A stretch of 64,000 nucleotides of DNA from Candidatus Thorarchaeota archaeon (GTDB lineage Archaea; Asgardarchaeota; Thorarchaeia; Thorarchaeales; Thorarchaeaceae): contig JAIZWL010000009.1 in the NCBI GenBank assembly GCA_021498125.1, forward strand, positions 1-64,000. Direction: 5' to 3'. A model generated the notes under the pieces. That model ran no database searches, was not told where the DNA came from, and worked only from the letters and a program-made list of their open reading frames with translations. A program made the translations under genes and the position numbers. Shown here in pieces: positions 1-64,000 of the stretch (within the stretch, counting starts at the first letter, position 1; each line of letters starts with the position of its first letter).

Positions 1-2456
1 TCAATCTGGGATCTTCTTCTGCGACATTTATTCAGATGAATTGTTTAATGATGAGTTTCGGGTGTTTCAATCCCCTCAATCTGGGATCTTCTTCTGCGAC
101 ATTCCACAACAGTTCTATAGAGAGAAACAAGGTCAAACTGTTTCAATCCCCTCAATCTGGGATCTTCTTCTGCGACCTGATTTCAACTTACAGGGGTAAA
201 GACAATGAACGAGAAGTTTCAATCCCCTCAATCTGGGATCTTCTTCTGCGACGGTGGGGATGCACTAGACTTATTGGCGGCTTTGTTACAGTTTCAATCC
301 CCTCAATCTGGGATCTTCTTCTGCGACCTTTATATGGCTATCAATGACATTCCGATAGCAACGGAGTTTCAATCCCCTCAATCTGGGATCTTCTTCTGCG
401 ACCTGATTTCAACTTACAGGGGTAAAGACAATGAACGAGAAGTTTCAATCCCCTCAATCTGGGATCTTCTTCTGCGACGATATAGATGAAACCACTCAGA
501 ATCCAATAACCCTATATAAGTTTCAATCCCCTCAATCTGGGATCTTCTTCTGCGACACAGGCTCCCGTGGCTATAGGATCTCCAGATATCCACCTCAATA
601 GTTTCAATCCCCTCAATCTGGGATCTTCTTCTGCGACTTCCCTATGCCGGGGCCCGTTAGGGCACCGCCTGGTTTCAATCCCCTCAATCTGGGATCTTCT
701 TCTGCGACTTGTGGCCACAGCGTTTCCAGCTATTTCGATCCTGATTCGTTTCAATCCCCTCAATCTGGGATCTTCTTCTGCGACTGCATACTGTTGATAT
801 GAGGGTAGCGGAAAGCCCTACATTGTTTCAATCCCCTCAATCTGGGATCTTCTTCTGCGACTTGAGTTGCATCTTGTGGCATCAGGATTACCATTTACGT
901 TTCAATCCCCTCAATCTGGGATCTTCTTCTGCGACAATCTAGCCCGTTGGGGCATGGCCCGAGATGAACCATCCTTGGTGTTTCAATCCCCTCAATCTGG
1001 GATCTTCTTCTGCGACACTTCAAAGCATCCAAGAGATGTAGAAAAATTCCTTATAGTTTCAATCCCCTCAATCTGGGATCTTCTTCTGCGACCAATATGT
1101 GAGAAGTGTGTGGTTATGTAGACAAATAGTTTCAATCCCCTCAATCTGGGATCTTCTTCTGCGACCTGCGTGATTTCGTCCCTTGCCAATTTCATTTGAA
1201 TTGCAGTTTCAATCCCTCAATCTGGGATCTTCTTCTGCGACAGGCCAATCATGGTTTTACGTATAGTCACCACGGAACGGTAAACGGTTTCAATCCCTCA
1301 ATCTGGGATCTTCTTCTCTGCGACATTGTAAGCGGGCCTGACCGTCTTCAAGGGAGCTGTGGACCTTTTGGTTTCAATCCCCTCAATCTGGGATCTTCTT
1401 CTGCGACCGTCATGGTCAATCTCATCCCTCTCACAGGGAAGATAGGTTTCAATCCCCTCAATCTGGGATCTTCTTCTGCGACTGGGTTTGTTTTGCATAT
1501 GGAGATTGATTCTCCGATTAAGTTTCAATCCCCTCAATCTGGGATCTTCTTCTGCGACTAATCGCCCATATGCAATAGTGTAATGTTCCATCGTGTCAGT
1601 TTCAATCCCCTCAATCTGGGATCTTCTTCTGCGACATTTATTCCAGATGAAGCGTTGAATGAAAGTTTCGCGGTGTTTCAATCCCCTCAATCTGGGATCT
1701 TCTTCTGCGACATTCCACAACAGTTCTATAGAGAGAAACAAGGTCAAACTGTTTCAATCCCCTCAATCTGGGATCTTCTTCTGCGACAAGGATGAGAAGC
1801 AACGGAATAGATTTGTGCTAGTCATGTTTCAATCCCCTCAATCTGGGATCTTCTTCTGCGACTTGGGTAAGGTTGGTGATGGAGCATTTCCACGCTCGAA
1901 GTTTCAATCCCCTCAATCTGGGATCTTCTTCTGCGACGAGAGAAGACCACTATTAAGTTATTTGGTAGCAGTCTTGTTTCAATCCCCTCAATCTGGGATC
2001 TTCTTCTGCGACTGTCCTCAAAGCGTTCCCGCGAAAATTGCTGTCGAGAAGGTTTCAATCCCCTCAATCTGGGATCTTCTTCTGCGACCCACTTCCACCC
2101 TCAAATGTGGGTTGCTACTTACGACGTTTCAATCCCCTCAATCTGGGATCTTCTTCTGCGACTCCACAACTGGTACACAGGGAATGAATAGTGTTGAGGC
2201 TGTTTCAATCCCCTCAATCTGGGATCTTCTTCTGCGACTATAACTATTTAGTAGGTAATTACATGAGAAATACGTTTCAATCCCCTCAATCTGGGATCTT
2301 CTTCTGCGACATTCATTAAGATGTGCATCAGTACTGATGCGTCTGTGTTTCAATCCCCTCAATCTGGGATCTTCTTCTGCGACTCCTCGGAATGGCTACG
2401 TTCTCGGCGGTGGTACGCAGTTTCAATCCCCTCAATCTGGGATCTTCTTCTGCGAC
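1..2456 (-). CRISPR. CRISPR array, 32 complete repeats plus one partial
   Basis: The direct repeat is 37 bases; on the plus strand it begins GTTTCAATCCCC and ends TCTTCTGCGAC. Complete copies begin at 64, 140, 216 and so on to 2420, and the copy at 1-25 is cut by the window edge, so the array continues to the left. The 32 spacers are 34-46 bases, mostly 36-40. Read on the minus strand the repeat ends in ATTGAAAC, the usual 8-base crRNA tag, so I infer transcription towards lower coordinates with the leader on the right. Two spacers occur twice: 101-139 equals 1712-1750, and 177-215 equals 403-441. Two repeats deviate in length (1206-1241 and 1287-1324). No cas gene lies in the window, so the subtype is not settled; this tag is common with type I-A, I-B and III systems. 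Confidence 0.99.
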
Positions 2457-2580
2457 TGGGGCCAAAACCCATGAAAAATAAGGAAAGGGGTCCTCATAAG
2501 TCTTTGTGGGGTGGTGCAATGTGGTGATGCCGATTTTGCAAGGTCCTTTATAAGGATCACCACACTTTATAAAGGGCAAC
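2457..2580 (-). promoter_or_regulatory. Putative CRISPR leader and promoter
   Basis: This sequence directly follows the last repeat, on the side where minus-strand transcription would begin. It holds a perfect palindromic TATA-like element CTTTATAAAG at 2565-2574 and a second TATA-like element CCTTTATAAGG at 2545-2555. An 8-base inverted repeat, GTGGTGAT at 2521-2528 and ATCACCAC at 2556-2563, brackets the second element. A TATA-like box here would start transcription about 65-90 bases before the first repeat, typical for archaeal leaders. The inverted repeat could be a spacer-integration or regulator site; that part is inference. From 2581 to 2770 I see no gene or clear signal. Confidence 0.7.
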
Positions 2581-2785
2581 CGTCCGCGACCCGAACACGG
2601 AATGGTCTGAGATAGATCGTGAGGATAGCGATTGTCGTCTGCTGATGGATCTCAACTGCGGGACGGGAGTGATATATGATCACGGAACTGGGTGGCGTTT
2701 AGCAGGTATTTTGTCGGGTGGTAGGGATGAGGGAACAGATAAATGGTAGTAACAATGAGTCAGGTACCGCGAGGTGTGTGCAGAA

Positions 2786-3769
2786 ATGAGAGTTCTGGTT
2801 ACCGGAGCAAGCGGATTTATCGGTCGGCGATTATTGGGTCGCCTTGTTGAGGAAGGCCACGAGGTCTATGCGTTCGTACGCAGGACGAGTAACACGCAGA
2901 ATTTTCCTGATGGCGTAGAGATTCGGGAGGGTGATCTGCTGGATGCGCCTTCGATGGAGGCGGCTGTCAAGGACATGGAGGCGGTGCTTCATTTAGCGGC
3001 GTACTTTGACTTCTACCCGAGCGATGTTGATCTCCTGTACAAGGTCAATGTTGATGGGACGCGGAACCTGATGAACGCCTGTATCGGGACCAGTGTTGAA
3101 CGTTTCATCTATTGTTCGACGACCGAAACCATAGGCCCCGTCCGCTATCCGCCGGGCAATGAGGATACCGAGTTGAGACCCCAGTTCGATTACGGGCAGA
3201 GCAAGGTCATGGCGGAGAAGATCGTGCGGGAGATCTCGCGGGACACGGGACTGACGCATATTATTCTGCGGCCGACCGGAGTCACAGGTGAGGGTGATCT
3301 CTATACTGGGTACGAGTTGATCAAGGCCATCAATGATGGTGCGATTCCCATACTTCCTGGCAGTGGCGAGAGGCACATCATGTACACATACGTGGGTGAC
3401 GTGGTCAACGGATTTGCGATGGCCCTGACATCCAAGAGTGCAGGGAACAACACGTTGATCCTCTGTCCTGATGAGCCGATGAAGTACAAGGACTTGATAC
3501 CGTTCATTGCTGACACTCTTGGTGTTGAACCTCCGAAGAGGCGAGTTCCGGTATCAGTGGCCAAGTTGGGTATTGCGTTGATGAGTCCATTCAAGAATCG
3601 TGGGCGGACGACATTTTTGTGGCACACTAAGACGATTGAGAGTATGGACCAAGACCGATGGTACACGAACGAGAAGGCGAAGCGTCTTCTTGGTTGGTCT
3701 CCAGAGTTATCGATGCAGGAGGCTATTCGAAGAGCCATCACTTGGTACAAAGAGAATGATTACCTGTAG
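2786..3769 (+). CDS. NAD(P)-dependent epimerase/dehydratase (extended SDR)
   Basis: This is an extended short-chain dehydrogenase/reductase of 327 residues, a normal length. The N-terminal Rossmann motif TGASGFIG is at residues 6-13 and the catalytic YxxxK pair is Y136/K140 (YGQSK), with the usual CSTTE segment upstream. The middle section resembles the dihydroflavonol reductase and 3-beta-hydroxysteroid dehydrogenase branch as well as sugar epimerases, so the substrate cannot be named. I chose the ATG at 2786 because GAGGTG at 2771-2776 is well placed before it; an in-frame GTG at 2774 would overlap that site. The next gene, a transporter, starts 15 bases after the stop, so the two are probably co-transcribed. 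Confidence 0.92.
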   Translation: MRVLVTGASGFIGRRLLGRLVEEGHEVYAFVRRTSNTQNFPDGVEIREGDLLDAPSMEAAVKDMEAVLHLAAYFDFYPSDVDLLYKVNVDGTRNLMNACIGTSVERFIYCSTTETIGPVRYPPGNEDTELRPQFDYGQSKVMAEKIVREISRDTGLTHIILRPTGVTGEGDLYTGYELIKAINDGAIPILPGSGERHIMYTYVGDVVNGFAMALTSKSAGNNTLILCPDEPMKYKDLIPFIADTLGVEPPKRRVPVSVAKLGIALMSPFKNRGRTTFLWHTKTIESMDQDRWYTNEKAKRLLGWSPELSMQEAIRRAITWYKENDYL

Positions 3770-3783
3770 AGGAGAGAATCACC

Positions 3784-5382
3784 TTGGACCCCTTGATAGG
3801 ACTACTACTGATCATAACACCGATAGTGCTAGCATTTCTGATGCTGATCGTTCTCAAGAAAGCGGCCGATGTCACTGGAGTGGTCGTCTGGCTCGTGACG
3901 CTCGTCATTGCAGTCGTTGCTTTCCAGACTGATATCGGAGTCGCACTGGTATCCAGCGTTGCGGGAATTGTCAAGTCCTTTCCGATCTCGCTGATGGTTG
4001 CAACATCCATTCTAATGATGACCTACATGCAGGAGACCGGATCACTTCAGCGTCTCATTGTGTTCTTTAAGACGCTGGGTGGCGGGAGCAAACCGATGCA
4101 GGTGATGCTCATCAGCCTTGGCCTTGGTCTGTTCTTGGTCGGTATCGGCGCAACGCCAGTCACTATGTTGCCACCTGTCATGCTGGCTCTGGGCTTTTCC
4201 CCCTTGGTGGCTGTGGCCCTTCCTTCGATCGGATACGATCCTCTCACGACCTTTGCCTTGCTAGGAGTTCCTGTCAAGGTCTTTGTCGGAGAGTACAATC
4301 AGGCATCTGGAGCCGCCCTCACGCTCTCTCAGGCAGGTGAGGTCTTTGCCATGTTCATGCCCGTAATCACCACAGGGATTGCTATCTCAATGCTCTGGAT
4401 TGCTGGTGGTCGCAAGTTGCTCTTTCAGAAAGAGAGTCTGTTCTTGGCAATCATAAGTGGTGTGACCGCTGGAGGGGTTGCGATCGTTGCGAACAGTCCT
4501 CTTGTTCATCAGACGATTCTCACGAATGTCTATGCTGGAGCAGCAGTCATCTTTGTACTGTATGCATACACGCGCCTCCAAGGCAAATCGATCATTGATC
4601 GTAGCGGGCTCGACGAGAAGGACCACGAGGTCGAGCAGAACATGAGACTGCGGAAGGCCAGTATTCCGTGGACGATTCTTGTCATTCTCTGTCTGGCGAC
4701 GACTTTGATAGAACCGATCAGGACTCTGCTGATGGTTCAGCTTGATTGGGTCGTTCAGGTCGGACCCTATCCTCATCCTATTAGTACGAAGATCTTGTGG
4801 CAGGCTTACACCCTGATGTTCATCGCGCTCATCCTATCATTTCCGTTCTTCAAGCATGACAATGATACCATGAAGCGCACCTTTTCCAAGTTCATGCAAC
4901 GTGCTCCACGCCCCGTGCTTGCTGCGGCCATCTTCTTTGCGATGGCTGAGGTGATGAACTACAGCGGGTATATTCCCAGCCCCACTGGTTGGGTGGAGCC
5001 CAGCGACCCAAGCAATAACATGATCTATCTCTTGGCCTCGATGACTTCGGCGACACTCGGTTCCACGTATCCCGTGACAGCTGCATTTCTTGGTCTGCTT
5101 GCTGGATTCATCTCCGGTTCGGAGACCTCTGCTATTGCTATGTTCACCCGATATCACTATGAGGCAAGCTCGATGATCGGTGCGAATGCGGTGGTTGTTG
5201 CCGCCTCGAATGGTATAGGTGGCGGTCTCGCAAGTGTGATCAGTCCTGCGAAGATACAAAACGCGGCGGCGGTCATTGATGAGATAGGTATCGAGGGTGA
5301 AGTGATTCGGTATGGTGCTGTGGTCGCAGTACTCATGACTGTGGCCGTTGCAATACTGACGATGCTATGGGCCTTCGCGTGA
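3784..5382 (+). CDS. lctP: L-lactate permease family transporter
   Basis: This 532-residue polytopic membrane protein has about 12 hydrophobic segments, close to the usual 530-560 residues of the LctP/LldP family of lactate and glycolate permeases. Family-typical stretches include VGIGATPVTMLPP near residue 120, SIGYDPLTTFALLG near residue 150, and a C-terminal segment with SGSETSA, NGIGGGLASVISP and an EGEVIRY-like end. It would import small hydroxy or keto acids across the cytoplasmic membrane, probably with protons. The start is TTG at 3784, preceded by AGGAGAG directly after the stop of the reductase gene. A hairpin terminator follows at 5409-5431. The exact substrate is inferred from the family only. 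Confidence 0.88.
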   Translation: MDPLIGLLLIITPIVLAFLMLIVLKKAADVTGVVVWLVTLVIAVVAFQTDIGVALVSSVAGIVKSFPISLMVATSILMMTYMQETGSLQRLIVFFKTLGGGSKPMQVMLISLGLGLFLVGIGATPVTMLPPVMLALGFSPLVAVALPSIGYDPLTTFALLGVPVKVFVGEYNQASGAALTLSQAGEVFAMFMPVITTGIAISMLWIAGGRKLLFQKESLFLAIISGVTAGGVAIVANSPLVHQTILTNVYAGAAVIFVLYAYTRLQGKSIIDRSGLDEKDHEVEQNMRLRKASIPWTILVILCLATTLIEPIRTLLMVQLDWVVQVGPYPHPISTKILWQAYTLMFIALILSFPFFKHDNDTMKRTFSKFMQRAPRPVLAAAIFFAMAEVMNYSGYIPSPTGWVEPSDPSNNMIYLLASMTSATLGSTYPVTAAFLGLLAGFISGSETSAIAMFTRYHYEASSMIGANAVVVAASNGIGGGLASVISPAKIQNAAAVIDEIGIEGEVIRYGAVVAVLMTVAVAILTMLWAFA

Positions 5383-5408
5383 CGATTTTATTTAGAGCAT
5401 GGTATTGA

Positions 5409-5431
5409 AGAGCCGCAACTACCGCGGCTCT
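5409..5431 (+). terminator. Hairpin terminator after the permease gene
   Basis: A perfect 8-base inverted repeat, AGAGCCGC and GCGGCTCT, is separated by a 7-base loop. It lies 26 bases after the permease stop and is followed by an AT-rich run with several T residues. Archaea do not strictly need hairpins for termination, so the role is inferred from position. The rest of the gap, to 5643, shows nothing further. Confidence 0.65.
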
Positions 5432-5643
5432 ATTATATTATTTAGATTGGGGGTGGGATCACAAGCTGAAATGCGATATGGCTCATATTGCGTGTTTGCT
5501 GTCTTGTAGGCGATCCACGTTTGAATGCGTTGCTCTGGTGCAGGCGAGTAAAGACAATCGATCTGTACCATCATCTTTGCCTATCGGAGAGTTGGTCAAG
5601 TATGATCTCTAAGGTACGTGATGATGTGTGCACGTGCGCTTGA

Positions 5644-7422
5644 CTACTTTTGTGTAGATTGAAAGTCCTTGAGATAGATGACAAATGCACCTATTGCAAG
5701 TAGTAATCCCCAGGCCACATCTAAATTTGCGACAAGCATGGTTATGATCGAGATGGCTACAGGAAGCGTGAGTAACACGGTGAAGGTCCGCTCATTGAAT
5801 TTATTTATATACTTACAATAGATCCAATAGATGACGGGCAACCACAAGAGGGCCTCGATGAGTATAGTGGTCGGGGACAGCGGAGGAGACCAAAAGATCG
5901 CAAACTCGCTCGTGCTAAATGTCAGCATTAGATTCAGAGCGATGAATATCAGTTCAGTCTTTTCACCAAGTAGGCCTCCTGCGAAGTATGATTGGTGCAG
6001 TCCATACCATGGTGTGAGATAACTGAGTAGCAAGAGTGTTATTGATAAGTTGCCTTTTTTACTGAGGAACGATCTCAACTTGAATGGTGCTGCTGCGCGT
6101 TGAAGGTGAACCATCAGGACAACGAGAATGCTTATTGTGAATACAACCAAGAACAGTGATCCCGCGGACATGCCAAATCCTGCAAAATCAAAGATCGGCC
6201 AATGCACGCTGAGTCTCCATGTGTAGCTTGCATTGATGGGTGTGTAGCTCTGGTACCAATACACGTGATCAGAACTCTTTACGGTCAGTAGCACAGAGAT
6301 TATCGTGACGATGTCTGGGAGATAGACAAAATCGGGTACCATGGTCGGTGAGCGTGCTATTCTGTGATAGATGCTGTCTACGGCATCCTCGCCGAAGATC
6401 ATCCATTCCAGTGATTTCTTGGGCGCGATGTCGAGATATAATCGGGTCGTAGGGACCGTTACTTCAATTGCTCGACTTGTGGTCTGAGATGTGGTGAAAT
6501 TGAATGTCTGACTCGTGGCCAGAAAGCAACCTCCTCTGTGCCATCCGAAACTGCATTGAAAGGTGTCTATGGGTAGATACACGGTGTCGTTGACGCGACG
6601 AGGATAAATCAGTGCAGAAGTGCTGGTCGTGTTCAAGGTCATGTTCAGTCCGGGCCAAATGGCAAGATTTCTACTTGCCGAGTTATTAAATATATTTTCC
6701 CCGTCGCTACTCAATACATTCAAAGTTGCCGGGATTAGAGGCTGAGTTGCATGAGCCGTGACTGTGACTGATTCGATCTTTATGGTTGCACTGGTTTCGA
6801 TATCAATAGTGACATAGAACCCGATCATACATGCCCACTGTTCTGTCAATAGTCGAGTCTCACTGACTGGTGCATCTACTGTGACCTCGAACGTGCCGGG
6901 TTCTTGAAATCGAGTAGTGTTTTCATCACTTGAGATGTCGGTCCATTTATTCTGAAGGCTTGATTCTAGAGCGATCTTACAGGCACCTGCCAATAGCCGT
7001 CCTTGAATGGTGACTCTGAGTGAATCGAGAAACTCAATGGGCACGTTTATTCTATTTCCAAACGTGAGCCGACTATTAACAATCTCGAATGTGGAACCGT
7101 TTTGATCTATGCCGTATCTAATAATATTTGATCGGCCAAATGAGAGGGGACTTGAATCGAGTTTCCACTCGTCGGTCGCACGAAACGGCTCGGCTCTAAA
7201 TAGTTCTAATGATGTCTTGGCGGGACTTGCATGAAGTGGAGTGATCTGGTAGTCGCTTTTGGCCTCGTTGGTTCCTATGTTGAAAACTCCAGATTCCGGT
7301 GTGATTGGATTCTGGGTCATGACTACAATTGTTGCGCTGACTAGAGCTGCACAGATGATCCCAATTGCGCAGGCTTGGTATATCCTCCGCTTTGTTGCAG
7401 TACGAGATTGGACTATTGACAT
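5644..7422 (-). CDS. Large membrane protein of unknown function
   Basis: The 592-residue product begins with a basic segment and one hydrophobic helix (about residues 13-36). A long, probably extracellular, beta-rich region of about 370 residues follows, rich in Ser/Thr and possible N-glycosylation sites. About six membrane helices occupy residues 400-585, and the end is short and hydrophilic. I recognise no enzymatic motif. The winged-helix membrane protein at 7622-8098 lies upstream on the same strand, 199 bases away, and may regulate or work with it. Function unknown; the gene is real by length, the membrane pattern and lack of a competing frame. Confidence 0.8.
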   Translation of the reverse strand: MSIVQSRTATKRRIYQACAIGIICAALVSATIVVMTQNPITPESGVFNIGTNEAKSDYQITPLHASPAKTSLELFRAEPFRATDEWKLDSSPLSFGRSNIIRYGIDQNGSTFEIVNSRLTFGNRINVPIEFLDSLRVTIQGRLLAGACKIALESSLQNKWTDISSDENTTRFQEPGTFEVTVDAPVSETRLLTEQWACMIGFYVTIDIETSATIKIESVTVTAHATQPLIPATLNVLSSDGENIFNNSASRNLAIWPGLNMTLNTTSTSALIYPRRVNDTVYLPIDTFQCSFGWHRGGCFLATSQTFNFTTSQTTSRAIEVTVPTTRLYLDIAPKKSLEWMIFGEDAVDSIYHRIARSPTMVPDFVYLPDIVTIISVLLTVKSSDHVYWYQSYTPINASYTWRLSVHWPIFDFAGFGMSAGSLFLVVFTISILVVLMVHLQRAAAPFKLRSFLSKKGNLSITLLLLSYLTPWYGLHQSYFAGGLLGEKTELIFIALNLMLTFSTSEFAIFWSPPLSPTTILIEALLWLPVIYWIYCKYINKFNERTFTVLLTLPVAISIITMLVANLDVAWGLLLAIGAFVIYLKDFQSTQK

Positions 7423-7500
7423 CGCTCTCGGGACTCACTACAGTCAAAATGAATAATAGTCTAAGTTTTAGACCACAGTTGGTTACACCGGGCACTCATG

Positions 7501-7520
7501 GGTCACAAACGGTCACAAAC
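7501..7520. repeat. Tandem 10-base direct repeat in intergenic region
   Basis: GGTCACAAAC occurs twice in immediate succession. It lies in the 199-base gap between the winged-helix gene (7622-8098) and the large membrane protein gene, upstream of the latter on the minus strand. Two head-to-tail copies about one helical turn apart could be an operator. No experimental evidence is available. Confidence 0.4.
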
Positions 7521-7621
7521 AGTTTCACGCCAGTAGCCTCCCGCCAACGGTAATGATCAAGATTACTTCTAGTTCTTAATTGAACCAAATAATACTTGAC
7601 CGGACTACTGATATAAGTGGA

Positions 7622-8098
7622 TCATACGAGACCTCGCCACAGTCGATATACTTCGGTCCAGAGGAAGACCATTGCAGAGATTCCTATCGTGAGGGCAAAG
7701 ACGGAGTGAACCGAGTAATCGACCACCCCAAGAACCAAGTAAAGTAGTACGAGACCTGTGATGAATGAGGCATATATCACATTTCGGGGTATTGCTCTAT
7801 ATCCTACATAGATGTAGTTGTTTAGAAATCCGAGATTCGCTTCTGGCCAGATCTGATATTCTCCGTCAAGGGTCCGTTCCACGAGATTATAGTCGATCAA
7901 TTTGTCGAGATGGTAGATTGCGACACTGTGACTACTTAGGTTGAGTTGTCGAGCAATATCGCGAGGACCTACTGGCCCTCTATTCCCAAGTAACATGATA
8001 AGCACACGCCACGTAGTGGGTCCTAATTGAAGGACCAATGGCAATTGTTCTCCCTCAGACTTTCGTGACCGCATCTCTATCATTCTATTGGGCATCAT
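7622..8098 (-). CDS. Membrane-anchored winged-helix regulator-like protein
   Basis: This protein of about 158 residues has an ArsR/MarR-like winged-helix domain at about residues 25-90, with GPRDIARQLNLSSHSVAIYHLDKL as helix-turn-helix and recognition helix and a beta-wing ending EYQIWPE. Two hydrophobic segments (about 106-126 and 130-148) should anchor it in the membrane. Such one-component, membrane-attached transcription factors are common in archaea. The likely target is the adjacent membrane protein gene or itself, which is inference from position. There are in-frame ATG codons at the first, second and sixth residues, so the exact start is uncertain. Confidence 0.8.
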   Translation of the reverse strand: MMPNRMIEMRSRKSEGEQLPLVLQLGPTTWRVLIMLLGNRGPVGPRDIARQLNLSSHSVAIYHLDKLIDYNLVERTLDGEYQIWPEANLGFLNNYIYVGYRAIPRNVIYASFITGLVLLYLVLGVVDYSVHSVFALTIGISAMVFLWTEVYRLWRGLV

Positions 8099-8289
8099 TG
8101 TTTGGCAATAATTTTATCGATTCTTCTGTTCATCTGTCGTCTAAACATTCGAGCAGAAAGAGGGGAGGTCTCCTTGGACTACTCTCTACATATGTCGTAT
8201 TTTGAAGAGAGTGTATGGTTAGTCTAGACTTGCTTGGGAAATTGTTTTGAGGCACGACGTCTCTCTATTGTTCTACGACCTACCGGAGA

Positions 8290-10209
8290 GTGAACTCCCT
8301 GCGATTAATGGAACCGACACAGATCAAGGATCTTGCTCTAGAGAATCGACTCGTGATGCTGGCCACCCATCTCGGATATTGCGAGAACGGAGAGGTCTCT
8401 GACAAGCTAGTGGGGTTCTATGCTGAACGAGCCCGGCATCATCCCGGGCTGATCATTGTTGGCGGTTGTTATACCGAGCATCTTGGCATGAGCCTCCCCA
8501 CCATGATCGGCATCTCTGAGAATCGACATATTGCAGGGTTGCGAAGACTTGTCGATGCCGTTCATTCGCATGATGTACCTATTGCTGCTCAACTCTATCA
8601 TGCAGGACGATATGCGCACTCGCTGGTGATCGGAGAGCAGGCGGTCTCTGCATCGCCAGTTCCGTGTAGACTGACCCGTGAGACCCCGCGCGCCATGACA
8701 CTCGAAGAGATCAAGCAGACGATTGAAAATTATGGTGCTGCCGCATCACGGGCAAGAGAGGCAGGCTTTGACGCAGTTGAGATCCTTGGTTCAGCAGGTT
8801 ATCTCATCAATCAGTTCTTGGCATCGTGTACGAATCAGCGCGATGATGAATATGGTGGCGATCTTGAACAGCGAGCGCGTTTTCCATTAGAGGTCATCAG
8901 ATCGGTTCGTGAGGCTGTTGGTCCAGACTATCCTGTCCTCTATCGAATGAGTGGGGCCGATTTTGTGGACGGTGGTCTCACCCTTGAAGACAATCAGACT
9001 CTGGCTCCGAAATTTGTGAAGGCGGGGGTCGACTGTATTAATGTGACTGGAGGCTGGCACGAGACCCGCGTTCCACAGATCACTATGGATGTGCCCCGCG
9101 GTCACTTTGCCTATCTTGCAGAGGGAATCGCTGAGGTGGTGGACGTTCCTGTGATCGCATGCAATCGTATCAATAGCTCGAGTGTGGCTCAACATATTCT
9201 GAATCGCGGGAAGGTCCAGCTCATAGGGATGTCCCGTGGGCTCATTGCCGATCCTGAACTGCCCACCAAGATTCGGGAAGGACGAGCCAGCGAGATCCGG
9301 ATGTGTATCGGTTGTAATGAGGGCTGCCTTGATCGTGTCTTTGCGATGGGTGCTGTAACCTGTGCCATTAATCCTCTGGCAGGGTATGAAGACACAAGAA
9401 CGATCGGGCCTCCGGGTGACGGGCGGATCGCAGTGGTTGGTGCAGGCCCTGCGGGTCTTGAGGTCTCACGGGTTCTTGCACTTCGAGGGTTCCAAGTAAC
9501 ACTGTTCGAGAAGGAGTCGCGGCCTGGTGGTGGTCTTCTTCTGGCGTCAAAGGCTCCTGGTCGTGGAGAGTTCATGGCCTATGTGACGCATATGTGGCGT
9601 GAGATGCGCAGGTTGGGGATTGATCTACGGCTTGACACTCGGGCCACGGCGGACATGATAGTCGAAGAGGGTTTTGACCATGTGTTTTGTACAACAGGAA
9701 CTCTTCCCGCAATGCCACCTATTGATGGGGTTGAGGCTCCCACAGTGACCACTGCTGTAGATATTCTGAGCACTGGAGTCACTGAAGATGATCTCGTTGT
9801 AATAGTTGGGGGCAATGTTGCTGGGTGCTATGCAGCGCTCTATCTCTCGAACATGGCAAAGAGTGTAGAGATCTTGGACAGGAGTAATGCTATAGGCATG
9901 GGTCTAGGTCGTTCGACACGATGGGTGATCCTGAAGGAATTAAAACGGCGAGGCGTCAAGATGAGTGTTGGGATGAATGTGATCCAAGTCACTGGTGACT
10001 ACGTTGTGGTCTCCAGAGATGGTGATTCGACATTAATCCCTGCAACGGTCATTGTCATGGCTGCGCCTCCTCAGCCGAATCGCCGTCTGCCTGAAGAGCT
10101 TCAGAAGCGAGGGGTTTCGGTTTCTCTTGTTGGAGCCGTTGAGAGTACTACCAATCTCCTTGAGACCGTCCATTCCGCATTCGGTGCCGCTGCTCGATTT
10201 GAACTATGA
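8290..10209 (+). CDS. Old-Yellow-Enzyme-type NADH:flavin oxidoreductase with Fe-S cluster
   Basis: The 639-residue protein has the architecture of 2,4-dienoyl-CoA reductase (FadH), 2-enoate reductase and bile-acid enzymes such as BaiCD. An FMN-binding TIM barrel of the Old Yellow Enzyme family spans about residues 1-330. A 4Fe-4S motif follows with C339, C342, C346 and C358, then an FAD-binding Rossmann segment GAGPAG at 384-389 and a second nucleotide-binding segment GGNVAG at 507-512. Electrons would flow from NAD(P)H through FAD and Fe-S to FMN, reducing an activated C=C bond in the cytoplasm. The substrate is unknown. I kept the GTG at 8290 because family members have a conserved segment before the ATG at 8308, although no good ribosome site is visible. 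It is transcribed alone. Confidence 0.92.
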   Translation: MNSLRLMEPTQIKDLALENRLVMLATHLGYCENGEVSDKLVGFYAERARHHPGLIIVGGCYTEHLGMSLPTMIGISENRHIAGLRRLVDAVHSHDVPIAAQLYHAGRYAHSLVIGEQAVSASPVPCRLTRETPRAMTLEEIKQTIENYGAAASRAREAGFDAVEILGSAGYLINQFLASCTNQRDDEYGGDLEQRARFPLEVIRSVREAVGPDYPVLYRMSGADFVDGGLTLEDNQTLAPKFVKAGVDCINVTGGWHETRVPQITMDVPRGHFAYLAEGIAEVVDVPVIACNRINSSSVAQHILNRGKVQLIGMSRGLIADPELPTKIREGRASEIRMCIGCNEGCLDRVFAMGAVTCAINPLAGYEDTRTIGPPGDGRIAVVGAGPAGLEVSRVLALRGFQVTLFEKESRPGGGLLLASKAPGRGEFMAYVTHMWREMRRLGIDLRLDTRATADMIVEEGFDHVFCTTGTLPAMPPIDGVEAPTVTTAVDILSTGVTEDDLVVIVGGNVAGCYAALYLSNMAKSVEILDRSNAIGMGLGRSTRWVILKELKRRGVKMSVGMNVIQVTGDYVVVSRDGDSTLIPATVIVMAAPPQPNRRLPEELQKRGVSVSLVGAVESTTNLLETVHSAFGAAARFEL

Positions 10210-10296
10210 TGAGTTCATTGTTGAGTCTTGATATGGTGTTCGACCGTATCTGAGTAGTTGTCTGCCGATGATGCTGACGGTTTCCTTAGTGACAAC

Positions 10297-10306
10297 GCAT
10301 ATATGG
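10297..10306 (+). promoter_or_regulatory. TATA box of the purN-purF-purP operon
   Basis: GCATATATGG is centred about 27 bases before the purN ATG at 10329, so transcription should begin at or next to the start codon and give a leaderless mRNA. No Shine-Dalgarno site precedes purN, which fits. It would drive purN, purF and the two purP genes. Confidence 0.6.
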
Positions 10307-10328
10307 GGATGACCGTTCGGCTCGATGC

Positions 10329-10943
10329 ATGAAGCATATTGCGGTGCTCATCTCTGGCCGGGGCACCAATCTTCAGGCACTCATCGACGCTCAGGCACGA
10401 GGGGAGCTGGGCGGAGAGATAGTCATCGTCATCAGCAACAAGAGTAAGGCATTTGGTCTAGAGCGGGCAAGACGTGCAGGGATCAAGACTGCAATCATTA
10501 CAAAGAAGCAGTATCCTGATCGTGAGGCGCATGATCGTGCTGTTGTTGCAGTTCTTCGGGAACATGATGTTGACCTTGTTGTGCTTGCGGGATATATGCG
10601 GATTCTGACTGAGACCTTCATCAGAGCATATGAGAATAGGATCATTAACGTACACCCGGCTCTTCTCCCTGCCTTCAAGGGTCTCAAGGCCCAGTGGCAG
10701 GCAGTAGACTATGGTGTGAAGGTTTCGGGATGTACTACCCATTTTGTAGTGCCGGAGATGGATGCAGGACCCATTATTCTTCAGTCGGCGGTACCGGTAC
10801 TTGATGACGATACCGGTGAGTCCCTTGCAGAGCGAATCTTACCCGAAGAGCACGCGATCTTGGTGCGCAGTGTAAGACTGTTCTGCGAGGATCGATTACG
10901 AGTAGAGGAACGGCGTGTACGTATAGTGGAGCAGGTGAAATAG
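10329..10943 (+). CDS. purN: Phosphoribosylglycinamide formyltransferase
   Basis: PurN transfers a formyl group from 10-formyltetrahydrofolate to GAR, giving FGAR, the third step of purine synthesis. At 204 residues it is of normal length. Catalytic residues align with the E. coli enzyme: N107 and H109 in NVHPALLP and D145 in VPEMDAGPI; the N-terminal GRGTN phosphate loop is at 10-14. Many archaea use the formate-dependent PurT here, so a folate-dependent PurN beside formate-dependent PurP means both formyl sources serve one pathway. The stop is one base before the purF start. Confidence 0.96.
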   Translation: MKHIAVLISGRGTNLQALIDAQARGELGGEIVIVISNKSKAFGLERARRAGIKTAIITKKQYPDREAHDRAVVAVLREHDVDLVVLAGYMRILTETFIRAYENRIINVHPALLPAFKGLKAQWQAVDYGVKVSGCTTHFVVPEMDAGPIILQSAVPVLDDDTGESLAERILPEEHAILVRSVRLFCEDRLRVEERRVRIVEQVK

Positions 10944-10944
10944 T

Positions 10945-12342
10945 GTGTGTGGTGTTCTTGGAATATTAGGATCATATGGATTGGCTGCGTCGAGAGAGCT
11001 CCTTCTCTTGTTGGCGCATCGTGGTCAGGATGCCTCTGGTCTCCTGTGGACTGAGAACGGCGGCTTTATTGAGGCAAAGGCAATGGGCAGTCCCTCTCGG
11101 ATCGAGGTGCCTCCGGATGGGGCCTCGCTCATTCTCGGAAGTACACGGTATCCTACATCTGGGCGTCGTGTGGTGTCCCAAGCCGAGTTGGTCACATTTG
11201 TTGGGCCCTTTCAACGAGGGAACCTTGCTCTGACACATAATGGTAACATCACCAATATTGCCGCGCTCACGGATTCTCACTATGACTGCGATGCAGAATT
11301 CATCATTGACCGTATCAATGATTACTTGAAGGAGAATGATGGCGACTTGCCCTCTGCATTTCGAATGCTGGATGAGAACGTGGATGGTGCTTACAGTCTC
11401 ATTGGGATCTATGATGGTAAACTGTTTGTGTACCGCGACCCTCATGGCTTCAAACCGCTTGTATTCGGACGAAAGAGCGGTCTTGTGATCGCTGCCTCTG
11501 AGAGCATTGTTCTTGATATGGCCGGTGTCCCTCTTGAGCGTGATGTGTACCCTGGAGAGCTCTTGATCTTTACACAGGACGGTGCGATGCAATCGTACTC
11601 TATCTCGCAGAACGCCACTCACAGTCATTGCTTCTTTGAGTACGTCTACTTTGCCCATCCGGCCTCACGGATGGAGAACCAGCTTGTCTATGATGTTCGA
11701 TTCAGACTTGGGCGAGCACTTGCCACCGAGTTCAAGAGGCGCGGCCTTGAGATCCCCGATTATGTCACTCCCGTCCCCGACACAAGTCGTCCCGCCGCGC
11801 AGGCACTTGCCGAAGAACTGGATGTGCCGATGCGCGAGATCATTCTCAAGAATCGGTATCTGGGCCGAACCTTTATTGCCCGTTCACAGGCCGAACGTGA
11901 TGCGATGGCCAAGTCAAAGTACATCTATCTCGATGAGAAGATTCGCGGAAAGAACATCCTTGTCGTGGATGATAGTATTGTTCGAGGAACGACTGCAAAG
12001 ATGATCGTTGCCGACCTGCGCAAGCGAGGTGCAAGTAAGGTCTATTTTTCGGTGACCTCACCACCACAGGACCACCCATGTTATTATGGGATCGACATCT
12101 CCACATCCAGTGAGCTCATTGCTTCCGAGTCCAATGTGGAGCAGATTGCGAAATATATTGAGGCCGACGCTTTGATCTACCAGACAATGGACGGATTGAC
12201 CAATGCAATAGGGCTTCGAGACCTCTGTCTTGCGTGTATTAACGGAAACTATCCTACTGCTCATGCTCGTCGAATTCAGCAGGTCATTGCAAATGACGGT
12301 GAAGCATCAGGGGTTCGTGATTACGAGAGGGTCATTAAATGA
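10945..12342 (+). CDS. purF: Amidophosphoribosyltransferase
   Basis: PurF makes 5-phosphoribosylamine from PRPP and glutamine, the committed step of purine synthesis. The GTG start gives Met-Cys-Gly, so removal of Met exposes the N-terminal nucleophile cysteine of the glutaminase domain (about 1-225). The phosphoribosyltransferase domain carries the PRPP loop VVDDSIVRGTT at 340-350. C229, C379, C428 and C431 sit where Bacillus-type PurF binds a 4Fe-4S cluster, so this is likely the oxygen-sensitive Fe-S form. There is no obvious propeptide. A site in AGCAGGTG lies about nine bases before the start. The end overlaps purP by four bases. Confidence 0.96.
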   Translation: MCGVLGILGSYGLAASRELLLLLAHRGQDASGLLWTENGGFIEAKAMGSPSRIEVPPDGASLILGSTRYPTSGRRVVSQAELVTFVGPFQRGNLALTHNGNITNIAALTDSHYDCDAEFIIDRINDYLKENDGDLPSAFRMLDENVDGAYSLIGIYDGKLFVYRDPHGFKPLVFGRKSGLVIAASESIVLDMAGVPLERDVYPGELLIFTQDGAMQSYSISQNATHSHCFFEYVYFAHPASRMENQLVYDVRFRLGRALATEFKRRGLEIPDYVTPVPDTSRPAAQALAEELDVPMREIILKNRYLGRTFIARSQAERDAMAKSKYIYLDEKIRGKNILVVDDSIVRGTTAKMIVADLRKRGASKVYFSVTSPPQDHPCYYGIDISTSSELIASESNVEQIAKYIEADALIYQTMDGLTNAIGLRDLCLACINGNYPTAHARRIQQVIANDGEASGVRDYERVIK

Positions 12343-13292
12343 AGATAGGAACAATAGCGAGCCACAGTGCTCTTAACATAATGTCTGGTGCGAAAGCAGA
12401 AGGATTTGATACAGTCCTCTATACCACACCTGATAGGACCGAGTTTTACACGGCCTTTGGTCTTGGCGACTCGATCGTGGAAGTAGACGCCTTCTCTGAT
12501 ATTCTTGATATCGACATGCCCGACACCGTTCTCATTCCTCATGGTTCTTTTGTGGCGTATATTGGTGCCGAGCGGATCATTGAATCAGATCTTCGGCTCT
12601 ACGGGAACAAGGAGTTATTGCGTTGGGAAGAGGACCGAGCATTGAAGACCAAGTTGATGGTCGAGTCGGGACTCAGGGTCCCCAAGGAATATGCAACCGT
12701 CGAGGAGATCGAGACTCCCGTCATCGTGAAGAGTTATGGCGCTGCTGGGGGCGAGGGCTACTTCATTGCTAAGGATGCAGAAGAGGCCCGGCAGAAAATG
12801 GACCCTAACAAACAATATGCAATTCAGCAATACGTTGTTGGAACGAAGGTCTTTGTCACTTACTTTAGATCACTAGCCCATGATCGAACTGAGGTGTTTG
12901 GTGCAGACATCCGTTATGAGACCGATGCAGATGCTAATCTGCGGTTTGATGACCGGCCCTCTTTTGTGGTGATTGGAAACCTGCCGCTTGTTCTACGGGA
13001 ATCGACTCTTGCAAAGTACTATCAGATGGGCAAAGACTTTGTTGAGGGCTTTAAGAGGCTCACCGACCAAGACTTACCTGGACCGTTCTGTATAGAGACC
13101 ATCATTGATCGTGACCAGAACATTTACACATTCGAGTTCAGCGGGCGAATTGTGGCAGGGACGAATATCTGGATTCCCTCGTCACCTTACAGTTACTTGC
13201 AGTTCGGCGAGCAGATGTGGATGGGGCGCCGGATTGCCCGTGAGATCAAGGAGCTGATCGCACAGGGTCGGCTTGAGGAGGCATTGACATGA
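12339..13292 (+). CDS. purP: FAICAR synthetase, formate-dependent
   Basis: PurP is the archaeal ATP-grasp ligase that makes FAICAR from AICAR, formate and ATP, replacing the folate-dependent half of PurH. The 317-residue protein shows the family N-terminus KIGTIASHSALNI, the LIPHGSFVAYIG segment, a nucleotide-binding VIVKSYGAAGGEGYFIAKD stretch and the late FEFSGRIVAGTN segment with metal-binding acidic residues. It overlaps purF by four bases and the next purP-like gene by four bases, so translation is probably coupled. Of the two copies this one looks closer to canonical PurP. Confidence 0.93.
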   Translation: MKIGTIASHSALNIMSGAKAEGFDTVLYTTPDRTEFYTAFGLGDSIVEVDAFSDILDIDMPDTVLIPHGSFVAYIGAERIIESDLRLYGNKELLRWEEDRALKTKLMVESGLRVPKEYATVEEIETPVIVKSYGAAGGEGYFIAKDAEEARQKMDPNKQYAIQQYVVGTKVFVTYFRSLAHDRTEVFGADIRYETDADANLRFDDRPSFVVIGNLPLVLRESTLAKYYQMGKDFVEGFKRLTDQDLPGPFCIETIIDRDQNIYTFEFSGRIVAGTNIWIPSSPYSYLQFGEQMWMGRRIAREIKELIAQGRLEEALT

Positions 13293-14362
13293 AGAGACCC
13301 ACAATTGGAATGCTTGGTTCACATAGTGCTGAAGAGATCGGGATGGCCGCCAAGTCCAGCGGTTTTGAGACCGTAATAGTCTGCCAGAAGGGCCGTGAAA
13401 AATTGTACACGGTCTATAACAAGCATCTCTATGATCACGTCATCGTCCTTGACAGGTTCGGTGACATGATCCATGATGATGTTCAGGATCAACTTGAAGA
13501 ACTGAACACGCTCTGGATTCCGAACCGCTCCTTCTCCGTGTATGTTGGGTATGATAACATAGAGAAGAAGTTCCGAATTCCCATGTACGGCAATCGCTGG
13601 GTACTTCGTGTAGAGGAGAGAGGTCAGCCACGCGATCAGTACTGGCTGCTCAAAGAGTCCGGGATTAGAATACCTGAGCCAGTAGACCCTGATAACATCG
13701 ATAGACTGGTCATCGTCAAGGTGCAGCAGAAAGACCGTCCTCTTGAACGCGCCTTCTTCTACGCGCAGTCCACTGAGGAGTATCGTGAGAAGAGTGAGCA
13801 GATGATCCGTGAGAAGACGATCTCAGAAGACGATCTGGCTCATGCAACGGTGGAGGAATTCATCCTTGCACCCCGTTTTAATGCAAACTTTCAGGCCTAT
13901 GCCATGAGGGACAAGTTCGGCAGTGTCGATCTCGTGGGTTTTGACGACCGTGTCCAGACAAACCTGTCCGGGTTGCTCAATCTTCCGGCCCGTGATCAGT
14001 TGGCCCTTAATGCGACCATAGTCAACGAAGAGGTCGGGCACAAGGGAGTCACGATGCGTGAGAGCAAGAAGCCTCTGGTATATGAGGCCGCAGAGAAACT
14101 TCTCGAGGGCGTAGCGAAGCACTTCCCACCAAAGATGATAGGTCTCTTTAGTCTTCAAGGCGCCTTGACGGAAGAGTCCGAGTTTGTGGTCTTCGATCTC
14201 AGTCCGCGAGTGCCGGGAGCCCCCTGTGTTGGACCGACCAGTCCCGAGATGCGACGACTCTCTCTCAAGTTTCATCGTGAGATCTATGCTCCACTTGATG
14301 TATGCATGATTGACATTGAAGAGGCCGTCAAAGAGGACCGTTTAGATGAGGCCACAACGTAG
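13289..14362 (+). CDS. Second PurP-like ATP-grasp ligase
   Basis: This 357-residue protein is a diverged tandem paralogue of the preceding PurP. It keeps the N-terminal GMLGSHSAEEIG motif, the LWIPNRSFSVYVGYDNI segment, MYGNRW and the late VVFDLSPRVPGAP segment, where PurP has FEFSGRIVAG. The glycine-rich nucleotide stretch of PurP is replaced by VIVKVQQKDRPLERAFFYAQ. Paired purP genes are known in several archaea, and the second copy is usually of unproven function; it may be a partner subunit, a variant ligase or an enzyme covering a missing step such as IMP cyclisation. That last idea is speculation. A 77-base gap follows before the next promoter. Confidence 0.88.
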   Translation: MKRPTIGMLGSHSAEEIGMAAKSSGFETVIVCQKGREKLYTVYNKHLYDHVIVLDRFGDMIHDDVQDQLEELNTLWIPNRSFSVYVGYDNIEKKFRIPMYGNRWVLRVEERGQPRDQYWLLKESGIRIPEPVDPDNIDRLVIVKVQQKDRPLERAFFYAQSTEEYREKSEQMIREKTISEDDLAHATVEEFILAPRFNANFQAYAMRDKFGSVDLVGFDDRVQTNLSGLLNLPARDQLALNATIVNEEVGHKGVTMRESKKPLVYEAAEKLLEGVAKHFPPKMIGLFSLQGALTEESEFVVFDLSPRVPGAPCVGPTSPEMRRLSLKFHREIYAPLDVCMIDIEEAVKEDRLDEATT

Positions 14363-14410
14363 AAACGGTCAATTTGGCTGAAAATTCGGGTCCATTAGTG
14401 CTTCCATAGA

Positions 14411-14420
14411 ATTCATAAAC
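14411..14420 (+). promoter_or_regulatory. TATA-like box of the purCS-to-guaA operon
   Basis: ATTCATAAAC is centred about 25 bases before the ATG at 14440 in the only sizeable gap of the purine cluster. No ribosome site precedes that ATG, so a leaderless transcript is likely. The box would start a second transcription unit running to guaA. Confidence 0.5.
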
Positions 14421-14439
14421 ATCACTTGGTCGCCTTCGC

Positions 14440-15441
14440 ATGACTCAGCCCAAGTCCCGACATGAGGAGATTCAGTTGCGACTAATTCACGAAGGAAAAG
14501 TCAAGCGGGTCTATGCAGACCCCGAGTCTGAGGAGAGGCTCATTGTAGAGTTCACGGATGCGATCACTGCTGGCGATGGTGCAAAAAAAGAGATCCTTGA
14601 AGGTAAAGGAACTGTAGCGTGTGATACGACCGAATTTCTCTTGAAGTTTCTCGAGTCTAAGGGTATTGAGACCCATTTCATAAAACGCCTTGATGGCCCG
14701 AAGTTATTATGCAAAAAGGCCAGTATGTATCCTATCGAGTCTGTCTGCCGAAATGTTGTTGCTGGTTCTTTTGCGAGGAGATACGGCCTTGAGACTGGTC
14801 GATCCCTCTCCCGACCATTAGTTGAGTTCTTTCTCAAGGATGACGATCTTCACGATCCCATGATTGCAAAGGAAGCCGTCATTCGTCTAGGAATCGCCAC
14901 TGAGGAGGAACTTGCCTTCATGAGACGGGTGACCTTGGCCGTCAATTACTATCTTGGTGAACTATTCTCCCAAGTAGGCCTTCGGCTTGTGGACTTCAAA
15001 CTCGAATTTGGAAAGACCTCTGATGGGAAGATCGTTGTTGCTGATGAGATCTCCGGTGACACAATGCGCGTCTGGGATAAGAACAGCCAGTCGATGGACA
15101 AGGACATCTTCCGTAAAGATCTGGGGGATGTCGTGGAGATCTATCGCCGACTGCTGGAAAAGCTCTCAAATGCAACTCCGGAGTCTATTCTCCCTCTTGA
15201 TGAGGTCATTGACGTTGTGGTCATGCCCAAAGAAGGAATCAAGAATCCCCCTGGTGAAGTGGCCAAGAAAGCGCTTGTACGACTTGGCTATGATGAGATA
15301 CTGGATGTCCGAGTTGGTAAGGTCTTTCGAATCACAATGAGCACATCGATCTCAGGGAGATCACTTGACCACGTTGATGAGATGGCAGAGAAGCTACTAG
15401 CGAATCCAATAGCTGAGACAACGAGGGTGAGGCTAGATTAG
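14440..15441 (+). CDS. purC-purS: SAICAR synthetase fused to PurS
   Basis: The first 250 residues are PurC, which joins CAIR and aspartate to SAICAR using ATP. Visible motifs are HEGKVKRVY near 17-25, VCRNVVAGSFARRYG at 102-116, LVDFKLEFG at 183-191 and EISGDTMRVWD at 203-213. Residues about 256-333 are a complete PurS: IDVVVMPKEGIKNP, the LGYDEILDVRVGK segment and the end EKLLANPIAETTRVRL. PurS is normally a separate small subunit of FGAM synthetase with PurL and PurQ; both follow at once here. The fusion ties a pathway enzyme to a subunit of a different enzyme and supports a multi-enzyme assembly (inference). Confidence 0.94.
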   Translation: MTQPKSRHEEIQLRLIHEGKVKRVYADPESEERLIVEFTDAITAGDGAKKEILEGKGTVACDTTEFLLKFLESKGIETHFIKRLDGPKLLCKKASMYPIESVCRNVVAGSFARRYGLETGRSLSRPLVEFFLKDDDLHDPMIAKEAVIRLGIATEEELAFMRRVTLAVNYYLGELFSQVGLRLVDFKLEFGKTSDGKIVVADEISGDTMRVWDKNSQSMDKDIFRKDLGDVVEIYRRLLEKLSNATPESILPLDEVIDVVVMPKEGIKNPPGEVAKKALVRLGYDEILDVRVGKVFRITMSTSISGRSLDHVDEMAEKLLANPIAETTRVRLD

Positions 15442-15442
15442 A

Positions 15443-16138
15443 ATGCCCATTGCAGTTCTACGATTTCCCGGGACGAACAACGAACGCGATATCATGCGCG
15501 CTCTGAGTTCTATACCCGGTGCTGATCCTTTTCTCGTACCCAGTCGTGAGGGTGCTGGCGCCTTGAAAGAGGCCGATGGAGTGATTATCCCGGGTGGTTT
15601 TTCGTATGGTGATTATATCAGGGCTGGTGCTGTGGCAGCCGTGGGGGAGATCATTGAGGGCGTAAAGGCCATGGCCGAGGCTGGACGGCCCGTGTTGGGC
15701 ATTTGTAATGGTTTTCAGATCCTCACCGAGTGCGGGCTGCTTCCTGGGGCGCTTCTCCCAAATACCTCTTCGCGGTTTGTCTGTAAATGGGTCTATCTAC
15801 GAGTCAGTGACAGGACCACCTTATTTACTGAGGGTCTTGAGAATGCAGTCCTTCGGCTGCCAATCGCTCATGCGGAAGGTAACTATTATTGTTCTGAGGA
15901 GGATCTCATGATGCTGCAGACGGAATCACTTGTTCCGATCCGATACGGTGATGCCGAGGGGCGAACCATACCAGAGGTCAATCCCAATGGATCTCTTCTG
16001 AATATTGCAGCAGTGATCAATAAGGAAGGTAACGTCATGGGAATGATGCCTCATCCTGAACGGGCTTCGAGAGCCTCTCTCGGTTCGACCGATGGCTTGG
16101 CGATTTTAGAGAATTTTGTGAGGGGAACCAAATGCTGA
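15443..16138 (+). CDS. purQ: FGAM synthetase glutaminase subunit
   Basis: PurQ hydrolyses glutamine and passes ammonia to PurL in FGAM synthesis. The class I glutamine amidotransferase triad is visible: nucleophile C88 in LGICNGFQ, and H204 and E206 in MMPHPERAS. The length of 231 residues is normal. The start lies one base after the fused purC-purS gene, and the end overlaps purL by seven bases, so subunits of one enzyme are made side by side. Confidence 0.96.
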   Translation: MPIAVLRFPGTNNERDIMRALSSIPGADPFLVPSREGAGALKEADGVIIPGGFSYGDYIRAGAVAAVGEIIEGVKAMAEAGRPVLGICNGFQILTECGLLPGALLPNTSSRFVCKWVYLRVSDRTTLFTEGLENAVLRLPIAHAEGNYYCSEEDLMMLQTESLVPIRYGDAEGRTIPEVNPNGSLLNIAAVINKEGNVMGMMPHPERASRASLGSTDGLAILENFVRGTKC

Positions 16139-18300
16139 CGCGAGAAGAACTTGCACATGTGAAGTCCGTCTTGGGGCGTGATCCCACTGAGACCGAGTTG
16201 GCCATGCTTGATGTTCTATGGTCTGAGCATTGCAGTTACAAGAGTTCCAAACGCTGGTTCCACCTGTTCAAGACGAAAGGGTCTCGTGTCTACTTAGGGA
16301 TCGGCGAGGGAGCAGGACTGGTGGATGTGGGCGATAATGTCCTAGTCGGTGTGGCGATGGAGAGTCATAATCACCCCAGTCAGATCGATCCGTATAATGG
16401 GGCTGCTACTGGTGTGGGTGGTATCATTCGTGATGTGATCTCTCAAGGGTGCAGGGCTGTAGGTCTCATGAACCAATTGCGGTTCGGTCCTCCGAGCAAG
16501 CCGCGGAATGCCTACCTTCTTGAGCGTGTTGTCCGTGGGATCTCGGATTATGGTAACAGTGTTGGTATCCCCATGGTGGGGGGCGAGATCGAGTTTGATG
16601 ATTCATACGACGATAACTGTCTGGTGAACGTGGTCTGTATTGGTGTAGTGCGTCCTGACAAAGTGATCAGAAGCATCGCAAAGACGCCGGGTCACTACCT
16701 TGTCCTGTTCGGTTCAACAACTGGCAGAGATGGCATAGCCGGTGTCAGTTTCGCCTCTGAGACCTTCTCGGATGAGGAAGAAGAGAATCGAGGGGCGGTT
16801 CAGATTGGTGATCCTCTTGCAAAGAAGGTGGTCATTGATACCCTCGAACAGCTTGTTGAAGAGAATCTCCTCGATGGTCTTCAGGACTTTGGTGGTGGAG
16901 GTCTCACATCATGTGCTGGAGAGATGGCCGCATCAGGAGGAACTGGTGTGACCATTGAAGTTGACAAGGTACCCCTACGAGAAGAGGGGATGACTGCCAC
17001 AGAAATAGTCATCTCCGAGTCGCAGGAGCGTATGCTTGCAGTAGTATCTCCGGAAAAGATCGAGCGTGTCCTTGAGGTCCTGACTCAGAACGATACGCCT
17101 CATGCCGTGATCGGAAAGGTCACTGATGATGGATATTACACGGTCCTTGAACGGGGTGAGGTGAAGGCTCAATTGCCCATCAATTTACTCGTTGGTGGAT
17201 TCCCCCTTCCCGAACGCAAAGAGGGATCACTTCCTTCACGTGGGCACTCCCTTGATTGGTATCAAGAACCTGATGATTATGTGTCGGAGATCATCAACCT
17301 CCTTGGGTCTGTGAATATTGCCTCTCGACGATGGGTCTACAGCCAGTATGACCAGCACGTTCAGGCAAACACGATCGTTGACATTGGTGAGAATGCTGGT
17401 GTCTTGGAATTCCCGTTCAACAAGCGTCTTGCATTTGCGAGTGATTGTAATTCGTTCTGGACCCTTCTTGACCCGCAGCAGGGAACATCGAACTCTGCGG
17501 CTGAGGCATTGAGAAATCTGGTCGCAATGGGTGCTCGGCCAATCCTGATCGCCGACTGCCTGAACTTTGGTAATCCGGAGAGACCGGACTCCTACGCTCA
17601 GTTTGTGGAGGCGATTCGCGGACTTGGAAGGTTCTCGAACGATTTCGACCTGCCAATAATCGGTGGGAATGTCTCCCTCTACAACGAGTCGGAGGTAGAT
17701 GGTGTTGTCCATAGGATCAATCCGACACCTGAGATCATGATTGCAGGCCTCTTTGACTTGGGATACACTCCTGTCCGAAGGAGCCTCTGTACTCCCTGGG
17801 CCAATCTCTTTCTCATCGGCGAGACGTTGCCAGAGCTCAACGGTTCTGAGTACCAGCGGCTCAAGCTCGGTGAGGTGCGAGGCTTTCCACCAGCATATCG
17901 ACCAGGCGCAGAGAAGAACGCAATGGAGGCCTTACTGGAGGCGCATCAGGCAGGTCTGATACGTTCCTGTAATAACATCGGCAGGGGCGGGCTTGCAGTG
18001 GCGCTCATGAAGATGGTCTTAGGATCGGAATACGGCTTCAAACTCGATCCTGATCTGATACCCGGTACGACACGAAGCCTTGGTCAGACTCTCTTCTCGG
18101 AGACCTCTGCCAGATATCTTGCTGAAGTGTCGGAGAGCAATCAGCCACAGTTCCTTAAGATCATGGCCAGTCATAATGTCCCGATATGTGAGTTGGGCCT
18201 GACGGTCACTGATCGAGTTGCAGATTTTGGAAAATTCAAGGTCCCTCTCGACAAGGCGAAGGAGGCCTTTGAGACCGGCCTGAGTAAATACTTGGAGTGA
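16132..18300 (+). CDS. purL: FGAM synthetase large subunit
   Basis: PurL uses ATP and ammonia delivered by PurQ to turn FGAR into FGAM. At 722 residues it is the small bacterial/archaeal type that needs separate PurQ and PurS. Motifs include [16 protein letters not shown] near residue 25, the [20 protein letters not shown] metal/ATP segment near residue 83, ISESQERML, and a second AIRS-like half with NFGNPE and VSLYNE. The last bases overlap the start region of the purE-purM gene. Confidence 0.96.
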
Positions 18301-18305
18301 GTCAG

Positions 18306-19742
18306 ATGGCAGATGTCTTAATTATTGCGGGAAGCAAGAGCGATGAGAAGATCGTCAAGAAAGCGACCGGGGTCCTCGAGGAATTGAGGATCGCCTACAT
18401 GGTGGAATATGCGTCCGCGCATAGAGAGCCAGATCGTGTAAAGTCGATAGTGGAATCATCTGATGCCAAGGTCATCATCGCCGTTGCTGGACTCGCGGCT
18501 GCGCTCCCCGGTTTCGTTGCCTCTCTTACCGATCGACCCGTCATTGGAGTTCCTGTATCTGCAGCCCTTGGTGGACTTGACGCCCTTCTCTCGATTGCAC
18601 AGATGCCCAAGGGGGTACCAGTTGCAACCGTTGGTATTGATAATGGGCAGAACGCAGCCCACTTGGCAGCCCGTATCTTGGGCGTGCAGAAAGAGCCTGC
18701 TGGACAGCCACCGAAGACCTATGCAGAGGCCGGCGTTGATGAGTCGAAGGTCGCCGATGGTCTCAAAGTGATCGCAAAATACGTCCGCAAGTCCTTTGGC
18801 ACTCGTGAGGTCACTCAGGACTTTGGGCATTACGCTAATACTGTTCGTGTCAATGATGAGTTGGTCATTGCCCTCTCCACTGATGGTGTGGGCAGTAAAG
18901 TGATCATCGCCGAGATGGCAGGGATCTACGATACTATTGGTCAGGACTGCGTTGCTATGAATGTCAACGATCTGATCTGTATCGGTGCGATGCCTGTTGG
19001 TTTCGTAGACTATCTGGCCTGTGAGAGACCGCTTCCTGCTGAGGTCTTGGAACAGATCGGTCAGAGCCTTCTTGACGCCTGTCGTGCTTCTGACATCCCG
19101 ATTCTCGGAGGCGAGACCGCAATCTTGCCTGATATCATACGAGGTCATGGGACCACTGGCCTAGATTTGGCAGGGACTGCTGTTGGGATCGCTCATCCTG
19201 CTGAGCTCATTGACGGTTCCGCAATTCAGCCCGGAGACTCAATCATCGGCATTGCCTCGAACGGTCTTCACTCAAACGGCTTCACGCTTGCCCGGCGTGT
19301 TGTCTTGGCTAATCATTCACTTAATGATATCCTGCCATGGGGGATCAGCGTGGCGGAAGAATTGCTCAAGCCCACAAGGGTCTATGTTCCGCACTTTCGG
19401 GCCCTCTTAGAGAATGGAATCGATGTCCGTGGTATCGCTCACATTACAGGGTCCGGATTCAAGAAGATTCTGCGACTGCATTCTGCGAACTTTCGAATTC
19501 AAGACCTCCCAAACCTACCCCCGATCTTTCGGCTCATCCAAGAGGAGGGACAGATCGATTGGGCCGAGATGTTCTCGACCTTCAATATGGGTATAGGTCT
19601 CGTGGTCATTGTCCCTGAGGATCAAGCGCCCCAGGCTCTAGATGTGATCCGGGCTCTTGACGAGGCCTATCTGATTGGAGTGGTTGAAGAATCCGATAAA
19701 GGAGAGGTCACAATAGAACCGTACGGGGTTGTACTCACATGA
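18306..19742 (+). CDS. purE-purM: PurE-PurM fusion: N5-CAIR mutase and AIR synthetase
   Basis: Residues about 1-130 are PurE, with GSKSD at 9-13, the catalytic SAHREP (H39), [12 protein letters not shown], and [18 protein letters not shown] typical of archaeal PurE. Residues about 140-478 are PurM, AIR synthetase, with the AEAGVDESK start, [30 protein letters not shown] and a C-terminal domain. PurM makes AIR and PurE carboxylates it, so the fused partners catalyse neighbouring steps. Known fusions are PurE-PurK and PurC-PurE, and PurM in GART-type proteins; this combination is unusual to my knowledge. No purK is in the cluster. I start at ATG 18306, eight bases after GGAG; an in-frame GTG at 18297 overlaps the purL stop. 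Confidence 0.93.
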
Positions 19743-20998
19743 CGAGAGTTCTACTTGTTGGTAACGGCGCCAGAGAGCATGCACTTGCTACGGCCCTGCA
19801 TCGGTCTGATGTCGAGATCGTATCACGAATGAGTAGAAATAATCCGGGGATCGCCCGATTATCTAAGGAGGTATTGATAGGTCCGCTCGAAGATTTTGGA
19901 TCCTATCTCGACCTAAGCGGAATCGATTATGCCGTTATTGGTCCGGAGGCCCCACTGGCCTTGGGCGTGGTAGATTATCTTGAGCAGCACGGGGTTCCAT
20001 GTGTTGGGCCATCTAAGGAGCCTGCGCAGATTGAGACCAGTAAAGTGTTTGCCCGGACATTGCTCGATGATGTTGCGCCTCATGCTAATCCCGAGTTTGG
20101 TATTGCGCGGAGTCCCAGTGAGATCGATGACATCATCACGCAGATCGGTCAGGCCAATATAGTCATCAAGCCTGACGGACTCACTGGTGGAAAGGGGGTC
20201 AAGATCTTTGGTGAGCATTTGCATTCGATAGACGATATCAAGAATTATGCGGAAGGTCTCATTGCCAAAGAGGGGGCGGTACTCCTCGAGGAACGATTGC
20301 AGGGAATAGAGTTCACCATGCAGACCTTTGTAGATGGCGAGCGGTTGGAGCTGATGCCCTTGGTCCGTGATTACAAGAGGGCGTTTGATGGAGATCAGGG
20401 TCCAAACACTGGTTCCATGGGGTCGTACTCACAGGCGGACCATAGGCTCGCATATCTTGAGGAGTCCGATATTGACGCTGCACTTGGTATCATGAGAACA
20501 ACCGTTCGGGGTCTCAAGGAGAGGACGGGCGCTCGATACAAGGGCATTCTCTATGGTCAGTTTATGAAGACCAAGTCTGGCGTCAAGGTCATAGAATTCA
20601 ATGCACGATTTGGTGACCCCGAGGCGATGAATGTACTGACTCTTCTCTCATCCTCCATGGACGATGTCTGTCAGAGTATCGTTGATGGTCATGTAGTTCG
20701 TCCAACGTTTGAGCATCTCTCTACAGTCTGTGTCTACGTTGTCCCTGAGGGCTACCCCGGTCCAGATGTTGTCAAGGATGCAGAGATCACCATCGGTCAA
20801 GGTCTAAGTTCACACATTTACTATGCATCTGTCTATGAAAAAGACAGCCAAGTCTATACGACGGGAAGTCGTGCACTGGGTGTTCTTGCAACTGCCCCGA
20901 CGGTGGCGGAGGCCCGAGCGCAGGCCTATGCTGATGTCCAGAAGATCGCTGGGCGTGTGAGGTTTCGAAGCGATATTGCTGACGGCATTGATGTTTAG
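19739..20998 (+). CDS. purD: Phosphoribosylamine-glycine ligase
   Basis: PurD is the ATP-grasp ligase that joins phosphoribosylamine and glycine to GAR. The 419-residue protein shows the N-terminal [14 protein letters not shown] loop, [16 protein letters not shown], the nucleotide-binding [16 protein letters not shown] stretch and the metal-binding [16 protein letters not shown] segment. It overlaps the purE-purM gene by four bases and its stop directly abuts the guaA start region. Confidence 0.96.
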
Positions 20999-21007
20999 GT
21001 GAGAGAT

Positions 21008-22570
21008 ATGGGATCCCATGAGCGAGTTATTGTTCTGGATTTTGGTGGACAGTACACACATCTGATCGCGCGCAGATGTCGAGACCTTGGTGTCTATGCT
21101 GAGATACTGCCACAGGACACACGGTTGGACGAGCAGATTCTGACCGGCGTAAAAGGTGTGATTCTCTCAGGAGGCCCCCGCACAGTCGGCGAGGATGATG
21201 TCAAAGGGATCTTTGCCGAGAACCTCTCTACGTTGAGAGGGCTTCATATCCCTGTTCTTGGAATCTGTTTTGGTCATCAGCTTCTGGCAGTCGCTCATGG
21301 TGGAGAACTGGCACCGGGTGGCAATCCCGAATATGGTAGCACAAAGATTCGTGTGATCGACCGCTCTTCGATCCTTCGTGGGCTGGAGCCGGAGCAGATG
21401 GTCTGGATGAGCCATAGCGACGAGGTCCGAACGCTTCCCGATTCAATGCGTGCCTTGGCGCTGAGCCGGGACGATCGAATTGCGGCATATGAGAGCAAGG
21501 ATCATCTGGTCTTCGGAACCCAGTTCCATCCTGAGGTGACTCATACCCCAAATGGGATGTCCATTCTCAAAGCATTTCTTCGTGACATATGCAAGTACCA
21601 AGAGCGATGGTCCCCAGAAGACCAGGTGAAGAGCATCATCAATGGCATTCGTGAAGAGGTCGGAGACGCTCTTGTGTTGATGGGCACTAGTGGGGGTGTG
21701 GACTCCACCGTTGCAGCCTTTCTGATTAAGCAAGCCATTGGTGATCGATTACATTGCGTCTTCGTTGATAATGGTCTGCTCCGTGAGGGTGAGAGTGAAG
21801 AGGTGGTCAAAGCCTTCAAGGAGATGGGGTTCGAGCAGTTCCATCTTGTTGATGCCTCTGACGAATTTCTTGATGGCCTCAAGGGCGTGAGCGATCCCGA
21901 GGAGAAACGAAAGATCATTGCTGAGACCTTCATCAAGGTCTTTGAACGGAAGGCACGGGAGCTGGAGGCTACTTATGGTCACTTCGAATTTCTTGGGCAG
22001 GGTACCATCTACCCGGATCGAGTAGAGAGTGCTGCGACCGGGAAGGCGACTTCTGTTATTAAGAGCCATCATAACGTTCGATTACCTGACTGGATGAAGT
22101 TGAGACTTGTAGAGCCGCTCAAGGATCTGTATAAGGATGAGGTCCGCAAGGTCGGGCTGAGTATCGGGGTTCCCAAACGGATGGTGACAAGGCAACCGTT
22201 CCCCGGGCCTTCTCTTGCGATCAGGATCGGCGGACCTGTCACTCGTGAGCAGCTGAGAATACTTCGTCATGCAGATACGATCCTCCAAGAAGAGTTACGT
22301 CAGGATGCTATCTATGAGCGAGTCTGGCAGTCTTTCTGTGTGCTTCTTCCTGTTCGTTCGGTTGGTGTGATGGGCGATGAGCGGACCTACGACCAAGCCT
22401 GTGTGATCCGAATTGTTGAGAGTACTGATGCCATGACGGCTTCGGTGAGTACGCCCTCATGGGAAGTGCTTCTGGGTGCTGCAAACCGGATTGCTAATGA
22501 GGTTCGTGGGATCAATCGGGTCGTCTATGATCTGACCTCTAAGCCTCCCGGCACGATCGAGTGGTATTGA
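21008..22570 (+). CDS. guaA: GMP synthase, glutamine-hydrolysing, single chain
   Basis: GuaA aminates XMP to GMP. An N-terminal class I glutaminase domain has C87 in LGICFGHQ and the FHPEV histidine/glutamate pair. The ATP pyrophosphatase domain has the P-loop SGGVDST at 228-234, and the C-terminal dimerisation domain has RQPFPGPSLAIRI and the terminal KPPGTIEWY. Many archaea split the glutaminase and synthetase into two genes, so this one-chain form resembles the bacterial and eukaryotic type. The ATG at 21008 follows AGGTGAG; an in-frame GTG at 20999 is an alternative. It closes the purine operon. Confidence 0.96.
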   Translation: MGSHERVIVLDFGGQYTHLIARRCRDLGVYAEILPQDTRLDEQILTGVKGVILSGGPRTVGEDDVKGIFAENLSTLRGLHIPVLGICFGHQLLAVAHGGELAPGGNPEYGSTKIRVIDRSSILRGLEPEQMVWMSHSDEVRTLPDSMRALALSRDDRIAAYESKDHLVFGTQFHPEVTHTPNGMSILKAFLRDICKYQERWSPEDQVKSIINGIREEVGDALVLMGTSGGVDSTVAAFLIKQAIGDRLHCVFVDNGLLREGESEEVVKAFKEMGFEQFHLVDASDEFLDGLKGVSDPEEKRKIIAETFIKVFERKARELEATYGHFEFLGQGTIYPDRVESAATGKATSVIKSHHNVRLPDWMKLRLVEPLKDLYKDEVRKVGLSIGVPKRMVTRQPFPGPSLAIRIGGPVTREQLRILRHADTILQEELRQDAIYERVWQSFCVLLPVRSVGVMGDERTYDQACVIRIVESTDAMTASVSTPSWEVLLGAANRIANEVRGINRVVYDLTSKPPGTIEWY

Positions 22571-22592
22571 GTTTCAAGACTGGTCACTCAAT

Positions 22593-22601
22593 GCTAATAA
22601 G
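22593..22601 (+). promoter_or_regulatory. TATA-like box before the deacetylase gene
   Basis: GCTAATAAG lies about 29 bases before the GTG at 22626, in the 55-base gap after guaA. It suggests a leaderless transcript separate from the purine operon. Confidence 0.4.
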
Positions 22602-22625
22602 GGAGAAGCGTGTTTCACTAGTCCG

Positions 22626-23783
22626 GTGTCATCTTTGGATGCGCGATTTGCCTATCCCTATACTGAGGACCTGCTTCAATACGAGTTCCGTAAGTCTCAC
22701 CCCTTGAAGCCACGTCGTCTAAAACTCACCTATCTGCTCTCAAAGGAGTTTGGGCTTCTTGATGGGGTCAACGTCTTTACGCCAAGGTTGGCTACACGTC
22801 ACGAGCTGGAACTGTTCCATGCCCCGGATTTTGTGCAGGCTGTCAAGTCGTGTGAGACGGGCGACTGCACCAATTGGAAGTATGGTCTTGGGACTTCTGA
22901 CAACCCCGTCTTTCCGAAGATCTACGAGGCAGCCTGTAGGTATGTCGGCGCAACATTAGATGCAATGCGTGAGGTGATGAACGGAGCGCCCGGAGGGTTT
23001 GCGATCTCTGGCGGTCTTCATCATGCTCAACGTAGTGAGGCTTCGGGCTTTTGTATCTTCAATGATATTGCGATCGCAATCAATCTGTTCCAGAAAAAAT
23101 TTCCCGGGCGGAAAGTTCTGTATTATGATTTTGATGCGCATCATGCGGATGGAGTTCAAAATGCGTTCTATCGGTCCAAGGATGTATTGACCATCTCCAT
23201 TCACGAGACCGGTCGAACGCTCTTTCCCGGTACTGGCCGCGTCTATGAGAGCGGAGCAGGTGAGGCCGTGGGATATGCGGTGAACATACCTTTACTTGCA
23301 GGCTCAGGCGATCGTGAGCTTATCACGTCCTTTGAAGAAATCGTGGTTCCTCTCTTCGATTCGTTCGAGCCCGACTTGCTTGTGACTCAGCTTGGTGTAG
23401 ATGGTCATTATCTTGATCCTCTAGCCCATCTTGCGTATACGAGCCGCGGCTACGAGACCGTCCTGACACGACTTCATGAGCTGGCGTCGGAACACTGCGA
23501 AAACGGCTGGTTGGCGGTCGGCGGTGGTGGGTATCATCTTATGAATGTTGCAAGGCTCTGGACCCTCTTCCTTGCAATAATGCTCGATGAAGACATACCT
23601 CGGTGGATTCCCGAAGATCTATTGGAGTCGACTGACGAAGACGATCTGCGTCAATGCCCTCTGACCGTCCGTGATGAAGAAGATGTTACCCAGATCTATC
23701 GCCCTGCATCTGAAGTACAAGAGCATCTCAACAAGATCATCACCCGCATCAAAGAGGAAGTGTTTCCCAAGCACGGTCTATGA
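22626..23783 (+). CDS. Histone deacetylase / AcuC family hydrolase
   Basis: This 385-residue protein belongs to the arginase/deacetylase superfamily that removes acetyl groups from lysines or polyamines with one zinc ion. Conserved parts are GGLHHAQ with the catalytic His pair (132-133), GFCIFNDIAIA, the zinc ligands D170 and H172 in DFDAHHADGV, the third ligand in GVDGHYLDPL, and the GGGGYH loop near residue 298. AcuC-like members act on acetyl-CoA synthetase or chromatin proteins; the substrate here is unknown. The start is GTG, with a TATA-like box upstream. Its end overlaps the opposing gene by six bases. Confidence 0.92.
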   Translation: MSSLDARFAYPYTEDLLQYEFRKSHPLKPRRLKLTYLLSKEFGLLDGVNVFTPRLATRHELELFHAPDFVQAVKSCETGDCTNWKYGLGTSDNPVFPKIYEAACRYVGATLDAMREVMNGAPGGFAISGGLHHAQRSEASGFCIFNDIAIAINLFQKKFPGRKVLYYDFDAHHADGVQNAFYRSKDVLTISIHETGRTLFPGTGRVYESGAGEAVGYAVNIPLLAGSGDRELITSFEEIVVPLFDSFEPDLLVTQLGVDGHYLDPLAHLAYTSRGYETVLTRLHELASEHCENGWLAVGGGGYHLMNVARLWTLFLAIMLDEDIPRWIPEDLLESTDEDDLRQCPLTVRDEEDVTQIYRPASEVQEHLNKIITRIKEEVFPKHGL

Positions 23784-24422
23784 TCTCTTTTGTTGATGAC
23801 TTCCAATCTGTATATCGATCCACTTTTGTACCATCTTTGTGACCATGTCACTGGCCGCAGCCATAATGACACTGTCTGCGTCATCTGCTAGGAGTGATGA
23901 TGGGTCAATACCTGAACGTGCCATTCTGAGCAATGCAGGATAGCAGAGCAGTCCCAGAGCAATGACTGCGTTCTGTGGATCGGTTGCATGAACACTTACC
24001 TCGTCCCCCAATACTTCAGCTGGCGAGATTCGAGAATCGGGGCTCAACAACTCTTTCAGAACTTCTAATTTTCCCTGTATCACAACATCCGGATCAACAC
24101 ACTCGTCACCCATTTTCAGGCCCGTCTCATCAAAGACAAAAGAGAGAGCATCTCTTGTTTCCGTTACAAGAAAGCAGATCGTGATGTTCTTGAAGGAATC
24201 GCCGACCATGTCAATGTACTCATGAAAGTCATCCTCTGTTAATTTAGTGATCTCGCGAGCGCGTTGTACGTCTACCTTGAAAGCTGCACGACACCCATCC
24301 ACCACAGGTCCGAGATACTCCATGAGCATATACTTATCCTCTTCTATCTCATGTGCTATCTCTCTGAGATATGATTCCAGTGTCTTATTGTTCTCTGTGT
24401 CGGTCACTGTCCTCGAATTCAT
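23778..24422 (-). CDS. Conserved-looking hypothetical protein
   Basis: I do not recognise this 214-residue soluble, acidic protein. The first 100 residues are mostly helical and charged. Residues about 105-175 (DPDVVIQGKLEVLKELL, then SVHATDPQNAVIALGLL) faintly recall the SCP2 sterol-transfer fold, in which a strand, a helix and a beta hairpin follow in this order. That resemblance is weak. The gene converges on the deacetylase gene and overlaps its last six bases. Confidence 0.65.
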   Translation of the reverse strand: MNSRTVTDTENNKTLESYLREIAHEIEEDKYMLMEYLGPVVDGCRAAFKVDVQRAREITKLTEDDFHEYIDMVGDSFKNITICFLVTETRDALSFVFDETGLKMGDECVDPDVVIQGKLEVLKELLSPDSRISPAEVLGDEVSVHATDPQNAVIALGLLCYPALLRMARSGIDPSSLLADDADSVIMAAASDMVTKMVQKWIDIQIGSHQQKRS

Positions 24423-24544
24423 CTATCGCCTATGCCTTTTAGACATGGCGTTGTATCAATAGTTCAGAGATCATTGACGCTTCACGGCTAAACCGGTCGT
24501 TCATATAATACAACCATACAAAAGACAGCAGGTATATTGTGTAT

Positions 24545-25300
24545 ATGGTCGAAATGACAATAGATATTCATACCCATCTGGGTGCCGATAGGACTCGGAT
24601 TGGCGAAGTCACTCGTTCCAACCTCTCTGATTATGTAGACACACTGCTCACCGAGATGGACAAGTTCGGGATTCTCAAGGCTGTGCTCGTACCAATCCCA
24701 CACCTTGTCCCTACCGACCTTTATCTCGAGGCCACGAACTTGAACCCTGAGCGGTTATACACTGCATGCTCAATAATTCCCCGCCCCATCGACCGTGCGC
24801 GCGATCTTCTTAAGACCTACGTTGACCAAGGTGCGGTAGCACTGGTTCTTGACGAGAATATGTTCTATCCCGAAGACCCCGCTGTCATGGCATTGATCAA
24901 TGAGTCGGTCAACTCGGATATTCCTGTGTTCTTTCACGTGTCTAATGTGGACAATGGCATGTTCGCGCTCATAAATCGGGTCACTGTGACTTATCCGGAG
25001 AGTCATTTCGTTATCCTACATATGGGAGGACTCTTTGGATTTTCCCGTGTCACTGCTCTGATCTCGCGTAAGAATCTCTGGTTAGAGATCTCATCGACTA
25101 TCATCAAACTGGTGGAGAGCCCCCTTCGTGTCTTTCTTGATGCTGTGGCACAGGATCGGGGAGTCGAACAGTTGGTGTTTGGTTCCGACCACTACGCAGA
25201 GTACGGCCATCTATTAGCTGCACTCAATATGATCGACATCGATTATGACACATCAAAAGCGATTCGCGAAACCAATGCGGAAAAGATTCTCCGGCTCTGA
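24545..25300 (+). CDS. Amidohydrolase-family metal-dependent hydrolase
   Basis: The protein of about 250 residues has the amidohydrolase-2 barrel pattern: the metal-binding HTH (HxH) triad at the end of the first strand (IDIHTHLG), FHVSN in mid-protein, LHMGG, and the late GSDHYAEYGH aspartate motif. It resembles aminocarboxymuconate-semialdehyde decarboxylase-like hydrolases; the substrate is unknown. A TATA-like TCATATAATA at 24501-24510 precedes it. In-frame starts at 24539 (GTG), 24545 (ATG) and 24554 (ATG) are all possible, and none has a strong ribosome site. Confidence 0.85.
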   Translation: MVEMTIDIHTHLGADRTRIGEVTRSNLSDYVDTLLTEMDKFGILKAVLVPIPHLVPTDLYLEATNLNPERLYTACSIIPRPIDRARDLLKTYVDQGAVALVLDENMFYPEDPAVMALINESVNSDIPVFFHVSNVDNGMFALINRVTVTYPESHFVILHMGGLFGFSRVTALISRKNLWLEISSTIIKLVESPLRVFLDAVAQDRGVEQLVFGSDHYAEYGHLLAALNMIDIDYDTSKAIRETNAEKILRL

Positions 25301-25349
25301 TCATGCCCGGTCCCAATGGGCTATCAACATTCTCGGTTCATTAATTCGT

Positions 25350-25667
25350 TCATGGTGTCAAGGCTGTGAGCAGTGCCTGATTGATGAGATACTCCATATC
25401 TTCTACGCTTGGTAGACCTACAAATGTCATTTCACCGACCTCGATGGTTGGGACCGCATTGATATGTTCTTTCTTTTCTTGTTCTATGGAATTCACGTCT
25501 TGTTCTATGACATTTAGAAATCCTGCCAATGGGATACATCTATTGGCTGTTTCTTTTACTATTTTTATTGCCTGTTTGCAGAAGACGCAGTGGTCGTTAG
25601 TATAGACGGTGATCGTTAGTTTGGGATACTTGGAACCGATATTGTCTACAGGTCTTTCCTCGAACAT
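25350..25667 (-). CDS. Thioredoxin/glutaredoxin-like protein
   Basis: The 105-residue protein has the redox motif CVFC (C27, C30) after a first beta-strand (LTITVYTND), and the cis-proline loop VPT near residue 73, as in glutaredoxin-like thioredoxins. It probably acts as a cytoplasmic thiol-disulfide exchanger. The N-terminal 15 residues extend beyond the fold. It is transcribed alone or with the small PRC-barrel gene upstream, 97 bases away. Confidence 0.85.
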   Translation of the reverse strand: MFEERPVDNIGSKYPKLTITVYTNDHCVFCKQAIKIVKETANRCIPLAGFLNVIEQDVNSIEQEKKEHINAVPTIEVGEMTFVGLPSVEDMEYLINQALLTALTP

Positions 25668-25764
25668 CTTTCTCTTCTCAATCTATATTATAGATGAGAT
25701 GGCCACCGGTATCGATTCGGAGCAGGTGGTGATCAGTCAGTGCTGCATCACTGTTGGCGGCAGA

Positions 25765-25998
25765 TTATTCGGCATATGTGGGGGGTTTGAGCTTGATTTG
25801 TTCACGGATTGTATCGATGGCTCGAAGAGGTATTGTTTCCCAGCTTGTTCCCCAGTCCTGAGGGCTGTGTCTTTCGACTACAACAAACGGGCCTTGTGCA
25901 TCATCGATCCACAATTTTTTGACCCGCCCAATTGGGTAACCTCTAAAGTCGCAAACGATCTTGTCCTTAAGCAGAGCATCAAATTTGTCAGCGTCCAT
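25765..25998 (-). CDS. PRC-barrel domain protein
   Basis: This small protein of 77 residues shows a PRC-barrel pattern: a lead strand, the turn in YPIGRVKKLWIDD, then GPFVVVE and a strand ending in IPLRAID. PRC barrels occur in RNA-processing (RimM-type) and photosynthetic proteins and as stand-alone archaeal proteins of unknown role. Length and composition fit a stand-alone domain. Confidence 0.7.
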   Translation of the reverse strand: MDADKFDALLKDKIVCDFRGYPIGRVKKLWIDDAQGPFVVVERHSPQDWGTSWETIPLRAIDTIREQIKLKPPTYAE

Positions 25999-26074
25999 TT
26001 CTCATCGATTCTAAGTGCGCATGAATTGTTCTTGAGCCTGTGTACAACTGGCGCATATCCCCCGTAACACTCGC

Positions 26075-26593
26075 TTATAACGTGCTGAGTAAGACTAGGA
26101 ACACGTTCATGATGGTGGGGAACAGAAACCAAGTGATGTAGTTTCCTGGGGGTGCGGTAAATCGGTGCAGTTCTTTAGGTACAAATCTGAAATAGCCGCG
26201 TTCGACCGACTGCCAGATCCAATAGCCTTGCTGTCGGGAGAAGTATGGTTCCAAGAACGCAAAGTCCACAAGTGAGGCTATGAGACCGGAACCTACCGCA
26301 GCAGCAAGACCCGGGAGCCCCCATGTGAGCGCGCTGATCATAGAGACTTGTACCGTGAACACCCACATGAACGGTATCCAGAGAGGCACGTTTCCAATGA
26401 AGAGACCATTGTGTTTAGTATAATAATAATATCCTTGTCCTGAAACAAGATGCTCACCAAGTGTCGCTATGAGAAGTGTGACTATCACTTGGTATGCCAC
26501 GTTCAAACCATAGATCCACCAGAGATGGAAACTTGTCAGTGTACTTAGTCCCATCATCAATATTGTGAGACCTATTCCTCTGAAACGATTCAT
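26075..26593 (-). CDS. CruF/DUF422-like polytopic membrane protein
   Basis: This 172-residue protein has about five hydrophobic segments. The order GEHLVSGQGYYYYTKHNGLF, GNVPLWIPFMWVF, a mid-helix FAFLEPYF, then QGYWIWQS and the late PPGNYITWFLF resembles the carotenoid-hydratase (CruF/DUF422) family, which has G-x-YxY, WIPLxW and W-x-W motifs. If right it would modify C40/C50 isoprenoids in the membrane. The protein is shorter than typical members, so this is a tentative family call. It follows the winged-helix gene by two bases and is surely in its operon. Confidence 0.6.
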   Translation of the reverse strand: MNRFRGIGLTILMMGLSTLTSFHLWWIYGLNVAYQVIVTLLIATLGEHLVSGQGYYYYTKHNGLFIGNVPLWIPFMWVFTVQVSMISALTWGLPGLAAAVGSGLIASLVDFAFLEPYFSRQQGYWIWQSVERGYFRFVPKELHRFTAPPGNYITWFLFPTIMNVFLVLLSTL

Positions 26594-26595
26594 GT

Positions 26596-26910
26596 TTACT
26601 CCCTCTTTCCGCGTCCGAATCTTCTACGTACCGAGCCAAGGAGTGCCTTTGCCTGTTCGGTGCGCTCTTGTAACTTGATGATGTAGTGCCTTCCCTCTCT
26701 CACTTTGGCAAGCTCGAAATCCTGTAGGTTGTTCTGAATGTCAAGTATCACATCAATGACTTTTGTCACCGTCCTGCGGTCCAGACCTGTCGTACGTGAT
26801 AATGTGGCGATCGAGGCTGATGAGGCGCTCTTTAGTGCGGTCATGACTCGCAGGATCGCATCCGGCAGACTGATTCGTACAGGATACTTGGGAGGTTCTG
26901 ATGGAGGCAT
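26596..26910 (-). CDS. Small winged-helix transcriptional regulator
   Basis: The protein of about 104 residues carries a helix-turn-helix pattern, SIATLSRTTGLDRRTVTKVIDVI, with a following basic wing (KVREGRHYIIKL), and a very basic C-terminus RRRFGRGKRE. It likely regulates its own operon with the membrane protein downstream. I chose the ATG at 26910; an in-frame GTG at 26919 is possible. Repeated AT-rich motifs upstream (26946-26998) may be its operator. Confidence 0.75.
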   Translation of the reverse strand: MPPSEPPKYPVRISLPDAILRVMTALKSASSASIATLSRTTGLDRRTVTKVIDVILDIQNNLQDFELAKVREGRHYIIKLQERTEQAKALLGSVRRRFGRGKRE

Positions 26911-26945
26911 GAGTATCACATAGACTATCTATCGTCTGTATATAT

Positions 26946-26998
26946 GCATTATTATGCATGCATTATTATGATTGCCCTACTATGTGTACATTATTGTG
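26946..26998. promoter_or_regulatory. Repeated AT-rich motif, possible operator
   Basis: GCATTATTATG occurs at 26946-26956 and 26960-26970, fourteen bases apart, with the close variant CATTATTGTG at 26989-26998. A TATATA stretch lies between these and the winged-helix start at 26910 on the minus strand. Direct repeats just upstream of a promoter suggest regulator binding. The function is inferred. Confidence 0.5.
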
Positions 26999-27063
26999 TA
27001 TATGTTTTGAGATGCCCCCGATGCCCTCTCACGGGTCACTCTCGTCAAGAACATCTCTGGGTC

Positions 27064-27651
27064 CTAGTTGTGATATGATCCTTCTTCTTCGTCATATCCC
27101 CAATCGATAATGATGTCATCGGATGCAAACATACTGCCGCTTATCATATAGCCTGTCCCACACATAATGAGTCCTGCTACATTGAGCGATGCACCGATAG
27201 CAACGAAGTATTTTTTGTTTGACAATTGGTCTAATGAGACGTCTATCCAATCCGCTCCTTCAATGTGATCAACATAGACGGTATAGTTTCCTGGGACCAA
27301 GTTCAAAATTTCGCGGTGAATGAGTGCTTTAGGGTTTGTCCCGGGTACAACGTCTTCTGGGTCTGTCAGGGTCATGTTTAAAGTTCTGACCTCTAGAGTA
27401 TCGTTATTGATGACCGTAAAATCCACTTGTACTCTACTCACATTATCCGGTTTGACTGTGACTGAGATTTCCATTTGATGGTAATAGTTAGGATCGTCAA
27501 AGAGTGTGAATGCGGTACCGGAATCGGCTGTGGTGTTGAAGCCAATGTAGTTGTAAGGAGCAAAGACGATAATTGTTCCGCCCAAAAGAATGATCGCTGC
27601 TCCTCCGAAATAGAGAAACGCCTTAAGGTAGAACCTTTTTGTAAGAACCAT
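27064..27651 (-). CDS. Membrane protein with extracellular domain, unknown function
   Basis: The 195-residue product has a hydrophobic helix at about 10-32, an extracellular beta-rich domain (about 35-150) with several NxS/T sites, a second helix at about 153-175, and a short acidic cytoplasmic tail. I recognise no family. The architecture resembles small archaeal surface-exposed proteins. It is divergent from the membrane protein gene at 27956. Confidence 0.7.
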   Translation of the reverse strand: MVLTKRFYLKAFLYFGGAAIILLGGTIIVFAPYNYIGFNTTADSGTAFTLFDDPNYYHQMEISVTVKPDNVSRVQVDFTVINNDTLEVRTLNMTLTDPEDVVPGTNPKALIHREILNLVPGNYTVYVDHIEGADWIDVSLDQLSNKKYFVAIGASLNVAGLIMCGTGYMISGSMFASDDIIIDWGYDEEEGSYHN

Positions 27652-27955
27652 GACATATGCCTCAAGGTAAGAGATGAAATTCGCAATATAGGTGTAACGA
27701 ACAGCGAAAATCGTTTTAATTGTTATTTAGTATATGCATTAGCAATATAGATAAGACATGCATTGACCTACTTGGTTGGTTCTATTACTTGATCAAGGAA
27801 GGTGTGCATCATTATGTCGTTTCAATATGTCCGCGTCGATAGTATTCGATGCTTGAAACCATATACAGTGACTATTTACAATGGAAGCACGCGAACCACA
27901 GCCTTTAAATCGGGTACTTTAACCGAATCAAATTAGATGTAAAGGGGTACTGGCA
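27652..27955. other. Divergent intergenic region
   Basis: This 304-base gap lies between two divergent membrane protein genes. CTTTAAAT at 27903-27910 is a plausible TATA box for the right-hand gene, which also has AAGGGGT shortly before its ATG. GTTTCAA near 27829 and TTGAAAC near 27853 form a loose inverted repeat. No gene or RNA was recognised. Confidence 0.4.
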
Positions 27956-28342
27956 ATGTACTTCGAGATATTCCTCATTCCATTCCTGATATTCGTCGCA
28001 CTGTTCGTGATCTTCTTCATAGTGTCTGAAGGGTCACGATGGCAGAAACACAAAGTGCTTGGTCCATTCGCAAGAATAGTACAGCATTCTCCGTTTGTTG
28101 GGTTCCTTATCTTTTTCATAATGGCCCTACTAGTGATTCCGATGAGCCTTCTGGTGCTTCTCGGGTATTGGATGGATGCTGTAGCGGCAAACGCAATTCC
28201 GACAAATCAGTCCCCAGTTGTTAACACCCTTCTTGTGATTATGCTTCTTTTGTCCGGGATGATCCCTGTTATGTGGAGTCATTTCAGACAATGGCGTCAA
28301 GCTGTACGCAGCATGGCTGAAGTTCGGGTCAGAAGCATCTAA
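27956..28342 (+). CDS. Small polytopic membrane protein
   Basis: This 128-residue protein has three hydrophobic segments (about 3-25, 46-72, and 86-105) and a basic C-terminus. It shows no recognisable enzyme motif. A purine-rich AAAGGGGT precedes the ATG. The hydrolase gene follows about 90 bases later on the same strand. Confidence 0.7.
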   Translation: MYFEIFLIPFLIFVALFVIFFIVSEGSRWQKHKVLGPFARIVQHSPFVGFLIFFIMALLVIPMSLLVLLGYWMDAVAANAIPTNQSPVVNTLLVIMLLLSGMIPVMWSHFRQWRQAVRSMAEVRVRSI

Positions 28343-28372
28343 TCTGTCGAGTGATTGGACCACTCTTTTGTT

Positions 28373-28402
28373 GAGGTGTGTGGTGGTTTCTGCCACCGCC
28401 TC
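28373..28402 (+). terminator. Hairpin before the MBL gene
   Basis: GAGG-GGTGG and CCACC-CCTC pair around a six-base loop in the gap after the small membrane protein gene. It could end that transcript or structure the leader of the MBL gene. Only a few T residues lie near it. Confidence 0.35.
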
Positions 28403-28432
28403 AGCAAGCTCTATTTTCTGGAAGTCTCTGAG

Positions 28433-29344
28433 TTGAACTTCACTGAAATTGGCTCTGGTGTTTTTGTTATAGTCGGAGGATCCTTTCCTCGTTGCAATAC
28501 TGTAGTCATTCTTGGTGAAGAGAATATTCTCATTGATCCCGGTTGTGCCATCGAAGACCTTAGAGTATTTCTTCAGGCACGTGATCTTGAGATTCGGGAC
28601 ATCGATACGATTATCTTGTCCCATATACATCCGGATCACATCACGCATACTATGCGGATCAATCGACTCTCCTGTTGTCGAATTGCTGCGAATGAGATCA
28701 CAGCCCCACTCTTTGACGACAAGGAGAAAATGAAGGCTTTCTTGGGATTCCCTCGGGGCCACCCCACTCGTGCAATTTGGGAACAATACATTGAGGAGAA
28801 GGCCTATGGGGCCTTTGATGAGGGTCGAGTTGATGAGGTGCTTCATGATGGTGACAAGTTCGTTACTGGTGACCTGACCTTAGTGTGCCGATATACTCCC
28901 GGCCATCTTCCTGATCACATGTGTGTCGAGATCCCTGAATTGAAGGCGGTCTACGCATCTGACATTGATTGTACCGAATTTGGTCCGTTCTATGGTCATC
29001 CCAACTCCTCAATTGATGAGTTTCGACAATCTATCTCCATGCTTCGTGAGACCGACTATGATTATTACATCAGTGGTCATCTGACCTCTGTCCTAGTTCC
29101 CAACTATAAAGAAGCGCTTGGTGCCTACGATAAGCAATTCGATATCCGTGAGGATCTGGTCCTTGCGGCGATTGCAGAGGGGGCCACCACTGTTCCTGAG
29201 ATCACCATCACCCCGATCATCTATCCCTCGCTTACTAATCCCGTATTCCTTCAGTTCGAACGATGGATGGTAGAGCATCACGTAGAGAATCTTATCCGTA
29301 AAGGTCTCGTGACTAATGATCACGGTCGTTTGCGGATGGTCTAG
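28433..29344 (+). CDS. MBL-fold hydrolase with C-terminal winged-helix-like domain
   Basis: This metallo-beta-lactamase-fold protein has the metal motif HIHPDH in strand-loop context (LSHIHPDHITH), a mid HLPDHM and a late YISGHL histidine. The C-terminal 80 residues form a small helical/winged domain (LAAIAEGATTVPEI then HHVENLIRKGLV), as in LACTB2-type hydrolases. The substrate is unknown. The open frame extends upstream to a TTG at 28355, but that leader has no protein-like pattern and contains a hairpin. I start at TTG 28433, eight bases after GGAAG, which begins just before the first strand. Confidence 0.85.
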   Translation: MNFTEIGSGVFVIVGGSFPRCNTVVILGEENILIDPGCAIEDLRVFLQARDLEIRDIDTIILSHIHPDHITHTMRINRLSCCRIAANEITAPLFDDKEKMKAFLGFPRGHPTRAIWEQYIEEKAYGAFDEGRVDEVLHDGDKFVTGDLTLVCRYTPGHLPDHMCVEIPELKAVYASDIDCTEFGPFYGHPNSSIDEFRQSISMLRETDYDYYISGHLTSVLVPNYKEALGAYDKQFDIREDLVLAAIAEGATTVPEITITPIIYPSLTNPVFLQFERWMVEHHVENLIRKGLVTNDHGRLRMV

Positions 29345-29452
29345 GTCTGCCTGCTCTTTTCTCTCTTTTGTTCGTTCTTTCTCGTTCTGCTCTCAGGCAT
29401 ATCCAAACCTTTATTCGGTTAACTATAGATTTCTCAAAGGTTGTGTAATTTA

Positions 29453-31531
29453 ATGGATCATGGCGAGCCAAACCATCTTGTAGCCGAGACAAGTCCCTAT
29501 CTTCAGCAGCATGTGTACAATCTGGTCGATTGGTATCCGTGGAGCGATGAGGCCTTTGAACTTGCAAAGAAGGAAAACAAACCAGTCTTCCTGTCGATCG
29601 GCTATAGCACATGTCACTGGTGCCATGTGATGGCCCACGAGTCGTTTGAGGATGAAGAAGTTGCAGCACTTCTCAATGAGCATTTTGTAAGCATAAAGGT
29701 CGATCGTGAAGAGAGACCGGATATTGATCGGATCTACATGAAGGTCGCACAGATGATGACCGGAACTGGTGGCTGGCCGCTCTCCATTTTCATGACCCCT
29801 GACAAGAAGCCATTCTTCGCTGCGACGTATATCCCCAAGAGATCGTCACATGGGCGACATGGGCTGCTTTCACTGCTACCGGCACTTGCTGAGATCTGGG
29901 AGACCCAACAAGACCAGATCGCAGAGACCCTCAGAACAGTACAGAAGGGCTTGGAGCGTAGACCTGTCGCCAGCGAGAGTAGCCTTCACGAGAACATTCT
30001 CACAGTTGCGAAGGATCAGTATCTTCTGGCCTTTGACTCGATTAATGGTGGCTTTGGCACACGGCCGAAGTTTCCAGCGCCTCATAACCTGATGCTACTC
30101 TTACGGCTCTGGAACATGGACGAAGATCGCAAGGTCTTGTCTATGGTTGAGAAGACGCTCAAGTCGATGCGAATGGGTGGAATCTTCGATCATGTCGGAT
30201 ATGGTTTTCATAGATACTCTACTGATGCCGAGTGGAGATTGCCTCACTTCGAAAAGATGCTCTATGATCAAGCAATGCATATCATGGCCTATACGGAGGC
30301 ATATCAGGCAACCGGAAGACAAGAGTACGCACAGGTGGTACGTGAGATCATCGAATATGTGCGTAGATCTCTTAGAAGCCCTGAAGGTGGTTTTTACTCT
30401 GCCGAGGATGCCGACTCCGAGGGTGAGGAGGGACGTTTCTATGTTTGGACACTTGAAGAACTTGAGGAACTCTTGGCTCCTGATGAGTTTGAGATTGTCA
30501 AAGTTGTCTTCAATGTGAATGTTGATGGAAATTTCGAAGACGAGGCGACTGGTCGGCGTACGGGCGCTAATGTCCTCTATATGAAGAGAGACCTCTCTGC
30601 TATTGCGTGGGACTTGGAGATCGACAGGGAACAGATCGAGAATGTTCTCGCCTGCGTTCGTGAAAAATTGTTAGAGCGTCGTTCTCAGCGAACAAGACCG
30701 TTGTGTGATGTGAAGGTCCTTGCAGATTGGAATGGGCTGATGGTCGCAGCACTTGCCAAGGCCGGAGTGATCGATGATCAATATCTGGGACTCGCAGAGG
30801 ACGCAATGGCCCTGGTTAAGAAAAGGATGATCAAGAGTGGCCGGCTTGCTCATGGTATCACTGGCAATCGGCTCTTGAATCCTTCATACCTTGATGACTA
30901 TGCCTTTGTTGTGTGGGGCCTGATCGAACTCTATCAGGCTACAGCCAAGCCTCAATATCTGCTGGATGCTCACACACTCAATTCCCAGATGCTTGCTCTC
31001 TTTCATGATGAGACGAGTGGTGCCTTATTTTTCACCGCACACGATTCAGAGGAGCTTCTTGGTCGAGACCTCACAGCGTACGATGGAGCGATACCTTCAG
31101 GGAATTCGGTTGCTGCAATGAATATAGCACGATTGGCACGGATCACTGGTGACGAATCGCTGGAGGCAAAATCTTGGGGGATCATGTCCGCCTTTACACA
31201 GTCGATTGAAAGAAATCCGATGGCTTATTCCATGATGCTGATGAGCTATCAGTTCCTTACGGGTCCTACCACAGAAGTTGTTATCACAGGCCCCTCTGAT
31301 ACTACACGAGCAATGGCTCACTGGCTCAGGGTATGGTTTCTTCCGAATATGACGCTTCTATTGATGTCTTCAGATGAGGAGTCAAGAGTACTTGATCAGC
31401 TTACCTCATTCACCAATGAGTATACGATTGGTGACCAAGCGATGGCCTATATCTGTGTCAACAAGACCTGTAATCTTCCGACTGGTGATCTTGACGATAT
31501 TAAGAGTCAGTTGTCACCACGCCCGGTCTGA
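29453..31531 (+). CDS. Thioredoxin-domain protein of the DUF255/YyaL family
   Basis: The 692-residue protein begins with a thioredoxin-like domain carrying [16 protein letters not shown] and the [13 protein letters not shown] segment that define DUF255 (YyaL, SPATA20). A long (alpha/alpha)-barrel-like region of glycosidase type fills the rest, with [39 protein letters not shown] and [11 protein letters not shown]. Proposed roles in other organisms are redox-linked or epimerase-like; the activity is uncertain. I use the ATG at 29453 rather than the TTG at 29441. It stands alone, with an 80-base gap to the next gene. Confidence 0.92.
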
Positions 31532-31613
31532 GTCATGGCGTTGGCCCATAGCCTTATTTTGCAAATTCAAATGCACCTGCCTTGCTTTGGAAAACACCAA
31601 GGAATGATTAGCC

Positions 31614-33749
31614 ATGATGATACCCGCATCCAGAGCAAGACAGCTTCTTGTTATCGGACTCGTGATGCTTATACTTATGACAGGTGTTACGAACTCCCCG
31701 CGTTCTGTGGTCGAACGACCGACCACTCGTCAGACATTATCTGATAGCCCCCGTATTTATTCCGGCGGTACTGTCGAACAGATTGAGATTGTGGAGTATA
31801 ACACACTGACGGCCGCACTTGATGCTGTTGATGCTGGTGATGCGGACCTATTCGGCCAGATGATCAGTCCCGCCGACTACGCGGCAGTTGACAGTCATGC
31901 GCATCTGAAAAAGCAGTGGGCATACGATTCAATGGCCGTCATTCTCACTATGAACTTTGATTACTATCCTCTGAACAGCGAGCACTTGAGACGCGCGATC
32001 GCCTATGCCGTTGATAAGAACAATATCACTGAGAACTTCCCGCGAACTGTTGATCCTGCTGATTTTCTGATGCCCCTCAATAATCCTCATTCCTTGGAGT
32101 CTTCTGAAGGGGGTATGTTTTACGACGCATTGCTCTCAAATGCAACGAACGAATTTGTTCTTGCAGGGATGTTGGATATTGATGATGACGGATTCGTAGA
32201 GGCTCCAAATGGTGCTGATTTCTCCCTGACCATTGCAGTTCCCGCCGATGTTACTGGAATGAATATGACCGCAACGAACATCTTGGACGATCTTCACGCA
32301 GTGGGACTGAATGTCACCCTCTGGTACACAAACTCATCCTATCTCCAGAGTGCACTTGCTAATCATACACTAGACTATCAACTTGCTCTGTACACTATCG
32401 ACTATCCCGATTATGATGCGGGTTGGGGTGTCATGACGTTCGAGTCTACAAAGAAAGGGCTAGATGATGAGAACGTTGCTAACTTTGACGACTCGGAATA
32501 TGACAGTATGATCTCGGACTATATCCGAAATTACGATCCCGTACAGAGAGAGTCACTGATGCGCGACTCTTTCAGGATGTTGCGTGATAAGGCCCCAATT
32601 ATTCCTCTATTCTTCTATCGTTGGTTATCAGTATATAGTGATGCCAACTTCGAGGGTTGGATTGATGATCGCAACGCAGGCGCATACAGCGTCTGGAATC
32701 CGGTCCAGATCCATGCCAAGGGATCAACCACTACGTTAAAGGTTGCAGTACTTCCCTCTTACTTTGATAATTTCTGTACTTCACTTAATCCGTTTAAGAC
32801 TGGTCATGTACTTGATAATTCATGGCTGTGGAAGAACCAGTTCAATCCCTACATGTTAATCTACGATTCACCACTTGCGACTCTACCTAACGGTTCTCTC
32901 GTGCCGCGTGAGGCAGCATCTTGGCAGATCGTGCTTCCCGGAATGGTTGCCGGATTGGGTAACAACGAGTCCCGTGCCGTGTTCTTCAGTGATCCTATTG
33001 CAAACTTTACCGATGGTACATACGTGTCCGGACAAGACTACCGTTACACCTTTGATATCTATGCTAACAATTCTCTCATCCCATATGATCTAGAATATGT
33101 TGAGACAAAGGTCGTTGGGGACTATCAGGCAGGTATCACTATCAAGGGGATTCATCCTTACCTTTATTCACTTCTTGGGCAGATGCCCATTCTTCCTCGG
33201 CACATTTGGGCGAATAAGTCGCTGACTACTTGGAATCCCTCTATAGATGATGTTGTTGGTTCAGGCCCCTATAAGGTCAAGTCATTCACTCCAGGAAGCA
33301 AGTTGGTGCTCACAATTAATTCCGGATACTATCCCGTTGAAGATACACAAGCACCCAAGCTCATCAGTGTTAGCATTTCGCCGGATGATCCTATCCCTGC
33401 TGTGAGTGTGACAATTCGAGTCTACATCTACGATCGAAGCAAGATTGACAGCGTTATCTTATCCTATACCTATGACTCCGGGAAGCTGAACTTCACAGAG
33501 TCGATTGAGATGACCGAGACCTCTACCGGTTTTACTGCGATCATACCACAGCATCTGACGGCATCTTTTGTCAACTACAGCATTCGTGCAACAGATGCAT
33601 GGGGCAACAGTGCCATCATTACGACAGGGTATTATGATCTGTCCTCCACAAGTAGAGGAGCTTCTTGGCTCAGTCCGCAAGTGATGCTTGGCATCGGTCT
33701 TGTTGTCTTACTGGTGGTCGTGGGAGCGGCGATCAAACGAAGACATTGA
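31614..33749 (+). CDS. Membrane-anchored family 5 substrate-binding protein with swapped halves
   Basis: This 711-residue protein begins with a signal-like helix (10-25) and ends with a membrane helix (about 685-705) and KRRH, so it should be displayed on the cell surface. Its parts match the peptide/nickel-binding SBP family 5 in an unusual order. Residues about 50-370 look like the middle and C-lobe, with LRRAIAYAVDKNNI at about 125-138 and a late APIIPLFFYRWLSVY. Residues about 372-576 look like the N-lobe, with LNPFKTG and, at 549-555, GSGPYKV followed by LVLTINSGYY, which normally lies before the RRAIAYA motif. An Ig-like domain (577-680) follows. No permease genes adjoin. Confidence 0.85.
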   Translation: MMIPASRARQLLVIGLVMLILMTGVTNSPRSVVERPTTRQTLSDSPRIYSGGTVEQIEIVEYNTLTAALDAVDAGDADLFGQMISPADYAAVDSHAHLKKQWAYDSMAVILTMNFDYYPLNSEHLRRAIAYAVDKNNITENFPRTVDPADFLMPLNNPHSLESSEGGMFYDALLSNATNEFVLAGMLDIDDDGFVEAPNGADFSLTIAVPADVTGMNMTATNILDDLHAVGLNVTLWYTNSSYLQSALANHTLDYQLALYTIDYPDYDAGWGVMTFESTKKGLDDENVANFDDSEYDSMISDYIRNYDPVQRESLMRDSFRMLRDKAPIIPLFFYRWLSVYSDANFEGWIDDRNAGAYSVWNPVQIHAKGSTTTLKVAVLPSYFDNFCTSLNPFKTGHVLDNSWLWKNQFNPYMLIYDSPLATLPNGSLVPREAASWQIVLPGMVAGLGNNESRAVFFSDPIANFTDGTYVSGQDYRYTFDIYANNSLIPYDLEYVETKVVGDYQAGITIKGIHPYLYSLLGQMPILPRHIWANKSLTTWNPSIDDVVGSGPYKVKSFTPGSKLVLTINSGYYPVEDTQAPKLISVSISPDDPIPAVSVTIRVYIYDRSKIDSVILSYTYDSGKLNFTESIEMTETSTGFTAIIPQHLTASFVNYSIRATDAWGNSAIITTGYYDLSSTSRGASWLSPQVMLGIGLVVLLVVVGAAIKRRH

Positions 33750-33765
33750 TCGCCCTTTCTCTCAC

Positions 33766-35262
33766 TTACTGAGATCTCCGTCGTCTGACGTAGAGAAAAG
33801 TCCCGATTGTTGCTACTCCCGCAACAGCTATTGATACCATGATGAGGGGGCCATAGAGAACAAGTGGACTATAGGGCCAATATTTGGTGAGTGCATTTCC
33901 GGCATCTGACCAGCTGTCCGCAATTCCTGTAAGATGTTCCGCGATACTGACAAGCCCCGTACTGTGATTTGCAATGGCGGAGTCAAGATCTCCTGTTGCG
34001 TTATACTCCTTAGCAATAGATGAAAAGGTCTCGTGGACATCACCTACGATGCGTGAGATGTTGCCGACATAGAGAAGTGACGAGTTGTCTGACAACGCCG
34101 CAAAATGTGGGAGTGCGCTCTCGGCTGCTTCATAGAACTCAGAGAAATCATGCCCCGTCAAGTACTTGTGCAGACTAGTCAGTGATACCTTGTACGACAG
34201 ATATTGCAGAGTCACTGACGACTCGATCGCAAGTCCGAGAAACGTCAGAATTGAGGCCTTGTACTGGCGCTCGTTCTGCATGCCGTCAAAGACTGCAAGA
34301 AAACTCTTCAGGCCTTCCGGTGTTACGTCTTTTGCTAATCCGCGGAAGCCCTTCTCACCAAATTGCCATATGTACGCTGAGGCTGCTCCGGGAGCATAGG
34401 ACTCGCCAGCACCAAGAAGTCTATCCCTGATGTACGGCCCCAATTGATCGCTGATAGTAGAAGTGGGTTCTTCACCACCTCGCTTTATCAGAATGCTGAT
34501 GTAATACCTCTTTGACCATGCTAAGTTTAGATTGGTATAGCTGATCTGTGAATAGTTGCCTCTCCCATCATCCGGATACCCGTAGTTATCGCCGAATGAA
34601 CCAACTCCGGGATCTTGGATGTACGCTACACCCGCTGAATCATTGTATCCAACAATGGCGACTGCGTGGCCACCACCTGTCAGACCCTGATCTCTCAGAA
34701 AGTCATAATCTGCTGCTGGAAGCCATGAGGGATCAACTGACACAACTAGTGGATACCCCTCGTCGATTGCAGTTCGCATGAGCGCAAAGGCCTCTTGCTG
34801 GCCATCAATGACTTCAGCAATGATTCCTCGTGAGCGGAAATAGTCCAATTGCTCATCGATCCCTTCAACGCTAGCATCAAAATAGATCGAGTAGTTCAAG
34901 CCATAGAGTCTGGTGACAAAGACCACTGGATCGATCTGTTGATAGAGCGCACCGGGGAACATCAAGAGTGTGTCGTTGTAGCGGATATACGAAAACGAGA
35001 ATCCAATTCCTGATAGCGCAAGAAGATCGTGCAGGGTGACATCAACACCTGCATACTGAAGAGCAATAGCAGTACCTGCCCAGTTACAGAGACCATTTAT
35101 CTCTTGCCAGATATAGGGGACCTGTTGTAGAGTCTTGGCCTTATCTTCTGCTACTACTGAATTGTTAATTAATTTAGTCTGTGATTGGTTAGTCGTTACC
35201 GGAACGATCACGAACATAACAAGAACCATGATTGCTATTGCCTTGTACTTCAAATTTGCCAT
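33766..35262 (-). CDS. Surface C39-like cysteine peptidase
   Basis: This 498-residue protein has a signal-type helix (9-24), a papain-like C39 domain at about 45-245, a helical stalk, and a C-terminal membrane helix (about 470-490) ending RRRRSQ. The likely triad is C59 (GLCNWAGTAIAL), H199 (GGGHAVAIVGYND) and D217 (YIQDPGVG), the order of C39 peptidases. It would cleave proteins or peptides outside the cell, or trim a surface precursor; no target is visible. It converges on the substrate-binding protein gene, only 16 bases away. Confidence 0.85.
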   Translation of the reverse strand: MANLKYKAIAIMVLVMFVIVPVTTNQSQTKLINNSVVAEDKAKTLQQVPYIWQEINGLCNWAGTAIALQYAGVDVTLHDLLALSGIGFSFSYIRYNDTLLMFPGALYQQIDPVVFVTRLYGLNYSIYFDASVEGIDEQLDYFRSRGIIAEVIDGQQEAFALMRTAIDEGYPLVVSVDPSWLPAADYDFLRDQGLTGGGHAVAIVGYNDSAGVAYIQDPGVGSFGDNYGYPDDGRGNYSQISYTNLNLAWSKRYYISILIKRGGEEPTSTISDQLGPYIRDRLLGAGESYAPGAASAYIWQFGEKGFRGLAKDVTPEGLKSFLAVFDGMQNERQYKASILTFLGLAIESSVTLQYLSYKVSLTSLHKYLTGHDFSEFYEAAESALPHFAALSDNSSLLYVGNISRIVGDVHETFSSIAKEYNATGDLDSAIANHSTGLVSIAEHLTGIADSWSDAGNALTKYWPYSPLVLYGPLIMVSIAVAGVATIGTFLYVRRRRSQ

Positions 35263-35576
35263 CCCAATTTGCCCTCTAATTTTGCTATGATAAGACTATC
35301 GACATGGCCAATTCTCTACGCTCCACGTAAATACAAGATCCTATGCGGTCTACGTACTAAGATTGGTTGCGCCTTTTGTTTCTGATGATCTCTCCTTCAT
35401 GACCGTGCGGCATTGATTCCCCTACGTGACTTCTGTCTGTATGAACTTTTTTAGACTAAGCGCCCAGATGAGCAAAACCGTCCGCGACCCTTCAAACAGA
35501 TAACTTTTCTTATTTTTATTTGTTTAGAGGGATATGTTTATCCATTGTTTTTTTATTCTTGCCTTTGGCGAATGAG
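35263..35576. other. Divergent intergenic region
   Basis: This 314-base gap lies between the divergent peptidase and radical SAM genes. Its right end is very T-rich, and TTTTTTTATTC near 35549 lies about 27 bases before the radical SAM ATG, a plausible TATA region. In-frame read-through from a TTG at 35520 is judged an artefact. No RNA gene was recognised. Confidence 0.4.
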
Positions 35577-36659
35577 ATGAACTACCACCTTGTATTGACT
35601 CGTAAATGTAATCTCAACTGCGAGTATTGTCATGGTGGAGAAGAGGCTGGCTCTGTCACGGAGATCCAGTACTCGTTTGAAGAGTTGGACCGATTCCTCG
35701 CAAAGGATGATGACCCTCAGATCATGATGTATGGTGGTGAGCCGACTCTTCGAATTCCCCTCATGATCGAGATTATGGATCGCTATCCACAAGCTCGATA
35801 TATGTTACAGACGAATGCTCTCTTACTGAGTCAGATTCCAGAGGCATATGTAAAACGCTTTCATTCCATTCTTGTGTCCATTGATGGGCGTGAGCATGTC
35901 ACCGACGGATATCGGTCCAAAGGGGTCTACAGGCGTGTTCTTGAGAATGTACGTTGGTTAGAGCGGATCGGTTACACAGGAGATGTTGTGGCACGAATGG
36001 CGGTTTCCCAGCATAGTGATATCTATGAGGAGGTCAGGCACCTTCTTGATCTGAGAGACCCTACCTTCAAACATGTCCACTGGCAACTGAACGTTGTCTG
36101 GGACGCTGAGGGAAATTGGACAGATTTTGATGGTTGGGTGGCAAATAGCTATAACCCTGGGATCTCCCGTCTGGTACGTGAGTGGGTTGACAAAATAGAG
36201 GAGGGCGTGATCGAGGGTATTGTTCCCTTTATGCCTCTGATGTACACGCTCCTTACTGGAAAGACCTCGCTGCTGCGATGCGGTTCTGGAATCGACACCT
36301 TCGCAATTCACATCGATGGTAGTATTGGTGTCTGTCCGATCTCGCCTGATTGGGAATGGTCTATAGTTGGAGACATTCGTGAGACCGATCCGAAAAGCCT
36401 CAGAAATGTAATGCTTGTTGATGAACCATGCCCATCGTGTGAAGTATACGGTATTTGCGGTGGTCGATGTCTGTTCGCGAACAAAGAGCGCCTCTGGGGG
36501 CAGGAGGGATTCGATAAGATCTGCGATACGGTGAAGTATCTCATTAGGGAGCTTCAGAATCAAGTTCCACGAGTCCGTCAATTGGTCGAGAGAGGAATCA
36601 TCTCAGTAGATGACTTTGACTATCCCGAGTTCAACAATGGTTGTGAGATCATACCCTAG
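35577..36659 (+). CDS. Radical SAM enzyme with SPASM-type C-terminus
   Basis: This 360-residue protein has the radical SAM cluster motif CNLNCEYC with cysteines at 11, 15 and 18, then YGGEPTLR and an SAM barrel (ILVSIDGREHVTDGYR). The C-terminal part has extra cysteines (LLRCGSG, IGVCPIS, CPSCEVYGICGGRC and a later DKIC), the pattern for auxiliary clusters of SPASM peptide-modifying or sulfatase-maturing enzymes. A predicted archaeal peptide-modifying subgroup has this form. No precursor peptide is obvious nearby. I use ATG 35577 because the upstream extension is only a hydrophobic T-rich read-through. Confidence 0.9.
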   Translation: MNYHLVLTRKCNLNCEYCHGGEEAGSVTEIQYSFEELDRFLAKDDDPQIMMYGGEPTLRIPLMIEIMDRYPQARYMLQTNALLLSQIPEAYVKRFHSILVSIDGREHVTDGYRSKGVYRRVLENVRWLERIGYTGDVVARMAVSQHSDIYEEVRHLLDLRDPTFKHVHWQLNVVWDAEGNWTDFDGWVANSYNPGISRLVREWVDKIEEGVIEGIVPFMPLMYTLLTGKTSLLRCGSGIDTFAIHIDGSIGVCPISPDWEWSIVGDIRETDPKSLRNVMLVDEPCPSCEVYGICGGRCLFANKERLWGQEGFDKICDTVKYLIRELQNQVPRVRQLVERGIISVDDFDYPEFNNGCEIIP

Positions 36660-37177
36660 AGTGGTTCTTCCTCTTCGATCTCTTCTTCCTCAAGGCTCTT
36701 CTGCATGAGGATGATCTCTTCCCCGTCACGAACAGTCTTTTCGATCTCTTTGTAGCCGATTCGTTCGTAGAAGGTCTTCTGATCATCAATTGCCCCGTAG
36801 ACCTCGATCTCTGCGGTCTTGGCATTTCTATGAGTAAGTAGATTCTCGGCGTATTCGATGAGGATCGTTCCAATACGGCGATTGCGGAATTTCTTGGCAA
36901 CGGCAACACGGCTGATTACGCCAACTTGCCCGTGGAGCATTACCCGCATTGTCCCGACAATCTGATTTCCTATGATTGCAACATAGACATTGCCCATCTG
37001 GATCTGCCGAGCTATCTTGTCAAGGCTCTCTTTCATAGCTCCAGGTTCTCGGGAGAGTTGGGACTTGATGCCTGCATACGCCTCCTTGATGATTGATCGA
37101 ATCTCTTCCACTTCACCAAGCTCAGCCCTACGAATCAATACTTCTGCATAGTTAAAGATTGTCGATACCACCTGCAA
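36656..37177 (-). CDS. GNAT-family N-acetyltransferase
   Basis: The 173-residue protein fits the acetyl-CoA-binding GNAT fold: an N-terminal IRRAELGEVEEIRSIIKEAY, a central VYVAIIGNQIVGTMRV, the acetyl-CoA loop VAVAKKFRNRRIGTILI, and the late FYERIGYKE. The C-terminus is a very acidic tail of Glu residues. The substrate is unknown. The start is uncertain: TTG at 37177 is the longest, and TTG at 37138 fits the usual family start. It overlaps the radical SAM gene tail by four bases, convergently. Confidence 0.85.
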   Translation of the reverse strand: MQVVSTIFNYAEVLIRRAELGEVEEIRSIIKEAYAGIKSQLSREPGAMKESLDKIARQIQMGNVYVAIIGNQIVGTMRVMLHGQVGVISRVAVAKKFRNRRIGTILIEYAENLLTHRNAKTAEIEVYGAIDDQKTFYERIGYKEIEKTVRDGEEIILMQKSLEEEEIEEEEPL

Positions 37178-37415
37178 ATTATTCTAATTCAGAATGGCAA
37201 TGACATAGGAGAACATAAAACATTCGGCATCGGAGTATTGTTTATCGATTTGGTCTGTAGGTCTGTGGCTCTTGTGGTTCTCAAAATAAGACCGATCTCT
37301 CTTACGGACCAAGTATCCGTGACGAGCCTGAGTACGAACGAGATCTATAATCATGTGCATAGAAAACACCTAGTTTTAAAACAGATAATGTGAACAATGT
37401 TAAGAGGGATTGTTG

Positions 37416-37568
37416 ATGTCCAAGGAAAAAGAAAAGACTGACGAGACCGTTGAATCCCAAAAATTGAGCGCGCGCGATAAACGAGAGATTCAGGAAGGCG
37501 CTTGCGTCAACTGTGCAGTTGCTTCCTTTGTGCTAATCGTTCTTACATTAGTTGCTATGCTCTTATGA
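37416..37568 (+). CDS. Small single-span membrane protein (50 residues)
   Basis: This 50-residue frame begins with ATG after AAGAGGGA, which is well spaced, and a TATA-like GTTTTAAAA lies at 37373-37381. The first 28 residues are charged (lysine and glutamate rich) and are followed by a CVNCAV motif and one hydrophobic helix that ends at the C-terminus (VASFVLIVLTLVAMLL). It resembles a tail-anchored small protein with an amphipathic front; the function is unknown. It lies on the edge of the AT-rich cassette but in the opposite direction. Confidence 0.65.
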   Translation: MSKEKEKTDETVESQKLSARDKREIQEGACVNCAVASFVLIVLTLVAMLL

Positions 37569-37668
37569 TCCCATGTCTTTTGAAAACGTAAAATAGATTG
37601 TGATTATTGGAAAAGTAGTTGTCATATATTTATATTTAGTAATTCTTTCGCAAGATGTTAACATCAAC

Positions 37669-38982
37669 TCATATATCGAAATCAAATAATGAGCTCTGAT
37701 TATCGGCTTCACTTTTCCGAATTAGTTTCTCTAGGGCCACCGCTCCCATTTCATCGCGAAAGAACTCTTTTGTTGCGATATACTCTAAAAGACTGCCTTC
37801 TCGTTCTACTTCGGCTCGTAGAAGATTTAATTCTTCAGTGATACTGAGACCACTTAAAGCGTAACTTGTTTTTTCTGCACTTTGCTTTTTTCGGCTGAAT
37901 GATTCGTTTGATGCATCACGGAGGTGAATGATCCCTTTTCTAATACTGTCGAGTATTCTATTTTGCAATACAATTTGATCAGGCTGTAGATAGTAATACG
38001 ACCGATTTTCAAATATACTACAATCTCTGTTGAATGCCGCAACTCTATAGTCTGCTATATTCGCAAATCCTTTTTTTCGCCAATATTCTTCATCCTCTTC
38101 GAATTTGGTGTCAGGTCGAGGTGGTACAGATATTCCTTTCCAAGGCGGCCCTATAATATCCCCATATGAAAAAGCCCCTAAAAAGTCAGAAGGCCTCTGT
38201 CTAATATCCATTGAAGATTTTCTTGGTGTTTTTCGAATATTTGCGAGATATATTACAACGTTCTTTGATTTATCTTCGAAATGATTGTTGATTCCTCTCC
38301 ACATTCCTCTCATCTTAGCAATCATTGTATTGCTGAATCCTCGGCCTTGAAAATCTATCCAAATATTGGTATACCCTCGACTTGCATAATACGAGAGGAT
38401 TGTATCACGAGTATTTGCATCATATCCAATATCAAACGGTGCAAAAATGGGTTTTGTATTTCTCTCCTGCAAAATGGATGCTGATACATCTACATACTTG
38501 CAAAATTCTATAGGACTGTATTTAATTTTTGTTTTTCCAACGCCATATCTCACATGTGGAATAAATACGACCGACGAGTATGCATGCATGTAATCTAGCA
38601 AATCTGTAAATCTCTTTCCAAGTTTCCTTGTCGGAAAGTCCGAAAATGATATTGAGATTGAAGTATTTGTTCGACTTAATTCCTCATTTATTTTCAATGC
38701 TTTTTTAATACGTTCCTCTTCTCCAGCCAATAGCATTGATGCGAGTGCATCATAGGTTCTCTTCTGGTATATTATTCTGTTTAATCCATAAATAGCGTTG
38801 CGAGTGTTCACACTCAAAATTTTCTTTCTCAAACTCGGGGAAATGAACGTACTGAGATAGATTGCCCTTGTTGGGGTCCATATTTGAGTTCTTCCCAAAT
38901 TTATTTTCTTAATAGAAAAACCCGGAATATCTTCGCATGAGATGATCTCCTCTATTGATGTATGTAGTTCTATCCGTGACAT
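37669..38982 (-). CDS. Unknown protein in AT-rich cassette, C-terminal PIP-like motif
   Basis: I do not recognise this 437-residue soluble, basic protein. Its centre has a barrel-like rhythm of strands and helices: VVFIPHVRYGVGK, KPIFAPFDIGYDA, YTNIWIDFQGRGFS, NVVIYLANIRKTP and DFLGAFSYGDIIG. That recalls TIM-barrel nucleotide-modifying enzymes but proves nothing. The C-terminus holds QSSLFDF, which matches the PCNA-interacting (PIP) pattern QxxLxxF, in the usual terminal place. It overlaps the PIN-like gene by 13 bases and is the last gene of a three-gene operon. GAGG sits about seven bases before the ATG. Composition differs from neighbours. Confidence 0.75.
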   Translation of the reverse strand: MSRIELHTSIEEIISCEDIPGFSIKKINLGRTQIWTPTRAIYLSTFISPSLRKKILSVNTRNAIYGLNRIIYQKRTYDALASMLLAGEEERIKKALKINEELSRTNTSISISFSDFPTRKLGKRFTDLLDYMHAYSSVVFIPHVRYGVGKTKIKYSPIEFCKYVDVSASILQERNTKPIFAPFDIGYDANTRDTILSYYASRGYTNIWIDFQGRGFSNTMIAKMRGMWRGINNHFEDKSKNVVIYLANIRKTPRKSSMDIRQRPSDFLGAFSYGDIIGPPWKGISVPPRPDTKFEEDEEYWRKKGFANIADYRVAAFNRDCSIFENRSYYYLQPDQIVLQNRILDSIRKGIIHLRDASNESFSRKKQSAEKTSYALSGLSITEELNLLRAEVEREGSLLEYIATKEFFRDEMGAVALEKLIRKSEADNQSSLFDFDI

Positions 38983-39548
38983 CCATAAACCTCTTTGAAA
39001 ATATGTTCAATAATTTGTATATTGTTCAGTGTTAAATTGAACGGTCTTCCTCCATTTCGTATTGCCTGTTTTACTTTTTCTAGAATTGCTATGGTTGTTT
39101 CGAATGGGAGTATTTTTTCACAGCAACAGTTGGCTAGATACCTTAGACTGAACTTTACGAATGGCTGTAGCTCGGGGATATTGTTCTCGATGAATTTTCG
39201 TGCCGGTTTATCATCGATAATAATAGAGTGAAGCTGTAATTTTCTGTAAATGAAGTATGCTATGGCCATAGTTTCGTATTCGCCTTTTTTAAAAATTTTG
39301 TCACCTATAATACTTAATAATGCAGAGTAATCATATTTGTTTAATATGTTTACAAGATTGCGAAACCTAATTGTTTCTAATGCGTCATTATGTTTTTCTG
39401 AAATCTCTTTTTCTACTGTTTTACCTATATAAAAATGAAATTTTTCTAGGATTTCCGCAAGGATCTTTGTATCGTTGATTTCGTTTTCAGATAAAAATGC
39501 AATAAAAAATGAGCTATCACTTACTATGGAATTGTTTGAACCCAACAA
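38970..39548 (-). CDS. PIN-like nuclease domain protein
   Basis: The 192-residue protein has a PIN-domain outline: an N-terminal acidic strand IVSDSSFFIAFLSE, a mid-protein conserved acidic KGEYETMAIAYFI, and HSIIIDDKPARKFI, which is typical of VapC-type ribonucleases. Three to four acidic residues (D11, E107 and the DD pair near 130) are in the expected positions. PIN proteins often act as toxins that cut RNA, or as RNA-processing enzymes. The start is TTG with a GAGGGAGTGA site that overlaps the stop of the upstream gene. It lies between the other two cassette genes. Confidence 0.75.
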   Translation of the reverse strand: MLGSNNSIVSDSSFFIAFLSENEINDTKILAEILEKFHFYIGKTVEKEISEKHNDALETIRFRNLVNILNKYDYSALLSIIGDKIFKKGEYETMAIAYFIYRKLQLHSIIIDDKPARKFIENNIPELQPFVKFSLRYLANCCCEKILPFETTIAILEKVKQAIRNGGRPFNLTLNNIQIIEHIFKEVYGCHG

Positions 39549-39549
39549 A

Positions 39550-40179
39550 TCACTCCCTCTGATTTGCCCGTCTGAGTAATGCAGTTTTTTTCTCAGCAGG
39601 AATTATCTTTTTCTCTATTAACCTATCAACTATCTTTTCAGCTCTTTTTAGAATGCTCTTTGATAATTCGGATTTTTCTGAGTAGACTTTATTGGTTTCA
39701 TCTGTGTACAGTAGGAATAAGAGTTCGTCCCACTCAAGATTAGTATATAATGGCACCATTAGATCAATTGCACCTAATATTGCAAAAGCATCGTCATTTT
39801 CTTTTGCACTTTCCATCATTTTATGAAGTAGTATTTTATATTTTTCCATCCCCTTGTTGGTTAACTCAATGTATCCGCCTTTTGCTCTTTCGGCCTCGGA
39901 GCGATTTTTTGGAGGTAGGTATATCCAAATGTCAGTCAAATAAGTAGGATTTTTTACAATCTCTTCAAGGTCAAATGAATACGGCCCCTTAAGGTGGGCT
40001 TCGAAAGTCACAAATTCACTTATCTTCGGATGGAATTTCCATAAGAAAAAGAAAATTTTCTGCAAATGTAGATGCGAGATTTTACCTTTTGCTTTGCCCA
40101 GTATTAATAATATTAGATATTCCGCATCTCTAATAATATCCTTTTCATGACGATCTATATTTTTCTGCACTTTCCTCAC
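39550..40179 (-). CDS. Panacea-like (DUF4065-like) protein, possible antitoxin
   Basis: This 209-residue protein is the first gene of the AT-rich operon. The segment HLHLQKIFFFLWKFHPK, followed by FEAHLKGPYSFDLEEIVKN, resembles the Panacea/SocA-like domain, where LQKLxYF and GPxx motifs occur at this spacing. Such domains neutralise diverse toxins, so an antitoxin role for the downstream PIN-like protein is plausible (inference). It may alternatively be a DNA-binding or protease-adaptor protein. It is lysine rich, unlike flanking genes. Its gene ends just before the PIN-like gene and its GTG start has no clear ribosome site. Confidence 0.65.
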   Translation of the reverse strand: MRKVQKNIDRHEKDIIRDAEYLILLILGKAKGKISHLHLQKIFFFLWKFHPKISEFVTFEAHLKGPYSFDLEEIVKNPTYLTDIWIYLPPKNRSEAERAKGGYIELTNKGMEKYKILLHKMMESAKENDDAFAILGAIDLMVPLYTNLEWDELLFLLYTDETNKVYSEKSELSKSILKRAEKIVDRLIEKKIIPAEKKTALLRRANQRE

Positions 40180-40501
40180 CAGATTCGGTTCATGACGAAT
40201 CGTATATGCAATAATTTTACTTAAAGTTAAAATTAATGAGATATGTATGATTCAGTTATCGAATCGAATTTTGACTCTCATTTATTTTACAGTTGGTAAT
40301 TGTTAGAGTTATATTCTTAATAATTATTCCGCACCTCGTATTGTTTTGTTATAGCTATTGCATGTATAATATTGAATGCGTTTACTATCTAATAATCTTC
40401 TTGATATTTGTTTGGCGAACAAAAATTTTGTATATGTTTCTAAAAGCTGCTAAGTACGTCAAAACATGATAATAACGACCAACTTGTAGTAGCACATGCT
40501 A
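40180..40501. other. AT-rich intergenic region before the cassette
   Basis: This 322-base gap carries the promoter side of the three-gene operon and follows the end of the zinc-ribbon pair. It is strongly AT-rich, like the cassette. I see no inverted repeat, integrase site or RNA gene that I can support. Confidence 0.4.
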
Positions 40502-42589
40502 TTATTTAGGAAATAGATCCAGTGTAAGCGTTCTGCCGCAGTGGTCACAATCAACCGCAGTATGAGCGCGCAGACGCAAGACCTGTGTATCTGTCAACTC
40601 ACCCCCACAATACACGCATCGCCACAAGCGTACCATATCCGTGATCTCCTCGATCGTGATGGGGAGCATTGCGGTATCATCGCCGTGTGTCGTCACCTTG
40701 ACAGTTGACTGATTACCGTCCTTATGTCCGGTGATCACTATCACTATTGCGACTCTCTTTCCCGTGTATTTTCCATCGGCGAACCCTTGGACTGTTCCGA
40801 TAAATTGATCGCCTACTATCTCTTGATGCCGACCGATCACATAGAAGTTTCTGAGTTGTAGGATTTGGTCGGTTCGCTCAAACAAGATCTGGGCATTCCA
40901 GTCCGTCTTGAACTCATTGTCGATGTGAGTCATCTCTTGAAGTGCCTTGTCAAATTCATTAGGTGCTGTGTTCAATGGTTTGAGCAGGTCACAGACTGAA
41001 CGGATGATATACGGTGCAACGGGAAATGTGTGTACATGATCTGTAGAATCGATCAGTGACACGCTTGCAACGATCTTCCCTTCAACGCAGTCTTTCGTCG
41101 GGGCAAATGTGAAGAGTGGAGATCGAAATCCCCCCACCTCTATTCGCTTTATGATCTTGACCGATTCGCTCGTAAGGCTGAGCGTGTCCGAGGGATAACT
41201 GACTATTGTGACCACAATATTGGTGACCACTAATTTCGAATTGTTTACGATTTTGACCTTGTAGTGGAACTCGCCTCCCTCAATCTCGCATCCTCGTAGG
41301 ACTGATACACCATCAGTAATGTGCGGGTCACCACTGTCTTCGATCTCTTCGCCTGTCTTTGGTTGCTTAGTCCGGGTCTCAGTATCGATAAAGTCCCCCT
41401 GCTTGTGTTCGGACTTTGAGACCTTGGAGTGCGAATAAAGATCCAATGTGAGAGATGCACCGCAATAGCGACAAGTGTAGACACTGCCTGTCTGGATGGT
41501 CATGATCTGTTCTGGGTTCAGAGGTGCACCACAGTTGAGGCAGATCCATGAGTCTATCTTTTCAATAATCTCATCAATGGTACTGGGCAACATTGCCTCA
41601 TCGTCACCACTGACACTCACCTTCACGCGGGTCTCATCGTTTCCTGCTTTCCCTGTCAGAGTGATTGTGACGCCCACACGTTTTCCCGTGTACTTGCCCA
41701 GCGCCATTCCTGTGATGGTCCCGATTACTTGATCATCAACCGTTTCGCTGTGGACATTGACCAAGTAGAAGTTGATTGCGGGTAATATCGTCCGTGCCTT
41801 GCGGAGAAGTACATCAGCTGGCCAATAGAGTACCATCTCCGACTTTGATCTGACCAGGTTCCTGAATACAGACTCGAACTTGTCCTGTGTTGTCTGCACT
41901 GGTTGAAGCAGGTCACAGACCGAACGAATGACATAGGGTCGTGCTCGTAGAATCCGGAGCCTATCTGTTTGATCAATATAGTTTACCACACAAACCAATT
42001 TACCTTCAACACAGTCCTTCGATGGCCCGAACTCAAACCTGACAGTTGTAAAATCGCCACCGTTGATTCGTGGGATCGTCTGGGAGATCTCACTGGTCAA
42101 CTGCATACAATCTCTAGGATAGGCCACCATTGTTGTAACCACGTTCGTGACAACAAAATTGCTCCGGTTCTTTATTGTTAGTACATAGATAAACCGGCCA
42201 CCTGTGATTATACAGGTGCCGCTTACAAAGAGATTATGCGGCGTGCCTCTTCGTATAATCCTCGCCTCTGCGATCTTGAGCTTACGTGCGCGTAACCACG
42301 CGGCCTGACTTTCTCTTGCACGTTCGTCATCCAGTGACCAGACCTGCTTCTCAATCTGTTTCAGTTCGGGATATTCTTCCACCATCTTTTCCAGATGCTT
42401 GACTAACGTCTTAGCTTTATAGCTCTCCTGAAATATGGCTGCGATTGCCTCGTCCGCATCGCCACCTTCAGTAGCAATCATTTTGAGCTGGATTATGTGA
42501 TCCTGGGCACGGTGTAAGAACTTGCTAAACTTTTCACGGAGTGTTTGATCCATATTTACTGATTCAAGAACTGTCTGAATTTGCTCCAT
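40502..42589 (-). CDS. Two-unit appendage-like zinc-ribbon protein
   Basis: This 695-residue protein has a helical N-terminus (1-110), then two copies of a three-part unit. The first unit is a beta-sandwich (about 115-225), an alpha/beta part (235-345) and a zinc ribbon with C350, C353, C373 and C376. The second is about 430-535, 545-650 and C658, C661, C681, C684. Shared signatures are KDCVEGK, PYVIRSVCDLLxP, GxADGKYTGKRV and GDDxAMLPxTIxEI. Sandwich plus alpha/beta platform resembles the gamma-COP and adaptin appendage layout of vesicle coats, which I infer from pattern only. The gene follows its single-unit paralogue by one base, with GAGGGAGTGAG before the ATG. Confidence 0.75.
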   Translation of the reverse strand: MEQIQTVLESVNMDQTLREKFSKFLHRAQDHIIQLKMIATEGGDADEAIAAIFQESYKAKTLVKHLEKMVEEYPELKQIEKQVWSLDDERARESQAAWLRARKLKIAEARIIRRGTPHNLFVSGTCIITGGRFIYVLTIKNRSNFVVTNVVTTMVAYPRDCMQLTSEISQTIPRINGGDFTTVRFEFGPSKDCVEGKLVCVVNYIDQTDRLRILRARPYVIRSVCDLLQPVQTTQDKFESVFRNLVRSKSEMVLYWPADVLLRKARTILPAINFYLVNVHSETVDDQVIGTITGMALGKYTGKRVGVTITLTGKAGNDETRVKVSVSGDDEAMLPSTIDEIIEKIDSWICLNCGAPLNPEQIMTIQTGSVYTCRYCGASLTLDLYSHSKVSKSEHKQGDFIDTETRTKQPKTGEEIEDSGDPHITDGVSVLRGCEIEGGEFHYKVKIVNNSKLVVTNIVVTIVSYPSDTLSLTSESVKIIKRIEVGGFRSPLFTFAPTKDCVEGKIVASVSLIDSTDHVHTFPVAPYIIRSVCDLLKPLNTAPNEFDKALQEMTHIDNEFKTDWNAQILFERTDQILQLRNFYVIGRHQEIVGDQFIGTVQGFADGKYTGKRVAIVIVITGHKDGNQSTVKVTTHGDDTAMLPITIEEITDMVRLWRCVYCGGELTDTQVLRLRAHTAVDCDHCGRTLTLDLFPK

Positions 42590-42590
42590 C

Positions 42591-44093
42591 TCACTCCCTC
42601 ACATATTGGTCGCGTTTTAGAACTGTACCACAATATGGGCACGCGACCGCGACTCCTGTCTTGAGTAATACTACATCATCAGCGTCTAGCGGATGGCCAC
42701 ATGCAATGCAGCTCCACGTAGTGATCCCCTCGGACAACTCCTCGATGGTCGTTGGAAGCATGGCAATATCGTCGCCCATCGCCTCCACCGTGACCAGGCA
42801 CTCATTCTTGTCAACGGTGCCAGCTATTGTGATCACTGCTACTACTCGTTTCTTGGTGTACTTTCCCTCAGCGAATCCTCGAATGACCCCCACAAACTGA
42901 CCACCTGCATCACGAGTGGTCTCATCTACGATGTGAAAATTATTTGCAGCGAGTAATTGCCGTGTCTTCGTAAAGGCGAATTCGGCATTCCATGGGACTG
43001 TGGTCTCACGCTGGTCTGAGACCATGTCGCTCAAGATTGTGTCCAGTTGTTGAGTGACCATCTCTTTCGGTCTCAATAGGTCACAGACTGATCGAATCAC
43101 ATATTCGCGGACTGGTAAGACATGCACCTTGTCTGTCGCATCATTGAACGACACACTTGCCACGATCTTCCCCAGTACACAGTCTTTTGTCGGAATAAAT
43201 ACGAAACTAGGAGACCGGAAACCGCCGACCTCAATTCGTGATATCCTCTTGATTTTTGGGCCTACCAGTTCAAGGCAATCATCAGGGTATGCTACGATTG
43301 TGACAATGATCTCTGTAATGACGAACGGCGATGAATTCTTTATTTTTACTTTGTATTCAAAGGACCCACCGATCACTTCACAGCCCCTGAATATCTCGAT
43401 CTTCTCTACTGCTTCCTGTAAATCTTCAGCCGTCACGCCAGCAGATTGTGCTGGTGTGGTTCTCGAAATTTCCCATCCGCGTTTCCTCATTGCATTTCTT
43501 GCTAATCTCATGGCATTGCTGAACTGTCTAGTGAGTGCAGTCAATCTTCCTTTGTGCTGAAATGATCCATGTTTGACCAAGAGATCCATGGCTTCGGACT
43601 CAGCAGTAGCAAACTCTTGTTCAAATTCTGCAAGTCTTTTCTTTCCATCGCTCAGATCGATGGATTCCTGTTTGCTGAATTGTTTGACCGATTCAATTAT
43701 CGCGATCATAATGTCGAAGAGTTCGCTAATACGTTTGTTGAACTTCTCCAGCTCGATAATGCTCTGGTCCTTTTTGCTGGCCATTAGGGTTCGTGCACGC
43801 AACCATGCTGCACGGCGTTCTACATTGAAAGTTGCTCTGAGTAGAGAGATGCGGTTTCTATAATCGCTGTCGTCCGAATGGCTCTGCAAGAGATGTTCAA
43901 TGATTCCGAATATTTTATTTATACTATTATTGACCCGGAAGACTACAGAGATTGCGTCCCATGGATCCTCGTCGCTCCCTTCTTTGGCAATTTCCTTTAG
44001 ATGTTGGATCTCTGCTTCTACAGTCCGCAGTAATTCCTCAATCTTGTCGCCGGCCAGACTATCGCCTTGTTCAATCTCAATATTGGTACTCAC
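42591..44093 (-). CDS. Single-unit appendage-like zinc-ribbon protein
   Basis: This 500-residue protein is a paralogue of the next gene. A long helical or coiled-coil region (1-220) precedes a single unit: beta-sandwich (about 228-345), alpha/beta part (350-450) and zinc ribbon with C462, C465, C485 and C488. Motifs are KDCVLGK, REYVIRSVCDLLRP, GFAEGKYTKKRV and GDDIAMLPTTIEEL. AGGTGAGG precedes the GTG start. It is the first gene of a two-gene operon, possibly with the small frame at 44127-44327 upstream. No catalytic motif is seen, so a scaffold or binding role is more likely than an enzyme. Confidence 0.75.
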   Translation of the reverse strand: MSTNIEIEQGDSLAGDKIEELLRTVEAEIQHLKEIAKEGSDEDPWDAISVVFRVNNSINKIFGIIEHLLQSHSDDSDYRNRISLLRATFNVERRAAWLRARTLMASKKDQSIIELEKFNKRISELFDIMIAIIESVKQFSKQESIDLSDGKKRLAEFEQEFATAESEAMDLLVKHGSFQHKGRLTALTRQFSNAMRLARNAMRKRGWEISRTTPAQSAGVTAEDLQEAVEKIEIFRGCEVIGGSFEYKVKIKNSSPFVITEIIVTIVAYPDDCLELVGPKIKRISRIEVGGFRSPSFVFIPTKDCVLGKIVASVSFNDATDKVHVLPVREYVIRSVCDLLRPKEMVTQQLDTILSDMVSDQRETTVPWNAEFAFTKTRQLLAANNFHIVDETTRDAGGQFVGVIRGFAEGKYTKKRVVAVITIAGTVDKNECLVTVEAMGDDIAMLPTTIEELSEGITTWSCIACGHPLDADDVVLLKTGVAVACPYCGTVLKRDQYVRE

Positions 44094-44126
44094 AATAATT
44101 CCTCACCTGGCTATCCACATAGATAC

Positions 44127-44327
44127 CTACTGCTTCCTGCTGTTGATCATTGTCCGGATTATCGCCTTACTATCGTTCAACCAGCTCTTATTGATGAGAA
44201 CTCTTCCGGAACTAAATTTGAATACTTGATGAAACTGCGGACTAGGTAGCAGTAAGCCTCCATAAATCATTGCCAATCCCACATCCTGTAAACGCCTATG
44301 CACTGTGACACGTACAATACGCATCAT
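44127..44327 (-). CDS. Possible small protein upstream of the zinc-ribbon pair
   Basis: A 66-residue frame lies just upstream of the 500-residue gene on the same strand, separated by 33 bases. Composition looks protein-like (GLAMIYGGLLLP, then a basic end), and its ATG is doubled, but there is no clear ribosome site. Residues 15-35 hold a moderately hydrophobic stretch. It might be a small operon member or a chance frame. The rest of the 44094-44414 gap shows nothing else. Confidence 0.3.
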   Translation of the reverse strand: MMRIVRVTVHRRLQDVGLAMIYGGLLLPSPQFHQVFKFSSGRVLINKSWLNDSKAIIRTMINSRKQ

Positions 44328-44414
44328 TTGGGTAATAGTTCGTAAATTTTGATTTAAACATTGCTTCAGTTTTAGGAGTTGCTAACGTTCTAACATCATC
44401 TATGATTATGACAA

Positions 44415-45131
44415 TCAGTCTTCCTGTCGCTCTAGTATTCCAATATATCCTCTGCGTGGTCCTACTACCCGAATAAGTTTCCATCCTGTTTCTTCAGCAA
44501 GAGTGGCCATCTCTTCTGGACTTACTGTCAGAAGATCAATCCAGTCGCTGACAAGGTTCTTGTATCGCAGCCTAAATCGCACTTGCCCAACAGGCCATCC
44601 TCTGGAACGGTTCTTCTCATGATATACTAGATGGATTTCATTATCAGTATCACTAGAGTCACGTGACTCTGCAAGTATTATTGCTCTACTGTTTGTGATG
44701 TTCCAGAGTCGTTTTAGCATTTCTCTAACTCCATCATAATTACCTGGAATACCAAAGTTACAACCAAGCAAGAGTATGGTATCGAACTTTCCAAGTGTGA
44801 GATCCAGAGCCATCACATCCATGACCTGGGCATTCTCGATACCGTTACGCTTACAGGCCTCAATTGCTCCTGGCGAGAGGTCAATTCCATGAACTACAAA
44901 ACCTCGTTCTTCCAAGTAGCACATGATTCTCCCTGCACCACAACCGATATCGAGGACGCGCCCTTTTACAGACTTGAGAGCCTCGCAAAGTGGTTCCGAC
45001 CAATCCTCATATTTGCTAACATAGAAGCGTCCGTCCATCTCGCTGATGAAACCATCATCCCGTTCAATCTGATGTGTCGCATCTTCATTCTGAACTGCGG
45101 CTAACAAGATTGCTCCCATCACATCCGACAT
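44415..45131 (-). CDS. SAM-dependent methyltransferase, class I
   Basis: The 238-residue protein has the Rossmann-like motif I VLDIGCGAGRIM, then the motif II acidic residue in VVHGIDLSPGAIE, motif IV near FDTILLLGCNFGIPG and a later helical segment. It should transfer a methyl group from S-adenosylmethionine in the cytoplasm; the substrate is unknown. It resembles ubiquinone/menaquinone- and tRNA-type methyltransferases. It diverges from the winged-helix gene, with a palindromic TTTATTAATAAA at 45159-45170 about 30 bases before its start. Confidence 0.85.
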   Translation of the reverse strand: MSDVMGAILLAAVQNEDATHQIERDDGFISEMDGRFYVSKYEDWSEPLCEALKSVKGRVLDIGCGAGRIMCYLEERGFVVHGIDLSPGAIEACKRNGIENAQVMDVMALDLTLGKFDTILLLGCNFGIPGNYDGVREMLKRLWNITNSRAIILAESRDSSDTDNEIHLVYHEKNRSRGWPVGQVRFRLRYKNLVSDWIDLLTVSPEEMATLAEETGWKLIRVVGPRRGYIGILERQED

Positions 45132-45158
45132 CTAAAACACCCACCAGTTTATCGCGAT

Positions 45159-45170
45159 TTTATTAATAAA
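45159..45170 (-). promoter_or_regulatory. Palindromic TATA-like element
   Basis: TTTATTAATAAA is a 12-base perfect palindrome about 30-40 bases before the methyltransferase start on the minus strand. It can act as a TATA box in either direction, and may also be a regulator site. Confidence 0.45.
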
Positions 45171-45322
45171 TGTGCTGTTTTAAGATAGAAATCTGTGGCG
45201 AGTATTTTGTGAAATCTGTTATGATTGATGTTTCTACAGGTTTCTGGAATGAATCAAGTGATATTGTGTTACATCCGGTCGTTTGGCAAACAAGATAATC
45301 GCCGTTCCGGAAATTTTTCATC

Positions 45323-45883
45323 ATGCGATTCGATAGAGATAAATGCTACAATTCTGGGAGATATTTTAATCTTCTAGAGGAGGAGATTAAAATTCCTACG
45401 AAAAGCATGCCCGAGGTCGATAATTCTTTATTAAAATTATTCGAGAAATTGGCGAACTGGTTAAATCTTAGTGAGAATGCTGCTCCGGCACTTGCAGCTC
45501 TTCTCTATGAGAAATACAAGACTGGCCAACGGCTGAGCGCTAAAGAGATCAGCGAACGAACAGGATATTCCCGTGCAAGCATTGGCACGATCATGGCGGA
45601 ACTTGTTATGACTGGAATTGTTACGGGTCATCGGGATAACGATCAGACTGGTCGTGGGCGTCGAAGAATCCTTTATGGGATTGATGGCGATGTTTCGATG
45701 CTCTTTCTCGCTGGAGTTGATCGGATGTTGCAGCGTCTTCAAGTCATCAAGCATGATATTGTCCAGCTCCATGACGAGGTCAAAGACGAGAAGGCTCTTG
45801 GTTCAATGCTCAAAGACCTTCATGTAAAGATTGATGACAGTATTCATTGCTTAAGCAATCTTGATATGTTTAAGGCTGCATAG
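45323..45883 (+). CDS. MarR/GbsR-like winged-helix regulator
   Basis: This 186-residue protein has a winged-helix domain around residues 50-125: LSAKEISERTGYSRASIGTIMAELVMTGIV is the helix-turn-helix, and a wing with GRGRRRILYGID follows. The C-terminal part is a long helical region with amphipathic helices (about 135-180), the arrangement of MarR/GbsR-family dimerisation helices. It may bind small ligands. I kept ATG 45323, which has an upstream AGATAATC at a leaderless spacing; ATG 45407 is also possible. It ends at the bidirectional terminator. Confidence 0.8.
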   Translation: MRFDRDKCYNSGRYFNLLEEEIKIPTKSMPEVDNSLLKLFEKLANWLNLSENAAPALAALLYEKYKTGQRLSAKEISERTGYSRASIGTIMAELVMTGIVTGHRDNDQTGRGRRRILYGIDGDVSMLFLAGVDRMLQRLQVIKHDIVQLHDEVKDEKALGSMLKDLHVKIDDSIHCLSNLDMFKAA

Positions 45884-45954
45884 ATGGTCGTGTTTCGTCT
45901 CGTATAACGTCAAGACTCATACCAGTTTGACCAATAATATGATATAAAATAAGT

Positions 45955-45976
45955 AAGAGAGCCAGAAGGCTCTCTT
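45955..45976. terminator. Bidirectional hairpin terminator
   Basis: AAGAGAGCC and GGCTCTCTT form a perfect 9-base stem with a 4-base loop. T-rich tracts flank it on both strands. It lies between two convergent genes (45883 and 46004), so it can end both transcripts. Confidence 0.75.
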
Positions 45977-46003
45977 GATGTATTGTTATTATTACTATTC
46001 TTT

Positions 46004-47404
46004 TTACTCTTTGTCTTCGTCTTTCTCTCCGAGACGCTTTGCTTTACCAAGGCGACGACTACTATCTACAGAGAGGCGTCGTGTGTCACGAGTTGAGAGA
46101 TCATGTCCCTGTTTCCCTTCTGGAATTCCTTCCGCACGCTCACTTGGCCAGCTCTCTCCAGGTTCTGGAACGCGCTCGGCGATCTCTTCATCTACTTCTC
46201 CGGGAGCAAAGGTTTCTCCCTCTTCACGCGCGTGTGAGACAATCCGCTCGACGCGTTCGACTTTCAAGTAGTATAGCATCGTGATCATTGCCACAATCGG
46301 GAACGCAAGAAGTTTGGCGATGTCGCGGAAGATGTAGGTCGCATATGTGGTTGTTCCCGACCAGTCAAAGATGTACCAGCTTCCTAGAATCGAGGTCGGA
46401 GCACTGGCGGTCACTGCAATTATACTGTCTACATAGAAGAATCCGCTGGCGAGGAAGAAGGTCAATAATGGCCCAAAGTCCCTAAGGCGAGCACGGGATT
46501 CTTCGACGACCTCTGTGACCGTTCGTCCAATCCCACTCATCGCATAGATAAGGAAGAAGAGAGACATCCCGATATCTACAGGTGTCATCTGTGGGGCACC
46601 AGTCCTTCTCATGACATTAACAAGGAAGTAACCCGCATAGACCGCAACGAAGACGGTCAGAAGTGCGATATTGAGCGCAGCACCCTTCTTTGCGTATCTG
46701 AAAAATGTGAACAGTGCCACCATTGCAAACAAGCCAAGCATTCCCATTGCTGCCACGAGGAATGGCCATTGGATCGTGATATTGGTCATAAATTCGCTGA
46801 AGACTGACCCAATGATCGCATCAATGCCGAACAAATTGTTTGGGATGATGACCAAGGCAAGGAGGATCTCGGCTCCGATTATGCCTATACCAATGAGCAA
46901 AACGATGAAGCTACCAATTCCAATCGCAAGACCTCCCTTTTTGGGCTCCGCAATTGTTGCAAGTCGTAGACTTGTTCGTGAGGACAGGTATGCTTGAAAT
47001 GCGATCCAGCCAACCCAACAGAACATGGAGAATGCAAGTAATCCAATCTCTCCGATTGCGATGGAGAGAAAGACCGAGATTGCGAATGAGACCGCTAGCC
47101 ATGCAAGGCCTTTGAATTCGGTAACATGACCCCGCCCGCGTCGAGTGATCCAGAGTCGATCCATCTTTAATCCGGTGAGAAGCGTTCCAATACCAAAGTA
47201 GATCGTACCAGTCGCTCCCACATACACGAACGTTCCGACAAGAAACTGTTCAACCGTCGTACCTACAAAAAGCGTGATCAACCATGATACAAATAGTGCC
47301 AGAAACGTCGTTGCTACGAAAATTATCAGATATGCAACATATCGTCGCGTCTTGAAGAACACTTTGAGTCCATTTATTATTCCAGAGAGAATCGGGATTC
47401 CCAA
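46004..47404 (-). CDS. Polytopic membrane protein, unknown function
   Basis: This 466-residue protein has about ten hydrophobic segments and a cytoplasmic hydrophilic tail of about 80 residues (from about 388) with many Glu, Arg and Lys residues, ending EKDEDKE. No transporter signature that I know is present. The TTG start is firmly supported by GGGAGGT seven bases upstream. It is probably a single-gene unit that ends at the bidirectional hairpin. Confidence 0.8.
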   Translation of the reverse strand: MGIPILSGIINGLKVFFKTRRYVAYLIIFVATTFLALFVSWLITLFVGTTVEQFLVGTFVYVGATGTIYFGIGTLLTGLKMDRLWITRRGRGHVTEFKGLAWLAVSFAISVFLSIAIGEIGLLAFSMFCWVGWIAFQAYLSSRTSLRLATIAEPKKGGLAIGIGSFIVLLIGIGIIGAEILLALVIIPNNLFGIDAIIGSVFSEFMTNITIQWPFLVAAMGMLGLFAMVALFTFFRYAKKGAALNIALLTVFVAVYAGYFLVNVMRRTGAPQMTPVDIGMSLFFLIYAMSGIGRTVTEVVEESRARLRDFGPLLTFFLASGFFYVDSIIAVTASAPTSILGSWYIFDWSGTTTYATYIFRDIAKLLAFPIVAMITMLYYLKVERVERIVSHAREEGETFAPGEVDEEIAERVPEPGESWPSERAEGIPEGKQGHDLSTRDTRRLSVDSSRRLGKAKRLGEKDEDKE

Positions 47405-47560
47405 ATGCGTTACCTCCCTTTACTTCTCATATCGCATTTGCTGTTTTAAGCTTTGCACGCGCGTGTTTCTTGAGCAGTTTCAGATGTTTTCCCTGTTATT
47501 ACTGTTTTTTACAACCATTAATTTATGGTAACAGTCTCGTATTGTGGTTCTAAAGATATT

Positions 47561-47585
47561 AAACAAACGTTTGTTTTTATATAAA
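47561..47585 (+). promoter_or_regulatory. Perfect 16-base palindrome abutting a TATA box
   Basis: AAACAAACGTTTGTTT reads identically on both strands and touches TTATATAAA. A dimeric regulator bound there would block or aid TBP/TFB binding. The transcript it controls is unclear, because the surface protein gene begins more than 430 bases to the right. Confidence 0.55.
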
Positions 47586-47878
47586 GCTCAGTTATAGACA
47601 TGTTTAATAGTGGTTACGTTTCTACTACGTTTGTGGTCAGGTATGATCCGCAGGGCCTAGTTTTCGTAACATGCCCTCATTTACAACTCCCCCCCCTCCT
47701 ACCACAACTTGCTCTGCGGAACTCTGGCCACACCTTTTCTCTACGAGCCTATTCTCCTGAGTGTCAATTTTCTATGGTCGCGTGCTCTAAAAGACGGGAT
47801 CATGTTATCATTGAATGATACATGGTAGCACGATCGACACATTCTGGTGTTCTTGCGTTTTACAAGTGACCGTTGATA

Positions 47879-47901
47879 AAAACCAGAGTTTATTAACAAA
47901 T
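47879..47901 (+). promoter_or_regulatory. 23-base element shared by two surface genes, copy 1
   Basis: AACCAGAGTTTATTAACAAA and the flanking bases are identical to 53214-53236. The distance to the start of the downstream beta-helix protein gene is nearly the same at both sites (about 130-150 bases). It contains TTTATTAAC, a possible TATA region. The identity amid otherwise unlike flanks points to a shared promoter or regulator site. Confidence 0.7.
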
Positions 47902-48036
47902 AGTGTGGTTGAGTCTTTACGATAGAAGCACCCGGCGCCAAACTGAGGGTGGAGATAGGAAAGCAAAGATCTGAGTTTTTGTTATGGTCCTGTCAACGGG
48001 TGGTCAGTTATCGTTATGTTCAACGAGGAAAAAGGT

Positions 48037-51000
48037 ATGTATAGAAGCTACAGCAAGGGAACTTTGCTTTTCCTGTTGATGATTTTGCCATCTCTCATGG
48101 TCGTGCCACTTATTGCTGCTCCGCAAACCACTAGACTCGCGGCAAGTCCTCCACCTGAGGTTGTTCAGGTGGCTGGAGCACGATTGTCAACGTATACAGA
48201 GCATGTTCCTATTATTATTAAATCCACGCAGGACTTTATATCTCAGGGATGGCCTGGGTCTGGAACCGAACTTGATCCGTTTCTCATCTTAGGATTGAAT
48301 ATCTCTTATGATGTGGGTCTTGTCATTATTAACATCACGAACACTGATGCATACTTCAAGATCGTGGACTGTGTGGCCAATCAATTGACCTCGGGGATTG
48401 CAACAATTCTCTTCGAGAATGTTTCGCATGCCACTATTGAGTATTCAACAGTCACGGGTCAAAAAACAGGGATTGAACTTGTAAATGCAACAAACACAGC
48501 TATTAGTCATGTTGATGTTACTGTGACTGGTTTTGCCAATGCGGCATACATTACAGACGCGGATCATGTTTCTGTGTCGAATTGTATCTTCAACTCGACG
48601 TTTTATCATCTCACGATAGTGGGGTCTAACTTTTTGAGTATCCGCGATACATCCTTTGTTGGTACAGCCCTTTGGTTCTCTTTATATATTTCTAATTCAA
48701 ATCACACAACAATTTCTGGGTTAGACGTTGTCACGGCCTTTTATTTTGCATGGGTTGTGGACAGTTTCGGATTTAGTGTTGATGGTTCAACTGGGACCGA
48801 TTTGACTGACGGGTTTATGTTTGACAATGTGCATGATATTCGCATTATTGATACATCTATATCCGCTGTTGATTATGGTGTTCAGGTGTCTTCTAGTGTT
48901 GTCAATATGACGATTGACGGTTGCCAGATCACTACGTCTTCAGATCGTGCAATAACCATGAACTCTGGTAATCTTACGCGGATTATCAATAATCATATTT
49001 ATTCTTCGCATGATGGTATCTATATTAGTACAGCTCGTGACTTGGAATTATCCGGCAATGTAATTGAAGATATTGTCAACTCAAATGCAGTTACTATTAG
49101 TGGCTGCACGAACCTGATCATTCGTGATAATACAATCCGTTCTATTTCATCTGGACACGGAATTGCATTGAACAAAATAGCCAACATTTCTATAACCGGA
49201 AATACACTCTATGATGTGTCTAACTATGCAATCAGTGGTACGTACCTCAATGATACCCTGATCGCTTCTAACACGATTTCAGCAACGTTGCGTGCTGTAT
49301 ATGCTCAAAATGACAACAGGTTGCTGATCACTTCTAACACTTTTTCAGAATCGGACTATGCAGGATATATCGCCTTTTCCGATGATGTAAATGTGAGTTA
49401 TAACACCGCAACTGACCTTGATGATTCAGGATTTTACTTTTCAGGAATAGATACCAACTTGGTCATTGTGGGAAATGAGATTGTGGACGCCAATAACTAT
49501 GGGATCCACATTGTTGGTAGCTCGCATTCATTGGTTGAACGAAATATGGTGATGCAAGCATTTACCTGCATCAATCTAGGAACCTCACCAAATAGCACCG
49601 TACAGTCGAATGTTGTACAAGACTTCAGATCCAGTGGTCTTTCAATCTCTACCTCTGGAGATAGTGAGATCCTGAACAACACGGCTATCGCAAGTCGTAT
49701 CGCTACCGTTGGGATTTTGGTTACTGGAGCTCAAAGTGGCTATACGTTCTCTGGAAATCAGATGTATGCGTGTGGCTTCAAAATCTTACGTTCAGGGATC
49801 ACCCCAAGTCCTAATGTCTATACTATGAACAATAATACTATTGGTGGCCTTCCCGTCTATTATGGACTGAATAAGAACGGAATAAGTATCGATGGTTCTC
49901 AATATGGTCAAGTTATTCTTGTTAATTCCACCAACGTCTTAGTCCAAAACGGTAGTTTTGTCAGGAGTACCATTGGTATCAGTTTACTGTTTAGTAACTT
50001 TACCACAATTGATGGGGTTCATGTCGTTGAGCCACGTTATGGAGTTGAGTTACAGTATTCTCATAATGTGACCATAAAGAACTCAAGTTTTCTTGGCGGT
50101 AGTGCAGGTCGCGGAGTGTACTTGGAACGTTCTTCGAATCTCACAATTATGAATAGTGAGTTCACTAAATTTACCGGGTCTCCAGCAATCGACCTTAATC
50201 AGGCGAGCGTCTTTTTGATCACGAATGTGTCAATCTCTGACTCTTATGATGGTCTGACCTTGAATGACATCCTCAATCTGACATTGTTATATTCGACATT
50301 CGAAAATATTGCTCATTATGGAATGTATGCCTCTGGTAATTCTGATTTTGCACAAATCTATTCTTGTACATTCATTAATGCCAGCTTTTCGATTCGGATT
50401 ATTGACCAGACGAGTGACTGGGTCATTGACTCTTCGACATTCTTGTATTCGCCTACTGCCGCAATTAAAACAGGTTCACCCCATAGTGATTACATCAACA
50501 TTACGAATTGCTATTTCGAAGGCAATGATTATGGTATCTATAGCCAGTATGCTGACTATTGGAGGATCACTGGAAACACCTTCCGATGGAATATCCAAAT
50601 GGGTATCTACTTGTCTGCTATGACCAGTCCTATTATCTATTCCAACACCTTTGTTGGTAACAAAAATGCCAACGGCTATGATACGGCCAGTCACTTCTGG
50701 GACGATGGTGTGGATACTGGAAATGCATGGGACGACTATTCGGGTTCTGGTTCTTATCCCGTTTCCGGTGGTGGTGGTGCTACGGATCGCTATCCTACAA
50801 AGTATCTTCCCACTTCACCTATTGTCAGCACTCCACTGGACGTGTCCTATGCAGAGGGGACAGAGCATTACTTTTTGACATGGAACGCCTATGATGACTA
50901 TCTTGTCAGTTGGAATGTCACTTGTGATGGTGCCCTCTTTGCAGCAGACGCATGGAACTATGACGATGTAACTCTTGACATCGGTGGTCTTGCGTATGGC

Positions 51001-51768
51001 GATTACACGTTCGTGATCACCCTTCGTGATAATGATGCGAATACGGTCCAAGACACTGTGCTTGTTTATGTCTATGATGGGACTGCACCTCAGATTGAAG
51101 GACCCTTTACAATGATCGCGTTCGTGGGCGCTTCTGGTCAGGTACTTGCTTGGAACGTTAGTGATCTGCATCCTGCCAATTATTCGCTCTACGTGGATGA
51201 TACGTTGACCGTGGAGGATGACTGGACCACGGGGACCATCACCTATGACGTGAGTGGTCTTGCAGTCGGCGATCACGAGGTCCGGCTTGTAGTCCGTGAT
51301 ATCAGTCGCAATGAGACCTCGAATACTGTGTTGGTGCGGATGATCCAAGACGTCACAAGTCCATCGGTTGACTCACCCGCGGACTTGACCATCTACTATG
51401 GCTCGATTGGCAATACTGTCGTCTGGACCCCAACCGACCTCTATCCTGAGAGCTACACGGTGACGCTCAATGGAACCGCTGTTGCCTCCGGTGATTGGTC
51501 CGGCGCAAAGATTGTCATTAATGTGGATGGCCTTGACCTAGGTGTGCACCAGTTCACTCTGACAGTCTATGACGCGTCAGGGAACAGTGCATCTGATGAG
51601 GTCGCAGTCACCGTCGTCTCCTCGCCTTGGGCCCCAGCATCAACGACCACCGTCACTCCATCTGCGCCCATTGATCCATTATTGATAGGTCTGGTCGTGG
51701 CTGGCGTGGCAGGTGCCATTATCATTGTTGTCGTATTGTACATGCTCAAGAAGCGACGAGCTGCGTAG
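48037..51768 (+). CDS. Surface beta-helix (NosD-like) protein A with Ig-like repeats
   Basis: The mature protein of about 1243 residues begins with a signal-type segment, then GWPGSGTELDPFLI and INITNT motifs of the NosD/parallel beta-helix family. Many 20-25-residue beta-helix repeats (N-x-I and G-I-x-L patterns) run to about residue 900. Three Ig-like repeats follow, each with a D-LYP or D-LHP turn and a GN-like end; then a Thr/Pro linker, one membrane helix and KKRRAA. It would be a large cell-surface stalk or carbohydrate-binding or -degrading protein. I start at ATG 48037, eight bases after GAGG; ATG 48016 is possible. Its paralogue is at 53365. Confidence 0.88.
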   Translation: MYRSYSKGTLLFLLMILPSLMVVPLIAAPQTTRLAASPPPEVVQVAGARLSTYTEHVPIIIKSTQDFISQGWPGSGTELDPFLILGLNISYDVGLVIINITNTDAYFKIVDCVANQLTSGIATILFENVSHATIEYSTVTGQKTGIELVNATNTAISHVDVTVTGFANAAYITDADHVSVSNCIFNSTFYHLTIVGSNFLSIRDTSFVGTALWFSLYISNSNHTTISGLDVVTAFYFAWVVDSFGFSVDGSTGTDLTDGFMFDNVHDIRIIDTSISAVDYGVQVSSSVVNMTIDGCQITTSSDRAITMNSGNLTRIINNHIYSSHDGIYISTARDLELSGNVIEDIVNSNAVTISGCTNLIIRDNTIRSISSGHGIALNKIANISITGNTLYDVSNYAISGTYLNDTLIASNTISATLRAVYAQNDNRLLITSNTFSESDYAGYIAFSDDVNVSYNTATDLDDSGFYFSGIDTNLVIVGNEIVDANNYGIHIVGSSHSLVERNMVMQAFTCINLGTSPNSTVQSNVVQDFRSSGLSISTSGDSEILNNTAIASRIATVGILVTGAQSGYTFSGNQMYACGFKILRSGITPSPNVYTMNNNTIGGLPVYYGLNKNGISIDGSQYGQVILVNSTNVLVQNGSFVRSTIGISLLFSNFTTIDGVHVVEPRYGVELQYSHNVTIKNSSFLGGSAGRGVYLERSSNLTIMNSEFTKFTGSPAIDLNQASVFLITNVSISDSYDGLTLNDILNLTLLYSTFENIAHYGMYASGNSDFAQIYSCTFINASFSIRIIDQTSDWVIDSSTFLYSPTAAIKTGSPHSDYINITNCYFEGNDYGIYSQYADYWRITGNTFRWNIQMGIYLSAMTSPIIYSNTFVGNKNANGYDTASHFWDDGVDTGNAWDDYSGSGSYPVSGGGGATDRYPTKYLPTSPIVSTPLDVSYAEGTEHYFLTWNAYDDYLVSWNVTCDGALFAADAWNYDDVTLDIGGLAYGDYTFVITLRDNDANTVQDTVLVYVYDGTAPQIEGPFTMIAFVGASGQVLAWNVSDLHPANYSLYVDDTLTVEDDWTTGTITYDVSGLAVGDHEVRLVVRDISRNETSNTVLVRMIQDVTSPSVDSPADLTIYYGSIGNTVVWTPTDLYPESYTVTLNGTAVASGDWSGAKIVINVDGLDLGVHQFTLTVYDASGNSASDEVAVTVVSSPWAPASTTTVTPSAPIDPLLIGLVVAGVAGAIIIVVVLYMLKKRRAA

Positions 51769-51778
51769 TGCCATAGAT

Positions 51779-51807
51779 CTGTTTGGGGATGCGTTATCCC
51801 TAAACAG
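51779..51807 (+). terminator. Hairpin terminator after surface protein A
   Basis: CTGTTTGGGGAT and ATCCCTAAACAG form a near-perfect 12-base stem with a 5-base loop, followed by TTTTTCTTTTTT. It lies just after the stop of the beta-helix gene. Confidence 0.75.
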
Positions 51808-51991
51808 CCCCTATTTTTCTTTTTTATTACTTTGTCTTTAGTTATGTATATTCTATAGGTAAGTGGTGGTCTATGGTTCACATCAACCGAATTCGCAACT
51901 GGTAAATTTCGTTTCGTTGCTGTTAGGTTTGAATGACAGTACATAGTAGATTTTCTTATTATGTGCAGTTAACCTTTGATATGCGAGTACA

Positions 51992-53053
51992 ATGCAGAGT
52001 CCAGAGCAGATTCCCATCTTAGCAGTATCTGTAATTATCACGGCCATTGGTCTGGGAGTGATCTACCGAGGTTGGTGGAAGACACGCAACCTTACTGCAT
52101 TCCTGTACGCCCTCACAATTACCGCTTTTTCAGGAATGGCCCTCGATCTTCTTCTTGATCAGACCTACATGCCATTTCGGCAAGCGGACATTATTATCAA
52201 TGGGGAGCGGTTGTGGATCTCAAATATGCTACTTGCAATTTTTGTAATCGCGGGGTATCTCGCATGGTATTTTGCAATCATTGTGTCACAATACGAGTTT
52301 CCTCCCTCACGGACTCTCTTAGTTGCATTTTTGGCGGGAGGGTCGCTTCTCGGAGCAGTTCTTAGAGCAGACTGGTCAAGTGATTTAGTCCTTCTACTTC
52401 AGCTTCTTGCCTTTGCTATCCTTATTGTTGAGATAATCAGATATGGGGTACGAGTCTTACGAGTCAAGCGGCAATTAGAGGAACGTAGGCAGCTTCTCAT
52501 GTACTTCTTGGGATTTGTTGTCTGGATTATTGCGGGCCCGGTGGGTATTGTTGCAGATAGCCTGAATCTTGGAAGCTTTGGCCACACGCTCTGGGTATTT
52601 CCATACAGCTTTGGGCTTCTAATTGTGGCTTATGTTGTTGCAAAAAATCCGCGTGTGTTGATCATTAGTGAGACCCAAGCATACGACTACATGGTACTGG
52701 ATGGTGAAGGCTCTCTCATATTCGCACACCGGATTCTCGAGTATAGCCGAAGTATCGATCTGGAATTATTAGGCTCTGCAATGTCCGGGGTACTATCACT
52801 GTTCAAGGAGATGCTTGGTTCCGAGCAGGAACTCAATGGTATCAATCATGGTGATGTGCGGATTCTTGTCGAGCATGGGTTAAAGACAACACATCTTCTT
52901 GTTGCATCCCGTGAAACTCCTACTTTCCGACAGATTCTCCGTAATCTTGTACTGGAGTTTGAGACTAATTATAGAGATGAATTGGTTGCGGAGGCGCCCT
53001 TAGTGACCGCATACGACTCGTTTCGAGAACGAATTGAATCAGTCCTGATCTAA
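51992..53053 (+). CDS. Seven-helix-type membrane protein with longin-like cytoplasmic domain
   Basis: The first 225 residues hold about seven hydrophobic segments, an arrangement like archaeal sensor membrane domains. Residues about 229-353 form a cytoplasmic domain with YMVLDGEGSLIFAHRIL, a helix (SAMSGVLSLFKEML), strands around GDVRILVEHG and HLLVASRE, and a C-terminal helix (RQILRNLVLEFETNYRDEL). That beta-alpha-beta pattern resembles longin/roadblock-like modules used by Asgard archaea in small-GTPase signalling (inference). It lies between the two surface beta-helix genes, and has no histidine-kinase motif. Confidence 0.75.
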   Translation: MQSPEQIPILAVSVIITAIGLGVIYRGWWKTRNLTAFLYALTITAFSGMALDLLLDQTYMPFRQADIIINGERLWISNMLLAIFVIAGYLAWYFAIIVSQYEFPPSRTLLVAFLAGGSLLGAVLRADWSSDLVLLLQLLAFAILIVEIIRYGVRVLRVKRQLEERRQLLMYFLGFVVWIIAGPVGIVADSLNLGSFGHTLWVFPYSFGLLIVAYVVAKNPRVLIISETQAYDYMVLDGEGSLIFAHRILEYSRSIDLELLGSAMSGVLSLFKEMLGSEQELNGINHGDVRILVEHGLKTTHLLVASRETPTFRQILRNLVLEFETNYRDELVAEAPLVTAYDSFRERIESVLI

Positions 53054-53364
53054 TCTGGACGTTGTTTCGATCTACTCGGATGTTTAAGTTGTATTCATCG
53101 GTGTTCATCAGGCCTTAGGAATGCAGGAATGATTTGGGACCTATGTGCTGTCCCCACAAGCAAGAAGTATGAATCCACTTTGACATCGCTCCACCATTAA
53201 TATCACATTTCAGAAAACCAGAGTTTATTAACAAATGTGGCAATTAGCGAATGATGCATCCGCCACCAGTTTGTGGGAATTGAAAGGTGATAAAGGCCAC
53301 TTGTTTATGAAGTTGGTCTACCGTTGAAGGTGGATGCCTGGAAGTTAAAACAGAGGTGAATCAT
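53054..53364. other. Intergenic region with shared element, copy 2
   Basis: This 311-base gap follows the longin-tailed gene. It contains the second copy of the 23-base element at 53214-53236. The rest is without further repeats or recognised RNA. The start region of the next gene has GAGGTG at 53353-53358. Confidence 0.5.
53214..53236 (+). promoter_or_regulatory. 23-base element shared by two surface genes, copy 2
   Basis: This copy matches 47879-47901 base for base, and precedes the start of the second beta-helix gene by a similar distance. The surrounding sequences do not align well, so the element itself appears to be conserved. Confidence 0.7.
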
Positions 53365-56300
53365 GTGCAACAAAGATCTATTTTAGGACTGGCACTTGTT
53401 CTCGTGATGATTCTTCCGGCTTTTGTTGTGATGCCATTGGTCAATACTCGTAGTAACATGATATCTACTGAGAATATTGTCCATGGTGGAGTTCAGACCG
53501 CAGGAGCAAGATTATCAGGATATACAAACCATGTGCCAATTATTATTAGCAAGGCTCAGGATTTCATAACCCAAGGATGGCCCGGTTCAGGTACAGAACT
53601 AGATCCGTTCCTAATCTCAGGATTGAACATTACTTATGATGTGAATCTGGTGTCGATAAATATTACAAACACCGATGCTCATTTCAAGATTGTAGACTGT
53701 GTGATAAACCAGCTTTCGAGTTCATTTTATGCAATTTATCTTGCCAATGTTTCCCATGCATCGATTGAATACACGACCCTAGCTTCAAAGGGGGATGGGA
53801 TTTTCCTTTCCAATGCAACATCGACTAGAGTGATGAATACAGACTTGACTATAAATTCGTCTGGTTTTAATGCTGTCCGCATAATCTCATCTGATGATGT
53901 CGTAGTTCAAGATTGTGTTATCACTGCATCAAGTGGTCGTGCGGTTTATTTGACTGACTCGAATAACCTCTTAGTCAAAGATATTTCATTTGAGGGGTCG
54001 TTATCTTACTATGGAATATTTCTCTATAATTCCAATTCCACTTCCATAATGGGTTTTATTGCGGATACGACATTCACCATTGCCTATGCTTCATATGTTC
54101 GTGATTTCTCTATTACTGGCTCTGGCGGCACTAATCTTAACTACGGGGTTCGGCTGGATAATGCCCAAAATGTGACCATTTCCAACACGAATATTACTAG
54201 CAGTAGCTATGGTATCTATGTATTGGGGGGTGTGGTTTCAGATATTACTATTAAGGGTTGTCGTATCTCCTCGTCAAATAATTATGGAATTTATAGTGTT
54301 GTAAGTACAAATAATACCCAAATATTGAACAACAGGATCTTCTCATCACTGCATGGGATCATGCTTCAGTCTTCATTTGGTGTTTCGATAATCGGCAATA
54401 CCATTGAGGACATTAGTAAAGGGAAAGTGATGGTCCTATCTAACTCTCAAGATTTGGTATTGACAGACAATACAATCTCGCAAGTCAGTCTTGGTGAAGC
54501 AATCTACTTGTTTCATGTTGTCAATGCTACTGTTTCGAGAAACGCAATCTCACATGTTGCCACCTATGCAATATATGCAGATACAGTCAACGAAACAACG
54601 GTCATGGATAACACCATAACTGATGTAGACACTGGAATTTACTGTGACACCACGTACCAGTGGGACATTATTTCTAATACCGTTGAGTTAGCCACTAGCA
54701 CAGGCATATACGTCAGTAGTTCTGGTGATTTTAATGTGAGCTACAATACAGTATCTAACGTTGACAGTGAAGGAATCTACACGGATACTCTTACAGGTGA
54801 TCTCTTTGTTGTTGGCAATGATGTTTCGCAAACCGGGGATGCTGGCATCTATGTTTCAGACATTTCAAAACCCCTTGTAGAAAATAATACATTGAATCAG
54901 GTGTATGAGGGTATCTATGTATCCGCAGCTCCCAATTGTACAGTCCGTTTCAACCAGATCTGGGATGCAACCTATGCTGGAATCAATACTTGGATGATCT
55001 ATGACGGAAAGATATTGAACAACACCATTGGTGCTGGTCCTAAAATTGGCATCTATCTGATGTACGCTAATAATGCGACCATCTTTGGCAATACAATGAC
55101 AGAGTGTGGAATTTATTTTCCATTCGGCCACTCCTTGGCTTTCTATGTCTTGGACCTGTCTTATAACACAGTGAACGGGCTGCCTGTCTATTATGCCCTA
55201 AATCATAATGGGTTGACTATTGATGGGAACTCCTATGGTCAGATCTTTATTGTCAACTCAACGAACATTCTTGTTCAAAATGGTTCCTTCATAAATCCGA
55301 CAGTTGCTTTTCAAGCCCTTTACAGTGACTTTATCACGATTGATAAGATCCATGTTGAGTCCATTTATTTTGGCATTGGATTTGGGCACTGTAATAACTT
55401 GACCCTCACAAATCTGTATCTCAAAGGCAGTTCTGGGCGAATCGGAATTGAGTTATACACTACGATCAATGTGACAATCACCGAGGCTGCGCTTTATGAT
55501 TGGAGTCACACAACAGATGGTAATGGGATTTACGCATATTATGGTGAGGTGTTTACCCTGACCAATTTGACAATAGTTGGATCCTACTATGGTATCTATG
55601 CCTCGAATACTGATAATGTGACCCTTACAAATACGATAGTGAAGGATACTATATCTCGTGGTATTTATGCTGTCAGTTCAGAGTACTGGGAGGTCCATGA
55701 GAGTGAATTTTTGACGTCTCTCTATGGTATCTACCTCTACCTAGGTTCGACTCATTGGATCATCGACAACTCAAAATTCCTCTACAGTGGTTATGATGGG
55801 ATACGAAGCACATCTTCAACTGGTGATTATAATAACGTGACCAATTGTCTGTTTGAAGGTAATCGTGATGGTGCCTATATCTCCTCTGGAGATTACTGGG
55901 CATTCATTGGAAATACCTTCAGGTGGAACACGAGGTATGGACTGCATGTAACTGGAATGGCTGGTCCCGTTATCTATTCAAACACGTTCGTAGGTAACAT
56001 GGACGAGAATGGATATGATACTGGTACTCATTACTGGGACAATGGTGTTGACACTGGAAATGCATGGGATGATTATTCGGGTTCTGGTGCATATGATGTT
56101 CCTGGTGGTGGCGGTACTCAGGATCGCTATCCATCAAAGTATCTTCCTACATTCCCCATTGTAAGTATGCTTCCGGATGTATCTTATGCAGAGGGAACAG
56201 AACATTACCTCCTGACTTGGTACGCATATGATGACTATCTTGTCAGCTGGAATGTCACCAGAGATGGTCTTCTTTACGATCAGGGTGCATGGAACTTCCA

Positions 56301-57108
56301 CAATGTGACAGTTGACGTTGGTGGTCTTGCGTATGGTGATTACGCCTTTGAGGTAGCAATCCGCGATAGCGACGGAAACACAGTGTTCGATACCGTACAT
56401 GTCCATGTCTATGATGGGACCGAGCCACACATAGTGGCCCCCACAGTGATGCTTGCCTTCGTTGGTGGCAGCAACCAGTATCTGGTGTGGAACGTCAGCG
56501 ATCTGCATCCTGCGAACTATTCCATCAATGTGGACGATGTCTTTGTAGTCGGTGGTGATTGGACAACTGGTACAATTACCTTTGATGTCAGCGGTCTGAC
56601 AGTCGGTGATCACGATGTAGAACTGGAGCTTCGTGATATTGATCTCAATCAAGTCACCAGCACTGTGCTGGTACGGATGATCAGTGACACGACCAATCCC
56701 ACGATTGATTCACCCTCGGACGTGACAATCTATGCTGGCTCTTCAGGCAATATCATTGTGTGGACGCCAAGTGATCTCTATCCTGACAGGTATGAGATCA
56801 CTATGAATGGGTCTGCTATGACAATCGGTGACTGGAACGGTGAAGTGATAATCCTGAGTCTTGATGGCCTTGATGTGGGTGTGTATCAGTTCACAATAAC
56901 GGTCTACGATGGCGCAGGAAACAGTGCTTCCGACTCCGTCACAGTTACTGTGATTGCGGCGTCTTGGTCTACTGGTGTTGTGCCAACAACTACTACAACA
57001 ACCTTGCCGCTCTTCGATAATGCACTTGCAGTCATTGCACTTGCCGCAGGCGCAGGCATAGTAGTTGTCATAGTTGTGCTCTACTTCTTGAAGAAACGTA
57101 GAGCTTGA
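53365..57108 (+). CDS. Surface beta-helix (NosD-like) protein B with Ig-like repeats
   Basis: This 1247-residue protein is a full-length paralogue of surface protein A, with the same order: signal segment, GWPGSGTELDPFLI, beta-helix repeats with INITNT-like rungs, three Ig-like repeats (D-LHP and D-LYP turns), a Thr-rich linker, one membrane helix and KKRRA. Differences are spread along the helix, so the two copies are not a recent duplication. GAGGTG at 53353-53358 fits GTG 53365; GTG 53356 is an alternative. Ligand unknown. A hairpin terminator follows directly. Confidence 0.88.
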   Translation: MQQRSILGLALVLVMILPAFVVMPLVNTRSNMISTENIVHGGVQTAGARLSGYTNHVPIIISKAQDFITQGWPGSGTELDPFLISGLNITYDVNLVSINITNTDAHFKIVDCVINQLSSSFYAIYLANVSHASIEYTTLASKGDGIFLSNATSTRVMNTDLTINSSGFNAVRIISSDDVVVQDCVITASSGRAVYLTDSNNLLVKDISFEGSLSYYGIFLYNSNSTSIMGFIADTTFTIAYASYVRDFSITGSGGTNLNYGVRLDNAQNVTISNTNITSSSYGIYVLGGVVSDITIKGCRISSSNNYGIYSVVSTNNTQILNNRIFSSLHGIMLQSSFGVSIIGNTIEDISKGKVMVLSNSQDLVLTDNTISQVSLGEAIYLFHVVNATVSRNAISHVATYAIYADTVNETTVMDNTITDVDTGIYCDTTYQWDIISNTVELATSTGIYVSSSGDFNVSYNTVSNVDSEGIYTDTLTGDLFVVGNDVSQTGDAGIYVSDISKPLVENNTLNQVYEGIYVSAAPNCTVRFNQIWDATYAGINTWMIYDGKILNNTIGAGPKIGIYLMYANNATIFGNTMTECGIYFPFGHSLAFYVLDLSYNTVNGLPVYYALNHNGLTIDGNSYGQIFIVNSTNILVQNGSFINPTVAFQALYSDFITIDKIHVESIYFGIGFGHCNNLTLTNLYLKGSSGRIGIELYTTINVTITEAALYDWSHTTDGNGIYAYYGEVFTLTNLTIVGSYYGIYASNTDNVTLTNTIVKDTISRGIYAVSSEYWEVHESEFLTSLYGIYLYLGSTHWIIDNSKFLYSGYDGIRSTSSTGDYNNVTNCLFEGNRDGAYISSGDYWAFIGNTFRWNTRYGLHVTGMAGPVIYSNTFVGNMDENGYDTGTHYWDNGVDTGNAWDDYSGSGAYDVPGGGGTQDRYPSKYLPTFPIVSMLPDVSYAEGTEHYLLTWYAYDDYLVSWNVTRDGLLYDQGAWNFHNVTVDVGGLAYGDYAFEVAIRDSDGNTVFDTVHVHVYDGTEPHIVAPTVMLAFVGGSNQYLVWNVSDLHPANYSINVDDVFVVGGDWTTGTITFDVSGLTVGDHDVELELRDIDLNQVTSTVLVRMISDTTNPTIDSPSDVTIYAGSSGNIIVWTPSDLYPDRYEITMNGSAMTIGDWNGEVIILSLDGLDVGVYQFTITVYDGAGNSASDSVTVTVIAASWSTGVVPTTTTTTLPLFDNALAVIALAAGAGIVVVIVVLYFLKKRRA

Positions 57109-57120
57109 GCAATATCTGCT

Positions 57121-57142
57121 GCTTGGGATCCGAATCCCAAGC
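57121..57142 (+). terminator. Hairpin terminator after surface protein B
   Basis: GCTTGGGAT and ATCCCAAGC make a perfect 9-base stem with a 4-base loop, followed by CCCCTTCTTTTTTT. The arrangement equals that after surface protein A. Confidence 0.8.
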
Positions 57143-57209
57143 GGTCCCCTTCTTTTTTTACTTGAACCATTTTTCAGATGCAGTGCAGGTTATAGACTTC
57201 TCTTGGTTC

Positions 57210-58592
57210 TCAGGTGACCTTTGGGAATCGAATGGTGACACTTGCTCCCTGTTCTGGATGATTCGCAACCCGGTCTGAGATTGTGATGTACGCACCGAAC
57301 TTGTTTGCAATAATTTTGGCCTGAAGCAGACCGATTCCCCCAAATCTTCGTGCGGAGTCAAATATTATGGTCTTTTCATCATCTGTGATCCCCTTTCCAT
57401 TATCAGAGATGATGCATTCATGACCCATTGATGTTTCACGTATTTCGATCCAGACTCTTTTGTCTTTTCTGGAATTATGAATGATTGCGTTTTCAAGGAT
57501 GATTGAAAAGATACGTGGAGCATAGCGATTTGCGTGGATGATGATATCTTCCTGTGGTCGCTGAAACTCAAAGTGGGCATTAGGATACATTGTCTCAAAC
57601 TGTCTAACACTTTCATCCACGATCTTGGTGAGCGAGACCTCTTCTAAGGGATACTCTTCCAGTCCGTTGAGAGTCCTTGCCTTGCTTACTAGTCTACTGA
57701 TCCTGTCAATGGCATCCTCAATAATCTTCCGTCTGGCAATCGCATCACTTTCATTCTCATCCTGCAATGCGATCCCGAATTCAAGTGCCTGTAGGAGGTT
57801 GGCCACATCGTGTGAGAGCACATCTAAGAATAATTGAGCTGCCTCTTTTGCGCGGATCTTCTCAGTGAAATCTATGGCAACATGAAAGATGTGTTGCAGT
57901 TTCCCAGAATCGTCGAAGGCAGGAATAGTAGACACTTTGAATAGTCTTCCAAGCTGGTCGATCTCATCATTGGAGATCTCTGGGTGGAGACTGCGGAGGA
58001 CAGCATCAACGGGGCAATTAGATATAGGCTCATCTGTATGATGAAACACACTAAAGCACTTCTTGCCAATAAGATCGGTTTCGGCCTCAAAACCAAAAGT
58101 TTCCAGCAAGACTCGATTCGCACCGCGAATTGTGTGACTTGGATCGACTATCATGGTGGGGTACCCAAGAGCGTCAAATATGGTACGCCATTGGAACTCC
58201 TTTATGCGGTTGACATATTCAGCAGGTAAGATCCCCAATTGATGAGCAAGGATGGCAGTACCAACATGAACGCCACCTTGAAGAAGTGGAAAAATGACAA
58301 CTTCCCAACTTATGTTATTTTCAGTCACCTCAATGCTCCTCTGTGGGATTCTCAGTCGTACCGCATTCTTTACTTTGGGTATGGCGCATAATTGTGAGAG
58401 AAATGGATACTCTAGTTCATCAAGTCTGTGTCCTATGATCTCGAATTTTGAGGTATTGAGTGCCTTCAGTGCCGCAGTATTGGCCCAACCTACCACCATA
58501 TCTTGATCTAAGAGAAGAATGATGTCTTCAAGGTATTCCAATAATACCTCTCTCAGATTTTGGACAAGTCTTTCAGTACTATCATCCAACAT
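57210..58592 (-). CDS. PAS-domain sensor histidine kinase (cytoplasmic)
   Basis: This 460-residue protein has two PAS domains (about 15-115 and 135-245), a histidine in LDVLSHDVANLL (H261), then an N-box (ENAIIHNS), DNGKGI and GGIGLLQAK. The second PAS domain has C179 and C193, as in archaeal PAS proteins of this type. There are no membrane helices. No response regulator is adjacent, so its partner is elsewhere or it acts through the unusual archaeal two-component network. It converges on the surface protein B gene and diverges from the next gene. Confidence 0.9.
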   Translation of the reverse strand: MLDDSTERLVQNLREVLLEYLEDIILLLDQDMVVGWANTAALKALNTSKFEIIGHRLDELEYPFLSQLCAIPKVKNAVRLRIPQRSIEVTENNISWEVVIFPLLQGGVHVGTAILAHQLGILPAEYVNRIKEFQWRTIFDALGYPTMIVDPSHTIRGANRVLLETFGFEAETDLIGKKCFSVFHHTDEPISNCPVDAVLRSLHPEISNDEIDQLGRLFKVSTIPAFDDSGKLQHIFHVAIDFTEKIRAKEAAQLFLDVLSHDVANLLQALEFGIALQDENESDAIARRKIIEDAIDRISRLVSKARTLNGLEEYPLEEVSLTKIVDESVRQFETMYPNAHFEFQRPQEDIIIHANRYAPRIFSIILENAIIHNSRKDKRVWIEIRETSMGHECIISDNGKGITDDEKTIIFDSARRFGGIGLLQAKIIANKFGAYITISDRVANHPEQGASVTIRFPKVT

Positions 58593-58686
58593 TGCCCATC
58601 CCTATTACAGTATATCCTCTCTTTTCTATTTCCCATTCAATATTAAATCAATTGTGGGTGTTTCATTTTCGAATCTTACGGTAATC

Positions 58687-58693
58687 CTATAAC
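58687..58693 (+). promoter_or_regulatory. TATA-like box of the 288-residue gene
   Basis: CTATAAC lies about 26 bases before ATG 58716, so the mRNA should be leaderless. No ribosome site is visible. Confidence 0.45.
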
Positions 58694-58715
58694 TGCAATT
58701 GTCATATTCTCCCTG

Positions 58716-59582
58716 ATGATGAAGATGTCTGATGATGAAAAACGTGGTGGCAAGATCGTCTTTCGAAGATTTGCTCAGGATCTTTATAGAACAGGACTAC
58801 ACTCTGACGAGATTGGGATTCGGCAGATTGACCAGTGGCGTTCCAAGAGTAGGCAATTTACAGCAGATGCTGATGTCATTGGTAAGATTCTGGAATCATC
58901 GTTTGAAGATGACTCCCGAAAGTTGAGTCCACTAGAGAAAGTTGGTTTCATTATTCTTCGACAATCGACTTGGGATCAGGCTTCCGATCCGTTGTCTCGA
59001 CGGTTTGTCATCAAACTGTTCTCTCAGTCGGGTCGTTGGCTCGCTACTGCTGAAGAGATGGTGGCCGATGAGCTGGCTAATAGCTATGCATCAGGGATTC
59101 CCCTTCTGTCTCTTGCGATCATGACCTCGGAAAATGAGATCGTTACTTACGTTCGGCAAATGCGTCGTCGGGCCGGAGCATCTGAGGCTTATGGCTTCTT
59201 CATCGCCGGTCCCAGTGGTGATTTTGAGGTGTTCAGCATCGAGGGCAAGCGCGGAACCCTAGGAGATGACTTTCGTGTCCTTCTCTTAAGCGGAAATAGT
59301 GCCGAGGTTGCAGAGATCGATAGTAAATTTGCGGATGTGGGTGGAGAATTTATTGTGTCAGTGAAGGACCGCATACTTGCCGAAAACGACTGGTTCTGTA
59401 GAATTCTCCAATGTTTTTCGGTCTTTGTTCGCTATCGGAAAAAGGTTAGGTCACGTGTTGCAGATCTGATGGATGCCTGGAGACTCGGAAAATACCAGCC
59501 ACGTCAGCACAGGTTTGAATTGACACTTCTTGCAAATCCGCGGCGACTCACACTGAAACCTCGTGAGCTTGAAGAGGTATAA
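58716..59582 (+). CDS. Hypothetical protein with possible tubby/LURP-one-like beta domain
   Basis: I do not recognise this 288-residue soluble protein. The first 130 residues are helical and charged. Residues about 155-265 form an alternating strand pattern (DFEVFSIEGKR, DDFRVLLLSG, GGEFIVSVKD, CRILQCFSVFVRYRKK) that recalls the LURP-one/tubby-like barrel. This is weak. The C-terminus is basic. A TATA-like box gives a leaderless start. It diverges from the histidine kinase gene. Confidence 0.6.
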   Translation: MMKMSDDEKRGGKIVFRRFAQDLYRTGLHSDEIGIRQIDQWRSKSRQFTADADVIGKILESSFEDDSRKLSPLEKVGFIILRQSTWDQASDPLSRRFVIKLFSQSGRWLATAEEMVADELANSYASGIPLLSLAIMTSENEIVTYVRQMRRRAGASEAYGFFIAGPSGDFEVFSIEGKRGTLGDDFRVLLLSGNSAEVAEIDSKFADVGGEFIVSVKDRILAENDWFCRILQCFSVFVRYRKKVRSRVADLMDAWRLGKYQPRQHRFELTLLANPRRLTLKPRELEEV

Positions 59583-59875
59583 CAGTTCTCAGCAGATTTG
59601 GTCCATGTCAACTTCGCATCTAGTGGCGAGTTCCTTAGTACGAATCAAAGATAGGCGGCTAGTTGGGCCTCGGAACTAATATAATCTCGTAAACATTCTT
59701 TCGAAGATGTCTACATTGAAAGTTGATACAATTTCGTTCAGGATCGTAATCCCCACTTTTTATTTTTCGAATATGTGTTAAATAGTGTATACAGGATACA
59801 AACGATTTGGAGAATCTTGTTTCTATAGGAAAACTTTATCCCTTTTTGGAGAACTTGAAACTGAGGTGTGTGCTT
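59583..59875. other. Intergenic region before the third surface gene
   Basis: This 293-base AT-rich gap contains GTGTTAAATAGTG near 59774 as a possible TATA region and GAGGTG at 59863-59868 before the ATG. The open frame can be extended to a TTG at 59807, but there is no supporting ribosome site. The 23-base element of the other surface genes is absent here. Confidence 0.4.
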
Positions 59876-62266
59876 ATGCAAATACACAGAAATAAAATGC
59901 TATTATTCACACTTGTTATTGTGTCATTAATGCTTGGAACCTCTTTTATGACCGTAGATGCGGTTGCGGTTCCCTATGTATACCAAACTGGATCCCAGAG
60001 TCTCTCTACTGCCTCTGATGGGAGCATCTATACGGTTCTTCCAGCAGATAACCCCCTAATATGGCCTCACTTGACTTTGGCTCACAGTACTGATTTTAGT
60101 TATAAAACATTTTCCTACTATCTTCATTCTTGGACATATTCATCTAGCTCTTACAAGGGTCCTGCAAACAGGAGCGTTGACTTTTCTACAACGATTGGTG
60201 ATTCTTCTGGGTGGCTCGATGGAGGTACAAGATTACCCGTCTTTTGGAAGTTTACGAATCAGTCGAATGATCTCTCTGCAACTCTAAACTGGCGTATGCG
60301 AGAGTTTCCCCTTGCAGTTGGACAGAATACGACAACCGTTCTTGAAACTAATTCGATCAACATAGGCTTGCTCAATGTGACCGAAAAAGCCGAATACTAC
60401 TATGTTACAATCGAGAATCAAAATGATAATTGCATGTTTTATATTGGTATCATTGGACCACAGGGCAAGTTCCTAATAGAGTGGGGGGTTAACAGAGGGG
60501 ATACTATTATAATTCCACTACAATTCGTTGGAATCGGTCTATATCGAGTGCTTATCTGGGCCGATGCGTCTTCTACATCCTTTGTTACAACGACCATCTC
60601 AGTGGATGCGATCACACCCATCGAGCTGCCAGTGAATCAATTGACTCAAGGCGTACTATCGGGAAGTGAGTGGGTCGTTGATCAGAAGTCGGGTGATATC
60701 ATTTATGAAGAGCAGGTGCCTACTGCATATACTTTCAAGATCACTTCTCCTTACGGTCTTCCCGGAAAACTCAGGTATTCCTTTAATTATCCTGAACTAC
60801 AAGATGGTACCTATGAAATTCACGAACCAACGATATTAGTGACGGCAAATATCTCAACTAGTTTCTTGGGACTGGCAAGCATCTATGGGGAAACTTTGAA
60901 TCCCGATTATGGCGAATGGTTATATCAGTCGTACAATAATCAGAGCTACTATGTCACTATTATGGGAATGGATAACATCATGTTCTCAGTAATGAACGAG
61001 TACCCTGAAGTCAGCGAATTACCAATTAATACGAATTTCTTCATGGATGCAGCCTTTTCTACAGAAGACTACTTTTGCTACATGCTTCATCTTGGTGAGG
61101 ATTCCCTTGTTATAATCAACTCTACAGAATATAATGGCGGTTTTAGTTGGTCAGCGCACACTTACTATAATGGAAGATATACTAGAACCCCTATACCAGA
61201 TTCTTCTGCTTTTTCCAATGCGGGGATAGCATATCTTCCAGCTGGGGACTATCTTATAATGGCAACACCTCAAGGACCCGATTCTAATGGCTTCTATAAG
61301 GTCACGGTTGGTCCTATCATTGATGGAACTGGACTCTATTCTGTTGCAGATTCGTCAGTGATTGGTGTTAGAGTCAATGCAGATATTCTCAATCATTATG
61401 CTGTTAATGTCAGCCTTATGACCAATGATAATGTCAGTGTGACGACAAAGATCAACTTGTTTAGTGAAACTGGGCGGTCAATCACTTCTACTACCCCGAC
61501 ACTGGGCCACGTCCAAAATGGTTTTGGCTGGACTGCAGTTGGAGCAAACTTCTCCACATTGGAATGCGGTCTCATGACAAGCCGTTCGTTAGATGATGGA
61601 GGATTGATCATTGCTCTCAAGCCTTACGATACAAAGAATACTACCACTGGTGCTCCTACAAATGAACTGCCCGGCAAAGTACACACTTTCGATGTTGATT
61701 TTGTTGATTATATGAGTGAAGCATTCAATGGCACAGTGACCTTAGATGCCACCTCTGGTTCTGGTTTCCGTTCTGTCCCCTTAGAGGAGCCACAGGACTC
61801 ATCCGAGTCTTATGTGTTCCAGTTAACTCTGAAAGCAGACCAGTGGTACAACGTTTCAGTCCGGACCGCCGATGTCACTTCTATTTCTATGAGTCTCTTC
61901 CAAGACTTTAATGGTCGAATCCAGACCCTAACATGGAGTTACTTGGATGACACTATGATTGGTTCAGTCAGTGATATGGGCCTTCAGATTCCATCGATAG
62001 GTACGGATGCTGTACTTGTTGTAGCAATTGATAGAAATGCAGGTGTAGATACAGGTTCTTTGAACATCACACTTACAGAGATGCTTACGAACGTGATCAT
62101 TCTCCCTGCTGATTTGCTAAATCTGGCCTATCCAGTATCTTCGGGAACAACCTTTGTGCCGACCGACTGGCTTGCTCAGAATGGGCTTGTCTTGGTTGCA
62201 GGTGCAGGTGTTGCTGTTGCGGCTGTGGTCATTGTTTTAGTTGTTCTCAAGAAACGTCGTCCATAG
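59876..62266 (+). CDS. Surface protein with signal peptide and C-terminal anchor, unknown function
   Basis: This 796-residue protein begins with a classic signal peptide (basic MQIHRNK, hydrophobic core, VDAVA) and ends with a membrane helix and KKRRP, like the other surface proteins. The middle is beta rich with many aromatic residues and NxS/T sites, and parts such as YLPAGDYLIMATPQGPDSNGFYKV look like pre-peptidase C-terminal-type domains. I see no catalytic motif. ATG 59876 has GAGGTG seven bases upstream, which settles the start against an upstream TTG. A terminator follows. Confidence 0.8.
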   Translation: MQIHRNKMLLFTLVIVSLMLGTSFMTVDAVAVPYVYQTGSQSLSTASDGSIYTVLPADNPLIWPHLTLAHSTDFSYKTFSYYLHSWTYSSSSYKGPANRSVDFSTTIGDSSGWLDGGTRLPVFWKFTNQSNDLSATLNWRMREFPLAVGQNTTTVLETNSINIGLLNVTEKAEYYYVTIENQNDNCMFYIGIIGPQGKFLIEWGVNRGDTIIIPLQFVGIGLYRVLIWADASSTSFVTTTISVDAITPIELPVNQLTQGVLSGSEWVVDQKSGDIIYEEQVPTAYTFKITSPYGLPGKLRYSFNYPELQDGTYEIHEPTILVTANISTSFLGLASIYGETLNPDYGEWLYQSYNNQSYYVTIMGMDNIMFSVMNEYPEVSELPINTNFFMDAAFSTEDYFCYMLHLGEDSLVIINSTEYNGGFSWSAHTYYNGRYTRTPIPDSSAFSNAGIAYLPAGDYLIMATPQGPDSNGFYKVTVGPIIDGTGLYSVADSSVIGVRVNADILNHYAVNVSLMTNDNVSVTTKINLFSETGRSITSTTPTLGHVQNGFGWTAVGANFSTLECGLMTSRSLDDGGLIIALKPYDTKNTTTGAPTNELPGKVHTFDVDFVDYMSEAFNGTVTLDATSGSGFRSVPLEEPQDSSESYVFQLTLKADQWYNVSVRTADVTSISMSLFQDFNGRIQTLTWSYLDDTMIGSVSDMGLQIPSIGTDAVLVVAIDRNAGVDTGSLNITLTEMLTNVIILPADLLNLAYPVSSGTTFVPTDWLAQNGLVLVAGAGVAVAAVVIVLVVLKKRRP

Positions 62267-62286
62267 AGTATTGTTTTTAATCTGGT

Positions 62287-62303
62287 GAGGGAATTTTTCC
62301 CTC
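62287..62303 (+). terminator. Hairpin terminator after the third surface gene
   Basis: GAGGGAA and TTCCCTC form a perfect 7-base stem with a 3-base loop, followed by TCCCCTTCTTTTTTT. It is the same type of structure as after the other surface genes. Confidence 0.75.
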
Positions 62304-62470
62304 TCCCCTTCTTTTTTTCTCTTGTGAAGCACTTCTATTAGTGACGTGAACGTGTTAGTGGATACACAATGACATTCATCATTAAGTTATGTGCAATTAT
62401 GAATCAACAAGAGTTACTGGTCCCATTCCTAAAATGCAGGAAGGAAGGAATCTGCGCCACCATGACCATG

Positions 62471-62493
62471 GGCCGCCATCTAATTCGGCGGCC
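62471..62493 (-). terminator. GC-rich hairpin after aspA
   Basis: GGCCGCC and GGCGGCC pair around a 9-base loop, 47 bases after the aspA stop. The T-rich flank lies on the plus-strand side, so its use as a terminator of aspA is doubtful. Confidence 0.35.
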
Positions 62494-62540
62494 TAAACAC
62501 ATCTTTTTCTCGACTAATTGGCAATGGATGACTAATGTGG

Positions 62541-63995
62541 TCACTCTCGATTGTCGTCATCTTGAGTTTCATGTGCTACCTCTAGCTCATGTGCCTGAGT
62601 CATTCGTTCCGGTGACAACACCTCATCGAGGGTCTTTTCGTCAAGCAGTCCTTTCTCAAGGACGATCTCCCGTATCGGCCGCCTTGTTGCAAGTGCCTCT
62701 TTTGCGATCTTGGTCGCAGCCTTGTATCCTATGTACGGATTGAGTGCCGTCACGAGACCCACACTACGATGTACGACCTCTAGGCCCTCGGGGTTGGGAC
62801 TGATTCCCTTGATGCATTTATTCGTCAGGATTGGAATTGCATTTCTGAGAAGTTTAAGCGCTTGGAAGAAGTTGTACGCGATGAGTGGTTCAAAGGCATT
62901 CAGTTCGAGTTGTCCACCATTTGCTGCAAGCGTTATGACATTATCGTGACCAATGACCATGGCCGAACATTGGATCATCATCTCGGGAATGACGGGATTG
63001 ACCTTCCCCGGCATGATCGATGAACCGGGTTGAACCGCCGGAAGGACGATCTCGTGGAACCCGCCTATTGGTCCCGATGAGAGCAGGATCAGATCGTGGC
63101 AGATCTTGCTCAAATTGGATGCCATGACCCGCAGGAGGCCTGACGCGTGTACAAACTCATCACTGTTCTGTGTGTCGTCAACTAGGTTCTCTGCGGTGAC
63201 AAGGCCATTCAGTCCCGTGACTTCACGTAAGTGTTTCTCAGCCAGTTGGATATAATGAGGATCCGCATTTAATGAGGTGCCGATGGCAGTGGCTCCGATA
63301 TTGTGGGTCTCAAGAACCTGCCGGGCCAATCCAATACGGAGCAGATCACGTTTTAGGCAGGCTGACCATGCAGAGAATTCTTGTCCAAGTGTGATGGGTA
63401 CAGCATCCTGCATCTCAGTGCGTCCCAGCTTGAGGATATCCTTGAACGCCTCAGCCTTCTCGTCAAGCGCCATGATGAGCTCTCCGAGAACATCCGAGAG
63501 TTCGTTGAGATTGAATATGGTGGCGATCTTGATGGCCGTCGGATAGACATCGTTGGTGCTCTGTGACATATTGACGTGATCATTTGCAGCAATGGGTGTC
63601 ATTGAGTTACGTGGGTATCCTAGAATCTCATTTGCACGTGACGCAATGACCTCGTTCGTGTTCATGTTAGTAGAGGTTCCCGCACCACCCTGGAGCACGT
63701 CCACAACAAACTGGTCATGGAGTTTTCCGTCAATGATCTCATCACACGCTTGAATGATGGCACGCGCATATTTTTTCTTTAATAGCCCCAGATCTCGATT
63801 TGCCAAGGCACAGGCCTTTTTGACCATTGCTAACGCAACAATCAGTTTGGTGTAATTGCCTATCGGAATGAGTGATACGCCAAAATTATCTTGGGCACGG
63901 CTTGTCTGGACTCCCCAATAGGCATCACGAGGAATCTTGCGTGTGCCAAGTAGATCGCTCTCTTCTCGATATTCCTCATGTTCGTGTTTGCTCAT
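62541..63995 (-). CDS. aspA: Aspartate ammonia-lyase
   Basis: AspA converts aspartate to fumarate and ammonia. The 484-residue protein has the superfamily signature GSSIMPGKVNP (about 317-327), the TNMNTNEVIASRANEIL and SQSTNDVYPTA segments, and the aspartase-type RTEMQDAVPITLGQEF, where fumarases have a different residue pattern. Fumarase class II is the main alternative. The length fits, with charged termini. It is likely read alone; the start ATG is close to the right edge of the window, and its promoter lies beyond. Confidence 0.92.
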   Translation of the reverse strand: MSKHEHEEYREESDLLGTRKIPRDAYWGVQTSRAQDNFGVSLIPIGNYTKLIVALAMVKKACALANRDLGLLKKKYARAIIQACDEIIDGKLHDQFVVDVLQGGAGTSTNMNTNEVIASRANEILGYPRNSMTPIAANDHVNMSQSTNDVYPTAIKIATIFNLNELSDVLGELIMALDEKAEAFKDILKLGRTEMQDAVPITLGQEFSAWSACLKRDLLRIGLARQVLETHNIGATAIGTSLNADPHYIQLAEKHLREVTGLNGLVTAENLVDDTQNSDEFVHASGLLRVMASNLSKICHDLILLSSGPIGGFHEIVLPAVQPGSSIMPGKVNPVIPEMMIQCSAMVIGHDNVITLAANGGQLELNAFEPLIAYNFFQALKLLRNAIPILTNKCIKGISPNPEGLEVVHRSVGLVTALNPYIGYKAATKIAKEALATRRPIREIVLEKGLLDEKTLDEVLSPERMTQAHELEVAHETQDDDNRE

Positions 63996-64000
63996 GTTAT

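Follow-up and report, generated by a model that had tools for sequence, protein, structure and literature searches.

An appendage-type module predicted in two zinc-ribbon proteins of a Thorarchaeon and their relatives in an unnamed Asgard superfamily

Two adjacent genes of a Candidatus Thorarchaeota archaeon encode zinc-ribbon proteins that carry one and two copies, respectively, of a unit strongly predicted to adopt the appendage-type fold of vesicle-coat subunits, and this unit is a member of an unnamed superfamily of Asgard archaea. We propose that both products are probably soluble cytosolic adaptor hubs, in which a helical bundle presents one or two appendage-type modules, capped by zinc ribbons, that bind motifs or domains of partners and link membrane proteins to cytosolic machinery; a role for the two proteins in vesicle budding or sorting is only a possibility. 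The origin of vesicle coats is an open question of eukaryogenesis, and coat homologues in Asgard archaea have so far mostly been reported as scattered domains.

Two neighboring genes encode three copies of one unit

In the window (the whole stretch of 64,000 nucleotides analyzed here), both genes lie on the minus strand, the gene of the 500-aa protein at 42591..44093 with a GTG start and that of the 695-aa protein at 40502..42589, starting 1 bp after its neighbor, an arrangement that reads like an operon. The 500-aa protein opens with a region of six long predicted helices, modeled at lower confidence than the unit as two three-helix bundles (residues ~8-103, 43785..44072, pLDDT mostly 63-80; and residues ~109-203, 43485..43769, at a low pLDDT of ~55-72). 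Its single unit, located by profile match at 42615-43403 (residues ~231-497), divides into a predicted Ig-like beta-sandwich (residues ~232-342, 43068..43400) and a predicted alpha/beta platform of the order H-E-H-E-E-E-E-H (residues ~347-458, 42720..43055), both delimited by model and fold search, and a CxxC...CxxC zinc ribbon evident from the sequence (Cys 462, 465, 485, and 488; 42630..42710). The 695-aa protein begins with a helical domain (residues ~1-105, 42275..42589) that bears a distant likeness to the first three-helix bundle of the 500-aa protein and that is conserved, by profile search, among the homologues with tandem units in other Thorarchaeia (E down to 2e-14); two units of sandwich, platform, and ribbon follow at 41447..42232 (residues ~118-382, profile E = 1.2e-104) and 40523..41311 (residues ~426-690, profile E = 8.3e-114).

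These N-terminal helical regions were absent from the first-pass annotation of the two proteins, which had described one unit with well-conserved motifs, present once in the shorter and twice in the longer protein. That count is borne out for a unit of ~265 aa by profile E-values of 1e-104 to 8e-114 and by pairwise identities among the three window units of 40-48% over the whole unit (sandwich 47-64%, platform 37-41%), which, judged from the sequences, is far above chance. All four ribbon cysteines are conserved in 58/58 of the relatives that reach the ribbon. A simple hydropathy test found no signal peptide or transmembrane (TM) stretch in either protein, Pfam models found no HEAT repeats, no beta-propeller was found in either, and curated models returned little beyond weak zinc-ribbon matches. 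The N-terminal three-helix bundles were also considered as GGA GAT domains, an idea that was dropped when no match for the bundles was among those listed by the fold search with the full-length model.

Coat appendages are the best structural matches

Two AF2 models were built, one of the unit of the 500-aa protein from a 69-sequence alignment, the other covering the 500-aa protein in full and drawing on a second alignment that overlaps with the first. The first model (mean pLDDT 89.8, pTM 0.67) places strands at 8-118, then a helix, a strand, a helix, four strands, and a helix ahead of the ribbon, in agreement with the order of sandwich, alpha/beta part, and ribbon proposed earlier from the sequence. 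In a Foldseek search against 350,542 PDB chains, ranks 1-13 for this model were all appendages of AP2 alpha/beta2, beta-COP, and gamma-COP (E = 5e-11 to 1e-7; 0 non-coat chains among the 13), aligned over ~235 columns and thus covering both sandwich and platform. The second model brought the same 13 chains to the top (E = 4e-10 to 5e-7), the match after these being weaker by over two orders of magnitude; below rank 13, the matches of the first model covered mainly the sandwich (translocon TRAP subunits) or were BBSome subunits.

The best TM-scores were those to beta-COP (0.64/0.71), and the AP2 appendages reached at best ~0.5 at 5-6 A rmsd, so that the angle between the subdomains differs from theirs. 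Sequence identity to the appendage chains is 7-15%, which is no objection to an appendage fold because the appendages are themselves only 12-16% identical to one another (PMC2262067). Both models thus set an Ig-like sandwich directly before an alpha/beta platform and find their best matches in appendages over both subdomains, and the earlier suggestion that this order recalls the appendage of gamma-COP and adaptins, which was to be checked by structure prediction and structural search, is upheld at the level of the predicted fold. A viral structure library contained no comparable structural relative of the unit, and viral collections no encoded relative.

Sequence tests against coat families

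Sequence comparison gave no recognition of this kind. Pfam ear and platform models did not recognize the window units, and none of PF02883, PF09066, and PF02296, searched against Asgard genomes, gave a match above cut-off (PF09066 also without any control match); PF09066 and PF02296 detected none of the units. Across these three models and the COP platform models the only matches were weak ones of relatives below cut-off, one of them reaching 2.4e-4 with the adaptin ear model. Profile-profile alignment to single gamma-COP and beta-COP sequences was not significant, and a PDB sequence search yielded chance or ribbon matches only with the unit profiles, and HEAT-repeat proteins (mostly designs) plus chance matches with a profile of HEAT-fused relatives. 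A PF02296 match in one genome (G019, locus L118) was set aside as chance, the protein being read as methylmalonyl-CoA mutase. The platform helix, whose correspondence to that of coat appendages is inferred from secondary structure, has F in 67/69 sequences, followed by L or I at +4 in 66/69, i.e., FxxxL rather than the ligand motif FxxxW, which is itself variable in eukaryotes (FxxxF in yeast gamma-COP; PMC2262067). Taken alone, the sandwich matches DUF11 weakly in 11/54 units and NPCBM_assoc in 6/54, in both cases better than the coat models.

Because the unit combines an FxxxL motif and a TM-score of ~0.5 to AP2 with a sandwich that scores as DUF11/NPCBM, and because neither Pfam models nor sequence profiles link it significantly to coats, convergence is a live rival: a DUF11/NPCBM-like archaeal Ig domain and a TBP-like alpha/beta domain would have come together independently and would only look like an appendage, with a general binding function. 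We consider this rather unlikely, given that both subdomains align jointly and in the same order to the same 13 appendage chains, and that other folds match mainly the sandwich and with weaker scores. The DUF11/NPCBM Ig-like domain is moreover a sandwich without a platform, and a platform is present in the aligned units.

The unit is widespread in Asgard archaea

A scan of 84,980 species (GTDB r220) found close relatives at 73 loci, all in labeled Asgard lineages except two labeled only 'archaeon', and none outside the archaea; the worry of the first-pass annotation that the motifs might be common in bacteria was not borne out in that scan. With a broad alignment (A5), the unit is present in 109/180 Asgard genomes. 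It occurs in 36/38 listed genomes of the window's own family (Thorarchaeia), in almost every listed genome of family f2, which is probably Lokiarchaeia, and in several other families, but not in every family. The genome of the window encodes seven proteins with eight units in total, namely the two described here, three with a DUF2341-type ectodomain and a TM helix, one polytopic, and one single-TM protein. At each of four loci (L081, L083, L084, and L087), two or more genes encode unit proteins with an N-terminal TM, which suggests local gene amplification.

Fusions in relatives point to membranes, ESCRT, and coat-like parts

The relatives derive from metagenome assemblies, in which the main fusions recur across several genomes and single fusions may be artefacts. 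Their architectures comprise soluble zinc-ribbon arrays with the unit, chains of signal peptide, ectodomain, TM helix, and unit, multi-TM proteins with the unit, and tandem units; further fusions are to TPR, TIR, and LRR domains. In receptor-type relatives the unit stands behind the ectodomain and TM helix, which places it on the cytosolic side. One single chain (L197:1312-3678) unites surface Ig repeats, a TM helix, a TIR domain, and the unit, and is possibly a receptor or defence protein.

A conserved ~790-aa protein in families f2, f26, and f27 (L176-L186, L133) combines a zinc finger, UFL1/DDRGK-like winged helices (6/6), PCI (6/6), the unit, and a VPS28-like tail (4/6); its C-terminal part also matches NCBIfam Sel_Asgard (NF045535, 7e-11). 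A Njordarchaeum protein (L099:4789-7236) contains the unit together with winged helices and an EAP30/Vps36-like domain (EAP30 E = 1.6e-9). The UFL1/DDRGK/PCI-like winged-helix arrays of six homologues, and the zinc-ribbon arrays of many soluble ones, would suit a unit serving ubiquitin/UFM1-like conjugation or nucleic-acid scaffolds, with ribbons and winged helices in a ligase or transcription role. That reading is improbable in our view, as the unit forms the cytosolic tail of membrane receptors in many homologues and several HEAT forms have no ribbon.

Seven f2 proteins (L174, L202-L207) join a beta-propeller, the unit, and a zinc ribbon, with matches to BBS2_Mid in 7/7, BBS7 in 5/7, and PTHB1_N (BBS9) in 3/7 that are weak and below cut-off in the member shown. 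The propeller-before-platform order of a BBSome core subunit (propeller before GAE-platform) is seen in these seven and in L063, and not in the window proteins.

HEAT repeats are joined to the unit, without a ribbon, at 13 loci of the Thorarchaeal family (L119-L131), and in three of family f13. The profile of these HEAT fusions aligns with that of the window unit family at E = 3.5e-45, and they therefore carry the same module as the window proteins. Among 14 aligned sequences, HEAT_2 is found in 10, Coatomer_b_Cpla weakly in 4 (best 0.0066), and Adaptin_N weakly in 2. AP and COPI large subunits are built of a long HEAT trunk, a linker, and an appendage; the trunk of the fusions is ~100-150 aa rather than ~600. 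In Thorarchaeia the gene lies in a block of GTPase, HEAT-unit protein, WD40 protein, GTPase, and usually Roadblock, with the Ras-family, WD40, and Roadblock matches confirmed. This block is only suggestive because it is part of a longer synteny with unrelated genes, and in the window's genome (L209, C1:492000-502500) it is intact with the HEAT-unit gene absent between GTPase and WD40; we accordingly rejected the adjacency as proof of partnership. The HEAT-unit protein (L119-L131) evolves faster than its neighbors.

These relatives bear on whether the unit and the coat appendages of eukaryotes are truly homologous, the unit then being part of an Asgard vesicle-coat or sorting system and the window proteins soluble accessory members of that system. 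The shared two-subdomain fold of the models, the chains that combine a HEAT solenoid, a linker, and the unit, the two Ras-family GTPases encoded beside them with WD40 propeller and Roadblock, the ESCRT fusions, the BBSome-like propeller forms, and the single adaptin ear match all argue for it. We nevertheless hold it as a doubtful, if serious, possibility, in view of the short HEAT trunk, the unrelated genes around the block, its retention without the HEAT protein in the window's genome, and sequence links to coat families that all lie under curated cut-offs. Of the trafficking link suggested by the first-pass annotation, the predicted appendage fold stands, whereas a trafficking role and common descent do not follow, with similarity below every threshold, no FxxxW motif, and helical bundles and ribbons in place of an adaptin trunk. 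The link is stronger in the relatives with HEAT, UFL1/VPS28, and EAP30 fusions than in the window proteins.

Neighboring surface proteins and the adaptor reading

At the syntenic locus of Thorarchaeon bin27 (L073), the place of the window unit genes is taken by the gene of a surface receptor whose unit lies on the cytosolic side of a TM helix; Peptidase C39-like, radical SAM, GNAT, and polytopic membrane genes at 33766-37177 and 46004-47404 are syntenic with that locus. Near the unit genes lie two genes of 1250-aa NosD/beta-helix surface proteins (48016-51768 and 53356-57108), both carrying a TM at the C-terminus and a KKRRA tail, and ectodomains related to theirs are joined to the unit in L033. 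Three genes downstream of the unit genes (37669-40179; 437, 192, and 209 aa), with no convincing Pfam match, are possibly a mobile insertion.

We favor the adaptor-hub reading of the window proteins, as the best 13 PDB matches of both models, over ~235 columns, are appendages and relatives join the unit to HEAT (10/14), UFL1/DDRGK/PCI (6/6), VPS28 (4/6), EAP30, propellers, and TPRs. Their cytosolic location is suggested by the lack of a signal peptide or TM stretch, together with the cytosolic position of the unit in receptor relatives. The N-terminal helical bundle probably serves oligomerization or docking; the modules, each a rigid Ig sandwich and platform, most probably recognize short motifs or domains in partner proteins, as coat appendages do; the ribbon may add surface to the module, and two units would make the 695-aa protein bivalent. 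Partners may include membrane proteins such as beta-helix surface receptors, which would thus be tied to cytosolic machinery; this receptor link is suggested by the receptor at the L073 locus and by the fusion of the NosD family to the unit in L033. The missing sequence-level match to appendage families, FxxxL, the TM-score to AP2, the DUF11/NPCBM_assoc-like sandwich, and the lower-confidence helical N-terminus count against the adaptor reading.

Comparison with known systems

More speculatively, and with clear reservation, Asgard archaea may hold an ancestral stock of coat appendages, a superfamily homologous to AP, COPI, and BBSome ears, in which the HEAT-unit protein beside two Ras-type GTPases, WD40, and Roadblock would represent a coat or sorting module of minimal adaptin-like type, from which the window proteins would have branched off as soluble zinc-ribbon forms binding surface receptors. 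One appendage-type module recurs, in many copies, across the majority of the Asgard genomes searched and is found in chains that also contain HEAT, propeller, ESCRT, UFL1-like, or receptor parts; the unit proteins are concrete candidates for testing structure, partners, and membrane location. No published description of this unit family was found in open-access text; preprints and subscription papers lay outside that scope, and earlier structure-based work may exist.

The beta-COP appendage of COPI (PDB 9qpq chain H) gives the best TM with the unit (0.64/0.71, E = 3e-10), in an alignment that takes in the sandwich and the platform after it, and its Pfam platform model is weakly matched by the HEAT-fused relatives; however, identity is 12%, the unit has no FxxxW, and in the window proteins helical bundles take the place of a HEAT trunk and a zinc ribbon is added. 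The AP2 alpha- and beta2-adaptin appendages (1w80, 1e42) give the best E-value (5.4e-11) and a full-length alignment, but differ in subdomain angle, with a TM of ~0.5 and no Pfam match. The gamma-COP appendage (1r4x, 5a1u chain E) is among the top 13 matches (E ~1e-7), although its TM is 0.39-0.46 on the query and profile alignment was not significant. BBS9 and BBS1 of the BBSome have a propeller-GAE-platform order, and BBS9 matches the unit structurally at 2.5e-5; the window proteins, in contrast, have no propeller, and the propeller relatives carry a zinc ribbon and match the propeller models weakly. Eme et al. 2023 (PMC10307638) reported adaptin-type domains in Asgard archaea, including appendage Pfam domains, that are sparse and not fused to each other, whereas the units described here occur in 109/180 genomes, include HEAT-unit fusions, and are missed by PF09066 and PF02296: sequence-based lists can miss appendage-like proteins.
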